64,000 bases of DNA, taken from assembly GCF_021155765.1 (NCBI RefSeq), contig NC_060114.1:14393501-14457500 (forward strand). Reading direction: 5' to 3'. The translations under genes and the position numbers were made by a program. The number at the start of each line of letters is the position of its first letter. Within the stretch, counting starts at the first letter, position 1. This document shows positions 1-64,000 of the stretch, one piece after another. This DNA is from Diprion similis. Lineage: Eukaryota > Arthropoda > Insecta > Hymenoptera > Diprionidae. Under the pieces are notes generated by a model that had not been told where the DNA came from, ran no database searches, and saw only the letters and a program-made list of their open reading frames with translations.

Positions 1-1760
1 GGCAAAAAAAGTTGGGATGAGAAAATTGCATAACTTACTGTACAAATTCCTTTTCCTTGTTGAACTCAGCCTCAGTGAGGGATAATAACGATGCTAAATC
101 TACTGCTAGACGGTAAAACACGATTGGTATCTACAATATCGTTGTAAGAATATTGAAAAAAAGTGTCCAAAAATGATTGCAGAAAATTATGAAAACCGGA
201 TTACATTAGAGTCAGTACATTGCTTTCCATACTTGGTTAGTCTGGGACAGCAGTTGACGAAATCATATGAATTGGACTAGAATTCGATAGCAGAATACTT
301 CCAGGAGTTATAAGACAGGAAGTAAATTTTGAAACGTTTATTTTTATTTTTCACATTTTTTTCGAAACGTCGTTTTTCAAAACGACGTGCACTCTTAAAG
401 GAGGAGTTTTCAAGCTATTCGTCTCAAATTTGAACACAGCTTTCTTCACCACATTCTTTATTTTGCTATGTACGATTTTTTTTTGGAAATTTTCATATTT
501 TTTTAAGGAAAAACTGTCAAAATAATGGGGTAAATTCGGAAAATTTTGTTCGAAGCGCCGCCATTTTGTCAATTTTGGTATGAATAAAATCTCGATAGCA
601 AGAGAGCGGCGTTCATACTGATTAATTGTATTTTTTTAAATTTTGTTTTAGATAATATTTACGGCCACAATCGTGTGCACCGTGAAGACTCCTTTTTTTT
701 CGAAGTCCTTTTTCAAACTTATTAAATCAATTTACAGAATATAAAAATAAACTTAAAAAATTTGTTTTCTGTTCTTTATGAGTGCTTTGATTTGACACGA
801 AAAATCAGATTGATTAGCGTATTTACACCGTCGAAGAAAAAAAATTCTGAAAATTGGCTGCTTTTTGACCCGTTAGACTAGCAAGCGGTCCAAGCTGCGC
901 TTTGCGATCTGGACCACGATTGCGACTGTTCTAATGATCCGAATACGAAAATCTAGGCATACTAGTATTCAAAAGACTATAAGGTCTATCGTCCAAACTA
1001 CGATCGATTGTTTTTTTTTCTAAAATTTTAATGATAATGGCTCAATTTCGTAACCTATCAAGTTTTTCATTTTTTCATTTTCAAAATTGTTCCACCCATT
1101 TGGAACATTTGAAAATAACTTATTCGAACTGATACGCAGTAACGTCGTTTAAAATCGAAGAAATAATTCAACTGAGATTTTTGTGTAAGAAAATATTAAC
1201 TCAAGCTAACGTTGAAAAAGATGCGAATGGCGCTTGTATTCTATTTTTTTCTTCCAGAATGAAAAATAAGACAGTTAGTTGGAATTTGAATTCAAAGGTT
1301 TCATAAATGTATCTAAATGTATGCCGTTTCCCCAAATCATGTCTTCTAATAATAATGAAAATAAAAATACAAAAATTGTACAAATTTTTTCAATACATCC
1401 GCATTATCAGTTTCTACTACTATCTATTATGGGGAAAATACTGCTGAAAATGGTAGAAACCTTACTCAGTTATTTGCGTAGAAGTTCGGGGGTGTATTAA
1501 AATCACATATCATCAATTATATTATTTTATCATTGAAAATAAAAAATTATACAAACCGGATGTCACATGCGTCACGCACGATGGCTTGCCGTCAGGTGAT
1601 TTTCTGCGGTTGGAATTGGAGAATTATTTAGCGTAGCAACATGCGAAAGCTTTTAGATATCTGGAGCAAGAGCAGCTTGCCAAGTAATCCTACGTACTCA
1701 ACGCTCGGAATCCAAAACTGAACTGAGCGAAGAACAGACCGCTCCATTCGATAACTCGGG
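1..1760 (-). pseudogene. Decayed relic of a serpin-gene copy
   Basis: No serpin reading frame survives here, but two parts resemble serpin A non-coding DNA in the same order and orientation. Bases about 95-330 match serpin A intron sequence at about 4150-4640 (shared blocks around ctactgctaga, cgattggtat, aatcatatgaatt and cttccaggagtt). The serpin A exon at 4356-4491 is missing from between these blocks. Bases about 1130-1760 match the serpin A upstream region at about 6960-8335 (shared atggctt.ccgtcaggtgatttt and aactgagcgaagaac-like blocks). Bases 1-60 also resemble the serpin B intron near 22280. I read this as a tandem serpin copy whose middle was deleted. Bases 331-1130 show no coding signal. 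The similarity was found by eye only. Confidence 0.55.
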
Positions 1761-2941
1761 CACACAAAAAAAATGTCTGATCCGACGGACGAGACCACCG
1801 TAGCTATAAGTTTACGGAGAAGATGAATCCCATTACGGTTTTAGAATAGCTCCATTGCTCCCAGATTTTGAATACCGATTTCTTCCTGTAACATTCGTTC
1901 GTCGATCTCGAATACTTTAAGATTTTTTGATGGGCAAGCGAGAGTGGAATGCCCTATAATGTGAATCAAAATCTGACTCAAAACTTAGAAATGTTAGTCG
2001 CAACTTCGACGATTCTCCGGATTTCATCATGCAGTTTACACACCATATTCTTGATACTTTAAAATTTTAGAATCGCGAATAGAAAGAACATCGATTTTCA
2101 AAATAGTCTACTCGGATGTGCCCCCTTAACGGCTTTGTAAATTTATTTAGGTAAGTGATGATTGTCAGTACAGAAAATTTCAATCAGACAATTATCCATT
2201 AGAATATATTTATTTCATATTGACAAATCTTATTTAAAAAAGGCGCTAACGACGTAAAATTTTGTTCGTGCTCCGTCTCAGGAAAATGCAATTTCTCTTG
2301 TATTTTCTGTGGTATTAAAGGATAAAAAATCACCGTAGTTTGCACTTCCAACTGGTGGAATCATCAGTTATAAATGTAGTAAATGTACAAATTGGAAATA
2401 AAGTACTAAAACCCTCTTGATTTTCACTTTCTTACAACACTCTGTAAAGGTGAAGTTAGCTTACATCCAGATGACTCATTACATCAATTCTAAATGCTCG
2501 AATCCTTACATTTTATATGAGCAAAATTGAAATTCCTTTTCAATTGTTTCAATATCACGTCTCACCAATTTTTTTACAAGTACATATAATATTTTTGACT
2601 CACAGCTGAATCCTATCGACACAAGTGACAATGCTTTCGAATATCCATAACTTGGAGATTACAAAATGACAAATCACCGCAGTTTTTAAATTCTAGAGAC
2701 AAACATCCAAAATGTGTAAAATTTATTCATAGGCAATTCACTCGATTCAACGTTGGTTATCAAAAATTAATTGAGGATGACGAGCACAAACATTAAAACT
2801 TATATTTGATGACACGTGGGAGGCATTCTGTCGAATGTATCGGTTCACCTCTTATATAGGAATGAACATGGTGATCTGTATTATGTTATTTACACCGAAG
2901 TTAACTGGCCATCGGTACTGATACCTTTGGAGTGATTTAAA
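1761..2941. other. Intergenic, no gene seen
   Basis: AT-rich sequence with only short, low-complexity open frames. There is no serpin cassette signature (a VDRPF-like motif) on the minus strand and no recognisable repeat. It lies downstream of the last serpin A terminal exon and may hold that gene's 3' UTR; an AATAAA-like hexamer on the minus strand occurs near 2721. Confidence 0.5.
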
Positions 2942-3099
2942 CTATAACGATGGATCTACCACATGGCCACTAAACAACGATACTATGTCTCCATCTTCAT
3001 CGGAGCTGCTTTGCGTCAAAGATACAATCATGTAAACAAATGGGTGGTCGACTGCTAGTTCAGCTGAAAATATCATGCATCGAGCCTGCAGCATTATTC
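2942..3099 (-). CDS. Serpin A alternative terminal exon 2 (RCL cassette, P1 Arg)
   Basis: The exon follows a tttcag acceptor and enters in the phase that completes the codon begun by the G at the end of the serpin A exon 4356-4491. It encodes 52 residues plus a TAG stop. The start reads GIMLQARCMI, so counting from the hinge the predicted P1-P1' pair is Arg-Cys. The serpin C-terminal signature follows as VDHPFVYMI, then an unusually long acidic loop (SSSDEDGDIV) before LFSG. It closely resembles the most distal serpin B cassette (9795-9952), including the RCMI motif and the long loop. It is 3' of the other serpin A terminal exon, so the two would be mutually exclusive. A trypsin-like target is inferred. 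Confidence 0.8.
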
Positions 3100-3715
3100 C
3101 TGAAACGTGAACATTATTTACATATAGTTTGTAATAATGCATAAGTAATTTTAATAGTGAGATTGTTTTGATAAACATAAATGAAATGCAGTACGATTTG
3201 ATTTCGGATTAAAAATTCTGTATGTATCGTAACTACAATAGTTTCTGGACATTATCTGTGACAACTGGAAGTTTTTCTTTTTTTTTTCAAATTCTTTCAC
3301 GTAACCAGACTTCACCAGATTCATCTGTAGCTAGTAATTACTTCTCACACGGTTCAGTAAAAAAGAATCGAAGTCATATTCTGAACAGTCACAGGTAGTC
3401 TGATAAATAAAGACAGTATTTCTAGTCTATCATATAACTTCATAGTATTATGTAGATTATATCTTCATGCGAGTTAATCAAGATATCAAGATTTCACTCA
3501 GTAACAGATAATACTTTATTGTGATATATTATGTACATTCAAAGCTAGTCATTTATATCGTAGTAAAAACTATGCCTGTAAAACAAGTTAATAATCGCGT
3601 ATAAGCACTACAATGTGCGTGACAGTTTGTGATGCAGTTAAAAAAAAGATCATAATTCCGAAAAGAGCTGGAATGAAATTAAGTTTCTGTCACAAAATTG
3701 ACAAACAAAATTAAT

Positions 3716-3861
3716 TTACATTAAGTCAGGTTCTCGAATAATTCCTGTGAATAAAGATATTCCAGTGCCGTGATGGTATATTGCATAATGACAAGGTCGA
3801 TCGACTTTGAATGTCAACGGGGGCTCCCCGATAAATGCGCACATTTTAACGACGACTATAC
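3716..3861 (-). CDS. Serpin A alternative terminal exon 1 (RCL cassette, P1 Met)
   Basis: The acceptor gtttag at 3862-3867 is followed by a phase-matched exon of 48 residues and a TAA stop. It starts [10 protein letters not shown], so the predicted P1 is Met with Cys at P1'. The signature [12 protein letters not shown] and the closing LFTGIIREP are standard for inhibitory serpins. It is the first terminal exon met by the splicing machinery after the constant exons. Confidence 0.88.
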
Positions 3862-6190
3862 CTAAACAAAAAAAGACAACTGTCTTGAACATTTCAACCA
3901 GCAAGTATTATTATTTATAAATCAAATAAGCAGTGTATGCAGAATTCTGAGGATGAAAGACATTTTATAGCTCATTTTGTTAATACGAAGATGCAGAAGA
4001 TTAGTGGTGAATTATGACATTTATTTTTGAATATAATTATACCTACGATAATTAATTGAAGTTGCGTGCAAATTAAGTTTAATTCATCTTAAATCAATAG
4101 TAACGTACATAATAAATATGCGATAAGAAATTGTGAAGGAAAAAAAACTACTGCTAGATCGTAGAACTCGATTGGTATATACAATATTGTTGTAAGAACT
4201 TTAAAAAGTATGTGAAACTAATGTCCAAAAAATATTGCAGAAAATTAAATGAAGCGAATGAAGAGGGAAATTGTAATATGTGATTGATGGAGGGAAGGTA
4301 CAGGATTGAATTAGGCTCAGCGCCCTGCTGTGATGTTCACAGAACTTTGACTTACCAGTCGCAGCAGCAGCTTCGCTACCTTCCTCGTTTACTTCAATGA
4401 ATGCTTTTTGAATGACTTTGCTAACTTGGAGTGGAACATCAGATATGCCAGAGAAGTCAGCCTCTTCTTCGAACATGTCGGTCATTCCGAGCTAAAAGGA
4501 GGCAACGTGTATAGTATTTAAAAAAATAATTGGTAGATCAAACTTCTTATGCTTATTGTTAGTTATTCTAGGATGGGACTTGTTAAAATCATATGAATTC
4601 GACAGGACCGCAGCGCCAAAAGTTAGTTAACTCCTTCCAGGAGTTCTAATATACCCAAGCCGATGCAGAGGAATTCGACCAGTTGCTTTTTACAATGAAA
4701 AGTTGCGTTGCGCTTTGTATGTTACCTTTTTTAGTGTCTCTTGGAGATCTAAAGTACTTTCTATCTTGAATTTTGGTAAGAAGAGCTCGACGTCGCTGGG
4801 ATACGATTTTTGCAAACTTTGTTTCAGATTTACTTGATGAAGATTGTCCTGAATTTTTTGGAGGCCGTTCACTTCGTACGGTACAATGATTATCATGCTG
4901 AGCTCGTCCCCCTGGAATAGAAAAAATTTATAACATTTAGTGAAGCAGATTATGCTACAAATCTCTGTTAGTGAATCACTAGATTGATTGATTGATTAAC
5001 ATCAATATTCACACATCCAATTAGTTCTCGAGTCTGTATACCTGGTATGGAATCTCGATGAATCTCGCACTCAATTCCGGAAGATCGCCAAATCGCAGTT
5101 TATGTTTTATAAACATGGTAGGTACACATTTTGTAGTGTGTTCATCGATGTGGAAAGGTCTATCCTTCGTCAAGGCGGGATTGAATTTTTTGTCCCATTG
5201 TCCCTTAAAATATACTGCGTTCACAAGTACCAATTTTGTGCATGAGTCGATGCTATCTGTAAACAGAGACTCGGTTAAACGTGTTAAAAAGTTCAATGAC
5301 TCCAGAAGTGCTTCATGCACGAGGGAGATTACAATTCCAACAAAAGTTGCCAGATCCAGTTACAAACATAAAGATTCACCTTCGGTAATCAAATCCTTAA
5401 TACGTTTGTTAGTTTTCTCCTCGCACCAAGTATTGATTGTTTTGGCAGCTTTTGTCGAGTCGTTGAAATCAACTTCCTCGCTCGAAGAGTAAAATTTTTC
5501 AGCGGTCAACACTTTGTACTCAGGTTTTACTTCAAACTGAGAAGCTGTGTATATTTTATTGGCAAGACGTAATTCCACTCCTTTCACAGCCTGAAAATAA
5601 TTCCTGTCAAATTCTTTCTAAAATAAAGGTGAAGTAGCAGAATATCACACGCAAGCATGAACAAAGTGAAACTGCTGCCGTGCAGGTCTTAGAAGCTATC
5701 AACATCAGAATAAATTCTTTGCATTACTTACGTTCAAGGTTTCGATAAGAGACTGATAACCAGATTGGCCTACTTCATTCTCAGTCGGAATGAATAAACA
5801 AGAGCGCATTTGAGTTGCGGTTCTGCCACCGGCCCCGTAGGCAGCCATCGCCAGCACTACCTGAGCGCTCAACGGCGACATGATTAAGTTGCCAGGTTTG
5901 TCATTACCGACGGTCTGAAATTTCAAAACATTGAAAAAACTGTGTTCAACAATCCGTACAAAGTTACAAAACTAATTAAAATCCTTGTAAATTTTATCAT
6001 TTACAAGTTTTGCAGTTCGAAGAGAAGAAAACATGAAATGTATATATAACATACAAATGTGTATCAGAGAATTTTTGTCATCATTAAAGAATCTGAGCGA
6101 AGTAATTGCATTTAAACATACCTTTAAAAAATTGTTACCAAATTGGCCAGTAGTTTCAGCTACGGCATGAAGTCCAACGTTTCCAGCCAT
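3716..6190 (-). CDS. Serpin A (proximal terminal exon form)
   Basis: A serine protease inhibitor of the serpin fold that traps its target protease through cleavage of the RCL. Coding exons on the minus strand: 6190-6122 (from ATG), 5914-5732, 5590-5380, 5266-5042, 4911-4726, 4491-4356 and 3861-3716, all with GT-AG borders, giving about 381 residues. Family marks are [10 protein letters not shown] near the N-terminus, [11 protein letters not shown], the shutter/breach segment [17 protein letters not shown], and [12 protein letters not shown] near the end. The proximal RCL exon reads GIVVVKMC, giving predicted P1-P1' Met-Cys. The odd point is the signal peptide. Serpins B and C encode one in the equivalent exon (up to 6243), but here that segment carries two in-frame stops (TAA at 6239-6241, TGA at 6200-6202). 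Translation would have to start at the ATG at 6190, predicting a cytoplasmic serpin, or else the copy is decaying. All later exons look intact. Confidence 0.85.
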
Positions 6191-6243
6191 ATCGTTGGCT
6201 CAAACTGCTATCGCAGCAGTAATATTGACAGACGGTAATTATA

Positions 6244-7585
6244 CTGAAACAGACAATCAGTGTTTTTCAGGAAATAATATAAATGCTAAACGAACTCTGC
6301 ATGAATTATTTCCGCTCCTTATCCTGCAGTGGAAATCGACCAAACTTCATGACTTCGACAAGTGAAACAAACGATAATTTCATAGGTGTAGTTCGAAGAA
6401 TCTGCATGCAATAGCATCATAACGAATTAGAATCATTGAGTGTTTCATCCAAGTGGGATTAGCACAGAGATTATTTTCATTTCTCACTTATCAAGCGTTA
6501 ATTATCAAACGTTGCCTCAGGTCGAGTGGAAAACAGGCTCATTTATCGATGATAAATACGATACCGGTGTACGCCTACGAACGAATCCTACGATCGTACT
6601 AGAAATGTTTGTGTGCTGTAATTCCTGCGTACGCAGTAGGCATGAGTCATCTGGAAAAACCGCTTCTCTTCGGCTAGACGACTAGCGATAGGGGGGGGAA
6701 ACGGCGTCGTTAGAATCCTAGCTGTATCTCACTTGTGCTCGTTTCTCTACCGTGGAAGGACTTTCTTCATCTACTAGACGAAGATATCAGATCCGAGTGA
6801 AACGGGTTTCCAGGATAAAAATAGGCTAGTTCCCAAATACGTTGCGCATACCAATCGTAGTACATATAAGCGCAACTGATGATCGCCATTAAAAAAACTT
6901 CTTTAGATTTATATCGGTAAAATTTTTCAACGTTTCGTGTGTTTTCTATGTGTACCGCAAGTCGTGAATACAGTAACGTTATTTGAAATTGAAGAAATAA
7001 CTGAGATTTTTCCACAAAAGAATATTAACATTATAAAAAAGTCTGGAAAAAGATGCAAATGACGCTATCATTCGTGTTCTGTCATTGAAACCAATAAATT
7101 TCCGTATTTCGAAAAATCTGTTCCAAATTTGAAGAAAAGAAAGCTATTTGGAATTCAAATTCAAAAGTTCGATAAATTTACTGGAACGTATGCTGTTTCA
7201 CCAAAGCATGTGTTTTATAAAGCTGATATAGGAATAGAAGAAGATGGAATCACGTTGCATTACTGGAATTAACTTATGTACCAATAGTCTGTACAGTTAT
7301 GAAAGATTATTTTTACTGCCATTGTATTCTCACTGCACAGCGATAAGCCGATATTAATTGTGTTACAATTATACCAAATAATGAAAATAAAAATGAAAAA
7401 AACCATAAGAAAAATTTTCCTACCCGCATTATTACTACATGTGCATGCAAACAGCATCACACGGTTTCTGAATCGATCAGCGACAATTGGATCACAAAAA
7501 CGTAAAAATTACATATCACCAATTACATTCATCATCTACAGTATACGGTTCAGTCGGAATGTTATGCATTTGAAATTCAAATTTT
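6244..7585. other. Serpin A upstream region
   Basis: Holds the 5' end and probably the promoter of serpin A, but I could not place a first exon or a core promoter. Bases about 6960-7560 match the relic region 1130-1520, with shared atgcaaatg/atgcgaatgg, gaattcaaattcaaa and tatgctgttt/tatgccgttt blocks. This indicates that the upstream DNA was duplicated together with the gene. Open frames here are short and shared by no recognised family. Confidence 0.4.
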
Positions 7586-8015
7586 TCGATACCACTATTT
7601 TTTTTTTTCTAATCGCTGTGGACGCATTGGAGGGGGGTCACCGGTAGTATAAATAAATCCAGAATTTTGGCCACATTCATTCTGCAGTAGCTTCAGCCGC
7701 CATCTTGAATGTATAAGGAATTTGTTTTCATTAAATAATCCATTCATTCTCGAATTTAAACTAAAAACGGTCAGACTAAACTTGTAGGAAATTTAACCTT
7801 ACGTGATTCAATCTTTTACAACTTTGGTATGAACAATATTTTGCCTACGATCGATATTTTCCGACGTAAGCCGTAAATTCAAGATGGCGGGCGAAGCTAC
7901 TGCAGCATCTGGTTGAAATTCTGGGCTTTTGTGCTGTATTTTGACTATCAAAGCCCCCCCCCCCCTCCCCCCCACCGCGGTGCTCGACAATTAGAAAAAG
8001 AATAATGGTATTGAA
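7586..8015. mobile_element. TIR (MITE-like) element in serpin A upstream DNA
   Basis: The two ends are imperfect inverted repeats: left tcgataccactattt...tttctaatcg, right its complement around attagaaaaagaataatggt. Inner inverted blocks include ccagaattttggcc/ggttgaaattctgg and gcagtagcttcagccgccat/atggcgggcgaagctactgc. A cytosine run lies at about 7952-7973. There is no transposase frame. It lies in a stretch absent from the homologous relic copy, so it inserted after the duplication. Ends are approximate. Confidence 0.55.
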
Positions 8016-8040
8016 ACATTGCCATTTCAGGTTTTTCTTT

Positions 8041-8132
8041 GGGGCCGTCCAGAAACTACGTTGTTAGTTTGAGGGGGGGGGGGGGGGGGGGGGCTAAAGC
8101 GCAAAACTGGTAACATAGTCCATGGACGGCCC
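8041..8132. mobile_element. Short MITE with gggccgtcc inverted ends
   Basis: A 92-bp element starting ggggccgtccagaaactacg and ending catagtccatggacggccc, so the ends are inverted copies of about 10-15 bases. It contains a guanine run at about 8072-8093. This end sequence looks like a class of non-autonomous insect DNA elements that I recall from several genomes. A T-rich run on both sides could include the target duplication. It sits right next to the 7586-8015 element. Confidence 0.6.
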
Positions 8133-9794
8133 TTTTTCTTTTTACAGAGCGGATGTTACAGTGACGCATGATGGCTTACCGTCAGGTGATTTTCTACGGT
8201 CGAAATAAAGGAGTGTGGGAGGTAGATAACAGAAATAAGAACAGCTTGGCAAATAATCCTACGTCCGCAAGGCACAGAATACAAGACTGAACTGAGAGCA
8301 AAGAACGCACTGTGCCGGTGGATAATCGGTGATTTCGGATTTGGAACTGTCAGTTTTAATTTCACCGTTTAAGATAAACGCGTTTACAGATAACCACACC
8401 TTTGATCGACGATAACTGATCGTATGACGCATCGAAACACTTGACGCTCTTATTAAAACACTTCTATACTTTGGCAACGACACCGAGTGAATCCATATAT
8501 TGCGCTTACACGTCTGCGGTTGAACATTAAAGTAACTCGAATAGGTGCAAGCGCGTAATATAGGACACCTCCATTCGAGAATATACATATCTAGATACGA
8601 GTTGCCGGTCTTTTCAGTACGCAATAGATTAGCAGGCTTAAAACCCACTCAATAATTTCACGTATCAGATGCGGGTCAGCGTTAACTACGCTGCTTAATT
8701 ATAGATATAGTCACATGTCGTGGACGTTCAGCGTCCATATAATACTTGGACAGAAAGTATGAAGAGGAGACTATAGTGAAATTTTGATAATATCGAATTT
8801 TTGATTTTTGAAACGATTAGAAAAGATGTGATCAAAAATTACTTCCAACAAAATTTCGATTATGGTCGTGTATGCGCAAGGAACTTTTGGCAGAAAATTT
8901 CTAGCGTACCGCTCCGAAAAGTTCATTGCGCATACACTTTCATCACAGGCGATTGAAATTTTTTTCAGGACATATAATACCATAATCTAAATTTTTTATC
9001 GCATCTTTTTTTTTTGATCATATCGTCAAAATTTCATCGAAGTCCCCCTTTAATTTCTTTACAAATAACATTTTTCACGATCAACGTTGATGTTTGCGAG
9101 TAATGATGATACCGTTAGAGAAATTTGGAGACATTTCTTTCAAAGAACAACTCTCTTCAAGTCCACTTCTTCCTGCTGGCTATCTTCCAGTGAGAAATGT
9201 GTAAACTCCTGTTATTCTGTTCCTCGGCGGTTTTATCTCCAAGTTTAAACAAATTGTATTAGTTTATTGATAGTCGAAGAAGGTATTTACAATTTTATCA
9301 ATTTTTCCAAGACTTACAGTCAAACTGTTTACTTCTTTTCCGTCTCTCGATCACATATGAAAAATTATACATTATCCCAGGGTATAATAATTCGCTAAAA
9401 TGATATATTTGCATTTTTATTATACATATATTATACTTTTATCAATGACAAATAATTGCATTAAATGTCGATCCACTTACACGTTATATATTTTCCATTT
9501 ATGGCACGTAGTGTACTTGCAATATTAGCATTAAATTGACACAACTATTCACTGGTACAATTTAGGACTGTTCTTATAAGTATCTCGGGATTACAAATCC
9601 CTTTACACTACATAAATTATTACTTTTATTCGCAACTATTAGAGTCGAGACACAATTTGGCATATATTGATTATTATTCTTTAGTTTTATCGTTTGGTAC
9701 AGTTGAGCTACCGAATCAGTTTTGCTAGATAAAGTTAATGTATTTCTACAACCCTGATTTAGCGTTAATAATCTACGTAAATATTCGGTAAAAA
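8133..9794. other. Spacer between serpin A upstream DNA and the serpin B cassette array
   Basis: Bases 8150-8335 match the relic at 1560-1760 and are duplicated serpin upstream DNA. The remainder has no cassette signature or domain that I can see. It should contain the 3' end of the distal-most serpin B transcript; an AATAAA-type hexamer on the minus strand lies near 9626. Confidence 0.4.
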
Positions 9795-9952
9795 TTATCG
9801 CACTGGATTTGTCACACGACCGGTGAACAATGGCACAATATTTTCTACCTGGCCTTCGGCAGTTTTGTGCAATGATGTGATCGCATAAAGGAACGGACGG
9901 TCAACTGAGAATGTTCGCGGAATTATCATACACCGAGTTTCCACAAACATTG
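9795..9952 (-). CDS. Serpin B RCL cassette 1 (distal-most, P1 Arg)
   Basis: Follows a tgtttcag acceptor in the correct phase; 52 residues plus TAA. It begins AMFVETRCMI, giving predicted P1-P1' Arg-Cys and a trypsin-like target. The signature is SVDRPFLYAI, followed by a long loop (TAEGQVENIV) and LFTGRVTNP. The Arg-Cys-Met-Ile core and the long loop match the distal serpin A cassette at 2942-3099, so the two are probably duplicates of one ancestral distal exon. Confidence 0.85.
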
Positions 9953-10470
9953 CTGAAACACAAATATCATTATTCGTCTACTTAGTATATCGGTGAATAG
10001 TTTTTTTTAGTAGAGAATCATTTTTGCGAGTTTAAGATTTATCCCACTTACGGTTAAAACACATGCTTATGAATAAGAAATTTTATTTTTCTGTACCATA
10101 ATGGAAACCAGGTATTTATTTTCTTCAATTCATTCGTAATTGACTACCTAATGATTAGTAGTTAAGCCCCAATGGCGTGAATTTTCGTTCGGTCTCGCGA
10201 TATCTCGATATAAAATTGTCTTATAGCGAATTATGTGTTTGCTGGGAATAGAGGTGATTAAATATACACGATAAGTTAGCCATGCGGTTGAATTTATTCG
10301 AATCTTTAATGATACGATTATAATTTTTTACCACAAAACAAAGCACATATCGAGCCGCTGATTAATTGATTTTGTCCAAATCTGTGTACTTAAGAAAGGA
10401 ACGTAAATATGTTGCATAAAAGTTTCGATTGAACGTGTTTTACGACACTTTCATCACTTTCGTCCAGTAA

Positions 10471-10598
10471 TTAGGGTCTGGCGAGCAGGCCGATGGCAAT
10501 GTTTACTCCGCTGGAAATATGTCTAATAGCGAAGAGCGCCGAGTGATCAACGTGAAAAACTTTTGTAACTCGTTCCATCTTGAATCTCAGAATGACCG
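10471..10598 (-). CDS. Serpin B RCL cassette 2 (P1 Lys)
   Basis: Follows a gcttgcag acceptor; 42 residues plus TAA. It begins AVILRFKMER, giving predicted P1-P1' Lys-Met. The signature is degenerate (FHVDHSALFAI), with Ser-Ala in place of Pro-Phe. It ends in IGLLARP. It is one of the shorter cassettes. The reading frame is open and phase-matched, so I treat it as functional, though the weaker signature leaves some doubt. Confidence 0.75.
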
Positions 10599-10879
10599 CT
10601 GCAAGCATGAGAAACAAAAAAAATAAATAACAAAGAATATTTTCGAGATATTGTTACACCCGGACATGAAATAATTGGCGATACTCTACACCACATTCAG
10701 GTTTGTTCTTGGATTGGAAACATTATGACAGATCGTGAGTCACGCTTATTATTATTGCAAGGATTTTATTCTTTGGACAATTACGAGCTTTTGTAAAGAT
10801 CGTACATAAAATCAATCTATATAAATTTAAAAACAGTAACACGATTATTCATTCATTATTAGTATCAGCCTCGGTGATG

Positions 10880-11013
10880 TCATAACGTGGGTGTGGTAAC
10901 GAGAGAAAAGAATATCAGGATCTCTCTCCACGTGACGATCGTTAGAAAAGGATGATCAATGTTCAGGCGTTGAGTATTTTCATCGAATAACAATCTGTAG
11001 CGCAATGTTTCAC
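10880..11013 (-). CDS. Serpin B RCL cassette 3 (P1 Arg, divergent)
   Basis: Follows a ttttag acceptor; 44 residues plus TGA. It begins GETLRYRLLF, giving predicted P1-P1' Arg-Leu. The signature NIDHPFLTI is recognisable, but the tail (FFSLVTTPTL) lacks the usual F-x-G, so it is the most divergent of the open cassettes. Phase and length fit the array. Confidence 0.6.
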
Positions 11014-11344
11014 CTAAAACAAATACAGTAGACGGTTATAACAGCATTAGAAGCATATCGATTAACGGTCAATGCTGGCATTAATATAGACTGACGATAA
11101 GTTGGGTATAAATTATTTCTTCCAAAAGAGAATAAAAAATGCCGACGTTGTTGAGTAAAACGAAAAATAAGCTGATGGACGTATAAAAATTTGTAAAATA
11201 AGACCCATGAGAGTGAAAAAAAATTATTCCCCCTTATGCAAAAATTATATCCAGAGACTGATTGTCTCGGGAATAATTTGAGGCAATGAATTTTAAGTAA
11301 GTGATAAATATTAACCGGTCTAATTATCGTATTTTCGTACCTTT

Positions 11345-11481
11345 TTACAGCCCCTTGTGCACTCCTGTGAAAATTGGTACATTTTGGGTTACAGATCTGA
11401 TTTCGTAATGGTAGGGACGATCGACCTTGAATACTGGAATGTTGTACGGTTCGAACAAACTGTAGGTCACTATCATGCCAA
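11345..11481 (-). CDS. Serpin B RCL cassette 4 (P1 Tyr)
   Basis: Follows a ttttgcag acceptor; 45 residues plus TAA. It begins VGMIVTYSLF, giving predicted P1-P1' Tyr-Ser, as expected for a chymotrypsin-type target. A complete signature FKVDRPYHYEI and ending IFTGVHKGL make this one of the best-preserved cassettes. Confidence 0.87.
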
Positions 11482-12219
11482 CTGCAAAATAGCAGATGCA
11501 AAATTACTGTAATTAATTAATAGGAGAAGAATGCGGGGCAATCAATGAGGAGTTTTGATTCGGTGAATTCTCATTTCCATTCTTCTAAACTCAGCATCTC
11601 TGTAAAAACTATGAAACATGGGAGTATAAAATATTCAATTTTACTTCGGTGAAGATTTTTTCCGTTCGTTTTACTAGAAATTTAATTTTTTTTTTTTTTT
11701 ACAATTGCATTCTGTCATTAAAGATAAAAAAAAAGAACGGAAACCCCCACGAGAAGCGTAGCATTTTTGATAACAATGAAGAATACAAATTCGTACCGAG
11801 CGATTTTTATGCAAATAATAATATAATTTAATAAGAGTAATTTACCACATACAGGAATTTTCATGCAAGTTATCTAAAGCGATAGTTTAAAAACAAACAA
11901 ACCAACAATAATATAATTCATTTATTGAGTCAACATATATTTCATGCTGATATCGTTTATGCATAATGAAACTAAAGGTATAATATACGTACAGATTTAT
12001 ACCTATTACGTAATAATAGAAAATATAATTATTCGAAGTTATGATTGACGTCGACAGACACATCAAACATCATGTTATAATAAAGTTGTCGTGTATAATT
12101 ATTCTTCGTCTGATGAAGTATGCATATATAATTAGCAATGATGATAAATGAATTTTCGAACTCGTTAATTTCTACAACTTCCGAACTGATGAGAAATGCC
12201 GAGAGGTATCCGCGTCGGA

Positions 12220-12356
12220 TTAATTTGGCCGAACGACCGAAGCCTCAAAGAGTACAATTTTCGTTCGCATGTGAGTTACGCATGCTATGAATGCCTTGTC
12301 CACTGAGAAGACATGTGAGTCAAGTGGATCCATCGACATGGGTCGGATGAAAGGTG
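12220..12356 (-). CDS. Serpin B RCL cassette 5 (P1 Met)
   Basis: Follows a tttacag acceptor; 45 residues plus TAA. It begins APFIRPMSMD, giving predicted P1-P1' Met-Ser preceded by Pro at P2. This is the same P2-P1' pattern as human alpha-1-antitrypsin (an elastase-type site). The signature is altered to FSVDKAFIACV, and the tail reads LFEASVVRP. Open and phase-matched. Confidence 0.75.
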
Positions 12357-12904
12357 CTGTAAAGGACAAAAGATGACTAGTCTGAACTTGTTTCAATTCA
12401 CAGAATAATTCTAAACACACGAAAACACAGTCGGATCAAAAAAAAAACCTTCCATCAATTGACTGTGGAAATGATAAGCAAATGTGTGGCATTATAAAAA
12501 ATACTCAGAGTTGAAAGGAAAATCTCTCCGAAAGTAAGTATGTACTCGAGTTATCGGTTCTTTTGTTTTCTTACTCTGAGATTAGATATCGACTCGTTCC
12601 AAAATGGGGGTTGAGTGATAACTGAAAAATTTATGGCACAAACTTACTCAACAGGTCTATCCTTTTATTGATAATATAATTGAAGCGGTAAATAAATTCC
12701 GCTACTCGTTGTACGCGTATTATTGTACGATATTTTATACCTAAATGGTGAAAGGGTTTTCCAGTTATAAACATGTGCGTTCTTCAAGTTTGAAAGAAAA
12801 GTTATTTATTCGATAATCATAAAAAGATTAATGTACAAAAATTTCAAAGGTCGTACTAAAGTTTATTTCATATCACCGTTTTAATATTAAATCAATTCAT
12901 GCTT

Positions 12905-12985
12905 CGTTGTACGATGCACAAAATAGAGGTAATAATAATAGTAATAGTAATAGTGATAGTAATAGTAATAATAATAAAAAACCAC
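12905..12985. repeat. AAT/AGT-type trinucleotide repeat
   Basis: A run of aataataatagtaatagt-type triplets at about 12929-12978, immediately 3' of cassette 6 on the coding strand. A second pure AAT run lies at about 13204-13224. Simple-sequence repeats only; no function inferred. Confidence 0.7.
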
Positions 12986-13137
12986 TTATATTAAGGTCGG
13001 TAGTCGAACCTTGCCATTGAATAAGATGGTTTTGTATGGCCGATGATATATCGCATAATAATAAGATCGGTCGACCGCAAATATTTCCGTCTGGGCAGGA
13101 TGTCTAACAATTGCGCTTAATGCAAGAACTTTCAAAA
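12986..13137 (-). CDS. Serpin B RCL cassette 6 (P1 Leu)
   Basis: Follows a tttccag acceptor; 50 residues plus TAA. It begins VLKVLALSAI, giving predicted P1-P1' Leu-Ser. The signature is FAVDRSYYYAIYH with LFNGKVRLP after it. Within the array it resembles the proximal serpin A cassette in the AIYH block. A chymotrypsin-like target is inferred. Confidence 0.84.
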
Positions 13138-13424
13138 CTGGAAAAAAATCAAATCATAAAAAATGACCCTGCTACGTTAAAATGAAAACAATTATAGTAT
13201 AAAAATAATAATAATAATAATAATATCAATGGTAGCGGTAAAAATGTTTACACCTGTAATGAGGAGAGGAATAAAAACACACCATCAATATTCCATGACT
13301 TGTATAACAGTATGTGCGGTTTACAGAGTGAATTACTAACGATGCACCTTCCGTCGTCTGCTAAAATTTAATGCGTTAGTGCCACGGTCCAATAGCGACT
13401 GCGTCGTAAATTTAGACGACAACT

Positions 13425-13535
13425 GGCGGCGATATGTATAACCTCAAAATTTTTTACAGATGTAAATTGAGCATAAGTGCCAGCGATAACTGTCAAGAAT
13501 TTTGAGGTTAGCGACAGTTGGTAGCCCTGGCAAAG
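13425..13535. repeat. Short imperfect palindrome
   Basis: The block caactggcggcgatat/aacctcaaaatttttta is followed about 50 bases later by an inverted version around aattttgaggtta/gacagttgg. It may be a small foldback element between cassettes 6 and 7. No coding content. Confidence 0.4.
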
Positions 13536-13773
13536 AGCCACTACTCGGATTGTAGCGCATGCGCATGAAATTTTAGAAATTCACTCTGAATAACACGAAT
13601 ACTTGTACAACTAGATAAGCTTTATTAGAATGATTAGCAAAATATTTGCGCGAAGCAACGTAAGCATGGAAGCATCGTTAGTGTATTGCGTATTAATATT
13701 TCGTAAAAAGACTTGGGTGAAAACTTTTGACCAGACAATTTCAAATGATTGATTCACGATGAAATATCGCGTC

Positions 13774-13922
13774 CTAAGCAAGGATGGGCCGATGAATGAT
13801 TCCAGTGAATAACGGTGCGCCAAATTCTCTATGTTGCATTGCATAATAAGCCGGGTGATCAATCACGAATCTCTCTGGTTTCCGGGGCGGGTGTCTAACA
13901 CGCAGCACTAGAGGTCCGACTA
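13774..13922 (-). CDS. Serpin B RCL cassette 7 (P1 Leu)
   Basis: Follows a acttcag acceptor; 49 residues plus TAG. It begins VVGPLVLRVR, giving predicted P1-P1' Leu-Arg, although the Arg one residue later could itself serve as P1. The signature is FVIDHPAYYAM with PLFTGIIHRP. A proline-rich stretch before the signature (HPPRKPERF) links it to cassettes 8, 9 and 11. Confidence 0.83.
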
Positions 13923-14628
13923 CTGAAGTAAAAGAAAGAGAGAAAAAAGCTTAATAATAACGAGAAGAAATGTGTAGATAGAGTAGAACGAATGCACTAG
14001 CGTGAATAGAATGGACTTTTTTATTCCCGACTCAACCATAATGTCGAGTTCTTCGATCTGAAAAGCGGGACGAGCGTGGCATATTTTTTCCCTCTCAACT
14101 TTTGCGGGAGAAAAGTAGACTTTTGCTCCCGCATTTGCGGGAAAAATTAGTTTTGTGGCAAATATTGATAGGATACGTTACAAATTGATGTCTAATATCT
14201 TAGCTCTCGATATGTGACATTCGGTGAGACTAATTCATAGGAATAACATCCCGTGAATGTGACGAAAATTAGGCCGGCGCTTATGCTGCAGCGTGTTAAC
14301 GCTGTCTGCTTTGAGAAAGTTGAGTTTACAAAATCTCACTGAAATGCGTTTTGCTTAATTATACGATTTATACCGAAGTTCAGACAGTTTAAAAATTGAA
14401 AAATAACGATTTTAGCAAGTAAAAAAAAAAAAAATCGTAGCGTTATATAAACTTATGCTCTTTATTCTAGGATCTCTGTTTTGCTTTAAAAGACATATAT
14501 TTCATCGTAAGAATTGATTATTTGTTATTGTAATAATTTTATTCAAAGCTTAATGAAGTATTACGAGCTGGGAACCGAGTCCGAAAAACCTCGTTAAGTC
14601 TCTGAGATGCAAGTATTTTTCAACCGAT

Positions 14629-14711
14629 GTACACTCGATCACAATGATTCTGAGACGACTAATTTTACCGAAGAGTCAGTTACGTTGGTAACGCTAACCA
14701 CCAAGTGTACA
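14629..14711. mobile_element. Small TIR element (83 bp) of the tgtacact family
   Basis: Ends tgtacactcg / ccaagtgtaca are inverted. The inside (gattctgag, actaatttt, cgttggtaacg blocks) is shared with the larger elements at 14983-15303 and 18954-19100. It lies immediately 3' of cassette 8 on the coding strand and appears to be a deleted copy. Confidence 0.55.
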
Positions 14712-14773
14712 CACATCTGAATAGAGAATCTAACAAAGTGCAACAATTGGTGTAAGCGATTGGATATCACGTC

Positions 14774-14922
14774 TTAAGCAATGGCGGGCTGATGAACAGC
14801 GACAGCGAATAAAGGAACGTCCAAGCTACGATGATAAATGGCAACGTGCGCTGGCCGTTCGACGATAAATCTTTGTGGTTCCGGGGGTGGGAAAACAGCA
14901 CTTGCTGGCATGGCGAAGCCCA
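14774..14922 (-). CDS. Serpin B RCL cassette 8 (P1 Ala)
   Basis: Follows a attctag acceptor; 49 residues plus TAA. It begins VGFAMPASAV, giving predicted P1-P1' Ala-Ser with Pro at P2, an elastase-type site. The signature is FIVERPAHVAIYH and the tail PLFAVAVHQP. It is a recent tandem duplicate of cassette 9, 585 bp away. From the Pro-rich segment onward the two differ at only a few codons, but the P7-P1 region differs strongly. Confidence 0.84.
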
Positions 14923-14982
14923 CTAGAATAAGAAATATATATGTATATATTATTATTCACGAGCGGAGTATAAAAGTCACGA

Positions 14983-15303
14983 TGTACACTTGGTCGCAGT
15001 GATTCTGAAGTGGTTAATTTTTTCGATGAGTCGGTTACGTTGGCAACACATATTAAAAAAGCCTACAACGCCACCACCGACCATAAGAGGCTTAATCTTT
15101 ACAGACATAACTTAAACTGTCACTTGGTTGTATTTTTGTGTTTGATTCAACAGTTATAGGTTATGTTACGTTTTCAAAGATTGAGCCTGTTTCTAGGCCA
15201 GTCCACGGTGGCGCTGCGGTCTGATACTGCATTACCGACGCGAGCGACTTACCGACTAACTTAGAAAATTATCGGTCTCAGAATCACTGCCACCAAGTGT
15301 ACA
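14983..15303. mobile_element. TIR element (321 bp) of the tgtacact family
   Basis: Inverted ends tgtacacttgg / ccaagtgtaca, with subterminal inverted blocks around gattctgaag/cagaatcactg. A second inverted pair inside (about 15058-15220, around acgccacc.ccgacc and gtggcgctg) suggests a nested insertion. Together with cassette 9 it forms the duplicated unit equivalent to cassette 8 plus 14629-14711. No transposase frame. Confidence 0.6.
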
Positions 15304-15358
15304 CACAATAGAATGGAGAATCGAACGGAGTGCAACAATTGGCATTAGGGATTGGATA

Positions 15359-15510
15359 TCACGGCTTAAGCAATTGCGGGCTGATGATAGCGACAGCGAA
15401 TAAGGGAACGTCCAAGCTACGATGATAAATCGCAACGTGCGCAGGCCGATCGAGGATAAATCTTTGTAGTTCCGGGGGTGGGAAAACGGCACCTCCTACC
15501 ACCTTGAAGG
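15359..15510 (-). CDS. Serpin B RCL cassette 9 (P1 Gly), shifted C-terminus
   Basis: Follows a attctag acceptor; 50 residues plus TGA. It begins AFKVVGGAVF, giving predicted P1-P1' Gly-Ala. The signature is FILDRPAHVAIYH. Compared with its duplicate cassette 8, one base is missing after the PLFAVA codons, so the last ten residues are read in another frame and end in QLLKP. The change lies after strand s5B and may be tolerated. Confidence 0.77.
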
Positions 15511-15519
15511 CTAGAATAA

Positions 15520-16431
15520 GAAATATGTATGCACACATTAATATTGAAGGAACGGTGTGTAAAAAGTTGACTGTTCTGAGTTCTGAAAAGTTTATCCGAA
15601 AACCGAGTCTTCATTCTTCAGCAAGCAATGCGGCTGTGTAGAGTCTAACTAAACTTGCATTTTTATTTTGTTTTTTTTCTGTTTCGACGGTTTGGGAAAG
15701 GTTTCAAATAATGGATGTCCAATAATTATAAGTGATATGCGATTTATTTGCGACTATGCTGAAGCCACTTAAGCAGAGGTACAATGGGTGATAATTTGGA
15801 TTAGTGCATGCGTAAAATGCTAATTAAAATGAGTTTCAAGTTTTTACCATTCAGTTCGCAAAAAATTTATGCTATTTTGGAACGATCTGACATTCGGCGA
15901 GACGTGATAAGGGGTAACATATCTCACGTTATAAATTTTCAACACCTTCGAATCCATTTAAAGCTATAGATTAGTAATTTTTCTTTAATGTTTCGTTGCG
16001 TTAACGTTACTGACTTTAATGTCGTTAGTTAGATGTCTAAGCGAAAGCGTAAATTAACTAAAATATGTGAATAACCGCAGCGTTGATAAGTAATTTAGGA
16101 ACGGTACAGCTTTCGAGTTGAGCTTTTAGAAATTGCTTGAAATGTCAGGTATTACGAGAAGTTCAAAAGTGTTTGGATTTTTTTTTTTTCCTGTTATCGT
16201 TGTCGAAATTTTGTACTGAGAAAATGGAATAGGAGAGTACGTAGAAGTTCTTTGATCGCATATAAATCGTATCACCGTAGAATAAATGCAAAAATTTTAG
16301 TTAAACAAATCTGAAACCATGTTTAATTTAATGGGTTAAAATCTCTCCGAGTAAGAATAATTTTATTCGTTATAAAAAATAATTGAGAATCGAATTGTTG
16401 TGATCGATATACGATTTGAAGACACTACATT
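15520..16431. other. Intron/spacer between cassettes 9 and 10
   Basis: AT-rich, with no VDRPF-type motif on the minus strand and no clear repeat. It is part of the long composite intron downstream of the constant exons. Confidence 0.4.
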
Positions 16432-16559
16432 TCATGAAAATTTTCTAACAACGCTGACATATAGTGGGAGGTCCAGATTACGATGATATATGGCACAATA
16501 CACCGGTCGGTCAACCGCGAATATATTTGGCGGAAGATCAAGTCTTTGCACCGAAGATC
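16432..16559 (-). CDS. Serpin B RCL cassette 10 (P1 Leu)
   Basis: Follows a ttttag acceptor; 42 residues plus TGA. It begins GSSVQRLDLP, giving predicted P1-P1' Leu-Asp, although the preceding Arg could act as P1 if the loop is one residue shorter. The signature is FAVDRPVYCAIYH, and the tail LYVSVVRKFS lacks the usual F-x-G. Open and phase-matched. Confidence 0.78.
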
Positions 16560-17116
16560 CTAAAAATTAAAGAGAAAAATTGAAATTAAGCATAGAATGA
16601 ATCGCAGTTAATTGCATGATACGAAGGTTACCAGTATAAAAAAAAAAAAACGCGTGCCAATATGGAATAAATTTGGGTAATCAAAAACGCCTTCCACCAA
16701 TCGTAAGAAAAAGCATATATATTACAAGTGTAATACTTAAATTTGTCAAACACATCTCGACGAATCATGCATCTTATCGTGTGAGAAACAGCGTTTCGAT
16801 TAAATGCTGGGAAAAAATCATCGCCATACTAAAGACTGGGCGAAGCTTTTGCAGAATAATGTGTATTACACAAGTACAAGAGATTCCTGAAGGATTGAAA
16901 AAATAATATTCAAGAAGGAAAACGATAAGGGAAGAATCTGAAAGTGATTCGAAGTATTCGATGTCATGGAAATGGATACAAATAAAATCCGTTGTTGCAT
17001 GTAAACACGGATAAACACAGTAAATTATACGGATAATTATTAATGTCTAGTTTCTGAAAATTTCACGCTATCTGTAGGGCGGTTTAGTTTTTGAGAGATC
17101 GTTGAGAATGAACGTT

Positions 17117-17265
17117 TTACGCAGAGATTGGAAAGTGAAGAACGCCTGTGAGCAAGGGTAGGTCCAAGTCACGGTGGAGTATCGCATAAAATATTTGTCG
17201 ATCAACCATAAATCTTTTTGGTGGTGGGGGTTGATAATTGGCGCTGACTGGGATGAGTATGAATC
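17117..17265 (-). CDS. Serpin B RCL cassette 11 (P1 Val)
   Basis: Follows a cttctag acceptor; 49 residues plus TAA. It begins GFILIPVSAN, giving predicted P1-P1' Val-Ser with Pro at P2, an elastase-type site. It has a run of prolines (QPPPPKRF), then MVDRQIFYAILH and LLTGVLHFP. Related to cassettes 7-9 through the proline-rich block. Confidence 0.82.
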
Positions 17266-17797
17266 CTAGAAGAAAAATAACATATTACGTGTAAGATAAA
17301 TATCGCAGTAACGCATTTATTTATCACATGACGCAATGCATGGCTATCAATTTCTACAAATATACATACAAGTGATAGGAAATCTGGACTAATCTTAAAA
17401 AGTTTGGTGACAGAATCAAGCTTTCGAACGATTCAATTGACTGATACGTTTCTGGAAATTGGTTGACAGCTAATTTTTTAGATTAAATTTAGACTGAGAA
17501 CAGCGGGATGATAAAATCTTAAATACTTCTTCGCAATCAGGGATAAAAAGTGGATCCAACGTACCTAGAAATTAGACCGAAAGCACGGAGAAGACGAGAC
17601 TCTGGACGAGAATAATTAATGCTTGGATTACAGGTGCGTGGAGAAGCGTATATAAGGCATAAAGGAAATGAATAATGAAGTATGTTTATTAGTATAACTA
17701 TTTGCGAAAAAAAAAAATCTTGCATTACCCCGTACGCTGAGTATTTTATAGAACATAGGTATGTCTAATTTTGGCATAAACTAATCCATGGAAATAC

Positions 17798-17946
17798 TCA
17801 TGCGGTTTGAGACACAGGTTGATACAGATTTCCGATAAATAAGACTGTGTTAAGATTCCGATGGTATATCATGTAACAAGCTGGCTTGTCGATGGAGAAT
17901 ACTTGCTGAGGCTTAGGCATCGCCATGCCAGGCAGAACGTGGATCA
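17798..17946 (-). CDS. Serpin B RCL cassette 12 (P1 Gly)
   Basis: Follows a ttttccag acceptor; 49 residues plus TGA. It begins VIHVLPGMAM, giving predicted P1-P1' Gly-Met; a Met at P1 would need a one-residue shift. The signature is FSIDKPACYMIYH and the tail LFIGNLYQP. Open and phase-matched. Confidence 0.8.
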
Positions 17947-18563
17947 CTGGAAAAATCACGCATCATATCATACCGTAGTAGTTTCATCACACGTGACATT
18001 GATTTGTTTTGAATACCCCTGTAGCGTGAATCAATCTTGCAATAATTTGCAATGAAAAAAAAAATTTGTCAGAAGTATCGCAAAGCCGAGCCGTGATTTA
18101 AATTTCGAAAATTCGTACACTCATGAGTACAAATGTGTGTGTATATATTCGACAATTTTGGAACGGGATATTAAATTGGACCTAAATAGAATTTGGTGGA
18201 AAATTTATTCCCTTTTCGAATATATTTTACGACCTTATTTTATTAGCCTATTTTACAAACTATACACATGATGTAGCCGTGCATTTCAGAGACAAATATC
18301 CGAAAACCAAAGATTGCTAACGAAAATTTCTTGTCGTATTTCTAATGATTTCTAATGTATGAACAGATCATTCCTCGTGTGTTAAAATTTACGGTAAGAA
18401 GCGACGACAAATTCGTGAAACCCCCGAATTAAAAACACGAAACGGTGAGGTTCGTTTTGAGAAAAAAAAAACAATAAAAAAAAAAACAAAAAACAATCTG
18501 TTAGAAGAGGTAAAAGGCCAGCAAGTGAAACAAAAATGTCCATCAGATTCATCTCACCGAGGC

Positions 18564-18715
18564 TTAATTCTTATGCGAATCATTTCCTGGGTCTCGTACT
18601 TGCCCTGCGATTATCGGCACGGTCTCTGCCTGAAGAAGGAAAAGTATAAAAGGCCGGTTCACATTCAAGATCGGTATCTTGTTCGAGATATCGAAAGAAC
18701 GCCGTCCGCTCAATC
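18564..18715 (-). CDS. Serpin B RCL cassette 13 (dibasic Arg-Arg-Ser)
   Basis: Follows an aatgcag acceptor; 50 residues plus TAA. It begins GLSGRRSFDI. Strict counting puts Ser at P1, but the Arg-Arg pair just before it makes a basic-specific or proprotein-convertase-like site plausible. The signature is LNVNRPFILFL, with Asn for the usual Asp, and the tail IIAGQVRDP. Somewhat divergent but fully open. Confidence 0.72.
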
Positions 18716-18953
18716 CTGCATTACATAAACGTGAGAATATATGTACGTGTTTCATTAGACGATAATAATCTCAAGAAATACAAGATTAGAGTGTGGATTC
18801 CGTAAGTAAATCCCAGATTACCAAGAAAAACGCTCAATAATATCATAAACAATGGATTACTCATGAAATATTACCAATAAGTTTTGATTTAAAGAAGTTG
18901 AAATGTACGTACACGCATTTGCAAACAGAAGTAGTTAAATAGATTGCCTACAA

Positions 18954-19100
18954 ATGTGGACATTAATTCAGAGTCAATTATGTTGGTAACGCTAATTCAG
19001 CCTGCGGTGCCACTGCAATACCGACCGACCGCTACGGGCTGAATCTACGTTACCAACGGAATCGACTCTACCGAAAAAGTCAAAGAATTAACGTCCACAT
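18954..19100. mobile_element. TIR element (147 bp)
   Basis: Inverted ends atgtggacattaattc / gaattaacgtccacat. A second inverted pair inside surrounds gttggtaacg and cgttaccaac. The inner sequence is related to the elements at 14629 and 14983. It sits in the serpin B intron between cassettes 13 and 14. Confidence 0.6.
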
Positions 19101-19584
19101 GTGTACATATACATCTAATTATTTGAATATAAGAGAAAAATAATAACGGATACTGGAAAATTGTTCAGTGTTAATTATTCCGTGAAATAAAACATAGTAA
19201 ATTGATGTAAAAATGACTATAAAAATTATACCTAGTAGTCAAAAGATTAGGAAGAAAAAATTGTTAACCTGTATTGACGAAGTAGAAATGTTCCTTGCTA
19301 GAGTAGTTTTCTGTACCGAACGCGTTAAACCTTGAAACGAAAAGATGGGTAAGATAATCTGAACATGGCGATACAAAGAATCAGTCACTCAATTTTGAGT
19401 ACCTAACTAAACGCTGTTTTTACATTACACACATCCTTAGGCAGGAAGTAAGAAAGTCGAAATTCGCTGACAATAATTTAATTTTAAAGAGCTATATTTG
19501 TATTTTAACCGAATGCTTCATGGAATTAATTCACAGGCCATAAACGTACATCACGTAAGCACGTCTTATAACTTTGTGAATAAT

Positions 19585-19721
19585 TCACGGTAGTGTTGGG
19601 CTTGAAATTTGGCCAGTGAATATCGGAGAATCCAATGTGCGATGGGTAATCAAGTACAGGAACGGTCGATCCACTTTCATTTCTTCTTGGGGCGAAAGAG
19701 ACTCGAGCGTCAATATCAATC
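19585..19721 (-). CDS. Serpin B RCL cassette 14 (P1 Glu)
   Basis: Follows a gtgacag acceptor; 45 residues plus TGA. It begins GLILTLESLS, giving predicted P1-P1' Glu-Ser, an uncommon acidic P1. The signature MKVDRPFLYLITH and tail IFTGQISSP are complete. It forms a sequence group with cassettes 15 and 16 and the two broken cassettes nearby. Confidence 0.84.
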
Positions 19722-20031
19722 CTGTCACAGAAATATTTATATCTCAGACACGACTGACATCATGGATGTCACGGATGTCATGATGAACAAGATATGAAAC
19801 CAGCGAGTGTCGTAACGGATTTTTTTCGCGCAAAAAAATTTCCCGGTTTTGCATCTCAGGGAAGCCATTGGAAACGCGGAGAGAAAGTGAAAATCGGTGA
19901 TAATGAATTGCACTATCGACACTGTGTTAAAAAATTCTTTTTATTCCCTACGAATCACTTTAAACCATGCAAAGAGTATACATTATAATAATATGCTTAA
20001 AATTTCATCTTGGACGAAAAGATTGGATACA

Positions 20032-20168
20032 TTATAGCGTCTTTGGACTCGAAAGTTTTCCACGGAATATCGGAGAATCCAATTCACGGTGCAGGATCGA
20101 GTAAAGGAATGGTCGATCTACTTTGATCTCTTCTAGCCACGGCGCCATTGGAGGGACGAATTCAATTT
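20032..20168 (-). CDS. Serpin B RCL cassette 15 (P1 Pro)
   Basis: Follows a gcggtag acceptor; 45 residues plus TAA. It begins EIEFVPPMAP, so strict counting gives Pro at P1 and Met at P1'. A Pro P1 is unusual, so the true site may be shifted to Met. The signature is IKVDRPFLYSILH, with IFRGKLSSP after it. Confidence 0.8.
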
Positions 20169-20229
20169 CTACCGCAAAAAGAATCAAACGCGAAACTATC
20201 AGTAAAACGAGAATAGACGCATGCGCAAA

Positions 20230-20357
20230 TCAACATTGAGGTTTTATAATAATCGGCTGGAAATTCAATTTCCGATGCATTATTGATTAGTGGAATGGAC
20301 AGTCCATCATGATACTCGAAAACTGCTTGCGTGATCCATGCAAATACCAAACAGTGA
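20230..20357 (-). pseudogene. Broken serpin B RCL cassette (in-frame stop)
   Basis: Between cassettes 15 and 16 an AG acceptor with correct phase opens an exon that aligns end to end with cassette 15. The signature has decayed to MMDCPFH and is followed by TAA (20287-20289), where intact copies have the second aromatic residue of PFLY. Reading past the stop gives SIMHRKLNFQP and then a normal terminal TGA (20230-20232). Confidence 0.75.
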
Positions 20358-20646
20358 CTAGAGCAGATTGTCCGCATGTTTTATGGAGTGAAATATGTAG
20401 TCGAAAGGGTAAAAATGGAGAAACTTTTTCTACTCGATTGATCGTCATGAAAACGTTGCAAAAGAAATGTATGAAAATTTTTATCAATGCTAGTGAAACT
20501 TGATCTGTCATCTTCAAGCAGTCTCTTTATTGCGATAAAATATACAGATTCAAGTAAGAGTCGATACACCATACATAATATTGGGTACGACAAAAGTAGT
20601 CTTTTTATATAACTTCAAAGACTACAGGCATATAAAAAAAGATCAT

Positions 20647-20786
20647 TTATACTGTGGTTGGATTCAGAACCTGGCCGGTGAACAATGGAGACTCCAATTC
20701 ACGATTGAATATCAAATAGAGATACGGTAGATCCACATTGATTTTCTTTCGCTGAGGAAGTGCACTAGTCAGTACAAACTCAAGTT
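20647..20786 (-). CDS. Serpin B RCL cassette 16 (proximal-most intact, P1 Thr)
   Basis: Follows a ttgcag acceptor; 46 residues plus TAA. It begins ELEFVLTSAL, giving predicted P1-P1' Thr-Ser, an elastase-like site. The signature is INVDLPYLYLI, with Leu in place of Arg, and the tail LFTGQVLNP. Of the intact cassettes it is nearest to the constant exons. Confidence 0.82.
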
Positions 20787-23102
20787 CTGCAAGAACAATA
20801 GAAGATCGAAATAAAATGGTTTAAAATTTTACAAGAATAAGGGAGACAGAATTTCTCTATCACAGCTTGCAATGCATCACGAAATCACAGTATGAGAATT
20901 AGGGCACCAAACTGAATGGTAAACTACACGTGAATATCGTTTTTGTGCCAAAATCACGGTGCAAATGTTACTCCAAGTTTGATAGTTACGCGAGTCAGTA
21001 TAGATACAATCTATAAAAATTATTGAAATCGATGAGAAAAGTAGAGAAACCCGTCTCACTGTTGACGTGATAAAATGGTAAAAGGAAAATAGAATAACTA
21101 TGAGAGTACTGGGCGCAGATCCCTATTACCGACAGTTACCGACGTCACCGAGGCACAACCGTTTTTCTAAGATTTATCTACGTTCCTCTTGAGATCGCTG
21201 ACATTTTGTATCTTGTATAATATTAAACGAACAGTTTCAATATCGGCGCCTTTTTTCCGGCACAGTCAAATTCATACGTATATATACGTATACGTAATTC
21301 ATAGACTGGAGAAATGATCTATTCACTCCGATTTAGGTCGATGAGAGAGGTTTAATCGGAATAAAAATTATCCCCATAATTTTGATCGCTGCCACATAAA
21401 CAATTACTTAATACCGAATGCTTGCAATAAATTTTAAAATGATGAACGTCTCCAATACTGAACACGAAACGAAATATGGACGCTGTAATCTGCATGCGTC
21501 TACAGACATGTTATAACAAATTCGCACTACCTTTACACCGTAGAGTTAGTATATTCATATGAAGTAACCGTGTCATTGGATGGTGTCAATAAATATTCTT
21601 CCTGTACGAAAATTATACGCATGTGGTATAATGTTGAGAGCACGTCTTGGACGACTAAACAAAATTAGAGATATCTGGAAACTACATGAATAATCAAGTA
21701 AAGGAATGGTTGAATCACCTTGATTGCATATATCTGTGGACGTGAACACGGCAGGAATCCGAATTCTATTTCATAAATAGTTATTCAAATAGGCATACAA
21801 GTATTTATGTCAACTGCTTATTAAAAATCTCATACAACAAGTAATAAGTCGTCCATTTTGACATGCATGCATATTCAGACGCAGTCTCAAAACCGATGAC
21901 GAGAATTATCTAGTGCGATTTGAGTAAAAATAAAAAACAGTCGATATCAGATGGTTTTTTGAAACAGATATCGAATCTGTTTTCCGAAGAACTATTCTGC
22001 ATCAAACGATGTCATTACTCTTCATTCGTAAGAATCGAAGAGTGATTTTATACCGAGAATAAAATGAGTAATAGAAAATTTTGTAACCTTGTCCTGAATC
22101 CCTGATGTTTAAGTTGATTAATTAAAAATCGTTTGTTCCGGACAGCAGAGTAGAGATGATTATTTCGCTAATTAATAAGCAATTAATTAAATTGATCAAG
22201 CGCTAGAAATTTATATAGTATAAATGTTGGAAAAGTTATAAGCAAGCAATTGTATTGTAACTATGATAAGCAGGTAAAGATCAGAAAATTGTATAACTTA
22301 CTTTGCAAATTCTTCATTATCTTCTGTCACAATATACGTGATATTGATATTATTCACTCTCATGTATACGAAAGAAAATTATCAAAACGCTGCTCACACG
22401 AAGTTGTGTTAAGTAAATTTTAATTCACACTTCCACATCAGTAACTGGCACGTCAAATTTGCAAGTAAAATACCTTCAGAAATTAGCATGAGATACTTGC
22501 ATTACTTTATCGCATTACAGAGTTTAGTTGAGCAAGCGAATAATAATAGAGATGTTTTAGATGAAATGAATAATGAATAAAAAGATTTTCTATTGCAAAT
22601 TCTTTCCAGCAATAAATTACTACATACAAAAACATGCCATTTAATCCTGAACACTTGTAAAGGATGTTAGTTATTCAACCCATTCGCACGACGATATTCT
22701 TCCGAATAATTTGCCAGCAGTATGCATCATTAGTTAAAATTAGTGCAAACAAGTGTTATCTCAATTTTTTTTTCTTTTTTTTTTTTTCTTTTAGTGACGT
22801 ATTTACTAAATATGTAAAATTCTGTAAACTTGTTACGAACAGGTTGAACATAGGGATAAAATTTCCACCACAAGACTATTTCTGGTATTTGTAAGAAGAC
22901 AAAAATAGCTTGAAATAAGTTTAATAGGTATAAAATGTGTAGCCAGAGATGATGGAATTATTGGAAAGAGAATCAAAGCTCCCCATATTGCTGCATGCAA
23001 TAAAACGAAGGAAGGAAACAACAAGAAAAATAGAAATTGCTGAATGATAATCAGCTCAACCAGGGTTCTCCACACTTTTAAAAGAAGGGTCAATTGACTC
23101 AC
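20787..23102 (-). other. Serpin B intron between constant exons and the first intact cassette
   Basis: About 2.3 kb of AT-rich intron containing the broken cassette at 21665-21765 and no other signature. Bases 22275-22320 resemble the first 50 bases of the window, which supports the left edge being duplicated serpin intron. Confidence 0.5.
21665..21765 (-). pseudogene. Broken, truncated serpin B RCL cassette
   Basis: An acceptor in phase opens EFGFLPCSRP, followed by KVIQPFLYLIIH, clearly the VDRPFLYLITH block of cassettes 14-16 with Asp-Arg changed to Ile-Gln. The frame then shifts and stops after 33 residues, before the IFTG tail. Position and similarity mark it as a dead member of the array. 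Confidence 0.7.
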
Positions 23103-26100
23103 CAGTAACGGCGGCTGCTTCGCTACCTTCCTCGTTAACTTCGATGAAAGCCTTCTGAATAACTTTGCTAATTTTGAGCGGAACGTCAGCCATGCCAGAG
23201 AAGTCGGCGTTATTTCCGAACATATCAGACATTCCCATCTGAAACGAAACGCAGTGAATAAAAGCAATCGTGTAACCGTGAATAAAAAATAAAGACAGAA
23301 ATAACTGAGAAAAGCAAAATAAAATTAAATAAATAACAATCGGCTTTGTTGTACGAAACCAAATTGTTGAAATATTAGAGATATACCTTTGTCAAAGATT
23401 CCTTAAGGTCCAGTGTTGATTCGATCTTGAATTTCGGAAGGTACAACTCAACTTCACTTGGATAGGAGCGTTTCAAGCTATCGGTTAGATTCACGTTATG
23501 GAGGTTATCCTGTACGCGTTTCAGTCCATCGACTTGATTCGGCAGAATGATGATCATGCTGAGTTCTTTACCCTGAAGATGAGAAAGAAATGCTATAATT
23601 CCACGCCTTGAGAGCGTATAAAAATTTTCATCTTCCTTAACTTTTCGTCCCAGCACACAATTCAAAATTGTTCAGATTCAGTTTGGTTACAGAAACAGAT
23701 TGAAGAAAAGCTGAACGATCCTCTCAACGGTGTTAAAAACACATCATACTTCGATAATATTGTAAAAATTTTTCATCAAAAGTTACGGAAAAAGGAGTCC
23801 ATTTTTGGTCAGACGAGATAACTGTCTCACAAATATGTTGTCACTATTGTCTTTCCTCTTTGCAGAACATACCTCGTACGGTAGTTCGATGAATCTTGCA
23901 TCCAATTCCGGAAGAACTCCGTACCGGAAGCTTGCCTTCATGAACATAGTGGGGACATTAATGGTAGTTCTTGTATCAACGTGGAAAGGTCTGTCTTGAG
24001 TCTTGGTCGGGTCAAACTTTGTGGCCCAGTTACCCTTGAAGTAAACGGCGTTCACAAGAACCAGGGTGGTGTCAGGAGTGAGGCTATCTGTGTATAAAGA
24101 ATTGAGAAACAGTAGCACAAAAATCTAACAGGAATTGATTGGATCGCACAATCAAATGTACCTGGTTTAACCACATCCTTGATACGATGGTTAGTCTTCT
24201 CTTCACACCAAGCGTTTATGCTAGCAGCGGCAGTGGCTCCACGGGCAAAGTCAAGACTTTCCGTTTCCGCCAAGAACTTTGAAGCAGTTAATGCCTTGTA
24301 CGAAGCCTTTACGGGGATCAAGTTCGAAGTGTAGATTTTATTGGCGACCTTTAGTTGAACGCCTTTCACAGCCTGAAACGATCAGTGTCCTTCATTAATT
24401 GGAAGACTCCAATGCAATGCTTGCAAAACAAAAATTCATTCAAACTGCGGTGAGAAAAGATTGTTTAGAACATATCGAGATGCAAATTCCCGCTTACTAG
24501 ATACTGGTAAGAATATTCTTTAAGATCAGTGACTGCATCATCATTCTATCACTTTATAATTCCTTCGTCGAATATCATGGAGCAAGTTAGTCCAATAATC
24601 ATGAAATAGTGAAACGAATCATCAGCTTAACTTACATTCAACGATTCAATCAGCGACCTGTAACCAGATTGACCAAATTCGTTGTCGGCAGGAATTCCGA
24701 GAGATGATCGCATCTGCGTGGCAGTTGAACCACCAGCTCCATAAGCAGCCATGGCAAGAACAACCTGAGCACTCAACGGGGAGGTGATCAAGTTGCCTGT
24801 TTGCAATTCCGCAACCGTCTGTAATTTGAAAATAAACGTTGCTGAATGTGTGAGTTAAGAAGTTTGATTTCATGCATAGAAAAGAATACATGACGAAACA
24901 ATGATTCTTACTTTGTGCTACGAAAGCCCCAGACTTGATACTAGAACTTTCTGCACGTACCTTTAAAAATCCGTTAGAAAATCCATCGGTACTCCGAGCA
25001 ATGGTCCGAAGTGCTTCGTTGCTTTCTACAGCCATGGCGGAAACAGCGAATGCCGCAACGGAAAACAATAATACTGAAACATACGAATATATGTGAAGAA
25101 AATGTTACTGCAGTAGTAAAAAAAATTTTTTTCTTCTTTTCTAGACGATATCATCAGGAAATATTCATACGATTTCATCGACGGTATTAAAAGTATTTAA
25201 AACTTTCTAAATAACGCAAAGTTAGTTTGTCGCTGATCACGTGTTTCGGGTAATGTAATGCATAACTTAAATATGGCTTATGCAGTGAATCGAGTTTAGC
25301 TTGAAAGATGATAAAACTATTGCCGGACCATTTGTACACAAAATATAATAAACTAAGCTGCATCGCTGACTTTACCCTACAAGATAGACCCATTGAGTTA
25401 AAGTACTCAACTGTTTCTATATAAACCAGTAAAACTGGCTGTGTTAAAATTGTTGAATCATTGAGTCGCAATATGCACGTAAGAGTTTGATATTAATTTT
25501 GGATATAAAATGGATATTAGAAATACACGACAAGCCGTATTAAACAAAAACGAATTGGGTCATTCCATTCCTTTATTCTCTGAAAAATATTCAAAAGTAA
25601 AATGTCAATGGATCACCGATCACAGTTACGTTTAAACTTCGTAAACAAACACACGGGAATCGATACCACGATGTAAACAATCCGAAAAAGTTTATTACAT
25701 CAAAGTTGTTAAAATGGTTTAACATATCTGATGGATGAAAACACGACTGACATTACAAAATATTTGAAAACACCTCAAAAGATTAATGTGAAATAAATTT
25801 TCCTCTTTTCAAATTCAATTACATCAGTTGCCGACCGAACGTTTGCTGACGTTACAATAACACAACTGGGTGTAGATCTTAGAAGCATGCCTGGCTATCA
25901 CCACTATACACCGAATGACATCATCAGACAACTTAGGAACCCTCGGTCTATGTGCTAGTGGTTCTACGTGTCTGCGCATGCCTCGATCAGACCGCACCTA
26001 GCGTCATAGAACATCAAAAAATCATCCTTGCATTGCAAATGAAGGAAAATAAACACGGAGGATCTACTTGTTGGGCTTGGAAATCAATAGACAGTGTGCC

Positions 26101-26334
26101 AATTTCACCGTGATATTGTTGCTTCTTAATGACAAGGAAAAATTATCATTAATAATTCATGATAGAAGTATGGAATATACAAATAGTGTTGATGCCCACG
26201 GATTTACTAAGCTGATATGATAATGTCTGAATGAAAATTGGCTCTTTAGTCTCACCTTTGCGAGAATGACGTTTGAACGAGGAAACACAAACAACTTTGA
26301 CAAACCGGCCGGCGAATAACAACCGCTCTAGCAT
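23103..26334 (-). CDS. Serpin B constant region
   Basis: The shared part of a secreted serpin. Exons on the minus strand: 25073-24961 (signal peptide), 24818-24636, 24372-24162, 24087-23873, 23572-23387 and 23238-23103. Seen in order: hydrophobic [68 protein letters not shown] and the hinge [17 protein letters not shown]. The exon stops with one base of the next codon, which the cassettes complete. A candidate first exon (26334-26256) opens with ATG in MLERLLFAG, has a strong gtgaga donor in the right phase and follows an Inr-like site. The resulting leader would be long, so this exon is uncertain. With a 45-residue cassette the protein is about 419 residues. Confidence 0.88.
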
Positions 26335-26360
26335 CTGGAGGTACAAATAAGAGAACTGAA

Positions 26361-26368
26361 CTGACTGA
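26361..26368 (-). promoter_or_regulatory. Candidate Inr for serpin B
   Basis: On the minus strand the sequence ggTCAGTCAGTTCAGTTC has two overlapping matches to the arthropod initiator TCAGT, about 30 bases before the candidate start codon at 26334. There is no TATA box at the expected distance. Predicted from sequence only. Confidence 0.35.
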
Positions 26369-29300
26369 CCGAGAACTTACACTTACACTTTCACAATGAC
26401 GGTACGAGCTGTATAAGCAGTGATTTCAGGGGCGTAAACCTAATGGATGGAAAAAAACTCTCGACTGCATCTGCAGTGGAAAGCTGAAAATTGGTTCTCG
26501 TAGATAACGCGAATAGCAATCTGTGACGATAAACCAATGACGATTACTCATAGCTCGTCATCGCTTGGGCATGAAGGTTACACAGCATTATCCGTTCACG
26601 TACGATATATGGATGATCGTGTTTCCCAGCTATTCGCCTTTTTTTAGACATCAGAGTTTTGGCATTTTAATTGATGATAATAACAGCGAGCGTTAAAAAG
26701 AAGATTCGTTTATCGCAAATGCAGCCAGAATCTGTAGGAGTGTTTGGAAATTGTTTGCTAGAAGTCTTCGTATAGACGATTACACGATAAGTTCTACAAG
26801 TACGAAGAACACGCGTTAACCTTGACTATAACCGTCCCGAAATTAAATTGTGTTCCTTAAACATGAATGTATGTACACATACATGGTGAACATGAAACGG
26901 GTTTCTTATTATCGAGGTTGTTGCTTTTTATAATTCACTCTTTCTCTTTTTCCTAAGAAGTTACAAACTATTTTTTGCGTGTAGTAAACGTCAATTATAA
27001 CGTCGGGAATGTACCGCATCGTGCGTTACGTAAATCGATACTGGAAATATCCATTAGAAACTCGCGTATGTAAGACGTCAGCTAATTTGTGAAGTTAATT
27101 GATAAACGCTTATAATGGTTGTATCAACTGATAATCGTTATGTTATTACGGGTTAGTCATGAAATTATAATTTTTACATTTCTAGATTTTTTGAGATTGT
27201 CTACAACTTTACCACGAAATACAGCCATGTACAGAAATGGTACCGAGAAACACAGTTCATTATTTTTAATTTAATTTATTTTAAATAATGAAAAGTAGTC
27301 ACGATATTCGACTCCGATTAGAAATGAAGATTGAGGGGAAAAAAATTCCGTTGTTTACAAGACGACGAATTATCGCGCTTTCACACTTGAAATATGCTGA
27401 TGCACTAACTATCACAGAGAGGATATGTATTAAAGCGTCTTGTGGGTTATACATTGGGTCCGATCTTCGAAACAGGATTTTACTTCATATCCGTTTTTAT
27501 TACACGTCTCACGGCAATCCAGCGTGATGGGATTCAAAGCGATATATTCTACGAAAGACTCTCATAAGACTTCCACCATGAATATTTGCACAGACCGGAG
27601 CAACATGGTTCAAGGCTTCCAATGTAAGGTCAACGGAATTCTGTTTATTCTGTGCACGCACGCAAGCAAGCAAAATTTTCGCGTAAAAAATCCCCGATTT
27701 CGTGATCTTTATATTGTCTAAACTCTGGGAAGAAGACTAATAAAGATTTCGTGTTAACGAGGTTATTACGTGATGTGCATTTCCTCCTTAAATATCAAGA
27801 AAACGTAGAAAAAAAAGTATTTCAGTAATATCTGAAAGCTATGAAAACACGTCGACATTGCTGACGAAAGAAAGTTTAAGGGATGAAGTAAATTCGTGAA
27901 AAGTAGCAGCTTTTGAGCCGTGATCATGATTTTTTGATAACGCTAAGTGAAAATTAAGGACACATAACCATTGGCTGTTCAGCGAATTACGTTTTTATAC
28001 ACAGACAAGTAAACGAAGTTTGATACGATGCATCTACATGCAAAGCCACGGGCGATAGTCAATAATACTTCAAAGATTGCACAATACACAAGTCAACAAG
28101 GTCGTTATGGCAGTTAAAACATCCCGGTGAAACAATACAAGTTACGTCAGAGGTTGCCGGATCGATTTGAGATGCATGGTGATAAGGGATTGGAACCGTA
28201 TAAACTTGCTGCCAGTTGAACGATGGACGAACGGTGATTGCACATATGTCCTAATTAGGCATCCGTCAAACTAGTAAAGTCCATTTTTCCCGGGGATCAA
28301 ACGATGGAGATTTTCACTCCAGAACCATCATTGATTGATTGTTCTTTGGAAATGGATTCATCCATGAAGGATGTAAGCAAGAATGGTGACGATGTTATCT
28401 CAAACTCTAAACATTAGAATTGCAGGCAGAGTGAATCGAGCAATGGGATTCTGTGAATTCATCTTCTACTGAGAAATCAGACATTATACGTAAACGTTGA
28501 AAGACCTTACTGATTGCGAGATTGATTACACAAAACAAGATACTTCGTTATCAAATTTACACCCGAAATTTATGTATGTAAATTTAAAACGTACGGCTGA
28601 TGGTAGTGATGATTAGCCTTTGTTCCGTAGTAACATAAAAGCGAACGAATCACCTATTTTGATCGAGAGTAAAATCGATACTTTAGGCCAGAGGTCTAAA
28701 ATATTCTTAACGAAGCCTGTGACGACTAATGCATTTAAAATGATTAAAATTATCACAAATTTCCCTCCGGCAGTTCGTTGACAAGTTTTAAACTCCAAGC
28801 TCTTAACCAGTGCAATCCATTGATTGTGATATTTTTTGAGTTGAAGGTTATCCACTCGGTCAGCAAAAATACAAATCAATTTGATATCATTTTCATCAAC
28901 TTTAAACGCCTGCTTTCCGTTGAAATCGAGATTTCAGCTAGACCATTATCTATAACCGATGGACCAGGACAAATGTGAAAAACTTCACGCCTAGTCACGT
29001 GATAGAACAGGAATGACGGGTAGCGAAAAATATCGTGATGTTACTTACGGGTCCGCATCTTGAAGTGAGTTGAGGGTCAGCTCAGCTCGAGAATAAGATG
29101 TAAACTGAAGCTCAGCGGAAAGTGACTGCGCCTCATTATACATCCTCTCCTACCGCCGGTGTGAGTATCAAAGTCCCTGCCATTCCGACCGCGTCCCTCG
29201 ACGTTTGCATTGCCTCTCGTCTCACTTTGGTAACCATGAAAAGTTCTGCCTTTCTCTCTTCCTTTTCAAACAAAGAGAGTGCACAGGGGTTCGACACTCT

Positions 29301-32008
29301 CGGAAAATCCCCTTCATGAAGTTGAGTTCTTTCCTTTATTTGTTTTGTTTACATTCAAATATGCGAGCATGGAATCAACTGGCTGTACCAGTCGAATGAC
29401 ATCAGGTTGTATGTATAAGGCAAGGTTGATCATTTTTATTCGATATAGAAACAGGGTTTTAAGTTAATTTTAAATTTATTAAGTTTACAGTTCAGGAAGC
29501 TGGTCAGCAAAACTCGATATAAATTTTTTGAATTTTACTGCAAGGTAATCGACATCGAGAATTTATATGGAATTTTTATATTCCCAAGCCGCAAACTTCA
29601 CTTCAATAATACAATAATTGAAATTACTGAAATTATAAACAAAAGCTTGGATATCAAAACTTCGTTCAAAATTGTTAAGACTCTAGTAGATTCGTTCACT
29701 CTACGATGTAAACCATTTTCTCCAAACGTACTGAAATAATCTCGCAGAAGTGATCAATTTTTAATAATTACGGGAAAATATTTCGCCAATAGAGATTTGA
29801 CGGAACAAAACAAACAGATTATACGAATAACAATCTTCCGACAACAAATATGAGCCACTTTAAATGCAGCTTGATCAGTGGTCTGGCAGTGATACTTCAA
29901 GTGATAAAAATGCGGTGTTGACATTTTTACGGAAACGGCTGACCCAAGCTGTTGAATAACAATCGTACATACATCGTTACAGTTGGTGTAATCATAACCG
30001 CAAAACTGAAAATTAAAATGCATATGATCATGGAAGCTGCGGTAACAGGATAAACTGTAAGATATCGGATCGCATGTTATGGATGACGAAATAGTAATAA
30101 TCAGGAAAAATCGTGATCCGAAACGTTGGGGTGATAAAAACAAGCCGATAAGGCATTTGCGACGCGGGCCTGATGGGCTTCCGAATGTCTTCCAAATTGC
30201 CAAAGCAATAGCGACGTGACGATATGTTTCGGACTGAAAAATGTTCTACAACCTTTTTTTTGAACTGGTTTTGAAGAAAAAAAAATTTTTTAGGGAGTTG
30301 AATTTTTTTGGGAAAAACGATTAACCGATTCTTAGACGAATTCACGACAACTCTCGACTATGAATTTTGAATGTATCTTTGTTGTATCTTTCAAGTCGAA
30401 GTGTAGCCTGACATCAAAAGGTCTACTGATATCTCTGCGTATGATAACAATCGTAAAAATAACTCTAAATGGTGTGTGAATTAGACAGTCACAGGTTAAA
30501 GTTCTCGGGATAAACACTTTGAGTTTCGCAACTTATCGTCGATTCGTACGCCTGAATGGGTGAAACTTTCTGAATAATAACAGCATCCCTAAAAGTCTGA
30601 TTTTTTTTCTTTAATTTAAATACAATGAAATTATTTCTAGAAGTTACAAATATTCAAACTTTCTCAGAGTTTTTCAGAATTCTCGAAAAGTTCTGCAAAG
30701 TTTTATTTTTTATTTCAATCACTTCGAGATTGGTGTCATGACAGAATAGTTCTAGTTGTTTGAAAAATTCAATAACATAATAATTTCCATCAACAATAAA
30801 GAATTTTCAAAACGAACGTTCTGATGAATTAATTTATTGATTAATCTATTTTTCAAGCACCTTGGTCATTTTCATCGATTTTCCACAATCAATTTCAACT
30901 AGTTATGACTCTACAAAATTATAGATGAATTACAAAAAGTTAATTTGACTTCCCACAAAATTTGAAACGTATTTTTATAGAGAGCTGAGATGATTTAGAA
31001 ATTTCTCGATGTTTCCAAAACGTTAAGTATTAATACTGTGAAATAAAAATTTGGTAATATTTAAAAAAATGGAAAACAAATCTCATCATGAGACCATTCT
31101 TAGAATGATCGGAATAAGAAATAACATTTCCGAGAATTTTTCTAAATTATTAAGAAGAATGGAATTTTAACAAAGGTTAGAATGGTTAAAAATTCAAAGT
31201 GATTCCAACGATACCAATATTTTTTATTACTCCAGTTACGAGCACATATTGTGTAAAATAACGAAAAATCATTACTATTGATTCATCGAATGCTCGGCAA
31301 ATACGACCGTTAAATAAATATTTTCACCTCAAATCAGAGTGTCTCCTAATTTACTGGAACGACTTATCGTATTTCTGAAATGATTAGACCAATTATCAAA
31401 GCTAAAATTCAAGACCTTCTAAGAGAGTAATAAAAATGCTTGATGCCTAGTTTAATCACTTCCGATTTCTGGAAAAGCATAATGTGGATGACTTAAAACG
31501 AATCTGGGTAATATTTCAAGATAAGTTTTATTATCTAAGTTCCCGCTCCGCGAGTGATGGGTGTACATCACTTAGTCGAGCGAGATGTGATTCAACTTTG
31601 AAACCGAGTGTAATTATTATAAATAACATCGGGTCCGTTGGATGTTTGCGGGTCACAATTTCAAATCAATTCTCTTGCGTGTTTGTCGAGACTTTTAAAC
31701 AACCGAGAGCCTTGAAACCCTGATTTGTATACTGGAAGGTGCAGAACCTGAGCAGTTTGAAACTCGTCTTTCTCTGATTTAACCAGAAATTTCATCTCAC
31801 GTAGTATATAATTTCAAAATTGCTTTATTTGATAACTGCGTCACACAAAAATGCTCTCTCAATAACTTATACAGCTGCATAAAAAAACTTGTCAATTTTC
31901 ACACAATTTTCAGCCCGAAAGTATCACTGCCAAGGAATGACGAAGAGGTGCAGCACAGTGCAACAACTCGATATATATATAGACGTATAATTGATTAGTA
32001 GAAACCGA
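26369..32008. other. 5.6-kb intergenic region
   Basis: No exon with a recognisable domain or splice context was found on either strand. Several frames of 60-150 codons exist (for example 29754-30203 on the minus strand), but they overlap in different frames and show no conserved motif. The region probably holds serpin B upstream regulation and the 3' ends of the cysteine-rich cluster. Confidence 0.4.
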
Positions 32009-32316
32009 TCAACAAATTGGCTTTTCCAACGTGCGACGCACTCGACAAGGTCCACAATCGCATATCCTCGAGTGGTAATTATTTTTCTCGTCGTTAGCAC
32101 ACTCGGCTGTTTCTTTTTTCTTGGTCAATGGACCTTCGAGGATGCGTCTGACCCGACAGGGACTGCAATCACAGCCTGGATTTTCCTTGAAGTCCTTGCA
32201 TCCTTCCTGTAGACAATGATTTGAAATTATGTGATTTGAAAAACGTGCTCCTGTGAAGCAGCAGACAAGGATAATACTTTTCTGGAACACTTTAGATTTC
32301 TTTTTTCTGATGTCAT
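32009..32316 (-). CDS. Small cysteine-rich protein with two CDCxPCRVRR modules
   Basis: Function unknown. Two exons: 32316-32278 (ATG, MTSEKRNLKCSRK) and 32206-32009, joined in phase 0 across a short intron with a gtatta donor and a ctacag acceptor, giving 77 residues. The second exon contains two copies of a module, CDCSPCRVRRILE and CDCGPCRVRRTLE, separated by a lysine-rich linker, and ends in Cys. There is no signal peptide. The CxCxxC core recurs in the neighbouring genes at 33.6 and 38.5 kb. Metal binding or a disulfide-rich structural role is possible but not shown. The first exon is the weaker part; the second could instead be a terminal exon of the gene at 33590-34608, whose second exon also ends in phase 0. 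Confidence 0.6.
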
Positions 32317-32712
32317 TTTACAATGAAGGTTCATTGAAGCTCTCAAAAGGTCCGTAATTTGTTTCATGATAATAATGAAAGAAACAAATTCATTGAAAAA
32401 CGATTACAAACTTCTATGGTCACAACAACGTGTCTATAAATAAACCGATTCTCGTCCTTATCCTCGGAGCAAACGTTAAATAAATATTGAAACACCGCGA
32501 TGAAAGCTTTTCAGAAGAATCGATGATTAGAGTAAAACGTTCGAACGATTAATACACATTTAAATACAAATGTTTACTGTGTGAACTAATGAATTCGTCT
32601 TCAATCGCGTTCGACGAGTCACGTGATAGGTTATTTTCCACAATTAAATACAAACTTGTTTCTTGTTTGGTTTCTTTTCGGAAATAACTGCAGTTGTTTT
32701 GACTGCTGCTCA

Positions 32713-33015
32713 TCAGTAATCGTTCAATGATAACGAAATCACAGGAAATATTTGAGAACGATAATAGCGAACCGTGTATTCGCCGTGTGATTTCTCAGGA
32801 GAAACCGTCTTTTCTTTCGAACCGCAAGGATCGCGAGAACGTGGACGAGGACAGGAATCGAGGCTTGGCAAAAATGGCGGTTGGCAACATTTCCTTTCGC
32901 ACGAATGCATTGCGGATGGTCTCGAGAAGCTGCACGATTCTTCCTTGGGTTTCGGGCTGCTAATATCACGCCACTCGAAATGCGGAATGGGGATCTGTGA
33001 ATCCAACGATAGCAT
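32713..33015 (-). CDS. Cysteine- and proline-rich open frame, probably a terminal exon
   Basis: Unrecognised. A 100-codon frame starts at an ATG at 33015, but just before the cysteine-rich part there is a good acceptor (ggattcacag, exon from 32994) after a T-rich tract. I therefore think it is a spliced terminal exon in phase 0. Seen: SCERKCCQPP, many Ser/Pro/Arg residues, DSCPRPRSRDPCG, then a tyrosine-containing tail. It lacks the CxCxxC core of its neighbours. It lies between two other terminal-looking cysteine-rich exons. Confidence 0.45.
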   Translation of the reverse strand: MLSLDSQIPIPHFEWRDISSPKPKEESCSFSRPSAMHSCERKCCQPPFLPSLDSCPRPRSRDPCGSKEKTVSPEKSHGEYTVRYYRSQIFPVISLSLNDY

Positions 33016-33089
33016 AAAATGAAGACAAAAAAAAATTAAAAATTATCGTATCCATTTGGAAAGTCTTCTGACGATACTTTTAGGAATAA

Positions 33090-33310
33090 TCATGAGTTTG
33101 GAACCTTCAATGGCGTGCAGAGGAACCAGTCAAGGGGACGTTTGATCAGATCAAACAGCGAGATTGTGTTTCTCCTGCATCGACAAGGCGGAAGTGGTTC
33201 TTTGCACGGTATTTTAGGACGTGAAGAAATTTCATATTCTCTCATTTTCCGAGGTGCAATGAAACATTCGTCAGAAGTTTGCGACTCGGAATTGCATCTT
33301 CGCGCAGCGA
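33090..33310 (-). CDS. Cysteine-rich terminal exon, parent gene unclear
   Basis: Unrecognised. After a ttttcgcag acceptor a frame of 73 residues stays open to a TGA. It contains CNSESQTSDEC, a CKEPLPPCRCRRN block (a reduced CxC version of the cluster motif) and a hydrophobic tail. It needs one leading base from an upstream exon. The first exon at 34557-34608 leaves exactly one G, so it could splice here, but this is inference. No ATG exon was found closer by. Confidence 0.45.
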
Positions 33311-33589
33311 CTGCGAAAATGTTATTATGACTAGGCGCTTTTCAATCAAATCATTTAGCTAAAAATCCACTCCAAGAAAGTTTGCTGAGGTATAAGATAA
33401 TTGACCTAACCTCAAATAATACTCATATACTGATATTTTTATTCGTTGTACCTACTGAAGAAAGAATCTCTGCTGAAAAAATAATGGTAGATCGTTCATC
33501 TGTAGAACTTGACTCACTTATCTGATATACTAATTTTTCCAATCCAGCTCAGTGACTTGTCATCATTTACACGTCTAATCTCTGACCTC

Positions 33590-34608
33590 TCAAGCTTTCT
33601 CGAGGTTGGTTGGATCTTTGACACCTTTGTGACAACTCGGTTCTTTCGGCCCGCAGCATTTCCCATCTGGGCATTGTTTCTTCTTGCACAAATCGCAGCC
33701 GCAAATTGGATCCCTCTTTGGACCACGATGACACTCATCTTCGCACTGCGGAGGAGGTGGACAGCAACATGGCGCGCAGGGATCCTGACGATATTGAATG
33801 ATATGGTGGGTGCGGGTCAAACTTCGACATCATCACTTCGAACAGACCATTCCACAGAATGGTTGGAATTCCAAATGGTGAAAACCACTGATGGTCAAAC
33901 TCCCAAACGGTTAATGTTCTGAACCTTATCAAGTATCGTCATCACGTACGAACGTTGGTACCGTCCGAAATTTTAACCATCCAGAATTTTGACCCAATGG
34001 TGTGTGTGAACATTGATTATTGGGAGCTTTTGCCCCACACCCAACATTATTTAGAAAAACTCTAAGGATGGCATGCTACTCTAAGGAAGTAGTATCCTTG
34101 TCCATTTGTTGTTGGGATCCTCCTAGGAGTTCAGACAGCTAAGAACGTGATGCTCGATTGGCAAAATTCGTTCTGATGATGAAATCCAAGGAATTCTACC
34201 TGCATGCGAATGAAGCAGCACTCCGGCGGCTTCGGTTTGCCGATATTCGGGCAAAACTCTTCGGGTTGAAGAGGCCTCTTAGGCTCCGGACATCCAGGAT
34301 GACACTGTGCTGGAGAACTTTTGTTGGACTCATGCTTGGTGTTTCCGTCGATTAAGTTGGTAGTACAACTCTTTCGATCGTAAGGACAGGTACGTTTTTC
34401 ACCACCGATGTTCAGCAAGTTGTCTGGGAGTTTTAAAATCGTGAATTCTTTTTTTTTTTGCTTTATAACTTTAAGCTTGCTTTTAGAGGTTTTATTGAAC
34501 GATGAGGAGAATATTTTGCGGATGCAGGTGCGGTATCATGGAGTCGAATTTCTTACCGCTTCCTCCCTCCATTATCCTGGACCACAGACTTTTCGTTGTA
34601 TCAGCCAT
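33590..34608 (-). CDS. Cysteine-rich CxCxxC protein, three exons
   Basis: Function unknown. Exons 34608-34557 (ATG, MADTTKSLWSR), 34423-34200 and 33784-33590 join in frame with GT-AG borders to give 156 residues. The middle exon is proline-rich with Cys pairs (CHPGCPEPKRP, PPECCF). The last begins DPCAPCCCPPPPQC and carries ICGCDLCKKK and GKCCGPKEPSC. No signal peptide is visible, so it is probably intracellular. The CxCxxC core (CGCDLC) matches CDCGPC and CYCDEC in neighbouring genes, which suggests a tandem family. Cys and basic content recalls metal-binding or sperm structural proteins, but I cannot assign a family. Confidence 0.68.
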
Positions 34609-35093
34609 CCTTGCTTCGAAGTTAATAAATCTATCTTAGTTTCAATAAAGTAAAAGGGAAATTAGTTTGTTAAAAATTTTGACGTTGACAATTTTGCTTG
34701 CATTGACCGAAAAAAGAAGAATGCTTTACTTCCGTTGGTTATTCCAATGTTTTTCTGCTTGAACAAAGGAACGTAAAATTCTGGTAGTTGTAATATATAC
34801 GAGTATTCTATACATATCATGAGATTATACAAAATGGTTTTCCATTATCAAAATAAAATCAACACCATTATCCAAAAATATATGTTTTATTGCACGCACA
34901 ATCAATTTTTTTTCTAATTTCTAATTATTTGATTCATTTTCAAGTACCTTGCTACCTAAATGAAAGACACATGTGTGTATTGGATCTAAAAATGCGTGTT
35001 AAGGAGTGTTAATGGGTTTTATAAGGATTAAAAAATTAAGTTAAAATGACGAATCGTTAGACTTATAGATCTCTGAATATCCGTATCGAATAA
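34609..35093. other. Spacer between the cysteine-rich gene and serpin C 3' end
   Basis: AT-rich, with no coding signal. It probably contains the serpin C 3' UTR (minus) and the upstream region of the cysteine-rich gene at 34608. No additional serpin cassette was found here. Confidence 0.45.
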
Positions 35094-37905
35094 TCAGGGC
35101 TCGACGAGAAGGCCGCTGAACAAAATTGCTTCGCTGGCAACATGACGAATAGCATACATCGCTGGCCGATCAACTACGAATCGAACTAATTCTGGATCGA
35201 TTCTAGCGCTTCTGAACATTACGGTGATACCTAAAATGGATAAAACAATTGTATTGTGATGCATAACTGGCAATTAGGCTAATCTATTGATTCAAATTTT
35301 CAATTATAACTTCAACTAAAAAAAGGAAACCACTGTTTTGACTCACCGGTAGAAACAGCAGCTTCGGTACCTTCCTCGTTCACTTCAATGAACGCCTTCT
35401 GAACAACTTTTTTTACTTTAAGTGGAACGTCTGCTATGCCAGAAAAGTTTGCGGAATCTTTGAAGATCTCGGAGATTCCCAACTAAATTTTCAGAAGTAA
35501 ATAATATGAGTAAAATTTCGAATACACTTATTTACTTCACTGAACATCAATAAATATAACCGTGCCAAATAGGTAATGAGCATAAGAAACTAATACAATT
35601 TCTAGTATTATTCTGATACCTTCTGCAACGTCGTTTCCAGATCGAATTTACTTTCCATCTTGAATTTCGGTAAAAACAATTCAACCGGACTCAAAGTATC
35701 TCTTTTCAACTTCTGGGTCAGATTTACTAGATTAAGATTATCGACGACCGTTTTCAGCCCGTTTATTTCATTCGGAAGAATAATGATCATGCTCATCAGA
35801 TTGTCCTGTAAATAAACCACATTTGTAAAAACTAAATGAGCTCGCTTCGGTATACATATATATATATATTTTTTTTTAATTGCTCTTTGCTCTCTACGTT
35901 TATCGAAGATATAGGTATCATACTTTGTACGGTATTTCGATGAACCTTGCATCAACTTCAGGAATATCACCGGTTACAAAATCGGTCCTAATATGCATGG
36001 TAGGGACATTTTTGGTACGTTCTGCATCAAGATGAAAAGCTCTACTTCTGGTTAAAACTGAATCAAATTTTTTGTTCCACTGCCCTTTGAAGTAGATCGC
36101 ATTGGCGATAACCAATGCTGTATCCGAGGTGATATCACCTGTAAAACACGTCTATTATATTCACATAAACATTACAACAATATTTATCTCTTGAATTGAT
36201 TGACTGATATTTCTACTTCCGCTAACACGAATTAATGAACCCAGGGATACCTGGAGAGACCAAATTCTTGATGTGATGCATGGTCTGTTGATCGCACCAA
36301 GAATTGATGGTGTTAGCAGCTGCAGTTGCATCGCCAAAGTTCACTTCTTGGTTTGACGAGCGGAATCTAGTGTTTGTCATTGCTTTGAAGTCAGCTTTCA
36401 CCGGGACCCGATTGGATATGAATAACTTGTTGGCTAGACGTAGTTCGACCCCTTGTACAGCCTGAAAATGACATAGCTCGTTAGTTATACTCGTCAGTTA
36501 CAAAACCATAACGATTCCTTAAATTTTCATTACGTTCAAAGTCTCGATGAGTGACTGATAACTTGATTGGCCGAGCTCGTTGTCGTCTGGAATAAAGAGG
36601 GCTGTTCGCATTTGGGTAGCAGTCGTACCACCTGCTCCATAAGCAAGCGTGGCAAGTGATAGTTGAGCGCTCAAAGCCGAGGATATCAGGTTGCCAGGAT
36701 TATCGACAGCAAGCACCTGAGAATCGGTTGAATGTGAGAACGATAAGAAAATGGAACTTTTGTTTTCAGGCATCTGTAATTATGATCTAACTATTTACTA
36801 ACCTTTAAAAAGTTATCGGCAAACCTGCAGACATTCTCGGTCATGGCCTGACCTGTAGAGTCGGCAGTAACTTGTGCGGATATCGCGAATATCGCAACAC
36901 AGAATAACAATACTGGAAGAAAAAGGTGGCAACAATGAATAGTAATAATTCCTGGGAATGAATTACCCACGATTTCGTCAGTGATAATTACCAACATGAT
37001 TCATGAGGTATTAAACGTGTGATATTAAAAACTACATGCCAGCCTTAGATTTCATTATGAAAAGAAAATCTGTCTGAAATTTAGGATAATTTAGATACGA
37101 TTTTTTTATATTTACTTCCATTATTGGTGAGAATTTAATCCGTATTTATTCCTGTCTGGTTTGTTCTTGTTGAATTGTCTCAATAAAATAACTCGAGAGA
37201 TACTTTCGAGGAAAGTACAGTCCGGTGAGGTTATCAGTATTAAGGTTAGTCGAATCAACAATGACCCATTAGCGATAGTCGTGACCTTTTGTAAACACTG
37301 ATAAGTAAATTGAAAAAAATAATCGATGACAAGTCGACCAGCAAATCTCAACAATTTCTAATTCTTCTTATTCTTTTCCTACGCTGACAAATTTTTAAAA
37401 TAACGAATAAGACGTGAAACACCCAAAATAATTGCACCATAAAAAAAATTTGATGAATTTAAGGGTTAATGATCTAATGGACAAAGACAAAATAATTTGA
37501 TACAAGAGATACGTTTTAATGAACTAAACATAACGGTGTTCGAATCCCCCGATTGGTGAAGCCGAAATTTAGTTTATGTTATGTAAATTCGGAATGATTA
37601 TACATATTTCATCACAGGGGGGACCTCGGATTATCAGTATTTCCAACAAGTAGAGAAAAAAACTATTTTCACCAGTAAAAAAAAATGCTATTTGGTCAAG
37701 CACCGTAGAAAATACCGTGCTTATCCAAATCCATTACATAAAATTTCGATAAAAATTATATACAAATAATCACTCAATCGAAGAATCGATTTCTCACACA
37801 ATACAAGATCGGATCGACAATTGAAAGACACAATTGAGTATAATTTAAAAGCCACACCGATTTCCCAAATGATAAATACGCCGTATCGTACTCACGATTC
37901 CGCAT
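35094..37905 (-). CDS. Serpin C, secreted, P1 Arg
   Basis: A complete secreted serpin of 395 residues. Exons on the minus strand: 37905-37896 (ten bases, MRN plus one base), 36912-36803, 36716-36534, 36461-36251, 36138-35924, 35805-35620, 35482-35347 and 35230-35094. The signal peptide reads [20 protein letters not shown]. Serpin marks include [55 protein letters not shown], the hinge [17 protein letters not shown] and [11 protein letters not shown]. The RCL exon begins [10 protein letters not shown], giving predicted P1-P1' Arg-Ser, which suggests trypsin-like targets such as clip-domain proteases of haemolymph cascades. It has a single terminal exon and no cassette array. Intron positions are identical to serpins A, B and D. 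Confidence 0.92.
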
Positions 37906-37980
37906 GATGAGATCGTCTTATTGAGATGTGAATTCAAAGTGAGCAAACCGCGTTGTGTATCCACGTCTTGCTTGACTCGG

Positions 37981-37990
37981 CAATATATAA
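37981..37990 (-). promoter_or_regulatory. Candidate TATA box for serpin C
   Basis: The minus strand reads cttatatattg about 80 bases upstream of the serpin C start codon at 37905. This spacing would put transcription initiation near 37955-37960 with a 5' UTR of about 50 bases. Sequence-based prediction only. Confidence 0.45.
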
Positions 37991-37999
37991 GATCCAAAG

Positions 38000-38528
38000 T
38001 AATTCCCGCAACGTCCCTCGATGATCAGTGAGTCCGCGTCATGTTCTAATCAACAAATTGATTTTCCTGCGCACCACGAAATGGAAGTGACTGCATATTT
38101 ATAAGAATACACGCAGAATAAGAACGCAGATCCCTACCATTTTACGTAGTTCAAAAGTAATGGGGGGGGGGGGGGGGGATATATATTCACCGCAGGGAAA
38201 TACCAGTCTCGAGGCAAGAGGTGATGACTTTGCACGCACTCGTTACACATGGAAAATGTATAACGAACAAAGCCGTATCTCATTTCGAGTTGTTAGCGGA
38301 TTTAATTACTTCACTAAAGATATATGTTGACGATTTTTTCGCTACTGCCAATAATCTTATTAGCGAATACAACTGATTCCAAATGAACCAATCCATTCCA
38401 TATTGGTCAAATGTGAACATGGAAAGAAACTGGATGAAAAGGAAAAGACCCTTAAGGGACCTCGTACGAAACTGTGAAATATTCACTCTCACCTTTCACC
38501 CATGATGCTAATTGTGAGCTCTGCAATG
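38000..38528. other. Short intergenic region with a guanine run
   Basis: Lies between the serpin C promoter and the next cysteine-rich gene. A run of about 17 G lies at 38162-38178. No coding signal. Confidence 0.4.
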
Positions 38529-38991
38529 TCAGTGACATCTGCGACGACAGCAGCGACGCAGTTTTCTCATGCCCTTGCATTCGTCGCAGTAGCAAATGGG
38601 CACTTTGACCATTTCATTACGAGCCATTTGCCGCCCCGAAGACACGAATTGGTTCATGAGGCTGCCGGCCAGGAAAGAGACCTTGGATACGACGTTACCG
38701 TCGGTTTCGCAGCGCGGTTTGTTGACTTGGGACACTGATATATAGAAGATAACAAACGTTTGTCATAAAGGTGATTGCGAATGGTTAAGCAAACGAGAGA
38801 AACATATAAGCTTACTTGTAAAGCCTCATACCTGCAGACCCCAGGAGTTCCTCGGTCCTTTGAATCTGCGACATCTTTGGAGAGGTTATCCTTGAACGAC
38901 AGCAACGACGTCCTGCAGATATCTTATTCGTTAATTGTTGGACTCCAGAGACGTCGGAGTCTTCGACTATCGCCGTAAAGTCGACGGACAT
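38529..38991 (-). CDS. Cysteine/arginine-rich CxCxxC protein
   Basis: Function unknown. Exon 1 38991-38832 (ATG, MSVDFTAIVEDSDVSG) and exon 2 38734-38529 join in frame (one base plus two) to give 121 residues. Exon 2 carries PICYCDECKGMRK followed by a basic cysteine cluster, RRCCRRRCH, at the very C-terminus. No signal peptide. The CxCxxC core ties it to the genes at 32009-32316 and 33590-34608, and the Arg/Cys tail is reminiscent of DNA-compacting or zinc-binding proteins. That comparison is only compositional. Exon 2 is well supported; an alternative frame of exon 1 is also open near its 3' end, so exon 1 is less sure. Confidence 0.6.
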
Positions 38992-39323
38992 GATTAATTA
39001 TCTCGAAATTATGTGTTCATTAGGCATTCGAGATTTGATAGGTACTTGTGAATTTTTAGACTACCTCTTGAAAGGCTTTGTACTGATATTCTGTCCCGTT
39101 TTTCGTCTTCGGAGTTGTGTGACGAGGTTCAGAACGGTTAGATTCTTACTGAAGTTAGGCGTAAAACGAGCACTATAAACAGATTCAGATAAAGTTTTAA
39201 GTGGAAATTATATAAGTATCAGCTGTTGGGTGGAACTATCATTTTGGTCTAAAAACCAAGTTCCTTCAAATTTCAACCCTCTAGCTTTACTTTTACGCTG
39301 GGAAATGGCGGGGGCGTGATTTC

Positions 39324-39995
39324 CAGTTTTTATCCAATTTCAACGTCATTTTGACTTCGAAAATTTAAAAAAAAATCAGAGATCTCGCGGACATTTGTGT
39401 ACGTATTAGAAATTTTATCCAGATTTTTTGACTGCAACTATTTTTTAACTAGAATTTTTGAGAAGTCAATCCTGTTATCAATGATGATAGTGACAAAGAC
39501 TGAGCGATACATTACCACATCCTGATATTTTTTGTATCAAATGTACACAAAGTCATTAAAATTAAGTTATGATGAAGCCAATAATGAATGTGTTTCCCCG
39601 TTACGTAAATCAAAAGTACCTAGAATTCTATCAGAAAATCATCGAATTATGAGAATTTGTATACTAAATTATACAAATACTTTTTTATGTAAAAAATAGA
39701 TCGAAAAATCAATTATCTATTTTTCAATAATGGCGCACCATACCTAAAAAAACTGAAAACATTAGAAAAAATCAAGCTCAATCAGTTATTCGTACTGTAA
39801 GATAAAAGAAGTTAGCCACTCTAAAAATTCAAACAAAAATCAGCAATATAAAAATTTAAACATTTTTAGCAGGTAGAGTTTGCAGTCAAAAAAATCTGGA
39901 AAAAATTCCTAATACGTAAACAAATGTCTGTAAGATCTCTAATTTTGTTCAAAATTTTCGGAGTCAAAATGGCGTAAAAATCGGATAAAAACTAG
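39324..39995. mobile_element. TIR element of about 670 bp with arms of about 110 bp
   Basis: The left arm (ccagtttttatccaattt..., continuing through gacatttgt.tacgtatta and cagatttttttgactgcaa blocks to about 39440) returns as its reverse complement at about 39875-39995, ending ggataaaaactag. The centre is AT-rich without a transposase frame. Probably a non-autonomous DNA element. Confidence 0.65.
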
Positions 39996-40953
39996 AAAGA
40001 TTGTAATACATACAGTCTTGGGTCTCGTGGTGCAGGTGAATAATGGGCACCTATACCATAAATAACAATTCCTGGCGAAGCAAGTGCGCAGCAGGATGTC
40101 TGTACGCAGATTAGGTATCGAAGGGTGAAAGACGGGCGTAATAACGGTGCATGGGTACATCTGGAGTAACGGATAATTTTAAATAATTTTACATCGAACT
40201 CGTGAAATTGCGAAATTATTCATCTACCAGTGGTAAATGGAGACACTTCGAATGCAACGCTAAAGAAGTTCACCTAATTGCATGTTTTTCATCGACCGAC
40301 CTGCATGACGTACCATTGCATGTTTTTTGCCTTAGCGTTGGTCCTGCTACGTTCTGCCAGTACCATTTGGGTGGTTGTGAGAAAAAAACTTATCGGCGTT
40401 TCATCGATACGTTAGAACTTCAGACGAGATTTAAAGCAGGTAAGCTGAGGAAAGCTGGATGAGGAAAATTATTAATAATTATTAATAAGAAAGTCGAGCT
40501 CTGGAGTGAAGGTAGAAGAATATTGGATCTCACTTTACTTCCTAAACTCTGAGTTTATAAGTGAACTATTGCGTGATTGGGTTCAAATTGGAGTGCAGTA
40601 ATACGAAAACCGTTAAATCTGCCAAGAATAGAAAACTGAGATCACTTGAGACTGTGAGAAAAATTCTGATGACACGATTCTTTGCTATAGAGTCATTGCA
40701 TTCCATTTTTATAACATAAAAATCATGATAGCGTGAACGAAAGACGTTACAAAACTATGACACCTCAAGTTTTAGCAATTTCTTCTTTTACGGTGAGTTT
40801 GGGTCATTGGATTAAATGAGAAACAAGAGCTTTTTGCAAATTACAAACGAGCACGATAGTCAATGCGACTTACATTCTTGGTCGAAAAAATATCCAAATA
40901 GGATTTGGAAAGAAACTAATTCAGCACAATTGGAACGATTTCAGCGTTACATT
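39996..40953. other. Upstream region of odorant receptor 1
   Basis: No recognised gene. An open frame continues upstream of the chosen receptor start to 40816, but comparison with receptor 2 places the start at 40954. Another frame at 40202-40462 has no homology that I can see. Confidence 0.4.
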
Positions 40954-43046
40954 ATGCAGACGACATCGTATAAAACAAGGACGAAAAGCATAAACGTCGA
41001 CAGATATTTTCGAGTTATTAATTTTGGTGCTCGCATATTGGGCTGTCGATTGCTAGATCCTGGTCCAGTATCCGGAAGAAAAATGGACGTGTTCTTACGT
41101 CTAATCACGCTAAGCACGATGTGCTTCGTTCTGATCCCGAGTTTAGAAGCGACGGTAGAATTCGCTACGGACCTTCAGTACCTCTGTGAAATCATAAGCA
41201 ACGTATTATCGTTCGTCGAAAGTTTTTATATCCTCATCAATTTATACTACTACGAAGATAAGTACAAAAATCTGATACGGAAGATACGTCAAGAATTTTG
41301 GACAGAGCCGTTATCCCCGAAACTTTTTCCACTTTTTCGAGGATTCGAACGTATTTTTATCAATATAAGCATGTTTGTGGCAGTCGTTACATTGCCAGGG
41401 AACATCGGTTACTGCACCTTTCCTCTCTGGATTCATAACTTCAACATGTACGCAGACATCAACGCCAAACGACGAACACCTCTCATCGCTAAATATCATT
41501 ATGATCATCGTGTAAGTCAGAGAATTCAAAGTCAAAGTGTAAAGAAATTTAAACGACTCCAGACAACTTGAAATTATCCACTTTTCCGAGTGGACTTCGG
41601 CTTATTGTGATCTTAAAGAGTTTTTTTATACAGTTGATAGAATGGAGACGAGAAATATACAGACAATTCAATTAGTATAAATTTTAAAATATTCAATGCA
41701 AAATAAGGGACGAATATCGAAGGTTTCTAATGCGTAGGTGAGTCCTAATTACGAGATCACGTATCTCTGTCAGACACTCGGCTCGTCCATGGCCGTCATC
41801 ATTTTTGTATTGGGAACATCGATCTACGCTTTTATTTGCATGCATTTTTGCGCCAAGCTTCGTTTACTGCAATTCAAATTGAACGATATTGGCGCCTCTA
41901 CAAGTACCAAAGAGTTTACCGAAATCATCCGCGAGCATCGATATCTTATTCGGTATGTGGATATTCACCTTATTTTAGTTTTAAATCACCTCTGTCGTCA
42001 AATTTTTGCAGCATATCGATTTTTTGCGAAGTAACTAAAGTTTCTTATTTCGCACCGAATTTTCTGTACTTTCGTATTCGCATGATTGGCCTAAAACACT
42101 GTGTTGAAAATCACAGGCGCCATTTTTTTATCTCGACGATTTTTTCACGCAGATTTGCAAAAGATGTCGAAGACCTTTACAGTCCGATACTTCTTCTGCA
42201 TATTCTTCTAAGTACACTGCTTATCTGCCTCACCATGTTCAAGATCACCAGCATGACGGTAAGTGTCTACGTCTAGTGAAGCAACGAATTTACGTTAGCG
42301 ATGATTGTAATTATCATTCATGTCAACAGATACAAGATGGCGCGTTGGAGTTCACGGTTTCAGCTGTTTACTTTTCAGCCACGTTTTTCCAAATTTTTGT
42401 GTTCTGTTGGATGGCGAACGAAGTCTTCGTAGTGGTAATAAACATGATGATGAACTTTGCAGCATGACTAACGCGGTGAAAAGTTATTAGGTTGAATTTA
42501 GTAACGTCCATGAAGCGTCATGATTTTGCAACTTGAACATTGTTGGAAATGCAGTAAATCGCAATCGAGCAAAATACACTCATATTGTGAAAACATGACG
42601 TTTTCTCAAAGTCATTGTATAATTGAAAAATAATGATTTGTCGTATTGTTCAATGTTCAATTGCATTAACATTACTGACTTTAACCTTGTAAAATTGTTT
42701 CCCCAATGTCATATTCATGGAATTCCGCGTAATGAAAAATTCAAAGTAATCGTGTTTTACAGAGTGACAGCCTAGCCCTGGCAGCGTACAATTCTCACTG
42801 GTACGAGGCTCCCATTTGTATTCGACGTGGGGTTTTTCTAATCATCATGCGAGCTTATAGGCCAATCGTCTTGACGGCTGGAAAATTCTTTCCCGTTACC
42901 CTGGCCAGCTTTGCTTCCGTACGTGATCAAGACTTCTGAAAATCATCCAGGCTTTGTCCCTATTCATAAAATTTGTCATTTACATTTGCTTCCAGGTTTG
43001 TAGTACGGCTGTTTCTTACTACACACTTCTGAGGTCGATTCAGTAA
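40954..43046 (+). CDS. Odorant receptor 1 (7tm_6 family)
   Basis: An insect odorant receptor, expected to act as a ligand-tuning subunit with Orco in olfactory neuron dendrites. Six exons: 40954-41511, 41738-41952, 42153-42258, 42330-42434, 42763-42918 and 42996-43046, all GT-AG, giving 396 residues, the usual family length. The start was chosen at the ATG of MQTTSYKTRTK, which aligns with the start of receptor 2. Seen: NVDRYFRVINFGARILGCRLLDP near the N-terminus, several hydrophobic segments, SIYAFICMHFCAKLRLLQ, and the characteristic C-terminal helix ending FPVTLASFASVCSTAVSYYTLL. No stop or frame break. Tandem paralogue of 44655-46909 with the same exon lengths apart from one codon. Confidence 0.9.
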
Positions 43047-43126
43047 ATATGGATTAGAAAAATTGGTTGGAAATAAAATACTCAACTGTCCGTAAACTTG
43101 ATTCTAACTTTCATTTAGTCTAGACA

Positions 43127-43897
43127 TTTAAGGTGCTTATAAAGACGCGTTGTACACCTCGAAAACGCGGGGATGAAAAATTAATGCCTTATTTTGGCAG
43201 AGAGTGGAGCGTTTTTTTACTTTTTCAAAATTTGGAAAAAAATTTTATAGATTCGTTACCACCCACAGAAATTGACCAAATTTTCACAGTTTCACGGAAT
43301 GGATCGAAATATCCGGTATGATGCCACTCGACGGTGATGAAACACACATTTTGAGCCCAGTTCCATGAGATTTGATGGTAAAATAACGAAATGACAGTTG
43401 ATCTAGTTTTCGATTACGAAGAACACCAAAATCTAATTTTGGCGGCACTTGTTACCGATCTTTCACGCCTGCCGGTAATTTTTTACCGACATTACACGCA
43501 TACATTACCGACATGCGCGTAATGTCGGTAACAAATTTCGCCAAAATGAGATTTCGGTATACTTCGTAATCGAAAACCAGATCAGCTGCCATTCCGTCAT
43601 TTTACCATCAAATCTCATGGAACTGGGCTCAAAATGTGTGTTTCATCACCGCCGAGTGGCATCATACCGGATAGTTTAATCCATTCCGTGCAACTGTGAA
43701 AATTTGGCCAATTTCTGTGGGTGGTAACCAATCTGTAAAATTTTTTTCAAAATTTTGAAAAAGTAAAAAAGACGCTCCACTCTATGCCAAAATAAGGCAT
43801 TAACTGCCCAAGTTTCACTTTGATCGCTGGAGCGGTATAGAAGTTTTGCATCCCCGCGTTTTCGAGGTGTACAACGTGTCTTTATAAGCACCTTAAA
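43127..43897. mobile_element. Large foldback element (long inverted repeat)
   Basis: A near-perfect inverted repeat: the left arm begins tttaaggtgcttataaag and the right arm ends ctttataagcaccttaaa. Each arm is about 340 bp, separated by a short centre with repeated ttaccgacattac motifs (about 43468-43540). Arms match closely along their length (cgcggggatg, aaaatttggccaa, tccggtatgatgcc blocks). It contains no transposase frame. A single diverged arm is found at 59219-59600. It sits between the two odorant receptors. Confidence 0.85.
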
Positions 43898-44654
43898 ACA
43901 AAAAATATCTAATGGCTGTACTAAGTTTAACACATTATCCATCGGTACGGATCAAGTCGCTCTTCTGTCTCGATCATATACAATTCTCATTTCGATATGG
44001 TTCTGTTAAGATTATTCACGGAGTCTAACCCGAACATAAAAGACTGCGGAATGGCGAATGTAGCAACGATACTGTGACGATACTACAAATAGCGCGTACT
44101 TTTGCATAATTTTCTATCTAACTCGTAAAATTGCAGAATGAATAATGCATCGGACACCAGTGAACACGGATGAAAGTGCAGGCTGGTGATATTGGGGTAA
44201 TCGTACCTACAAGTAAATATTTTAACGGCCTGATGTGTTGCGCCTTGGGTTAAAAGATTGATACCCTTTACTTCTGCAGGCAATTCTATTCAAGACAGTA
44301 AAAACAACTCGCCGCCGATTGTCAGTATTTGTGCATACAACAATCTCATAATATCTATCTTCTTAGACGACTAACTGCCTAAGTCTGAATTTACATATCA
44401 GTAAATCATATAGATATCCATTTTGCAAAAGTGTCTTTTTTTTAAAGAATCTATTTCTTAATTGATTCAAGCTTCATTCCAGTATCAAAGACCTTCACAA
44501 ACAATTGACTAAATTTCATGAACAAATCAGACAAAAATCTCCCTAGAGTAGAAAATTTCAGGTTGAGAATAGATAATTGCACAGGCTGTTACATGCAACT
44601 CGTAAAAATTAGATAATTCACTAAACGTAAACATTTTAGCATCGCATCATTGAG
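43898..44654. other. Spacer upstream of odorant receptor 2
   Basis: No gene recognised on either strand; presumably the receptor 2 promoter region. No clear TATA box was identified. Confidence 0.4.
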
Positions 44655-46909
44655 ATGACATCAACTGATGATACGAGATTCGAGAAGTTAAACGTTGATA
44701 GACATATCCGAGTGATTAATTTCGGCAGTCGCATGCTGGGTTGTCGTCTGCTAGACCCTAATCCAGTGAAAGTGAAAAAAATGGACGTACTTTTGCGGGC
44801 CTTCGTGATGGGCGGCATGTCCTACGTTCTAATCCCGGGTTTAATGGCAATGGCAGAATTCATCGACGATTTAAGTTACGTAGCTGAAATAGGCAGCAAC
44901 GTGTTAGGCGTGGTTGAAAGTGTCTGTTTCCTTGGCAATAGTTACTATCAAGAATCGAAGTGCAGACACTTGGTGCAGAAAATTTATCGCGAGTTTTGGT
45001 CGAGCCCTTTGCCTCCAGAACTCTTGGAACACGTCCAATCGTTCGAACGTATTTCCATCGGCATAGGCCTCTACGTCTTCACGGTTTCTATATTAGCACT
45101 GACATTCTATAGTAGCATACCTCCAATCTTTCACAACTTTGATTTGTACGGAGATATCAATGCTATGAGACGGACTCCCTTGATCGGCAAATACTTTTAT
45201 GACCAACGCGTAAGTCCAATATGGCCATTGATGAATACTTCGAGTTTAAAAATAGCAATGACAACGATCCTGGTAAATACCTTGAATTTCTGCCTAGGTG
45301 AGTCCTAACTACGAGATAACGTATGCTTGCCAGATACTCGGCTCGTTTCTTACCGTAACGAGTTACGTTATCCTTACTTCGATCTACGCTTTCATCTGCA
45401 TGCATCTTTGTGCCAAACTTCGCTTACTTCAAGTGAGATTAAGCAACATCGACGCCTCGACGAGCAACGAAGAGTTTGCCGAAATCGTCCGCGAGCATCA
45501 ATACCTTATTCGGTACGTAGCCATGGAATCCATGCGATGGTTCCAAAAGCTTTTGTCCAGTATCTTGACAGTTTGACTTCGAAGACTTTCTGAGACATTC
45601 CTGTCTGCTCTTGTCGCAGGTACACCGACGAACTCGAAGATATTTACTCCCCGGTTATTCTGATACACTTTGTTCTCAGTACTGGTCTCATCTGCCTTGG
45701 TGTGGTCAAGGTAACTGGATTACCAGTAAGTGAGAATCAGACATTGAAACGTGCAAGATAGTAAGCGTAAAATAAAGGCACGTCTATGCAACCTAATCGT
45801 ATCCTAATTCACAAGAGGCGATAAATCGTTACATCAATCAGCCAATCGGTACTTTCGTGTACCGTTGTATTGAGTGTTAAATCAGAATACCTACTGCATG
45901 AATGGTCACTGCAAACGGTCGGTTCACTGATTGTCTCATCTTCTGAACGAGGTAATTTGCATCTGGAATGACGAATTGAAATTCACTGCTACAGGTACAA
46001 GCCGGTGTGATGGAACTCGTACTATTCATAATGTACTTCGCTGCTTCTTTTTTCCAAATATTCGTATTCTGTTGGATGGCCCACGAAGTCTTTGTAAAGG
46101 TGCTTTCTCCAGACAGTGATCCAGCTCTGTTTCCGTGTTAAAAAACCTCGGAAACCTGGTTGCAAAAGCAGTTTTCCGATCTTCATCATTCGACATATGA
46201 TGTGGTAACCAATTTAAGGATATATTTTTGACAGAGCGACGACTTGGCCAGAGCAATCTACGATTCTCGGTGGTACGAAGCATCGAGGCATCTCCAACGC
46301 GGGGTTCTTTTGATACTCTTGCGTACTCAGAAACCAAACGTTTTGACAGCCGGAAAATTTTTCCCTGTCACCATGTCGAGTTTTGGAACGGTATGTGGTG
46401 TGGATAAATAAATTTTTACGGCATGGCCATTGAAAAGTCCACTTTTTGTGGCAGTTTTCGTTCCGTAAAGTGACGCTTTATACGGCAGCGAACAAAGTTG
46501 CGGAATAAAGTCTTTATTCCGCACTTTTGATGCGCAGTTCGAAGTGCGCATCTCAAACTGCCGAATAAAGTAGCTTCGTCAAACAGATCGCGACATAACC
46601 TCACTCTTCGTTTTGCTTTTCAATGTCCATACCGTAAAAAATATTGTACGTGGCATGCCCGTAAACCGTTTTTTGGCTCGGATAATTGAAATCTTTATCC
46701 TTGCGTAAAAAACAGGCGGTTTACGGGAATGCCACATAAATAACTAATAACCTCTCGTAAATCAGACCAATATCAAAATCGTAAATACTGCCGATGAAAA
46801 TTAAGTCATTCGAGTTATGATCTGATTCATAAATACTGACGTTATTATTTCCTCGCAGGTCTGCAGTACGGCTGTTTCTTACTACACGCTTCTAATGTCA
46901 ATCCAATAG
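44655..46909 (+). CDS. Odorant receptor 2 (7tm_6 family)
   Basis: Insect odorant receptor paralogous to the gene at 40954-43046. Exons 44655-45209, 45298-45512, 45620-45725, 45995-46099, 46235-46390 and 46859-46909 give 395 residues with no breaks. Exons 2-6 have exactly the same lengths as in receptor 1 (215, 106, 105, 156 and 51 bp). Seen: NVDRHIRVINFGSRMLGCRLLDP, SIYAFICMHLCAKLRLLQ, QIFVFCWMAHEVF and the C-terminal FPVTMSSFGTVCSTAVSYYTLLMS. The first exon diverges more than the later ones, as is usual when ligand specificity shifts. A tandem duplication is the simplest origin. Confidence 0.92.
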
Positions 46910-48361
46910 ATTGTAAAAATGCGAATGAGCGATGATGACTCTTGCGTACTTGATTGGTACTATTGCAACAAGTGTGGAAAAAAAATTCGCCATGTAGCAA
47001 ATATATATATATATATATATTATGGTTTGTGAGAAAAACAACTGTAATTCGGAATAAAATTACCTCAAAATTTGCGTGTAACTTTATTAGATTGAAAATG
47101 AGTTCGTTAGACTGTGGAACAAATTACATCAATGAGTAAATCAACAAATCGAGAAATTAATTATCGCCCTAGATATCCGATATTGCGTGCTTGCGATCTA
47201 ACAGGGTTCGTCCATTGTCTCACGTCTCACGAATGAAACCTGCGTTTGCAAGACTCATTTTTCTATGACCTACATTTTAAACGACATAATAACCTAATAT
47301 GAAATATGGAAGTAAAAACGTGTGATTCGCGCCTCTAATTCAGTTTCTGGTCCCTACGATGAAAGAAATGAAACAAGATGAGGGATACCGTTACAATTTA
47401 TCGTAATCATTACCGGAACTTTAATATCATTGTGGTCCAGTGCATTTCCCCCATCGAAGATCGAAAGACTCGTTCCATTTAATATAATCTGATCGAAGCT
47501 TGCCGAAGCGCCAGATCGCAGTCAGAATTTCGAGCGAGATGGTCGTCAGTGATTTGATCAACACCGCACTCTGACTTTGTGATACTGAAGTAACAGGATA
47601 TACCTCAAGGATCTTAGACCATCAGTAATTGGTTATAAACCTGATTAGTTGGTCAAGTTACACAACCCCCGATTTGTCACCTTCAGGATTAGCAGAGGAA
47701 AAACAAGAAGTCGTACAATCGGTGTGAAAACAAATGTAAGTAAAACTGTGAGTGATTGTCATGACTGTATAGCAAATCCTTGCAACAAAACGAGGGTAAG
47801 TATTGTCAATCTGATAATGCGAAAACTAGAAGTCTGTCACATTGTCGACATTGATAACTTCCATTCTTATATGAATATAATAAACAAAAAATTTTACTTC
47901 AGGATCATTTAATTGACTGGCATTGTTATTCAATATTGAGCTGTCTCTGAATGAATTCTTAATTCGACTTCGGTGTTTTTCCTATATCTTTCCATCATTT
48001 CTTTGTACAACCGAAAGTGTACGGTTTTTTCTCCTCTCTTCCTTTTTAGCAATCATTTATCCAATCACCGCAATAACCGTTGCTCAAATAAACGCGAACG
48101 AAACACTCGAGTTACTTGTTCGTGGGAAAGATTGCTTGGCGTGACGAGGGAAGACGAGACCATAACTAATCAGCCAGAAAGTATTGTAGTGTAGTAACGC
48201 CAATCGTGACACGCGACATTACTTTTCTTCTTCAGTCTCTATTATCCCTTTCAAGTCCACCCATTTGACCGAATTATTTCATTTATTCACACCCTGCTAA
48301 ACTATGAAAATGATCTTCCTGCAATAGAATCAAACTACTACGGATCGTCAAGGTTAATATC
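46910..48361. other. Intergenic region with AT microsatellite
   Basis: Contains an (AT)n run at about 47000-47021, and otherwise only short frames on the plus strand (for example 47649-47912) with no recognised motif. Probably the receptor 2 3' UTR and the promoter of the following gene. Confidence 0.4.
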
Positions 48362-50047
48362 ATGCTACTCATTCTTCTGATGTGCATGCTGACTGCCATC
48401 TGCTGTTCCGAGGTGATCGAGATCAATAGTCCAATAGAAGCGAGTCACCAAAACTCATCAGATCTACTAGACCATGTGATCCTTGGAAAGAATCCCCCAA
48501 GTCTTAATTTTGGTCAAGTTCTCACAGACCCTGGCGACTTGAATCTGACCTTCGTTCCTTGGCCCATCACCAGAAGTACCCAAAACGAAAGCCAACCGTT
48601 AAATTCTGATGACTTGAGACCTGTAACAAGGATCTCAAAAAGTCTTTACTCGTCTGCTGTTCTTCCCTCTGCAAGATCTTCTGACGAACGACAGATTGTG
48701 AGTAAAGAAGAATTTTGAAGTGAAGATCGAGAAATAACTATTATACAATAAAGAATTTTTCATATGACTTATAGATTCCTGTCAGACAGTCACCCTGGGA
48801 CGAAACGCCGTCAATTATCGTTAACAGAACAGACAATTACAAGACCGGAACATCCGTTGGTTTGCAACAAAGTTTAGACCATAGAAGAACTCTACGACGC
48901 GACAGAGATCGAAGACGAAGGAACGATGCGATCAATCATCAGTACCCCAATACAGGATACGGCGAGAACCCGGAGGATCTCGACGCGGACTATGCACCCC
49001 AGGAAAACCATTATTCTCCTTCAACGAGCTACGGAACTGAATACACCGACTCATACTCACCAAGTATGATACACAAAGATCGATGACTTTACTTGAAAAA
49101 ATCTATCCACGAACAAAGTAGATGGAGTTGCACAGTTGCCAGTTTTTTCCTTTTTCATTCGTTTTTTCCTCACAGGGTTTCCCGATCAAGTAATCGATCA
49201 CATACACGGACCAGAGAAGTACAGTTCTTTATCCACTGGTTCAGGCTACAGGAGCAATAGATACTACGAGAACAGCGAGGAGTCTTCCTCGTACCCCGGA
49301 AGTCCGGAGCCTTGGCATCCTCATCATCATCATCATCATCATCCACGACCGTCATTGGGCTACCAAAAATTTCCCGCCTACTCTTCGTGCGATAATCCAA
49401 GCCACGGAGAGGCGACTCCATCCTTGATCGGATTGCTCTCAGCGATCGGTTCCAATCTACTGAACCTGTTCAAAATCGGCTTGGGCAGCAGCCTGTCGAT
49501 AGCAATACCTCTGATAGCCCTTAAGTTCTTCTTGATCCCATTGAAGATCTTCAAGTTTATTAAAATCGCGAAAATCCTGCTGAAACTCTTCTTCGTCATA
49601 CCGTTCATCCTGCGAGTATTCGCCCCGTCAATTTACTCTGCGATCACGCTTCACGGGGTTGGATTTGCCGAGAGGATTGCCGAAGTTCGGACTGAGGAGA
49701 ACAGAGGCATCGTCGTCGATCAGCCCGGCGATGATTCCACCTGGTGGAACGTCCTCGGAGTTAACCTCACCGAGAGCTTCTTGGCGGAAGCGACAAGTGC
49801 TCAAAACTGCCCCAGCAGAGTCGCCTGCGAATTGGGGTCGTATTTGGCGAGCAGGAACAAGTTGCCTGATAATCTCAGCAATTTTCTTCTTCACGCAAAC
49901 GATTCTGAGGCGGGCAAAGTCTCTCGCAATAACGCCGGCAATGAGAAAAAGGAAAGGGAAGAAGTTACCAACGTTTTTATTACAGCCCTAACCCAACGCT
50001 GGACGTACGATCGATGCAACGTTTATGCGTGTGGAATTTCTCTCTAA
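48362..50047 (+). CDS. Uncharacterised secreted/membrane protein with His run and CxxRxxCE motif
   Basis: I do not recognise the family. Exons 48362-48697, 48775-49063 and 49176-50047 join in frame (GT-AG) to 498 residues. Seen in order: a signal peptide (MLLILLMCMLTAICC); a long polar, low-complexity region with an Arg-rich patch (residues about 145-160) and Tyr/Ser repeats; a run of seven His (about 258-264); a hydrophobic, Lys-spaced segment (about 291-360) that could form two or three membrane helices; then a C-terminal domain with CPSRVACE near residue 420. The layout recalls insect proteins of unknown function that have a signal peptide, a hydrophobic centre and a CxxRxxCE tail. Intact. 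The adjacent downstream gene has a similar overall plan. Confidence 0.8.
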
Positions 50048-50138
50048 TTATAATAAAACGATGCTGTAGCGTCTCTATGCGCGGTATAAATTTCTCAGCA
50101 AGAGACACATTAATTGTTCGTATACTTGTTATATACAT

Positions 50139-50631
50139 GGGGCATTCCACGTCAATTCGACTAGAGTCGCACCTTCATCCTCGTGGATTTGGTCCGCGAT
50201 TTTTGATATTGTTGTTCCAACTCTAAAAAGCAATCCGGATTTTTTTCAAATTTTTGTAACGCCACGGAAGCCTCCCAAAGCTCTTCAAATGATGATATTT
50301 TAACAGTGATTGCGAGATTTTTTTAAATTATGAAAAAAATTACATCAATTCTGTGCTCAATTTTAATAAAAATTTCAAGATATTTGTCATATTAGGAAAG
50401 GTGGATTAAAGCCTTAGAATTAAAAAAATTATTCAATAGTTGAAAAATTGATACAATGATTGATTTTGATTGGGTCATAATTTTCAGAAATTTTGAAATC
50501 TCTATCAAAATATTATCCTTTAAAGAACTCTGAAGCGTTAGAAAAATCTCGAAAAAACGGGGAATGCTTTTTAGAGTTCGAACAACCATATAAAAAATCC
50601 TGAAGACCCTCGTCGAATTGACGCCTTGCAT
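50139..50631. mobile_element. TIR element with ggcattccacgtcaattcgac ends
   Basis: The left end ggcattccacgtcaattcg and the right end cgaattgacgccttgc are inverted copies. Further inverted blocks follow (ttgttccaactctaaaaagc on the left; its complement, gctttttagagttcgaacaa, near 50567 on the right). The element is about 490 bp with no coding capacity. It lies just after the stop of the 48362-50047 gene and may contribute to its 3' UTR. Confidence 0.65.
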
Positions 50632-51105
50632 AAATATACATAAGAATCTGCTCAGAACAGTTTAAACATTTTTCTTTATTACATTATATTTGTTATAGCT
50701 TATAAGAAATTGTACCTATACATTGTATTACGCTGGCCAGCCTGAACATAATAAATTATATATTTATACTATAGACAGACGTAAAAAAAGTAAAAACTGC
50801 CGCATCGAACTTTTGGAATCCCTGGAAAACATCCGATCTGATGTTCACAATTGTTGAGAAAAAAAAATATATAATCTTAGAAGAAAGAGGATTATTTCTC
50901 TGTATCGTAAAGATGAGACTCGGTGTCAGCTAAAAATTTTTACCTGGAATCGAGAGTCTGGCTCATCAAAATGACACGGTGTATCAGCTACTACTCAGCA
51001 ATGGGAGCTTCAAGTGCAGTGTATCATTCTACCGTTGTATTTCCTAGGTGAAGTTACGTTACGTGAAAACTCTGAATAATCTAATACGCTAGACGACGAA
51101 TCAAT
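50632..51105. other. Short intergenic region
   Basis: No gene seen. It should hold the promoter of the gene starting at 51106; no convincing core promoter was identified. Confidence 0.4.
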
Positions 51106-52189
51106 ATGACTTCGCCGATATCAAATATCATTGTAATTCTCCTTATTGCGGCGAATCCTTGCCTCCTTTGGCCCCTGACCAAAAATGATATTTCGGAATC
51201 ATTATCGAACCTGAAGCAACTCCTCGAAGAATTCGAAGCGAAGAACATCACATTGACATCAAGAAACCGACTTGACGGCAAGTATAATATTTTGTTTATT
51301 CAACTCTTCGATCAACTTTTCGTGAATTTACTGAACATCCTTTCGTTCTATACAAGACCGTGAAACTATGTTAATAAATTTTGAGAGAATATTAGAGAAA
51401 TTAAAAGTATAACATACACATTAATGATCGATATTTTAATTGATCGTACCACGTTTTCTCTTCAATCCAGAAACAAGATCGACCAACGATGGTCAGTCGA
51501 TCCGACTAGACGAGGGTCGTCAGAAAAAGAAACTAGAACAGTTCAGTCAGAAAAATCTGGGAAATAATCAGCACGATGTTTCTAACCTGGAGTATTTACT
51601 GTGGCAGCAATATCAGCGTGAAAATTATCGGCGACCTCGCCCGTTTACAACGGCCTTAAAATCAGCGACGATTTTGAAAAACCCCGTAAAAATGCTGCCC
51701 AGTCAAGAAACCGCGCAGATTGACCCAATTTACGTTGTACAGAACAATAAACCAAGCGCAGCCGATAACTTTATGGCTAATGGCGAAAGAACAACGACGG
51801 AATATCCGTTAGATGATAACAATAACGTCGTGATTGACCTCTTGCACGATAATCAACAACCGACTGCAGTTACAGGGTCGAGTACAATCAACAGCCTGGA
51901 ACTTTTCCAGACAAATATTTTCTTCTCCAATCCAATTTTCGCCGCGTATTTGGCCGGATTTTCGGGGTTCTTCAAAAGCTTCGAAGTTCCCTACTTCGAC
52001 AAGGATTGCTCGATGTTAGTTAAAACTTTGCCTATTTTTCTAGTGAATAATTTCTTCGGCGCATTGATCAAGATCGGTAAATTGCAACTGACCAATAGTT
52101 TTATGGTACCGTTTATCGCCTTGAGTGTGATTAATTTCATTGTGTCTTTTTTATTCCTGGAAGAATACTGTCCACCTGCCTTGAGATAA
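51106..52189 (+). CDS. Uncharacterised secreted/membrane protein, GC-AG intron
   Basis: Unrecognised. Exon 1 51106-51277 and exon 2 51471-52189 give 296 residues. The only in-frame junction uses a GC donor (cttgacg|gcaagt), a known minor splice class, with a normal atccag acceptor. Seen: a signal peptide (SNIIVILLIAANPCLL), a polar, charged region (SESLSNLKQLLEEFEAKN, later Gln/Asn-rich), then a hydrophobic C-terminal third containing FFKSFEVPYFDKDC, LPIFLVNNFFGALIKIG and FIALSVINFIVSFLF, and an ending EEYCPP. Two Cys in this part could pair. Its position and plan resemble the upstream neighbour, but I see no direct sequence similarity. Confidence 0.72.
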
Positions 52190-53078
52190 TGATCAAGATG
52201 TTGAAAGTCTTTGACGAATATTCCGGTGATAAAGATTATCGAAAGTTTTAGTTTGTTTTATAGAAAAAAAAAACGATATTTTGTTCCAGTTTAATTTTAC
52301 GCTCTAGATGGATCAGAGCTTTTCTCTTGATGTATTATCTAAATTAGGCCTGATCCTGCAATGTTTTTGAAATGGAAAAGCCTCCTTCACATTAATGCGA
52401 TTCTCTCAATTTTTCAAATCAAGAAATTTTCTATTCGTCATACCTGCGGACTGAAAAAATAAATTCTTGAATTTGGACTATTCATGACTTAATATAATTT
52501 CAAAAATATCACGTACACAACGTGCCTCGTTGCGTAATTGTAAATGGAATACCTATTTTCATGGGTATTGAATAGCAGAGGAGTGTTGAAATGTTATGAC
52601 GAAGACGAATACGTAAGTCGAAGAGTGGGAAACTGTTTTACATAAGCTACAAGAGTGTAATTCGTTGTTGGCGCATAAAAAACTGTTATAACGACTCTAA
52701 TAAACCTGTGTTAACTCCAAACCATCATTATTACGTTGTCCAAAGTTTAGTGTTACAATTATTGAATTTCCCGAGAAACCGGCGACCCTTGCGGTCACTT
52801 GTCAATAGATATATTTGTCTAAGAAGATATTTCGCAACCGGAGTTTGAACCTTCCAAGGAATCATCGACACCCTCGAGATATTCGTTTCGCCGCATATAT
52901 TTGTAAAAAAAAAGGTAATTTCACCGCACCTTGAATTCGTATCGAGCACGGAGACAAACCCAAAGTCACGATTCTGTCAAATCACGATTGTAAGTTTATT
53001 TAAAGAATGACGTCTGTCAACTTGACAACCGTCAATTATAGTTCAGCGGGCTTGCCCGTACATAGCTTGCCTCACTGA
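52190..53078. other. Intergenic region
   Basis: No gene recognised. It probably includes the 3' UTR of the 51106-52189 gene. Short frames on the minus strand are not supported. Confidence 0.4.
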
Positions 53079-53455
53079 GCAGCACGATTCTAACCTAAAA
53101 ACTTAGAGCGGATCGAACCTAACCTGAAAATTATTGATGTTTGAAAAAGAGAGATAAAGCGTGTCGCGTAGGTTGGCCGATGATCAACCAAACGAACAAA
53201 ACAGATTTTGATTACAATGCCAATGCTAAGTTTTATGGCTTCAAGTCTTTTATTGACTATTAGCAGCGTGATTATAACCTGAAAACTTGGAGCAAACCGG
53301 GCTGACCTAACCTGAAAATTGTTGGTAATCAAAACAACAGAAACAGGCCGCACGGGAAGACCAATGATCGATCATAATTATAAGATACACTTTTATGACA
53401 ATGCTAATGCTCGGTTTCATTGCTTCAACCCTTTTATTTATCAACTGTATCTGTA
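53079..53455 (+). repeat. Tandem duplication of the serpin D leader region
   Basis: Two diverged units of about 184-190 bp: 53079-53262 and 53263-about 53455. Both start with gcagcacgatt/gcagcgtgatt, then taacctaaaaactt/taacctgaaaactt and gacctaacctgaaaatt-like blocks, and both end in a short frame. The second supplies the serpin D start and signal peptide. The first encodes a similar start, MPMLSFMASSLLL, which runs into a stop (TGA) without a donor. Confidence 0.65.
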
Positions 53456-55912
53456 ATGTAATGTCTTCGCAGTTCGTTGAGATGGCATCTGACAAGGAGG
53501 ACCAAGAGAATGTATTTTACCAGATGTCCAAATCGAACGATAAATTTACCGCTAAATTTTATGCGGTAAGTTGATATTCTTGTACACAATTTGTTCAGCT
53601 TTGTAAATTTTGTGGAATAATAATCGAACTTTGAATGCAGAATCTTGTTAAAGAATAGTGTGAATCGGTGCGTTCTAAAATTGAAATAAAAATGACGACT
53701 GATGTTCAGTTTTCAAACAGCTAGAAATTCATCAAGTTTTAAACAAGTTTATCAATATTTCAGAACGTCGCACCCAAAGTTGGAGGAAATACTGTTTGTT
53801 CTCCGCTAAGCGCTCACATGATTCTATCTTTATTGGCGTACGGAACACGAGGAAAAACTGAAGAGGAATTGAGAAGCGCTCTTTATCTACTCGGCGATGA
53901 CTCTCTGACCCAGAATGGATTCAAGTCCCTTTCACAATCGTTGAATGTAATTCTTCCGTGACTCCTTAATATTTGAAAGATAAAACAAAAAAAAAAAACA
54001 TTAAATCCATAAAGTACTATTGATCACAATTCATTATTCAAATATTCTTCACCACAAATACTAATTGCACACTTTCTTGCCTAAAATTTTCTAAGTTTAG
54101 TATACGATGTTAATATTTTTTATTATTTTTCTTTCCAGAATGTTACAGGGCTCGAAATCAGTTTGGCAAACACAATTTATATTCAGGAGGGTATAACACT
54201 GATACCAGAATTTTTGTCCATGAGTTCGGAATACTTCGATTCGGATACACCGAGGGTTGATTTCAAGAACAGCGTGGAGTCCACTCGACAGATAAATTCT
54301 TGGGTTAAAAATCAAACAAACAACAGAATCAAGAACTTATTGTCTCCAGGTAATTTGATGCGGTTGCTCGATTCCAGTAAAGAATTGGCCGGTGTTACAG
54401 AACTGAAATCAATTCGAAAATATTCGACTCTTTCCTTTGAAATTTCAATATTCAAGAGTTATCATGCATCGAATTGATGACAAAAACTCAATTCTTCGTA
54501 CACTTAAGTTTAAAAACTTTGAACATGTATATAAAAATCGCATTTTCCATCAGATGCAGTGAATGAATGGACTAAAATAATAATGATAAACGCTGTGTAC
54601 TTCAAAGGGAACTGGGAGCAAAAATTTGACACCGAATATACAGAGAATAGACCATTTTATATAACGAAAGATACTAAAAGACACATTCCCACAATGTATA
54701 GAAAGTCCGATTATGCTTACGCAGAGTTAGAAGAATTGAATGCCAGAGCGATTCAACTTCCATACTCAGTGAGTCTTCGATGCTAAAAGCCCGCCACTTG
54801 GACTGCATAATGACCACAGATTTTTTTATATTGACATCATATTTCTTTCAGAACAAAGATTTCAGTATGCTCATTATACTGCCGAACGAAATTGACGAAC
54901 TACAGAATTTGGAAGAAAATTTCAATCCAGGAACTATAGCAAGTACTAATTGGAGATCTCGCAAAGTAGAGTTATACTTACCTAAGTTCAAAGTTGAATC
55001 CACGATAAATCTTGAAGAAATTCTACAAGAGGTGAGTCCGTAGTTGATTGGTACAATAATTCAAGTCTCGGCAATAAGCCTTTGGCCAAAACAATTTGTT
55101 ATAACTTTTTCTTGTTATTTCTGATCTATCGTTGTCACATTCTATTACTGATTGACAAAGAATTAAACATAGCGATCAAGGTGATGAAACATTTTCAAAA
55201 TTTTATTGCCAAAATTTTCAAAGCTAATGACTCCAAAACACCGGAATGACTCCCAGAATTTCTTCCTACATATGTTTTATTTTCGTGCCACTGAAAATCA
55301 CATCGATCATCGTATCGAAAATCATATCAATAACAAAATTTTATTGCTTATCATTTCAGATGGGGATAAAGCAGATGTTTACCGATTTTGCAGACTTGAG
55401 TGGGATTTCGCAAAGCCCATTAAAGGTTGGCCAGGTCATTCAGAAAGCATTTATTGAAGTCAACGAGGAAGGATCTGAAGCTGCCGCAGCTACCGGTACG
55501 TTCTTTACAGTAATTGCCAATCAATCTGGAATGGATTCGAGTCTCAAATTTCAAAATTGCTATAAAAATCAGAATGCAACTTTTTTTTGATATAGTCATC
55601 TATTTTATTTTTATTTTTTTCTTTATGCCTGTATTTCGATTTTCATTTTTATACACACGTTTAATTTGGAATTTAGTAACATTTTTAGAAAACTTGGGTC
55701 TCAACACTTGTCCAAGTGAAATTATTGACATATACAATATTTTTTATTCTACAGCCGTTAGAGTAGTATGCAAGAGAAGCGTGACTCGGCCGGAAATCTT
55801 CGATGTCAACAGACCATTCATGTTCGCTATCAATCATAAGCCGAGTAGAATTCCGATATTCGTTGGCAGTGTCAGAGATTTACAGACGCTTCCCAACAGA
55901 GAAGAATTGTAA
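53395..55912 (+). CDS. Serpin D, secreted, P1 Lys (Lys-Arg)
   Basis: Complete serpin of 417 residues on the plus strand. Exons 53395-53565, 53764-53946, 54139-54349, 54554-54768, 54852-55031, 55360-55495 and 55755-55912, all GT-AG and at the same positions as in serpins A-C. The signal peptide is [20 protein letters not shown]. Marks include [57 protein letters not shown], the hinge [17 protein letters not shown] and [13 protein letters not shown]. The RCL exon reads [10 protein letters not shown], giving predicted P1-P1' Lys-Arg. A dibasic site could attract trypsin-like proteases or a proprotein convertase. There is one terminal exon; no further cassettes were found downstream. It lies opposite in strand to the other three serpins and 15 kb from the nearest. 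Confidence 0.92.
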
Positions 55913-57368
55913 CAAAATTCACTGTATCTCAAAGCGACAACAACACGCTAATTGGAATGTTGGGCTTTTATGTTGAATAATGCTGGCCTTCAAGTAAATG
56001 TACTATCTAATTACAAGTTCTACCGCCTTTTATAGTATTTTATGTATATCTATTCACTGTAAATATCGTTACGTTTGAATTTAACAAATTATATCTCGAA
56101 TTTCCAAAGGATCAACGAAACTCCACTGATCTTTAATCAGTATTTACATTTAAACGTCTGACACTGTATTTGTTTAATTTCAAGAATTGCGTTGCTGTAT
56201 TTGGGACTTTCCATCCATTATGGCCCATGCTTGAACTTGAGTCAAGATCAAACGTGGGTGATAACAAATGAAAAGCCCCATTTGTAATTAGTTTTATAGA
56301 ACTTGCGCAAAAACATTCCATAGCACATTCCAAACTCCTACAATTGCTTCGATAGCTTGTTCCCTTTTATTTGTATTGTTATGTGATGTAATCATTTTCA
56401 CTTTCGAATTTAAATCTATATGAGTAATTTAATAATGAATAATTACAAAACATTTCTGTATCAAAATAATGCAATCGACATCTCTGCGCTATGTACACGC
56501 TATTATTAATATTATTGAGATTGATGATATTATTATTTTTATTGTTGTAGTTATTATTATTACCATTATTATTATGATCTCGAAAAAATATTCAAATATA
56601 TTAATTGACCATGTGAATGTGTGTGAGAAGGATAAAGTTTCTTGAAATAAATGACACTCGATGTTTTAATGGCGTGTTGTGTGATCCCCAGAATTTAAAC
56701 GGATAAAATTTGAACAAGTATTCACACAAATTACTTTTATCATTAAGTTTTGAAACGAAGTTAAAACCAAATTAAATTTTGTGTTTTTTTTTAAACGAAT
56801 CCGCCCTGCAATTGCAATATGCAATAAGTTAATTCGAGGTAAAGAAGAAATTATTATGATTCTTGCGTGTTAAACTGAATGAATACTGGTTCATCTTCGA
56901 AATTAGGAATATTCTAAAAACTTGGCTAACCCAATGACAATTGAATGTAACACGTGTCGTAGAAAGAGAACGGATGTCTAAAAAATGTATTTTTTCACCT
57001 GTCTAAACAGTGACTCATGGTATAAGTAAACTCGGCAAAATATTAACAATATTATTGCTTGCATTAGCCTTTTAGAATATCATTGACGAATTCACTCTGA
57101 ATAAGCAACCGAAATACCAACAGCGGAGGTTCTATTGATTATATAATCCAGTGTTTGTTCGCCGATCGTAATTAACAAACATTATTGCAGTTGTTTTGTA
57201 ATTCTTGCGGCCGAGATACTCAAGGTTAACAAAATACAGTAAGAAATGTCTCATCTCTTATCAGGAAACACATTTGATCTCCTATCAGGATACACAGTTG
57301 AATATGTAATGTTGTTTTCTTAATAGCGGAAAGGGATTCAGCAGGTATGGACACCGTATATTTGCGGA
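55913..57368. other. Intergenic region with ATT-rich microsatellite
   Basis: The serpin D 3' UTR probably starts here. An interrupted (ATT)n tract lies at about 56503-56575. No gene or additional RCL cassette seen on either strand. Confidence 0.45.
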
Positions 57369-57412
57369 TATTTAAATACAAAGTAGCAGATCTAAAGCGT
57401 TACTTTGTCAGT
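57369..57412 (+). promoter_or_regulatory. Candidate core promoter of EcKinase 1
   Basis: A TATA-like box tatttaaata (57369-57378) is followed by an arthropod Inr match TCAGT (57408-57412), about 35 bases before the start codon at 57444. The spacing is slightly longer than the typical 30 bases. Sequence-based prediction. Confidence 0.4.
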
Positions 57413-57443
57413 CAAACGTCAGGTATCGAACAACGATAATATC

Positions 57444-58946
57444 ATGGAAGAATACATTCGCGTTGAAGTTGTACCAGAAATATTAAAGTACTATAAAAAA
57501 ACTGATAGCAAACTTGACAAATACGAGCTGCGATCTCTGCAAGGAGAGATAAATAATTTCAACTCAAGTTTGTATGATTTGAATTTAAGTATTTCGGGAA
57601 ATGATTATTCTTTTGTGCTCAAAACTATATTAGATGACTTGGAAAGACAAAAGCTATCCGAGAATCGCATACTATTCACCAACGAAGCTCACCTTTACAA
57701 TGTCGTGGTTCCAATATTCAAGAAACTGCTGTTTCAAAAAAATTTTAAGTTCGTACCAGACGTTCCTTACGCTGTAATCAAAGACGTGAGATCAAAAGAG
57801 AAACTGAACCCCCTAGATGGTATCATCGTCGTGGAAAATTTGGTGAAAGAAGGATACAAGGTGGTGCCGGGGAAAAATCTGGATATGGAACATTGTGTCG
57901 TTGCAGTGGAACAATTGGGAAGGTATGAAATTGAATCTTTAATATTTAATTGGAGTAAAACTGCGGAAAGAAATTCTCAAATTGAATTTTCATAAAAATA
58001 TCTACAATTTTCCGCAGACTTGGCAAAACAATCCCCTTTGTTTTACAATGAATAGTTTCATAGCGCATAATTCAGTAGCATAGCATTTATTGTTATCGAT
58101 TTCAAACAGGACGGAATTTAAAAAAAATTTGATCCCACTTTTCACAGATGGCACGCATTGTCTTTAGCCATTAAAGAGCTAAATTCGGAACAATTTCATC
58201 AAGAAGTATTAACTGGACTTGAAGAATGTACCTGGAGCAGGAAAGCAGGTGTCCAAGTCCGCGAAACGATAACCATATGTATGAAAAGACTTTTCAAGTA
58301 TGCAAATTATCCAACAAATTCAAAGACTTACGAAGCAATGAAAACACTGGAGAAGGAAAACGAGAATCTTTTACAATATGTAGAGAAGCTCATTATGAGT
58401 AGCAGAAAGTCAAAATTGAGCGTTTTGTGCCACGGTGATTACACTCAAAATAATCTACTTTTCAAGTATGATAAAAATGGAACACCGATAAGCGTAATTC
58501 CAGTTGATTACCAGCAGACACGTTTCGCATCACCAGCTTTCGACTTGTCACACTTTATTTATCTGAATACCAGTCACGAAATACGAGAAAAATATTTCCT
58601 CGACTTGATGAAAAAGTATCACGCATCTTTAGTGTCAACGATGAGCGAAATTCTGACACACAACAAACTGTCCACCGATATATCCACTGTACTCCCATCG
58701 CTGGATTCTATTTTAGAAGATTATCGCCAGTACGGTGCCTACGGCTTGATTTATGGACTATTTTTTGTCCCATGGAGGATGGGAACCGAAGAGGAATTTG
58801 CCAACATAAACAAGGCTGGGCAAACGGGCAACAGAATGGGTGCAGAATTTTCAAACGCTGTATGGGCTATTGGAGGTGAAGCTGGGACAAATGCGGTGCT
58901 TGAAATTTTCGACACGGCCGTGGCATTGCATAGAGTGAACATATAA
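57444..58946 (+). CDS. EcKinase/CHK kinase-like protein 1
   Basis: A member of the insect ecdysteroid-kinase-like family (PF02958; CHK domain), soluble phosphotransferases related to choline/aminoglycoside kinases. Known members phosphorylate ecdysteroids, and others are implicated in detoxification. Exons 57444-57922 and 58148-58946 join in phase to 425 residues. Seen: the N-lobe segment NFNSSLYDLNLSI with the Lys of VLKTILDD; FTNEAHLYNVVVPIF; the Brenner-like catalytic loop VLCHGDYTQNNLLF (about residue 255); the metal-binding VDYQQTRFASPAFDLSHF; and SLDSILEDYRQYGAYG. The ATG at 57444 was preferred over 57405 because it aligns with its paralogue's start (MEEYIRV). Substrate is unknown. Confidence 0.9.
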
Positions 58947-59218
58947 CGGATTCACAGGGCAGAAAAAGTCCAGTTGCTGGCATTCTAACAACAGAAGAAA
59001 CAGAATATTCTGTGCTATGAAATTTGTAACGCACCTTTCTCTATTTTAATTTCAGAATATTGTATATGATTTCGAAAATAAAAGAAATTTTAAGTTTTAA
59101 GAGGTTTAATGAGTTCTCACTTCACTTGTATCGGTAACCATTTCAAATCTATGTTTACAGAGTGCTGTATTTACTATCAAGCACTACATTATATTGGTTG
59201 ATCTACGAATCTTCGGCC
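58947..59218. terminator. EcKinase 1 3' region with poly(A) signal
   Basis: An aataaa hexamer (within gaaaataaaagaa) lies near 59076, about 130 bases after the stop, and is the likely poly(A) signal of EcKinase 1. Confidence 0.4.
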
Positions 59219-59600
59219 AGGTGCTTATAAAGTCGCGTTTTACACCTCAAACACGCAGCGAGCCAAAACTCCTATCCCGCTCAAGCGATTGGCATGAATC
59301 TTAGGCAATTGATGCCTTAATTTGGCAATGCAGGAGCAACTTTTGACTTTTTGAAAATCCTGAAAAAAAATTTACAGGTCAAAATTGGGAAAATTTTCAC
59401 AGTTGCACCAAAAGGATTCAACTATCCGGTATGATGCCAATCGGCACTCATGAAACACACTCTTTGAGTCCAGTCCGATAAGACTTGATGGTAAAATGAC
59501 AAAATGGCAGATGATCTGATTTTCGATTACGAAGAACATCGACATCTCATTTTGAGGACATTTTTTACCGACATTACATGAATGTTGCGAAAATTTCAAA
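59219..59600. mobile_element. Single arm of the foldback element
   Basis: Starts aggtgcttataaagtcgcg and follows the left arm of 43127-43467 through tgccttaatttggca, actttttgaaaa, tccggtatgatgcca, gatggtaaaatgacaaaatg and ttttcgattacgaagaaca to ttaccgacattaca, with substitutions and a short insertion. The second arm is missing. Confidence 0.75.
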
Positions 59601-60536
59601 TTTGATTGAATACGGTCAAAAAACTCTATTCGAGAGTTTTTGGGGCCGCTGATTGGATTCGCCATACTGAATTTTCAAAATCTAATTTCAGATTCGTAAT
59701 CAGCAACCCCAAAAAATTTATAATTTATGTAAACCATGTATATGTGTAGAGAGGTAACTTTCTCGAAAATGAATTATTCCTTCCTTCCTTCCTTCCTTCA
59801 ATTTTCACGATATTTTTCAATCAATTTGTTTCTAACAATAATAATTTACATTATATCGCAATAATTAGTCTCGAGTATTAAACACTTATTAGTAAATTAT
59901 CGAAAATAACAAAAAAACCGCAAAGAAATATGTTGTATAGTTCTCTAAATATACGAAAAATGGATATAAAATAAGTGGAAAAAATACTCTCCAATATAAC
60001 GCAAAGGATTAAGAAAAAAGCGATCGAAATTCACATTATTTTCTTCAATTTAAAATTCATGGTACGTTTGAAAAAATAAAAACGAGTCATTTTTCACTTA
60101 GTTGTCAAAAGAGATATTTTTTCAGGTATATTTACATCGAATACTTTGTATCTCGTAGAAAAATATTTTCAATAAGATCGTTTACTTTCTCAACACTCTG
60201 GTCAAATGTGAACCAAGAACTTTTGCAAGGTTTGCAAGTTCATCGGTTATGTTACTATTTATCTATACAATATGCAACTTATATCTGATTCACAAGAACA
60301 GCCCTAGTAATTATTACGATTCAAAGAACTTTGTTTCAAACGCACAAAGAACCGGCTGATTTCACCTGACTTGCCTCGTCTCCTCACCTGAAATAACAAT
60401 GGATACAGTTGGCTCATAATTGTTCCATAAACATCATTATGTGACGACAAGTGTTCCAAACGAGATCGAAAGACGTGTCGATGATTTAGCTTACAATAAG
60501 CTCTTTCAGAGTGCGTAGTGTTAAACTGAGAGTATC
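59601..60536. other. Spacer upstream of EcKinase 2
   Basis: AT-rich. A (TTCC)n run lies at about 59778-59798. No gene seen. An Inr-like ttcagagt occurs near 60507, about 30 bases before the EcKinase 2 start. Confidence 0.4.
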
Positions 60537-62061
60537 ATGGAAGAATACATTCGCGTCGCAGTAGTGCCAGAAATTTTTACATACTATGAAAAGACCGATT
60601 ATAAACTTGTCAACTTTGAGTTGCTGCCATTGGAATCGGATGTACACGGTTTCTCCGCAAATTTACTTGATTTAAACTTGAGTATCCTGGTCGAAAAAGA
60701 TGGAATTTTGACTGAAGAAATTTACTCCCTGATCGTAAAATGTATGAAAGACGATCCCATAAGGCAAAAATACATGGAGAGTTGGATTCAATTTTCCAAT
60801 GAAACTCATCTTTACCGTACCATCTGTCCAATATTCAAGAAACTGATTGACCATGGAAATTTCAAGTTATTCCCAGATTGTCCTTACGCTGTGTTGAAAA
60901 ACGTTAAGTCGAAAGAAAGTATGGATCCAGCGGATGGTATCGTGATTCTTGAGAATCTGACAAAAGAAGGGTATAAATTAACGCAGCAAAAATTTCTTGA
61001 TCTCGAACACTGTGTAAGTGCGATAGAACACTTGGGAAGGTGAGAAAAAAAAAACGTTATACAACTCATTTTCTAAAGTAAAACAAATTAAGAAACCCTG
61101 TAAGTATGGCATTACTCGATCGAATTATATTACATTAATGTAACGCTGTTTACTTGATCGGTGAACGGTAAGACAAAGATTACTGTAAATACTGATCGTT
61201 GGATATTTTATGTAATGTACAATATTTAAAAAGTTCAATCTCATTTATTGCAGATGGCACGCACTGTCTTTGATTAGTAAAGAGCTGAACCCGGAAGAAT
61301 TTAATAACCAAATACTGCCTGGACTAAAAGAATGTACCTGGACTGAAAAATCAGGTTCCATAGTTCGTAAACTTATTGCCGAGTGTATAAAAGAACGACT
61401 TTTCAACAATGCAAAATATGAAGAAAATTCGCAAACCTACAAGGCAATGAAAATACTGGAAAGAAACATAGAGAATATCGCAGAGGACATAGAATCACTT
61501 ATAGCGAAAAGCAGGACATCCAAATTGAGTGTCGTATGTCACGGTGATTACTTTCGAAATAACATTCTCTTCAAGTACGATGAAAATGAAAGACCAGTGA
61601 GCGCAATTGCGATTGACTATCAGTATCTACGTTTTGGATCGCTAGCTCTCGACTTGTCACATTTCATTTACATGAATGCGGATAGAGAAATACGCGAACA
61701 TTCTTTCACGGAACTGATAAAGAAGTATCATGCCTCTTTGGTATCAACTATGAAAGAAGTTTTGATATCGGAAACAAAAAGAAACAACTCCAATCCGAAG
61801 TCTTTGGTATTGCCATCGCTGGATTCAATTTTAGAAGAATTTCACCAATTCGGTGTCTTTGGTTTGATTCATGGACTTTTTTTTTTACCATACGCAATGG
61901 TTACTGAAAAAGAAATACAACAGTTACTTAAGATTTCTCAGAACATGGAAAGCAGTGAATTTCGTAATGCCATGTATTCTATCGGAGGTGACGCCAGCAC
62001 AAATGCGATAATTCAAATGTTCGATACAGCTGTTAAACTGGATCAAGTTATTATAGAATGA
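60537..62061 (+). CDS. EcKinase/CHK kinase-like protein 2
   Basis: Tandem paralogue of 57444-58946 with the same exon break. Exons 60537-61039 and 61254-62061 give 436 residues. Seen: MEEYIRVAVVPEIF at the start, ANLLDLNLSI and LIVKCMKDD in the N-lobe, FSNETHLYRTICPIFKKL, the catalytic loop VVCHGDYFRNNILF, IDYQYLRFGSLALDLSHF, and SLDSILEEFHQFGVFGLIHG. Key His-Gly-Asp and Asp residues are kept, so an active kinase is expected. Compared with paralogue 1 it has a few extra residues in the N-lobe loop and a longer Lys/Asn insertion before SLVLPSLDS. Its end converges on the Ku70 gene, with 185 bases between stop codons. Confidence 0.9.
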
Positions 62062-62246
62062 AATATAAATTACTATCGTAATTTCTGCGCTCCCAAAAGT
62101 CAGCTCAAGTGATTTTATAAAAATGACGGATAATGCAAGGGATTTTCTTCATTAAAAATGCTGTACATCATTACCAAAATATATTTCTTCAAGATAAGAG
62201 AAAAAAGAATACAGAAGAAAAGTATTTGTTATCACCTTTACGTTGT

Positions 62247-64000
62247 CTAGAATAAACTGTACACCTTATCCACTAAGTCATTCTTTTTACCAACTGAACT
62301 TTGACCAACGCTCTTCAAGTAGTTTTTCAATTGCATTACTGTACAATTTTCCACCTACAAATATATCATAATACTTATTAGGAACAATCAATTTACAGAA
62401 CAGTTTTCCGAAGCGAAGAAAAATGTATGCGTGTAGAATGTTCAGAGCAACAGCTTGCGTAAAGAAAATTTGCTTACTCTTCTAGTTCGTACAAGATCTT
62501 CGATATTTAACGTCTCATCGACCTTGCGAATCTTGTTAGATACGTTTGATGAGGATTCCGCAGACCTCTTAATATTTTGAGTATCGTCATGAATACGCAC
62601 AGCTTGTTCAAAAAGATCTCTAAATTTACCCAACCGAGCACTAGCAGCTTCTATGTCGGGTACTAGAACGGAAAACGAGATGTAAAAATTTCCAAATTCT
62701 GCAGGTAGTTAAATTCAATGAAAAGTCGTAGGCGCGTGATAACTATAATTTACTCACTCGTGGTATCAAACGGAACCTCGCAGGATTCTTTATCCATAGC
62801 CAATGATTCAATGTGAGCCAATTCTGAGTGCAGCTTAGGATTTTTAAACATCATAGGATCGTATTTTATGCATGTTTTTTTGATAAATTTAAAACAAACA
62901 TCCACAGTTTCATTGTTTATGGGACATTTATTGTCTGTTTCATTATAGTAATACTGGGACAGGATAGAAGAAAAATCTCGTATATTCTCTGAAAGGTAAG
63001 ATTTCAATTCCAATTTTTAAATTAATTCAGTCGAAATGTCATCAAATAAGCCACAAAAATTTATACTAAATTCAAACCTGTAAATGGTAATTTGTACGCA
63101 TAAAATCCGGCGAATGTGATGTTCGGGATCAACGCATACAAAAACGAAGGCGATCGGCTACGTAATGTTACCAGACAAATAGCCATTACATTTTTGGCGT
63201 CGCACTGCTTCAATAATGCAGCAAACAAAGATTTGCTGCCTGAAATTTGGTGAATTAGTAATGAATTTGTTAAATGGTGTCAGTGGCTAGTCAAGTAAGG
63301 TGTTATTGCTTACCTTGGAGCTGCGATTCGTTGTAGGTGATAAATTTTGGTGCTTCTAAATGGAGTAACAAATCCAATTTACTAATCGGTTTAAAACCAA
63401 GCAAAGTGATCCCTGTTTCACGTGAATTACTCAATTTCGTCGATTCTTTCATTGTAAATTTGATAACTCGTCCGCCAAACTCTTGGCAATTGTAGACATT
63501 TTCAGAAAGAACTACTTTCTCTCCGATAGACTCTTCATTTTCGTCTGCATCTTCCTCGTCCTAAGCAAATCGAGGTTTGAAGAAAAAGATTTGATACACC
63601 AATTAGCGAAAAGAAATGACAGATCTTAGTTCAGAATTTAATAAGAAAAACATTCACTTCGCTCCAGATATCTTTCAAATCGCTTTCAAATAATGCGGAA
63701 ATAATAGAACATTATTATCTCGAAACTATAGTTCTGCTAAATTGGTTCATTTTATGCTTCAGGGTATTTAAGTGAAATATAAAATATTGCATACCTCTGA
63801 GTAACCTGCCTCAGCTTTTCTGTAATAAGAATATGCATCCAATGGCTCATTATTAGCTTTATTCAGTTTTATTTGCTTGGGAAATTTCGTTTTCCTGTAA
63901 TAAAATTCTTCAATAATTAATTGATAATTAATTTCCCGTATGCTTTGGTTAAATGAAGGTACATCTTCTGCTCACCGTAAGTAAACAATATATTGGTTTG
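62247..64000 (-). CDS. Ku70: Ku70 (XRCC6), C-terminal part, cut by window edge
   Basis: DNA-end-binding subunit of the Ku heterodimer (with Ku80) in non-homologous end joining and telomere protection, nuclear. Exons seen on the minus strand: 64000-63976 (partial), 63894-63795, 63560-63314, 63239-63078, 62988-62758, 62662-62478 and 62354-62247. Family marks: PKQIKLNKANNEPL, ITLLGFKPISKL (human GLMLMGFKP), GSKSLFAALLKQC (human GSSTLFSALL), IKYDPMMFKNPKLHSELAHIESLALD-type segment, LGKFRDLFEQA, and a C-terminal SAP domain (TVMQLKNYLKSVG, GKKNDLVDKV). All junctions are in frame. The N-terminal vWA domain lies outside the window. Confidence 0.93.

Follow-up and report, generated by a model that had tools for sequence, protein, structure and literature searches.

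Does one serpin gene of Diprion similis (Hymenoptera, Diprionidae) join a common core to any of many exchangeable terminal exons? We addressed this question in a window of 64,000 nt (contig NC_060114.1, positions 14,393,501 to 14,457,500), which is the whole stretch of DNA that was analysed and to which all coordinates below refer. The initial annotation had placed six constant exons upstream of an array of terminal exons in a gene here called serpin B. These six exons were recovered on the minus strand (25073-23103), all with GT-AG boundaries:

24961-25073, minus strand, constant exon 1 (AG before, GT after, frame open; a hydrophobic stretch and then MAVES)
24636-24818, minus strand, constant exon 2 (GT-AG)
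24162-24372, minus strand, constant exon 3 (GT-AG)
23873-24087, minus strand, constant exon 4 (GT-AG)
23387-23572, minus strand, constant exon 5 (GT-AG)
23103-23238, minus strand, constant exon 6 (ends at the hinge plus one base; its donor, 23103, is common to the cassettes)

Donor 23103 leaves one base (phase 1). The core terminates in GSEAAAVT plus one leftover G, in agreement with the published insect boundary position: among insect genes with C-terminal alternative exons, PMC10513286 gives the boundary at the hinge end plus one nucleotide in 161 of 192. The hinge, compared with the first nine positions of the consensus printed in PMC2770083, is of the inhibitory type, with small residues at P12-P9. 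When the core joined to cassette c3 (listed below) was searched against the PDB with phmmer, the best natural matches were 4p0f (Spn4 isoform B, E 1.4e-77), 1sek (Manduca serpin K, E 5.4e-77) and 1k9o (alaserpin, E 5.7e-77), ranking below three designed conserpins. By sequence comparison, the core is related to Manduca serpin-1 and Spn42Da. Comparison of viral contigs with the core gave three pattern matches, none of them confirmed.

Upstream of the core, a scan for ATG-to-donor stretches of 3-30 codons with a GTRAG donor found a single stretch in the right phase between 28.7 and 25.1 kb (26334-26256):

26256-26334, minus strand, candidate upstream coding exon of a secreted form (MLER...SRK)

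Joined to constant exon 1, this exon gives a candidate secreted form. The MAVES that follows the hydrophobic stretch of constant exon 1 is possibly an internal start.

The array itself consists of 16 cassettes, listed here with residues P7-P1/P1' of the reactive-centre loop (RCL):

20647-20786, minus strand, cassette c1, ELEFVLT/S
20032-20168, minus strand, cassette c2, EIEFVPP/M
19585-19721, minus strand, cassette c3, GLILTLE/S (Pfam Serpin 28.5 bits)
18564-18715, minus strand, cassette c4, GLSGRRS/F (weakest by profile)
17798-17946, minus strand, cassette c5, VIHVLPG/M
17117-17265, minus strand, cassette c6, GFILIPV/S
16432-16559, minus strand, cassette c7, GSSVQRL/D
15359-15510, minus strand, cassette c8, AFKVVGG/A (recent duplicate of c9)
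14774-14922, minus strand, cassette c9, VGFAMPA/S
13774-13922, minus strand, cassette c10, VVGPLVL/R
12986-13137, minus strand, cassette c11, VLKVLAL/S
12220-12356, minus strand, cassette c12, APFIRPM/S
11345-11481, minus strand, cassette c13, VGMIVTY/S
10880-11013, minus strand, cassette c14, GETLRYR/L (divergent)
10471-10598, minus strand, cassette c15, AVILRFK/M
9795-9952, minus strand, cassette c16, AMFVETR/C

As had been claimed for them, all 16 begin after an AG acceptor on the minus strand, share one frame (2-nt entry) and stay open for 41-51 codons to a private stop. Joined by script to the constant exons, each gave an uninterrupted protein of 377-387 aa.

The window also holds three sister serpin genes, with two, one and one cassettes on the same boundary as in B:

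2942-6190, minus strand, gene A (coordinates from the ATG on), with cassettes 3861-3716 and 3099-2942 after six constant exons
35094-36912, minus strand, gene C, with a single cassette (35230-35094) after six constant exons
53480-55912, plus strand, gene D, with a single cassette (55755-55912) and approximate exon limits

Identity to B was 65.8% for A (336 aligned core residues), 54.9% for C (346 residues) and about 35% for D, the model of which is partly misframed. By pairwise scores, c16 was the best match of A2, the last cassette of gene A; the cassette tree puts A2 beside c14 (support 56), not c16, and contradicts that link.

The homology of the cassettes was assessed with profiles. A profile of the 16, run through six frames of the whole window, recovered all of them plus the four sister-gene cassettes; the next best match had E 0.47. 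Leave-one-out scores, with c8 and c9 removed together, ranged from 12.9 to 57.3 bits, and 15 cassettes exceeded the chance ceiling for the full profile (13.1 bits, the best among 200 randomized copies of the array region from a first-order Markov model). Since c4 (12.9 bits) falls below this ceiling, splice site, phase and frame are needed as well to assign it. With a profile from only the four sister-gene cassettes, 15/16 were found at E < 0.01, and c14 had E 0.6. Pfam Serpin reported 11 of the 16 single cassettes at E <= 10, c3 alone passing the curated cut-off. Leave-one-out scores were 12.9-23.4 bits for c4, c12, c14 and c15, and the near-terminal proline is missing from c7 and c13; a few cassettes may therefore be weak or unused.

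Loop columns vary strongly among the cassettes, several C-terminal columns vary just as much, and a few fold positions are kept (V/I/L-D/N/E and the near-terminal proline). The residue counted as P1 is proline in c2 and glycine in c5 and c8, which suggests a different loop register or poor inhibition for these three.

From the exon anatomy, phase, frames and homology we infer that B is very probably a gene of the serpin-1/Spn42Da kind, encoding a panel of inhibitors. In the transcribed common core, the last constant donor, 23103, would be joined to one of the 16 downstream terminal exons. A cassette would complete the protein from P7 of the RCL, through the C-terminal strands of the fold, to a stop, and would probably have a poly(A) site to itself. 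The gene would in this way yield a set of suicide inhibitors of proteases, with P1 residues that vary from one inhibitor to another; the probable targets are haemolymph proteases of immunity.

The array also bears traces of turnover, among them two stretches that resemble decayed cassettes:

21684-21746, minus strand, probable relict cassette, reads IKVIQPFLYLIIHVVSRYL and then a stop; closest to c2/c3
20260-20318, minus strand, possible second relict cassette (DCPFH-stop-SIMHRKLNF, the stop in frame), the weaker case

The former is probably a dead cassette, judging from nhmmer (E 0.0028), blastn to c2/c3 (80-81% over 32-35 nt, E 0.002) and a z of about 9 against 300 letter shuffles. The latter, with nhmmer E 0.0046 and just E 0.96 in blastn to c2, is possibly another. 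The stretch at 21684-21746 also belongs, at 78%, to repeat family D6. On the cassette tree, c8 and c9 group with support 97 and c1-c3 split from the others with 87, support elsewhere being mostly low. The c8/c9 pair is a recent duplication, with dN 0.36 and dS 0.18 in the first 12 codons and dN 0.24 and dS 0.33 over the whole exon; the sites are too few for these values to indicate selection. Adjoining cassettes had a mean likeness of 0.292 against 0.212 by chance, a value reached in none of 5000 permutations (c8/c9 included). The fresh pair and the probable dead cassettes suggest gain and loss within one array, in which cassettes would be born by tandem duplication and lost by decay.

The 3' ends bear on how the cassettes would be used. 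An AATAAA occurs within 250 nt past the stop in 10/16 cassettes, against frequencies of 0.317 in random windows of the same strand and 0.342 on the antisense strand (binomial P 0.011 against 0.317, with three distances tried), and in the other six there is none. Because a donor-like motif within 150 nt past the stop was found in only three of the 16 (c3, c4 and c8), the ends resemble private terminal exons, the condition in PpSerpin-1 of Pteromalus puparum, more than the lepidopteran plan, in which the ninth of ten exons varies. The Manduca-like plan initially proposed agrees with our data in exon anatomy and phase, and apparently less well in the 3' ends. An alternative, that each transcript takes just one cassette as an internal exon and then a common 3' UTR exon, as the ten-exon serpin-1 genes of Lepidoptera do, is unlikely. 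Manduca serpin-1 isoforms share exon 10. In Cydia serpin-1, which has six or more forms, the variable exon is described as the ninth of ten (PMC10671500), and c3, c4 and c8 would fit such a layout; here, in contrast, no consistent donor follows the stops, 13 cassettes being without the motif, and the modest AATAAA excess also argues against it.

Probable relict copies, the low profile scores of four cassettes and the absent proline in c7 and c13 would be expected if most cassettes were retained but little used, with one or a few giving the main product and the rest being splicing noise or decaying. We consider this quite improbable, as neutral decay would soon break such frames and all 16 are intact in acceptor, phase, frame and stop; the few fold positions are still constrained, and for PpSerpin-1, PMC10513286 reports RT-PCR confirmation of all 21 forms. 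The tandem arrangement of A, B and C on one strand could point to remnants of separate serpin genes whose cores have disappeared or fall in gaps of the assembly. That origin is barely conceivable: tblastn with the four core proteins (that of D partly misframed) found nothing below E 0.48 in the window outside the four serpin genes, which bears out the earlier statement that no core exons lie among the cassettes. Moreover, the whole window is free of N, and every cassette keeps the single phase fitting the B donor. It is highly improbable, finally, that the array is a common pool from which read-through transcripts of B may take A's cassettes too (18 ends), making the cluster a single modular locus for inhibitors, with cassettes in the numbers 16:2:1:1. 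B transcripts could reach A's cassettes because A is on the same strand and further downstream, with cassettes at 3861 and 3099 that match the B donor in phase; were the cluster one modular locus, A, B, C and D would not be separate genes.

We screened for Dscam-type docking sites in one species, using 127 windows of 28 nt, set 14 nt apart over 23102-21300, each paired with the 222-350 nt that precede each of the 16 acceptors. The best two of the 127 had a mean energy below all 381 composition shuffles. Re-tested against 900 dinucleotide shuffles each, they gave P 0.45 and 0.11 for mean energy and P 0.087 and 0.089 for the weakest of the 16 pairings; both paired somewhat better with sense than with antisense stretches. 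The screen of these 127 windows in one species thus gave no support for a competing-RNA docking site past donor 23103.

The assignment to the Manduca serpin-1/Spn42Da kind was right, judging from the gene's anatomy and phase, the position of its hinge boundary and the solved structures closest to it. Like B, PpSerpin-1 (also PpSPI1) has a core ending in GSEAAAVT plus one G and an alternative last coding exon, as described in PMC10513286 and PMC5691223. Secreted and intracellular N-termini may be a further likeness. PpSerpin-1 isoforms have seven exons in common and differ in exon 8; the counterpart in B would be six constant exons and one candidate upstream exon before the cassette. PpSerpin-1 has 21 C-terminal forms, against 16 here, and its expression and inhibition have been demonstrated, whereas those of B are predicted. 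Manduca serpin-1 likewise combines one core, of related sequence, with alternative exons for the RCL and C-terminus. In Drosophila Spn42Da/Spn4, alternative splicing attaches different 3' exons to a single core, as predicted for B, in forms that carry or lack a signal peptide, and the gene lies, like B, in a tandem serpin cluster; it has four RCL sequences (11 isoforms counting N-terminal forms, according to PMC2770083), against 16 cassettes in B. The array had been thought at least as large as the best-known examples, which holds against Manduca serpin-1 (14 forms in PMC5691223 and PMC10671500, 12 in PMC1761132), and not against the 21 of PpSerpin-1; the 4 of Bombyx and the six or more of Cydia are exceeded as well.

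Serpin B appears to be a large but ordinary new example of an arrangement known in moths, flies and wasps. Across insects, exon duplication and gene duplication are inversely related, as reported in PMC10513286. An array lying near three paralogues on the same boundary offers a compact natural comparison of the two processes, and it adds a large example for insect serpins while leaving the principle unchanged.

The serpin gene B, on the minus strand, carries a real array of 16 cassettes (c1 to c16, 20786 to 9795), putative alternative terminal exons that each encode the reactive-centre loop from P7. The assembly was used as given. All six constant exons proposed in the initial annotation had AG before and GT after them (6/6):

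25073-24961, minus strand, constant exon 1
24818-24636, minus strand, constant exon 2
24372-24162, minus strand, constant exon 3
24087-23873, minus strand, constant exon 4
23572-23387, minus strand, constant exon 5
23238-23103, minus strand, constant exon 6

Constant exon 6 closes with the hinge residues ...GSEAAAVT and one further base, so that a split P7 codon is completed by each cassette. AG preceded the acceptor in 16/16 cassettes, and each frame was entered after two bases and ran for 41–51 codons to a stop of its own. Joining the core to each cassette gave an open protein of 377–387 aa in every case (16/16).

The cassettes were compared with chance expectation and with those of the sister serpin genes in the window:

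6.2-2.9 kb, minus strand, gene A, two cassettes, core 65.8% identical to B
36.9-35.1 kb, minus strand, gene C, one cassette, core 54.9% identical to B
~53.5-55.9 kb (exon limits approximate), plus strand, gene D, one cassette, core ~35% identical to B

Leave-one-out profile scores ranged from 12.9 to 57.3 bits, and 15 of the 16 cassettes exceeded 13.1 bits, the top full-profile score in any of 200 versions of the array region generated by a first-order Markov model; c4 (12.9) fell below it. A profile built only from the four cassettes of genes A, C, and D recovered 15/16 B cassettes at E<0.01 (c14, E 0.6). Scanned singly with Pfam Serpin, 11/16 matched at E<=10 and one passed its cut-off, which fits the short length of the cassettes. 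Searching the window by tblastn with the four core proteins (D partly misframed) yielded nothing at E<0.48 beyond the four serpin genes; thus, no other gene's core was seen among the cassettes, in agreement with the claim that no core serpin exons lie between them.

The 3' ends bear on whether the cassettes are terminal. AATAAA occurred within 250 nt after the stop in 10/16 cassettes (binomial P 0.011 against the same-strand rate of 0.317 per random window; antisense 0.342). The other two of the three distances tried gave 7/16 (150 nt, P 0.031) and 11/16 (300 nt, P 0.010), and a donor-like motif within 150 nt past the stop was present in 3/16. Exon 8 is variable and seven exons are shared in PpSerpin-1 of the wasp Pteromalus puparum (PMC5691223), whereas the ninth exon of ten varies in the lepidopteran plan (Cydia; PMC10671500). 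For gene B, the flanking sequence favours a plan like that of the wasp gene, with a private terminal exon for each cassette, over the lepidopteran arrangement. A Dscam-type docking site 3' of the donor at 23103, pairing before every cassette, was sought in 127 windows (23102-21300) against the 16 acceptors, with no support.

In constant exon 1, a hydrophobic stretch of 12 residues precedes MAVES, and one stretch upstream (26334-26256) is able to donate in phase. This candidate exon would yield a secreted form of B, and the internal ATG (MAVES) could yield an intracellular one, paralleling the two N-terminal forms described for PpSerpin-1 (PMC10513286). The putative signal-peptide frame is kept in genes B and C. 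In gene A, 6260-6190, before the start codon, is by eye apparently not open in that frame, so A may be intracellular only.

Loop specificities were predicted by placing P1 17 residues from the hinge (residues at P1-P1'):

c1 T-S; c2 P-M; c3 E-S; c4 S-F
c5 G-M; c6 V-S; c7 L-D; c8 G-A
c9 A-S; c10 L-R; c11 L-S; c12 M-S
c13 Y-S; c14 R-L; c15 K-M; c16 R-C

These putative assignments depend on loop length, and the poor fit in c2, c4, c5, and c8 may reflect another register. Entropy was 2.2–3.2 bits in loop columns 2-11 of the cassette alignment, whereas the columns holding V/I/L, D/N/E, and the near-terminal proline had 1.0, 0.7, and 0.7 bits, respectively. Several C-terminal columns also reached 3 bits, indicating constraint on only part of the cassette scaffold.

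Cassettes c8 and c9 (84% identity over 279 nt, extending into introns) are a recent duplication. Similarity of adjacent cassettes averaged 0.292 versus 0.212 for random order, and none of 5000 random orders reached 0.292 (c8/c9 included). The farther apart two cassettes lie, the less alike they are (P 0.015, rho -0.245; P 0.041, rho -0.205 when c8 is left out). Two probable relict cassettes were found by nhmmer, the next match outside known cassettes having E 0.29:

21746-21684, minus strand, probable relict cassette, E 0.0028
20318-20260, minus strand, probable relict cassette (weaker case), E 0.0046

The first matched c2/c3 (blastn E 0.002; z ~9 above 300 letter shuffles). The second, whose reading DCPFH*SIMHRKLNF contains an in-frame stop, is weaker because its blastn E was only 0.96, while unrelated places reach E 0.007. 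A short element at 18970-19069 has 33-nt terminal inverted repeats, 82% complementary and separated by 34 nt; similar arms are present again at 14672-14697 and 15027-15052, probably marking a small inverted-repeat mobile element in several cassette introns.

Elsewhere in the window, two tandem ecdysteroid-kinase-like genes lie on the plus strand, the first (57396-58946) matching Pfam EcKL in both pieces and the second (60525-62061) called from ORF sequence only. Together with the relatives of the serpins, the first of these genes points to an insect source. Two related membrane-protein-like ORFs (40816-41571 and 44640-45308, plus strand) had no Pfam match at E<=0.001; we take them to resemble insect odorant receptors. 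Between B and A, 7954-8093 (minus strand) holds a run of ~21 C plus a G-rich run, and a similar C run occurs at ~38.18 kb.

The best natural solved relatives of the core+c3 isoform were 4p0f, 1sek, and 1k9o, just behind three designed conserpins. These are isoform B of serine protease inhibitor 4 from Drosophila, serpin K from Manduca, and alaserpin, a Manduca serpin-1 form, so the likeness to Manduca serpin-1 and Spn42Da drawn in the initial annotation was right in kind. C-terminal alternative exons are reported for 192/731 insect genes of the clade, and 161/192 splice at the hinge end +1 nt, as gene B does (PMC10513286). The suggestion that the array at least equals the best-known examples holds against Manduca serpin-1 (14 forms, PMC5691223, PMC10671500; 12 in an older paper, PMC1761132) and Spn42Da (four loops, PMC2770083) but fails against PpSerpin-1, for which RT-PCR confirmed each of 21 C-terminal forms (PMC10513286). 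Cydia serpin-1 has at least six (PMC10671500) and Bombyx four; 16 is therefore large but no record.

By pairwise score, the last cassette of A matched c16 far ahead of any other (z 21.2; next 9.6); both have extra residues before the last strand and R-C at P1-P1'. Contrary to this match, the cassette tree set it beside c14 with low support (56). The first cassette of A was about equal by score to c10, c7, c11, c9, and c6 (z 12.8–14.7), and its top identity in the multiple alignment was to c16 (42%). From these matches, two or more cassettes were possibly already present in the gene ancestral to A and B, with later gain in B or loss in A.
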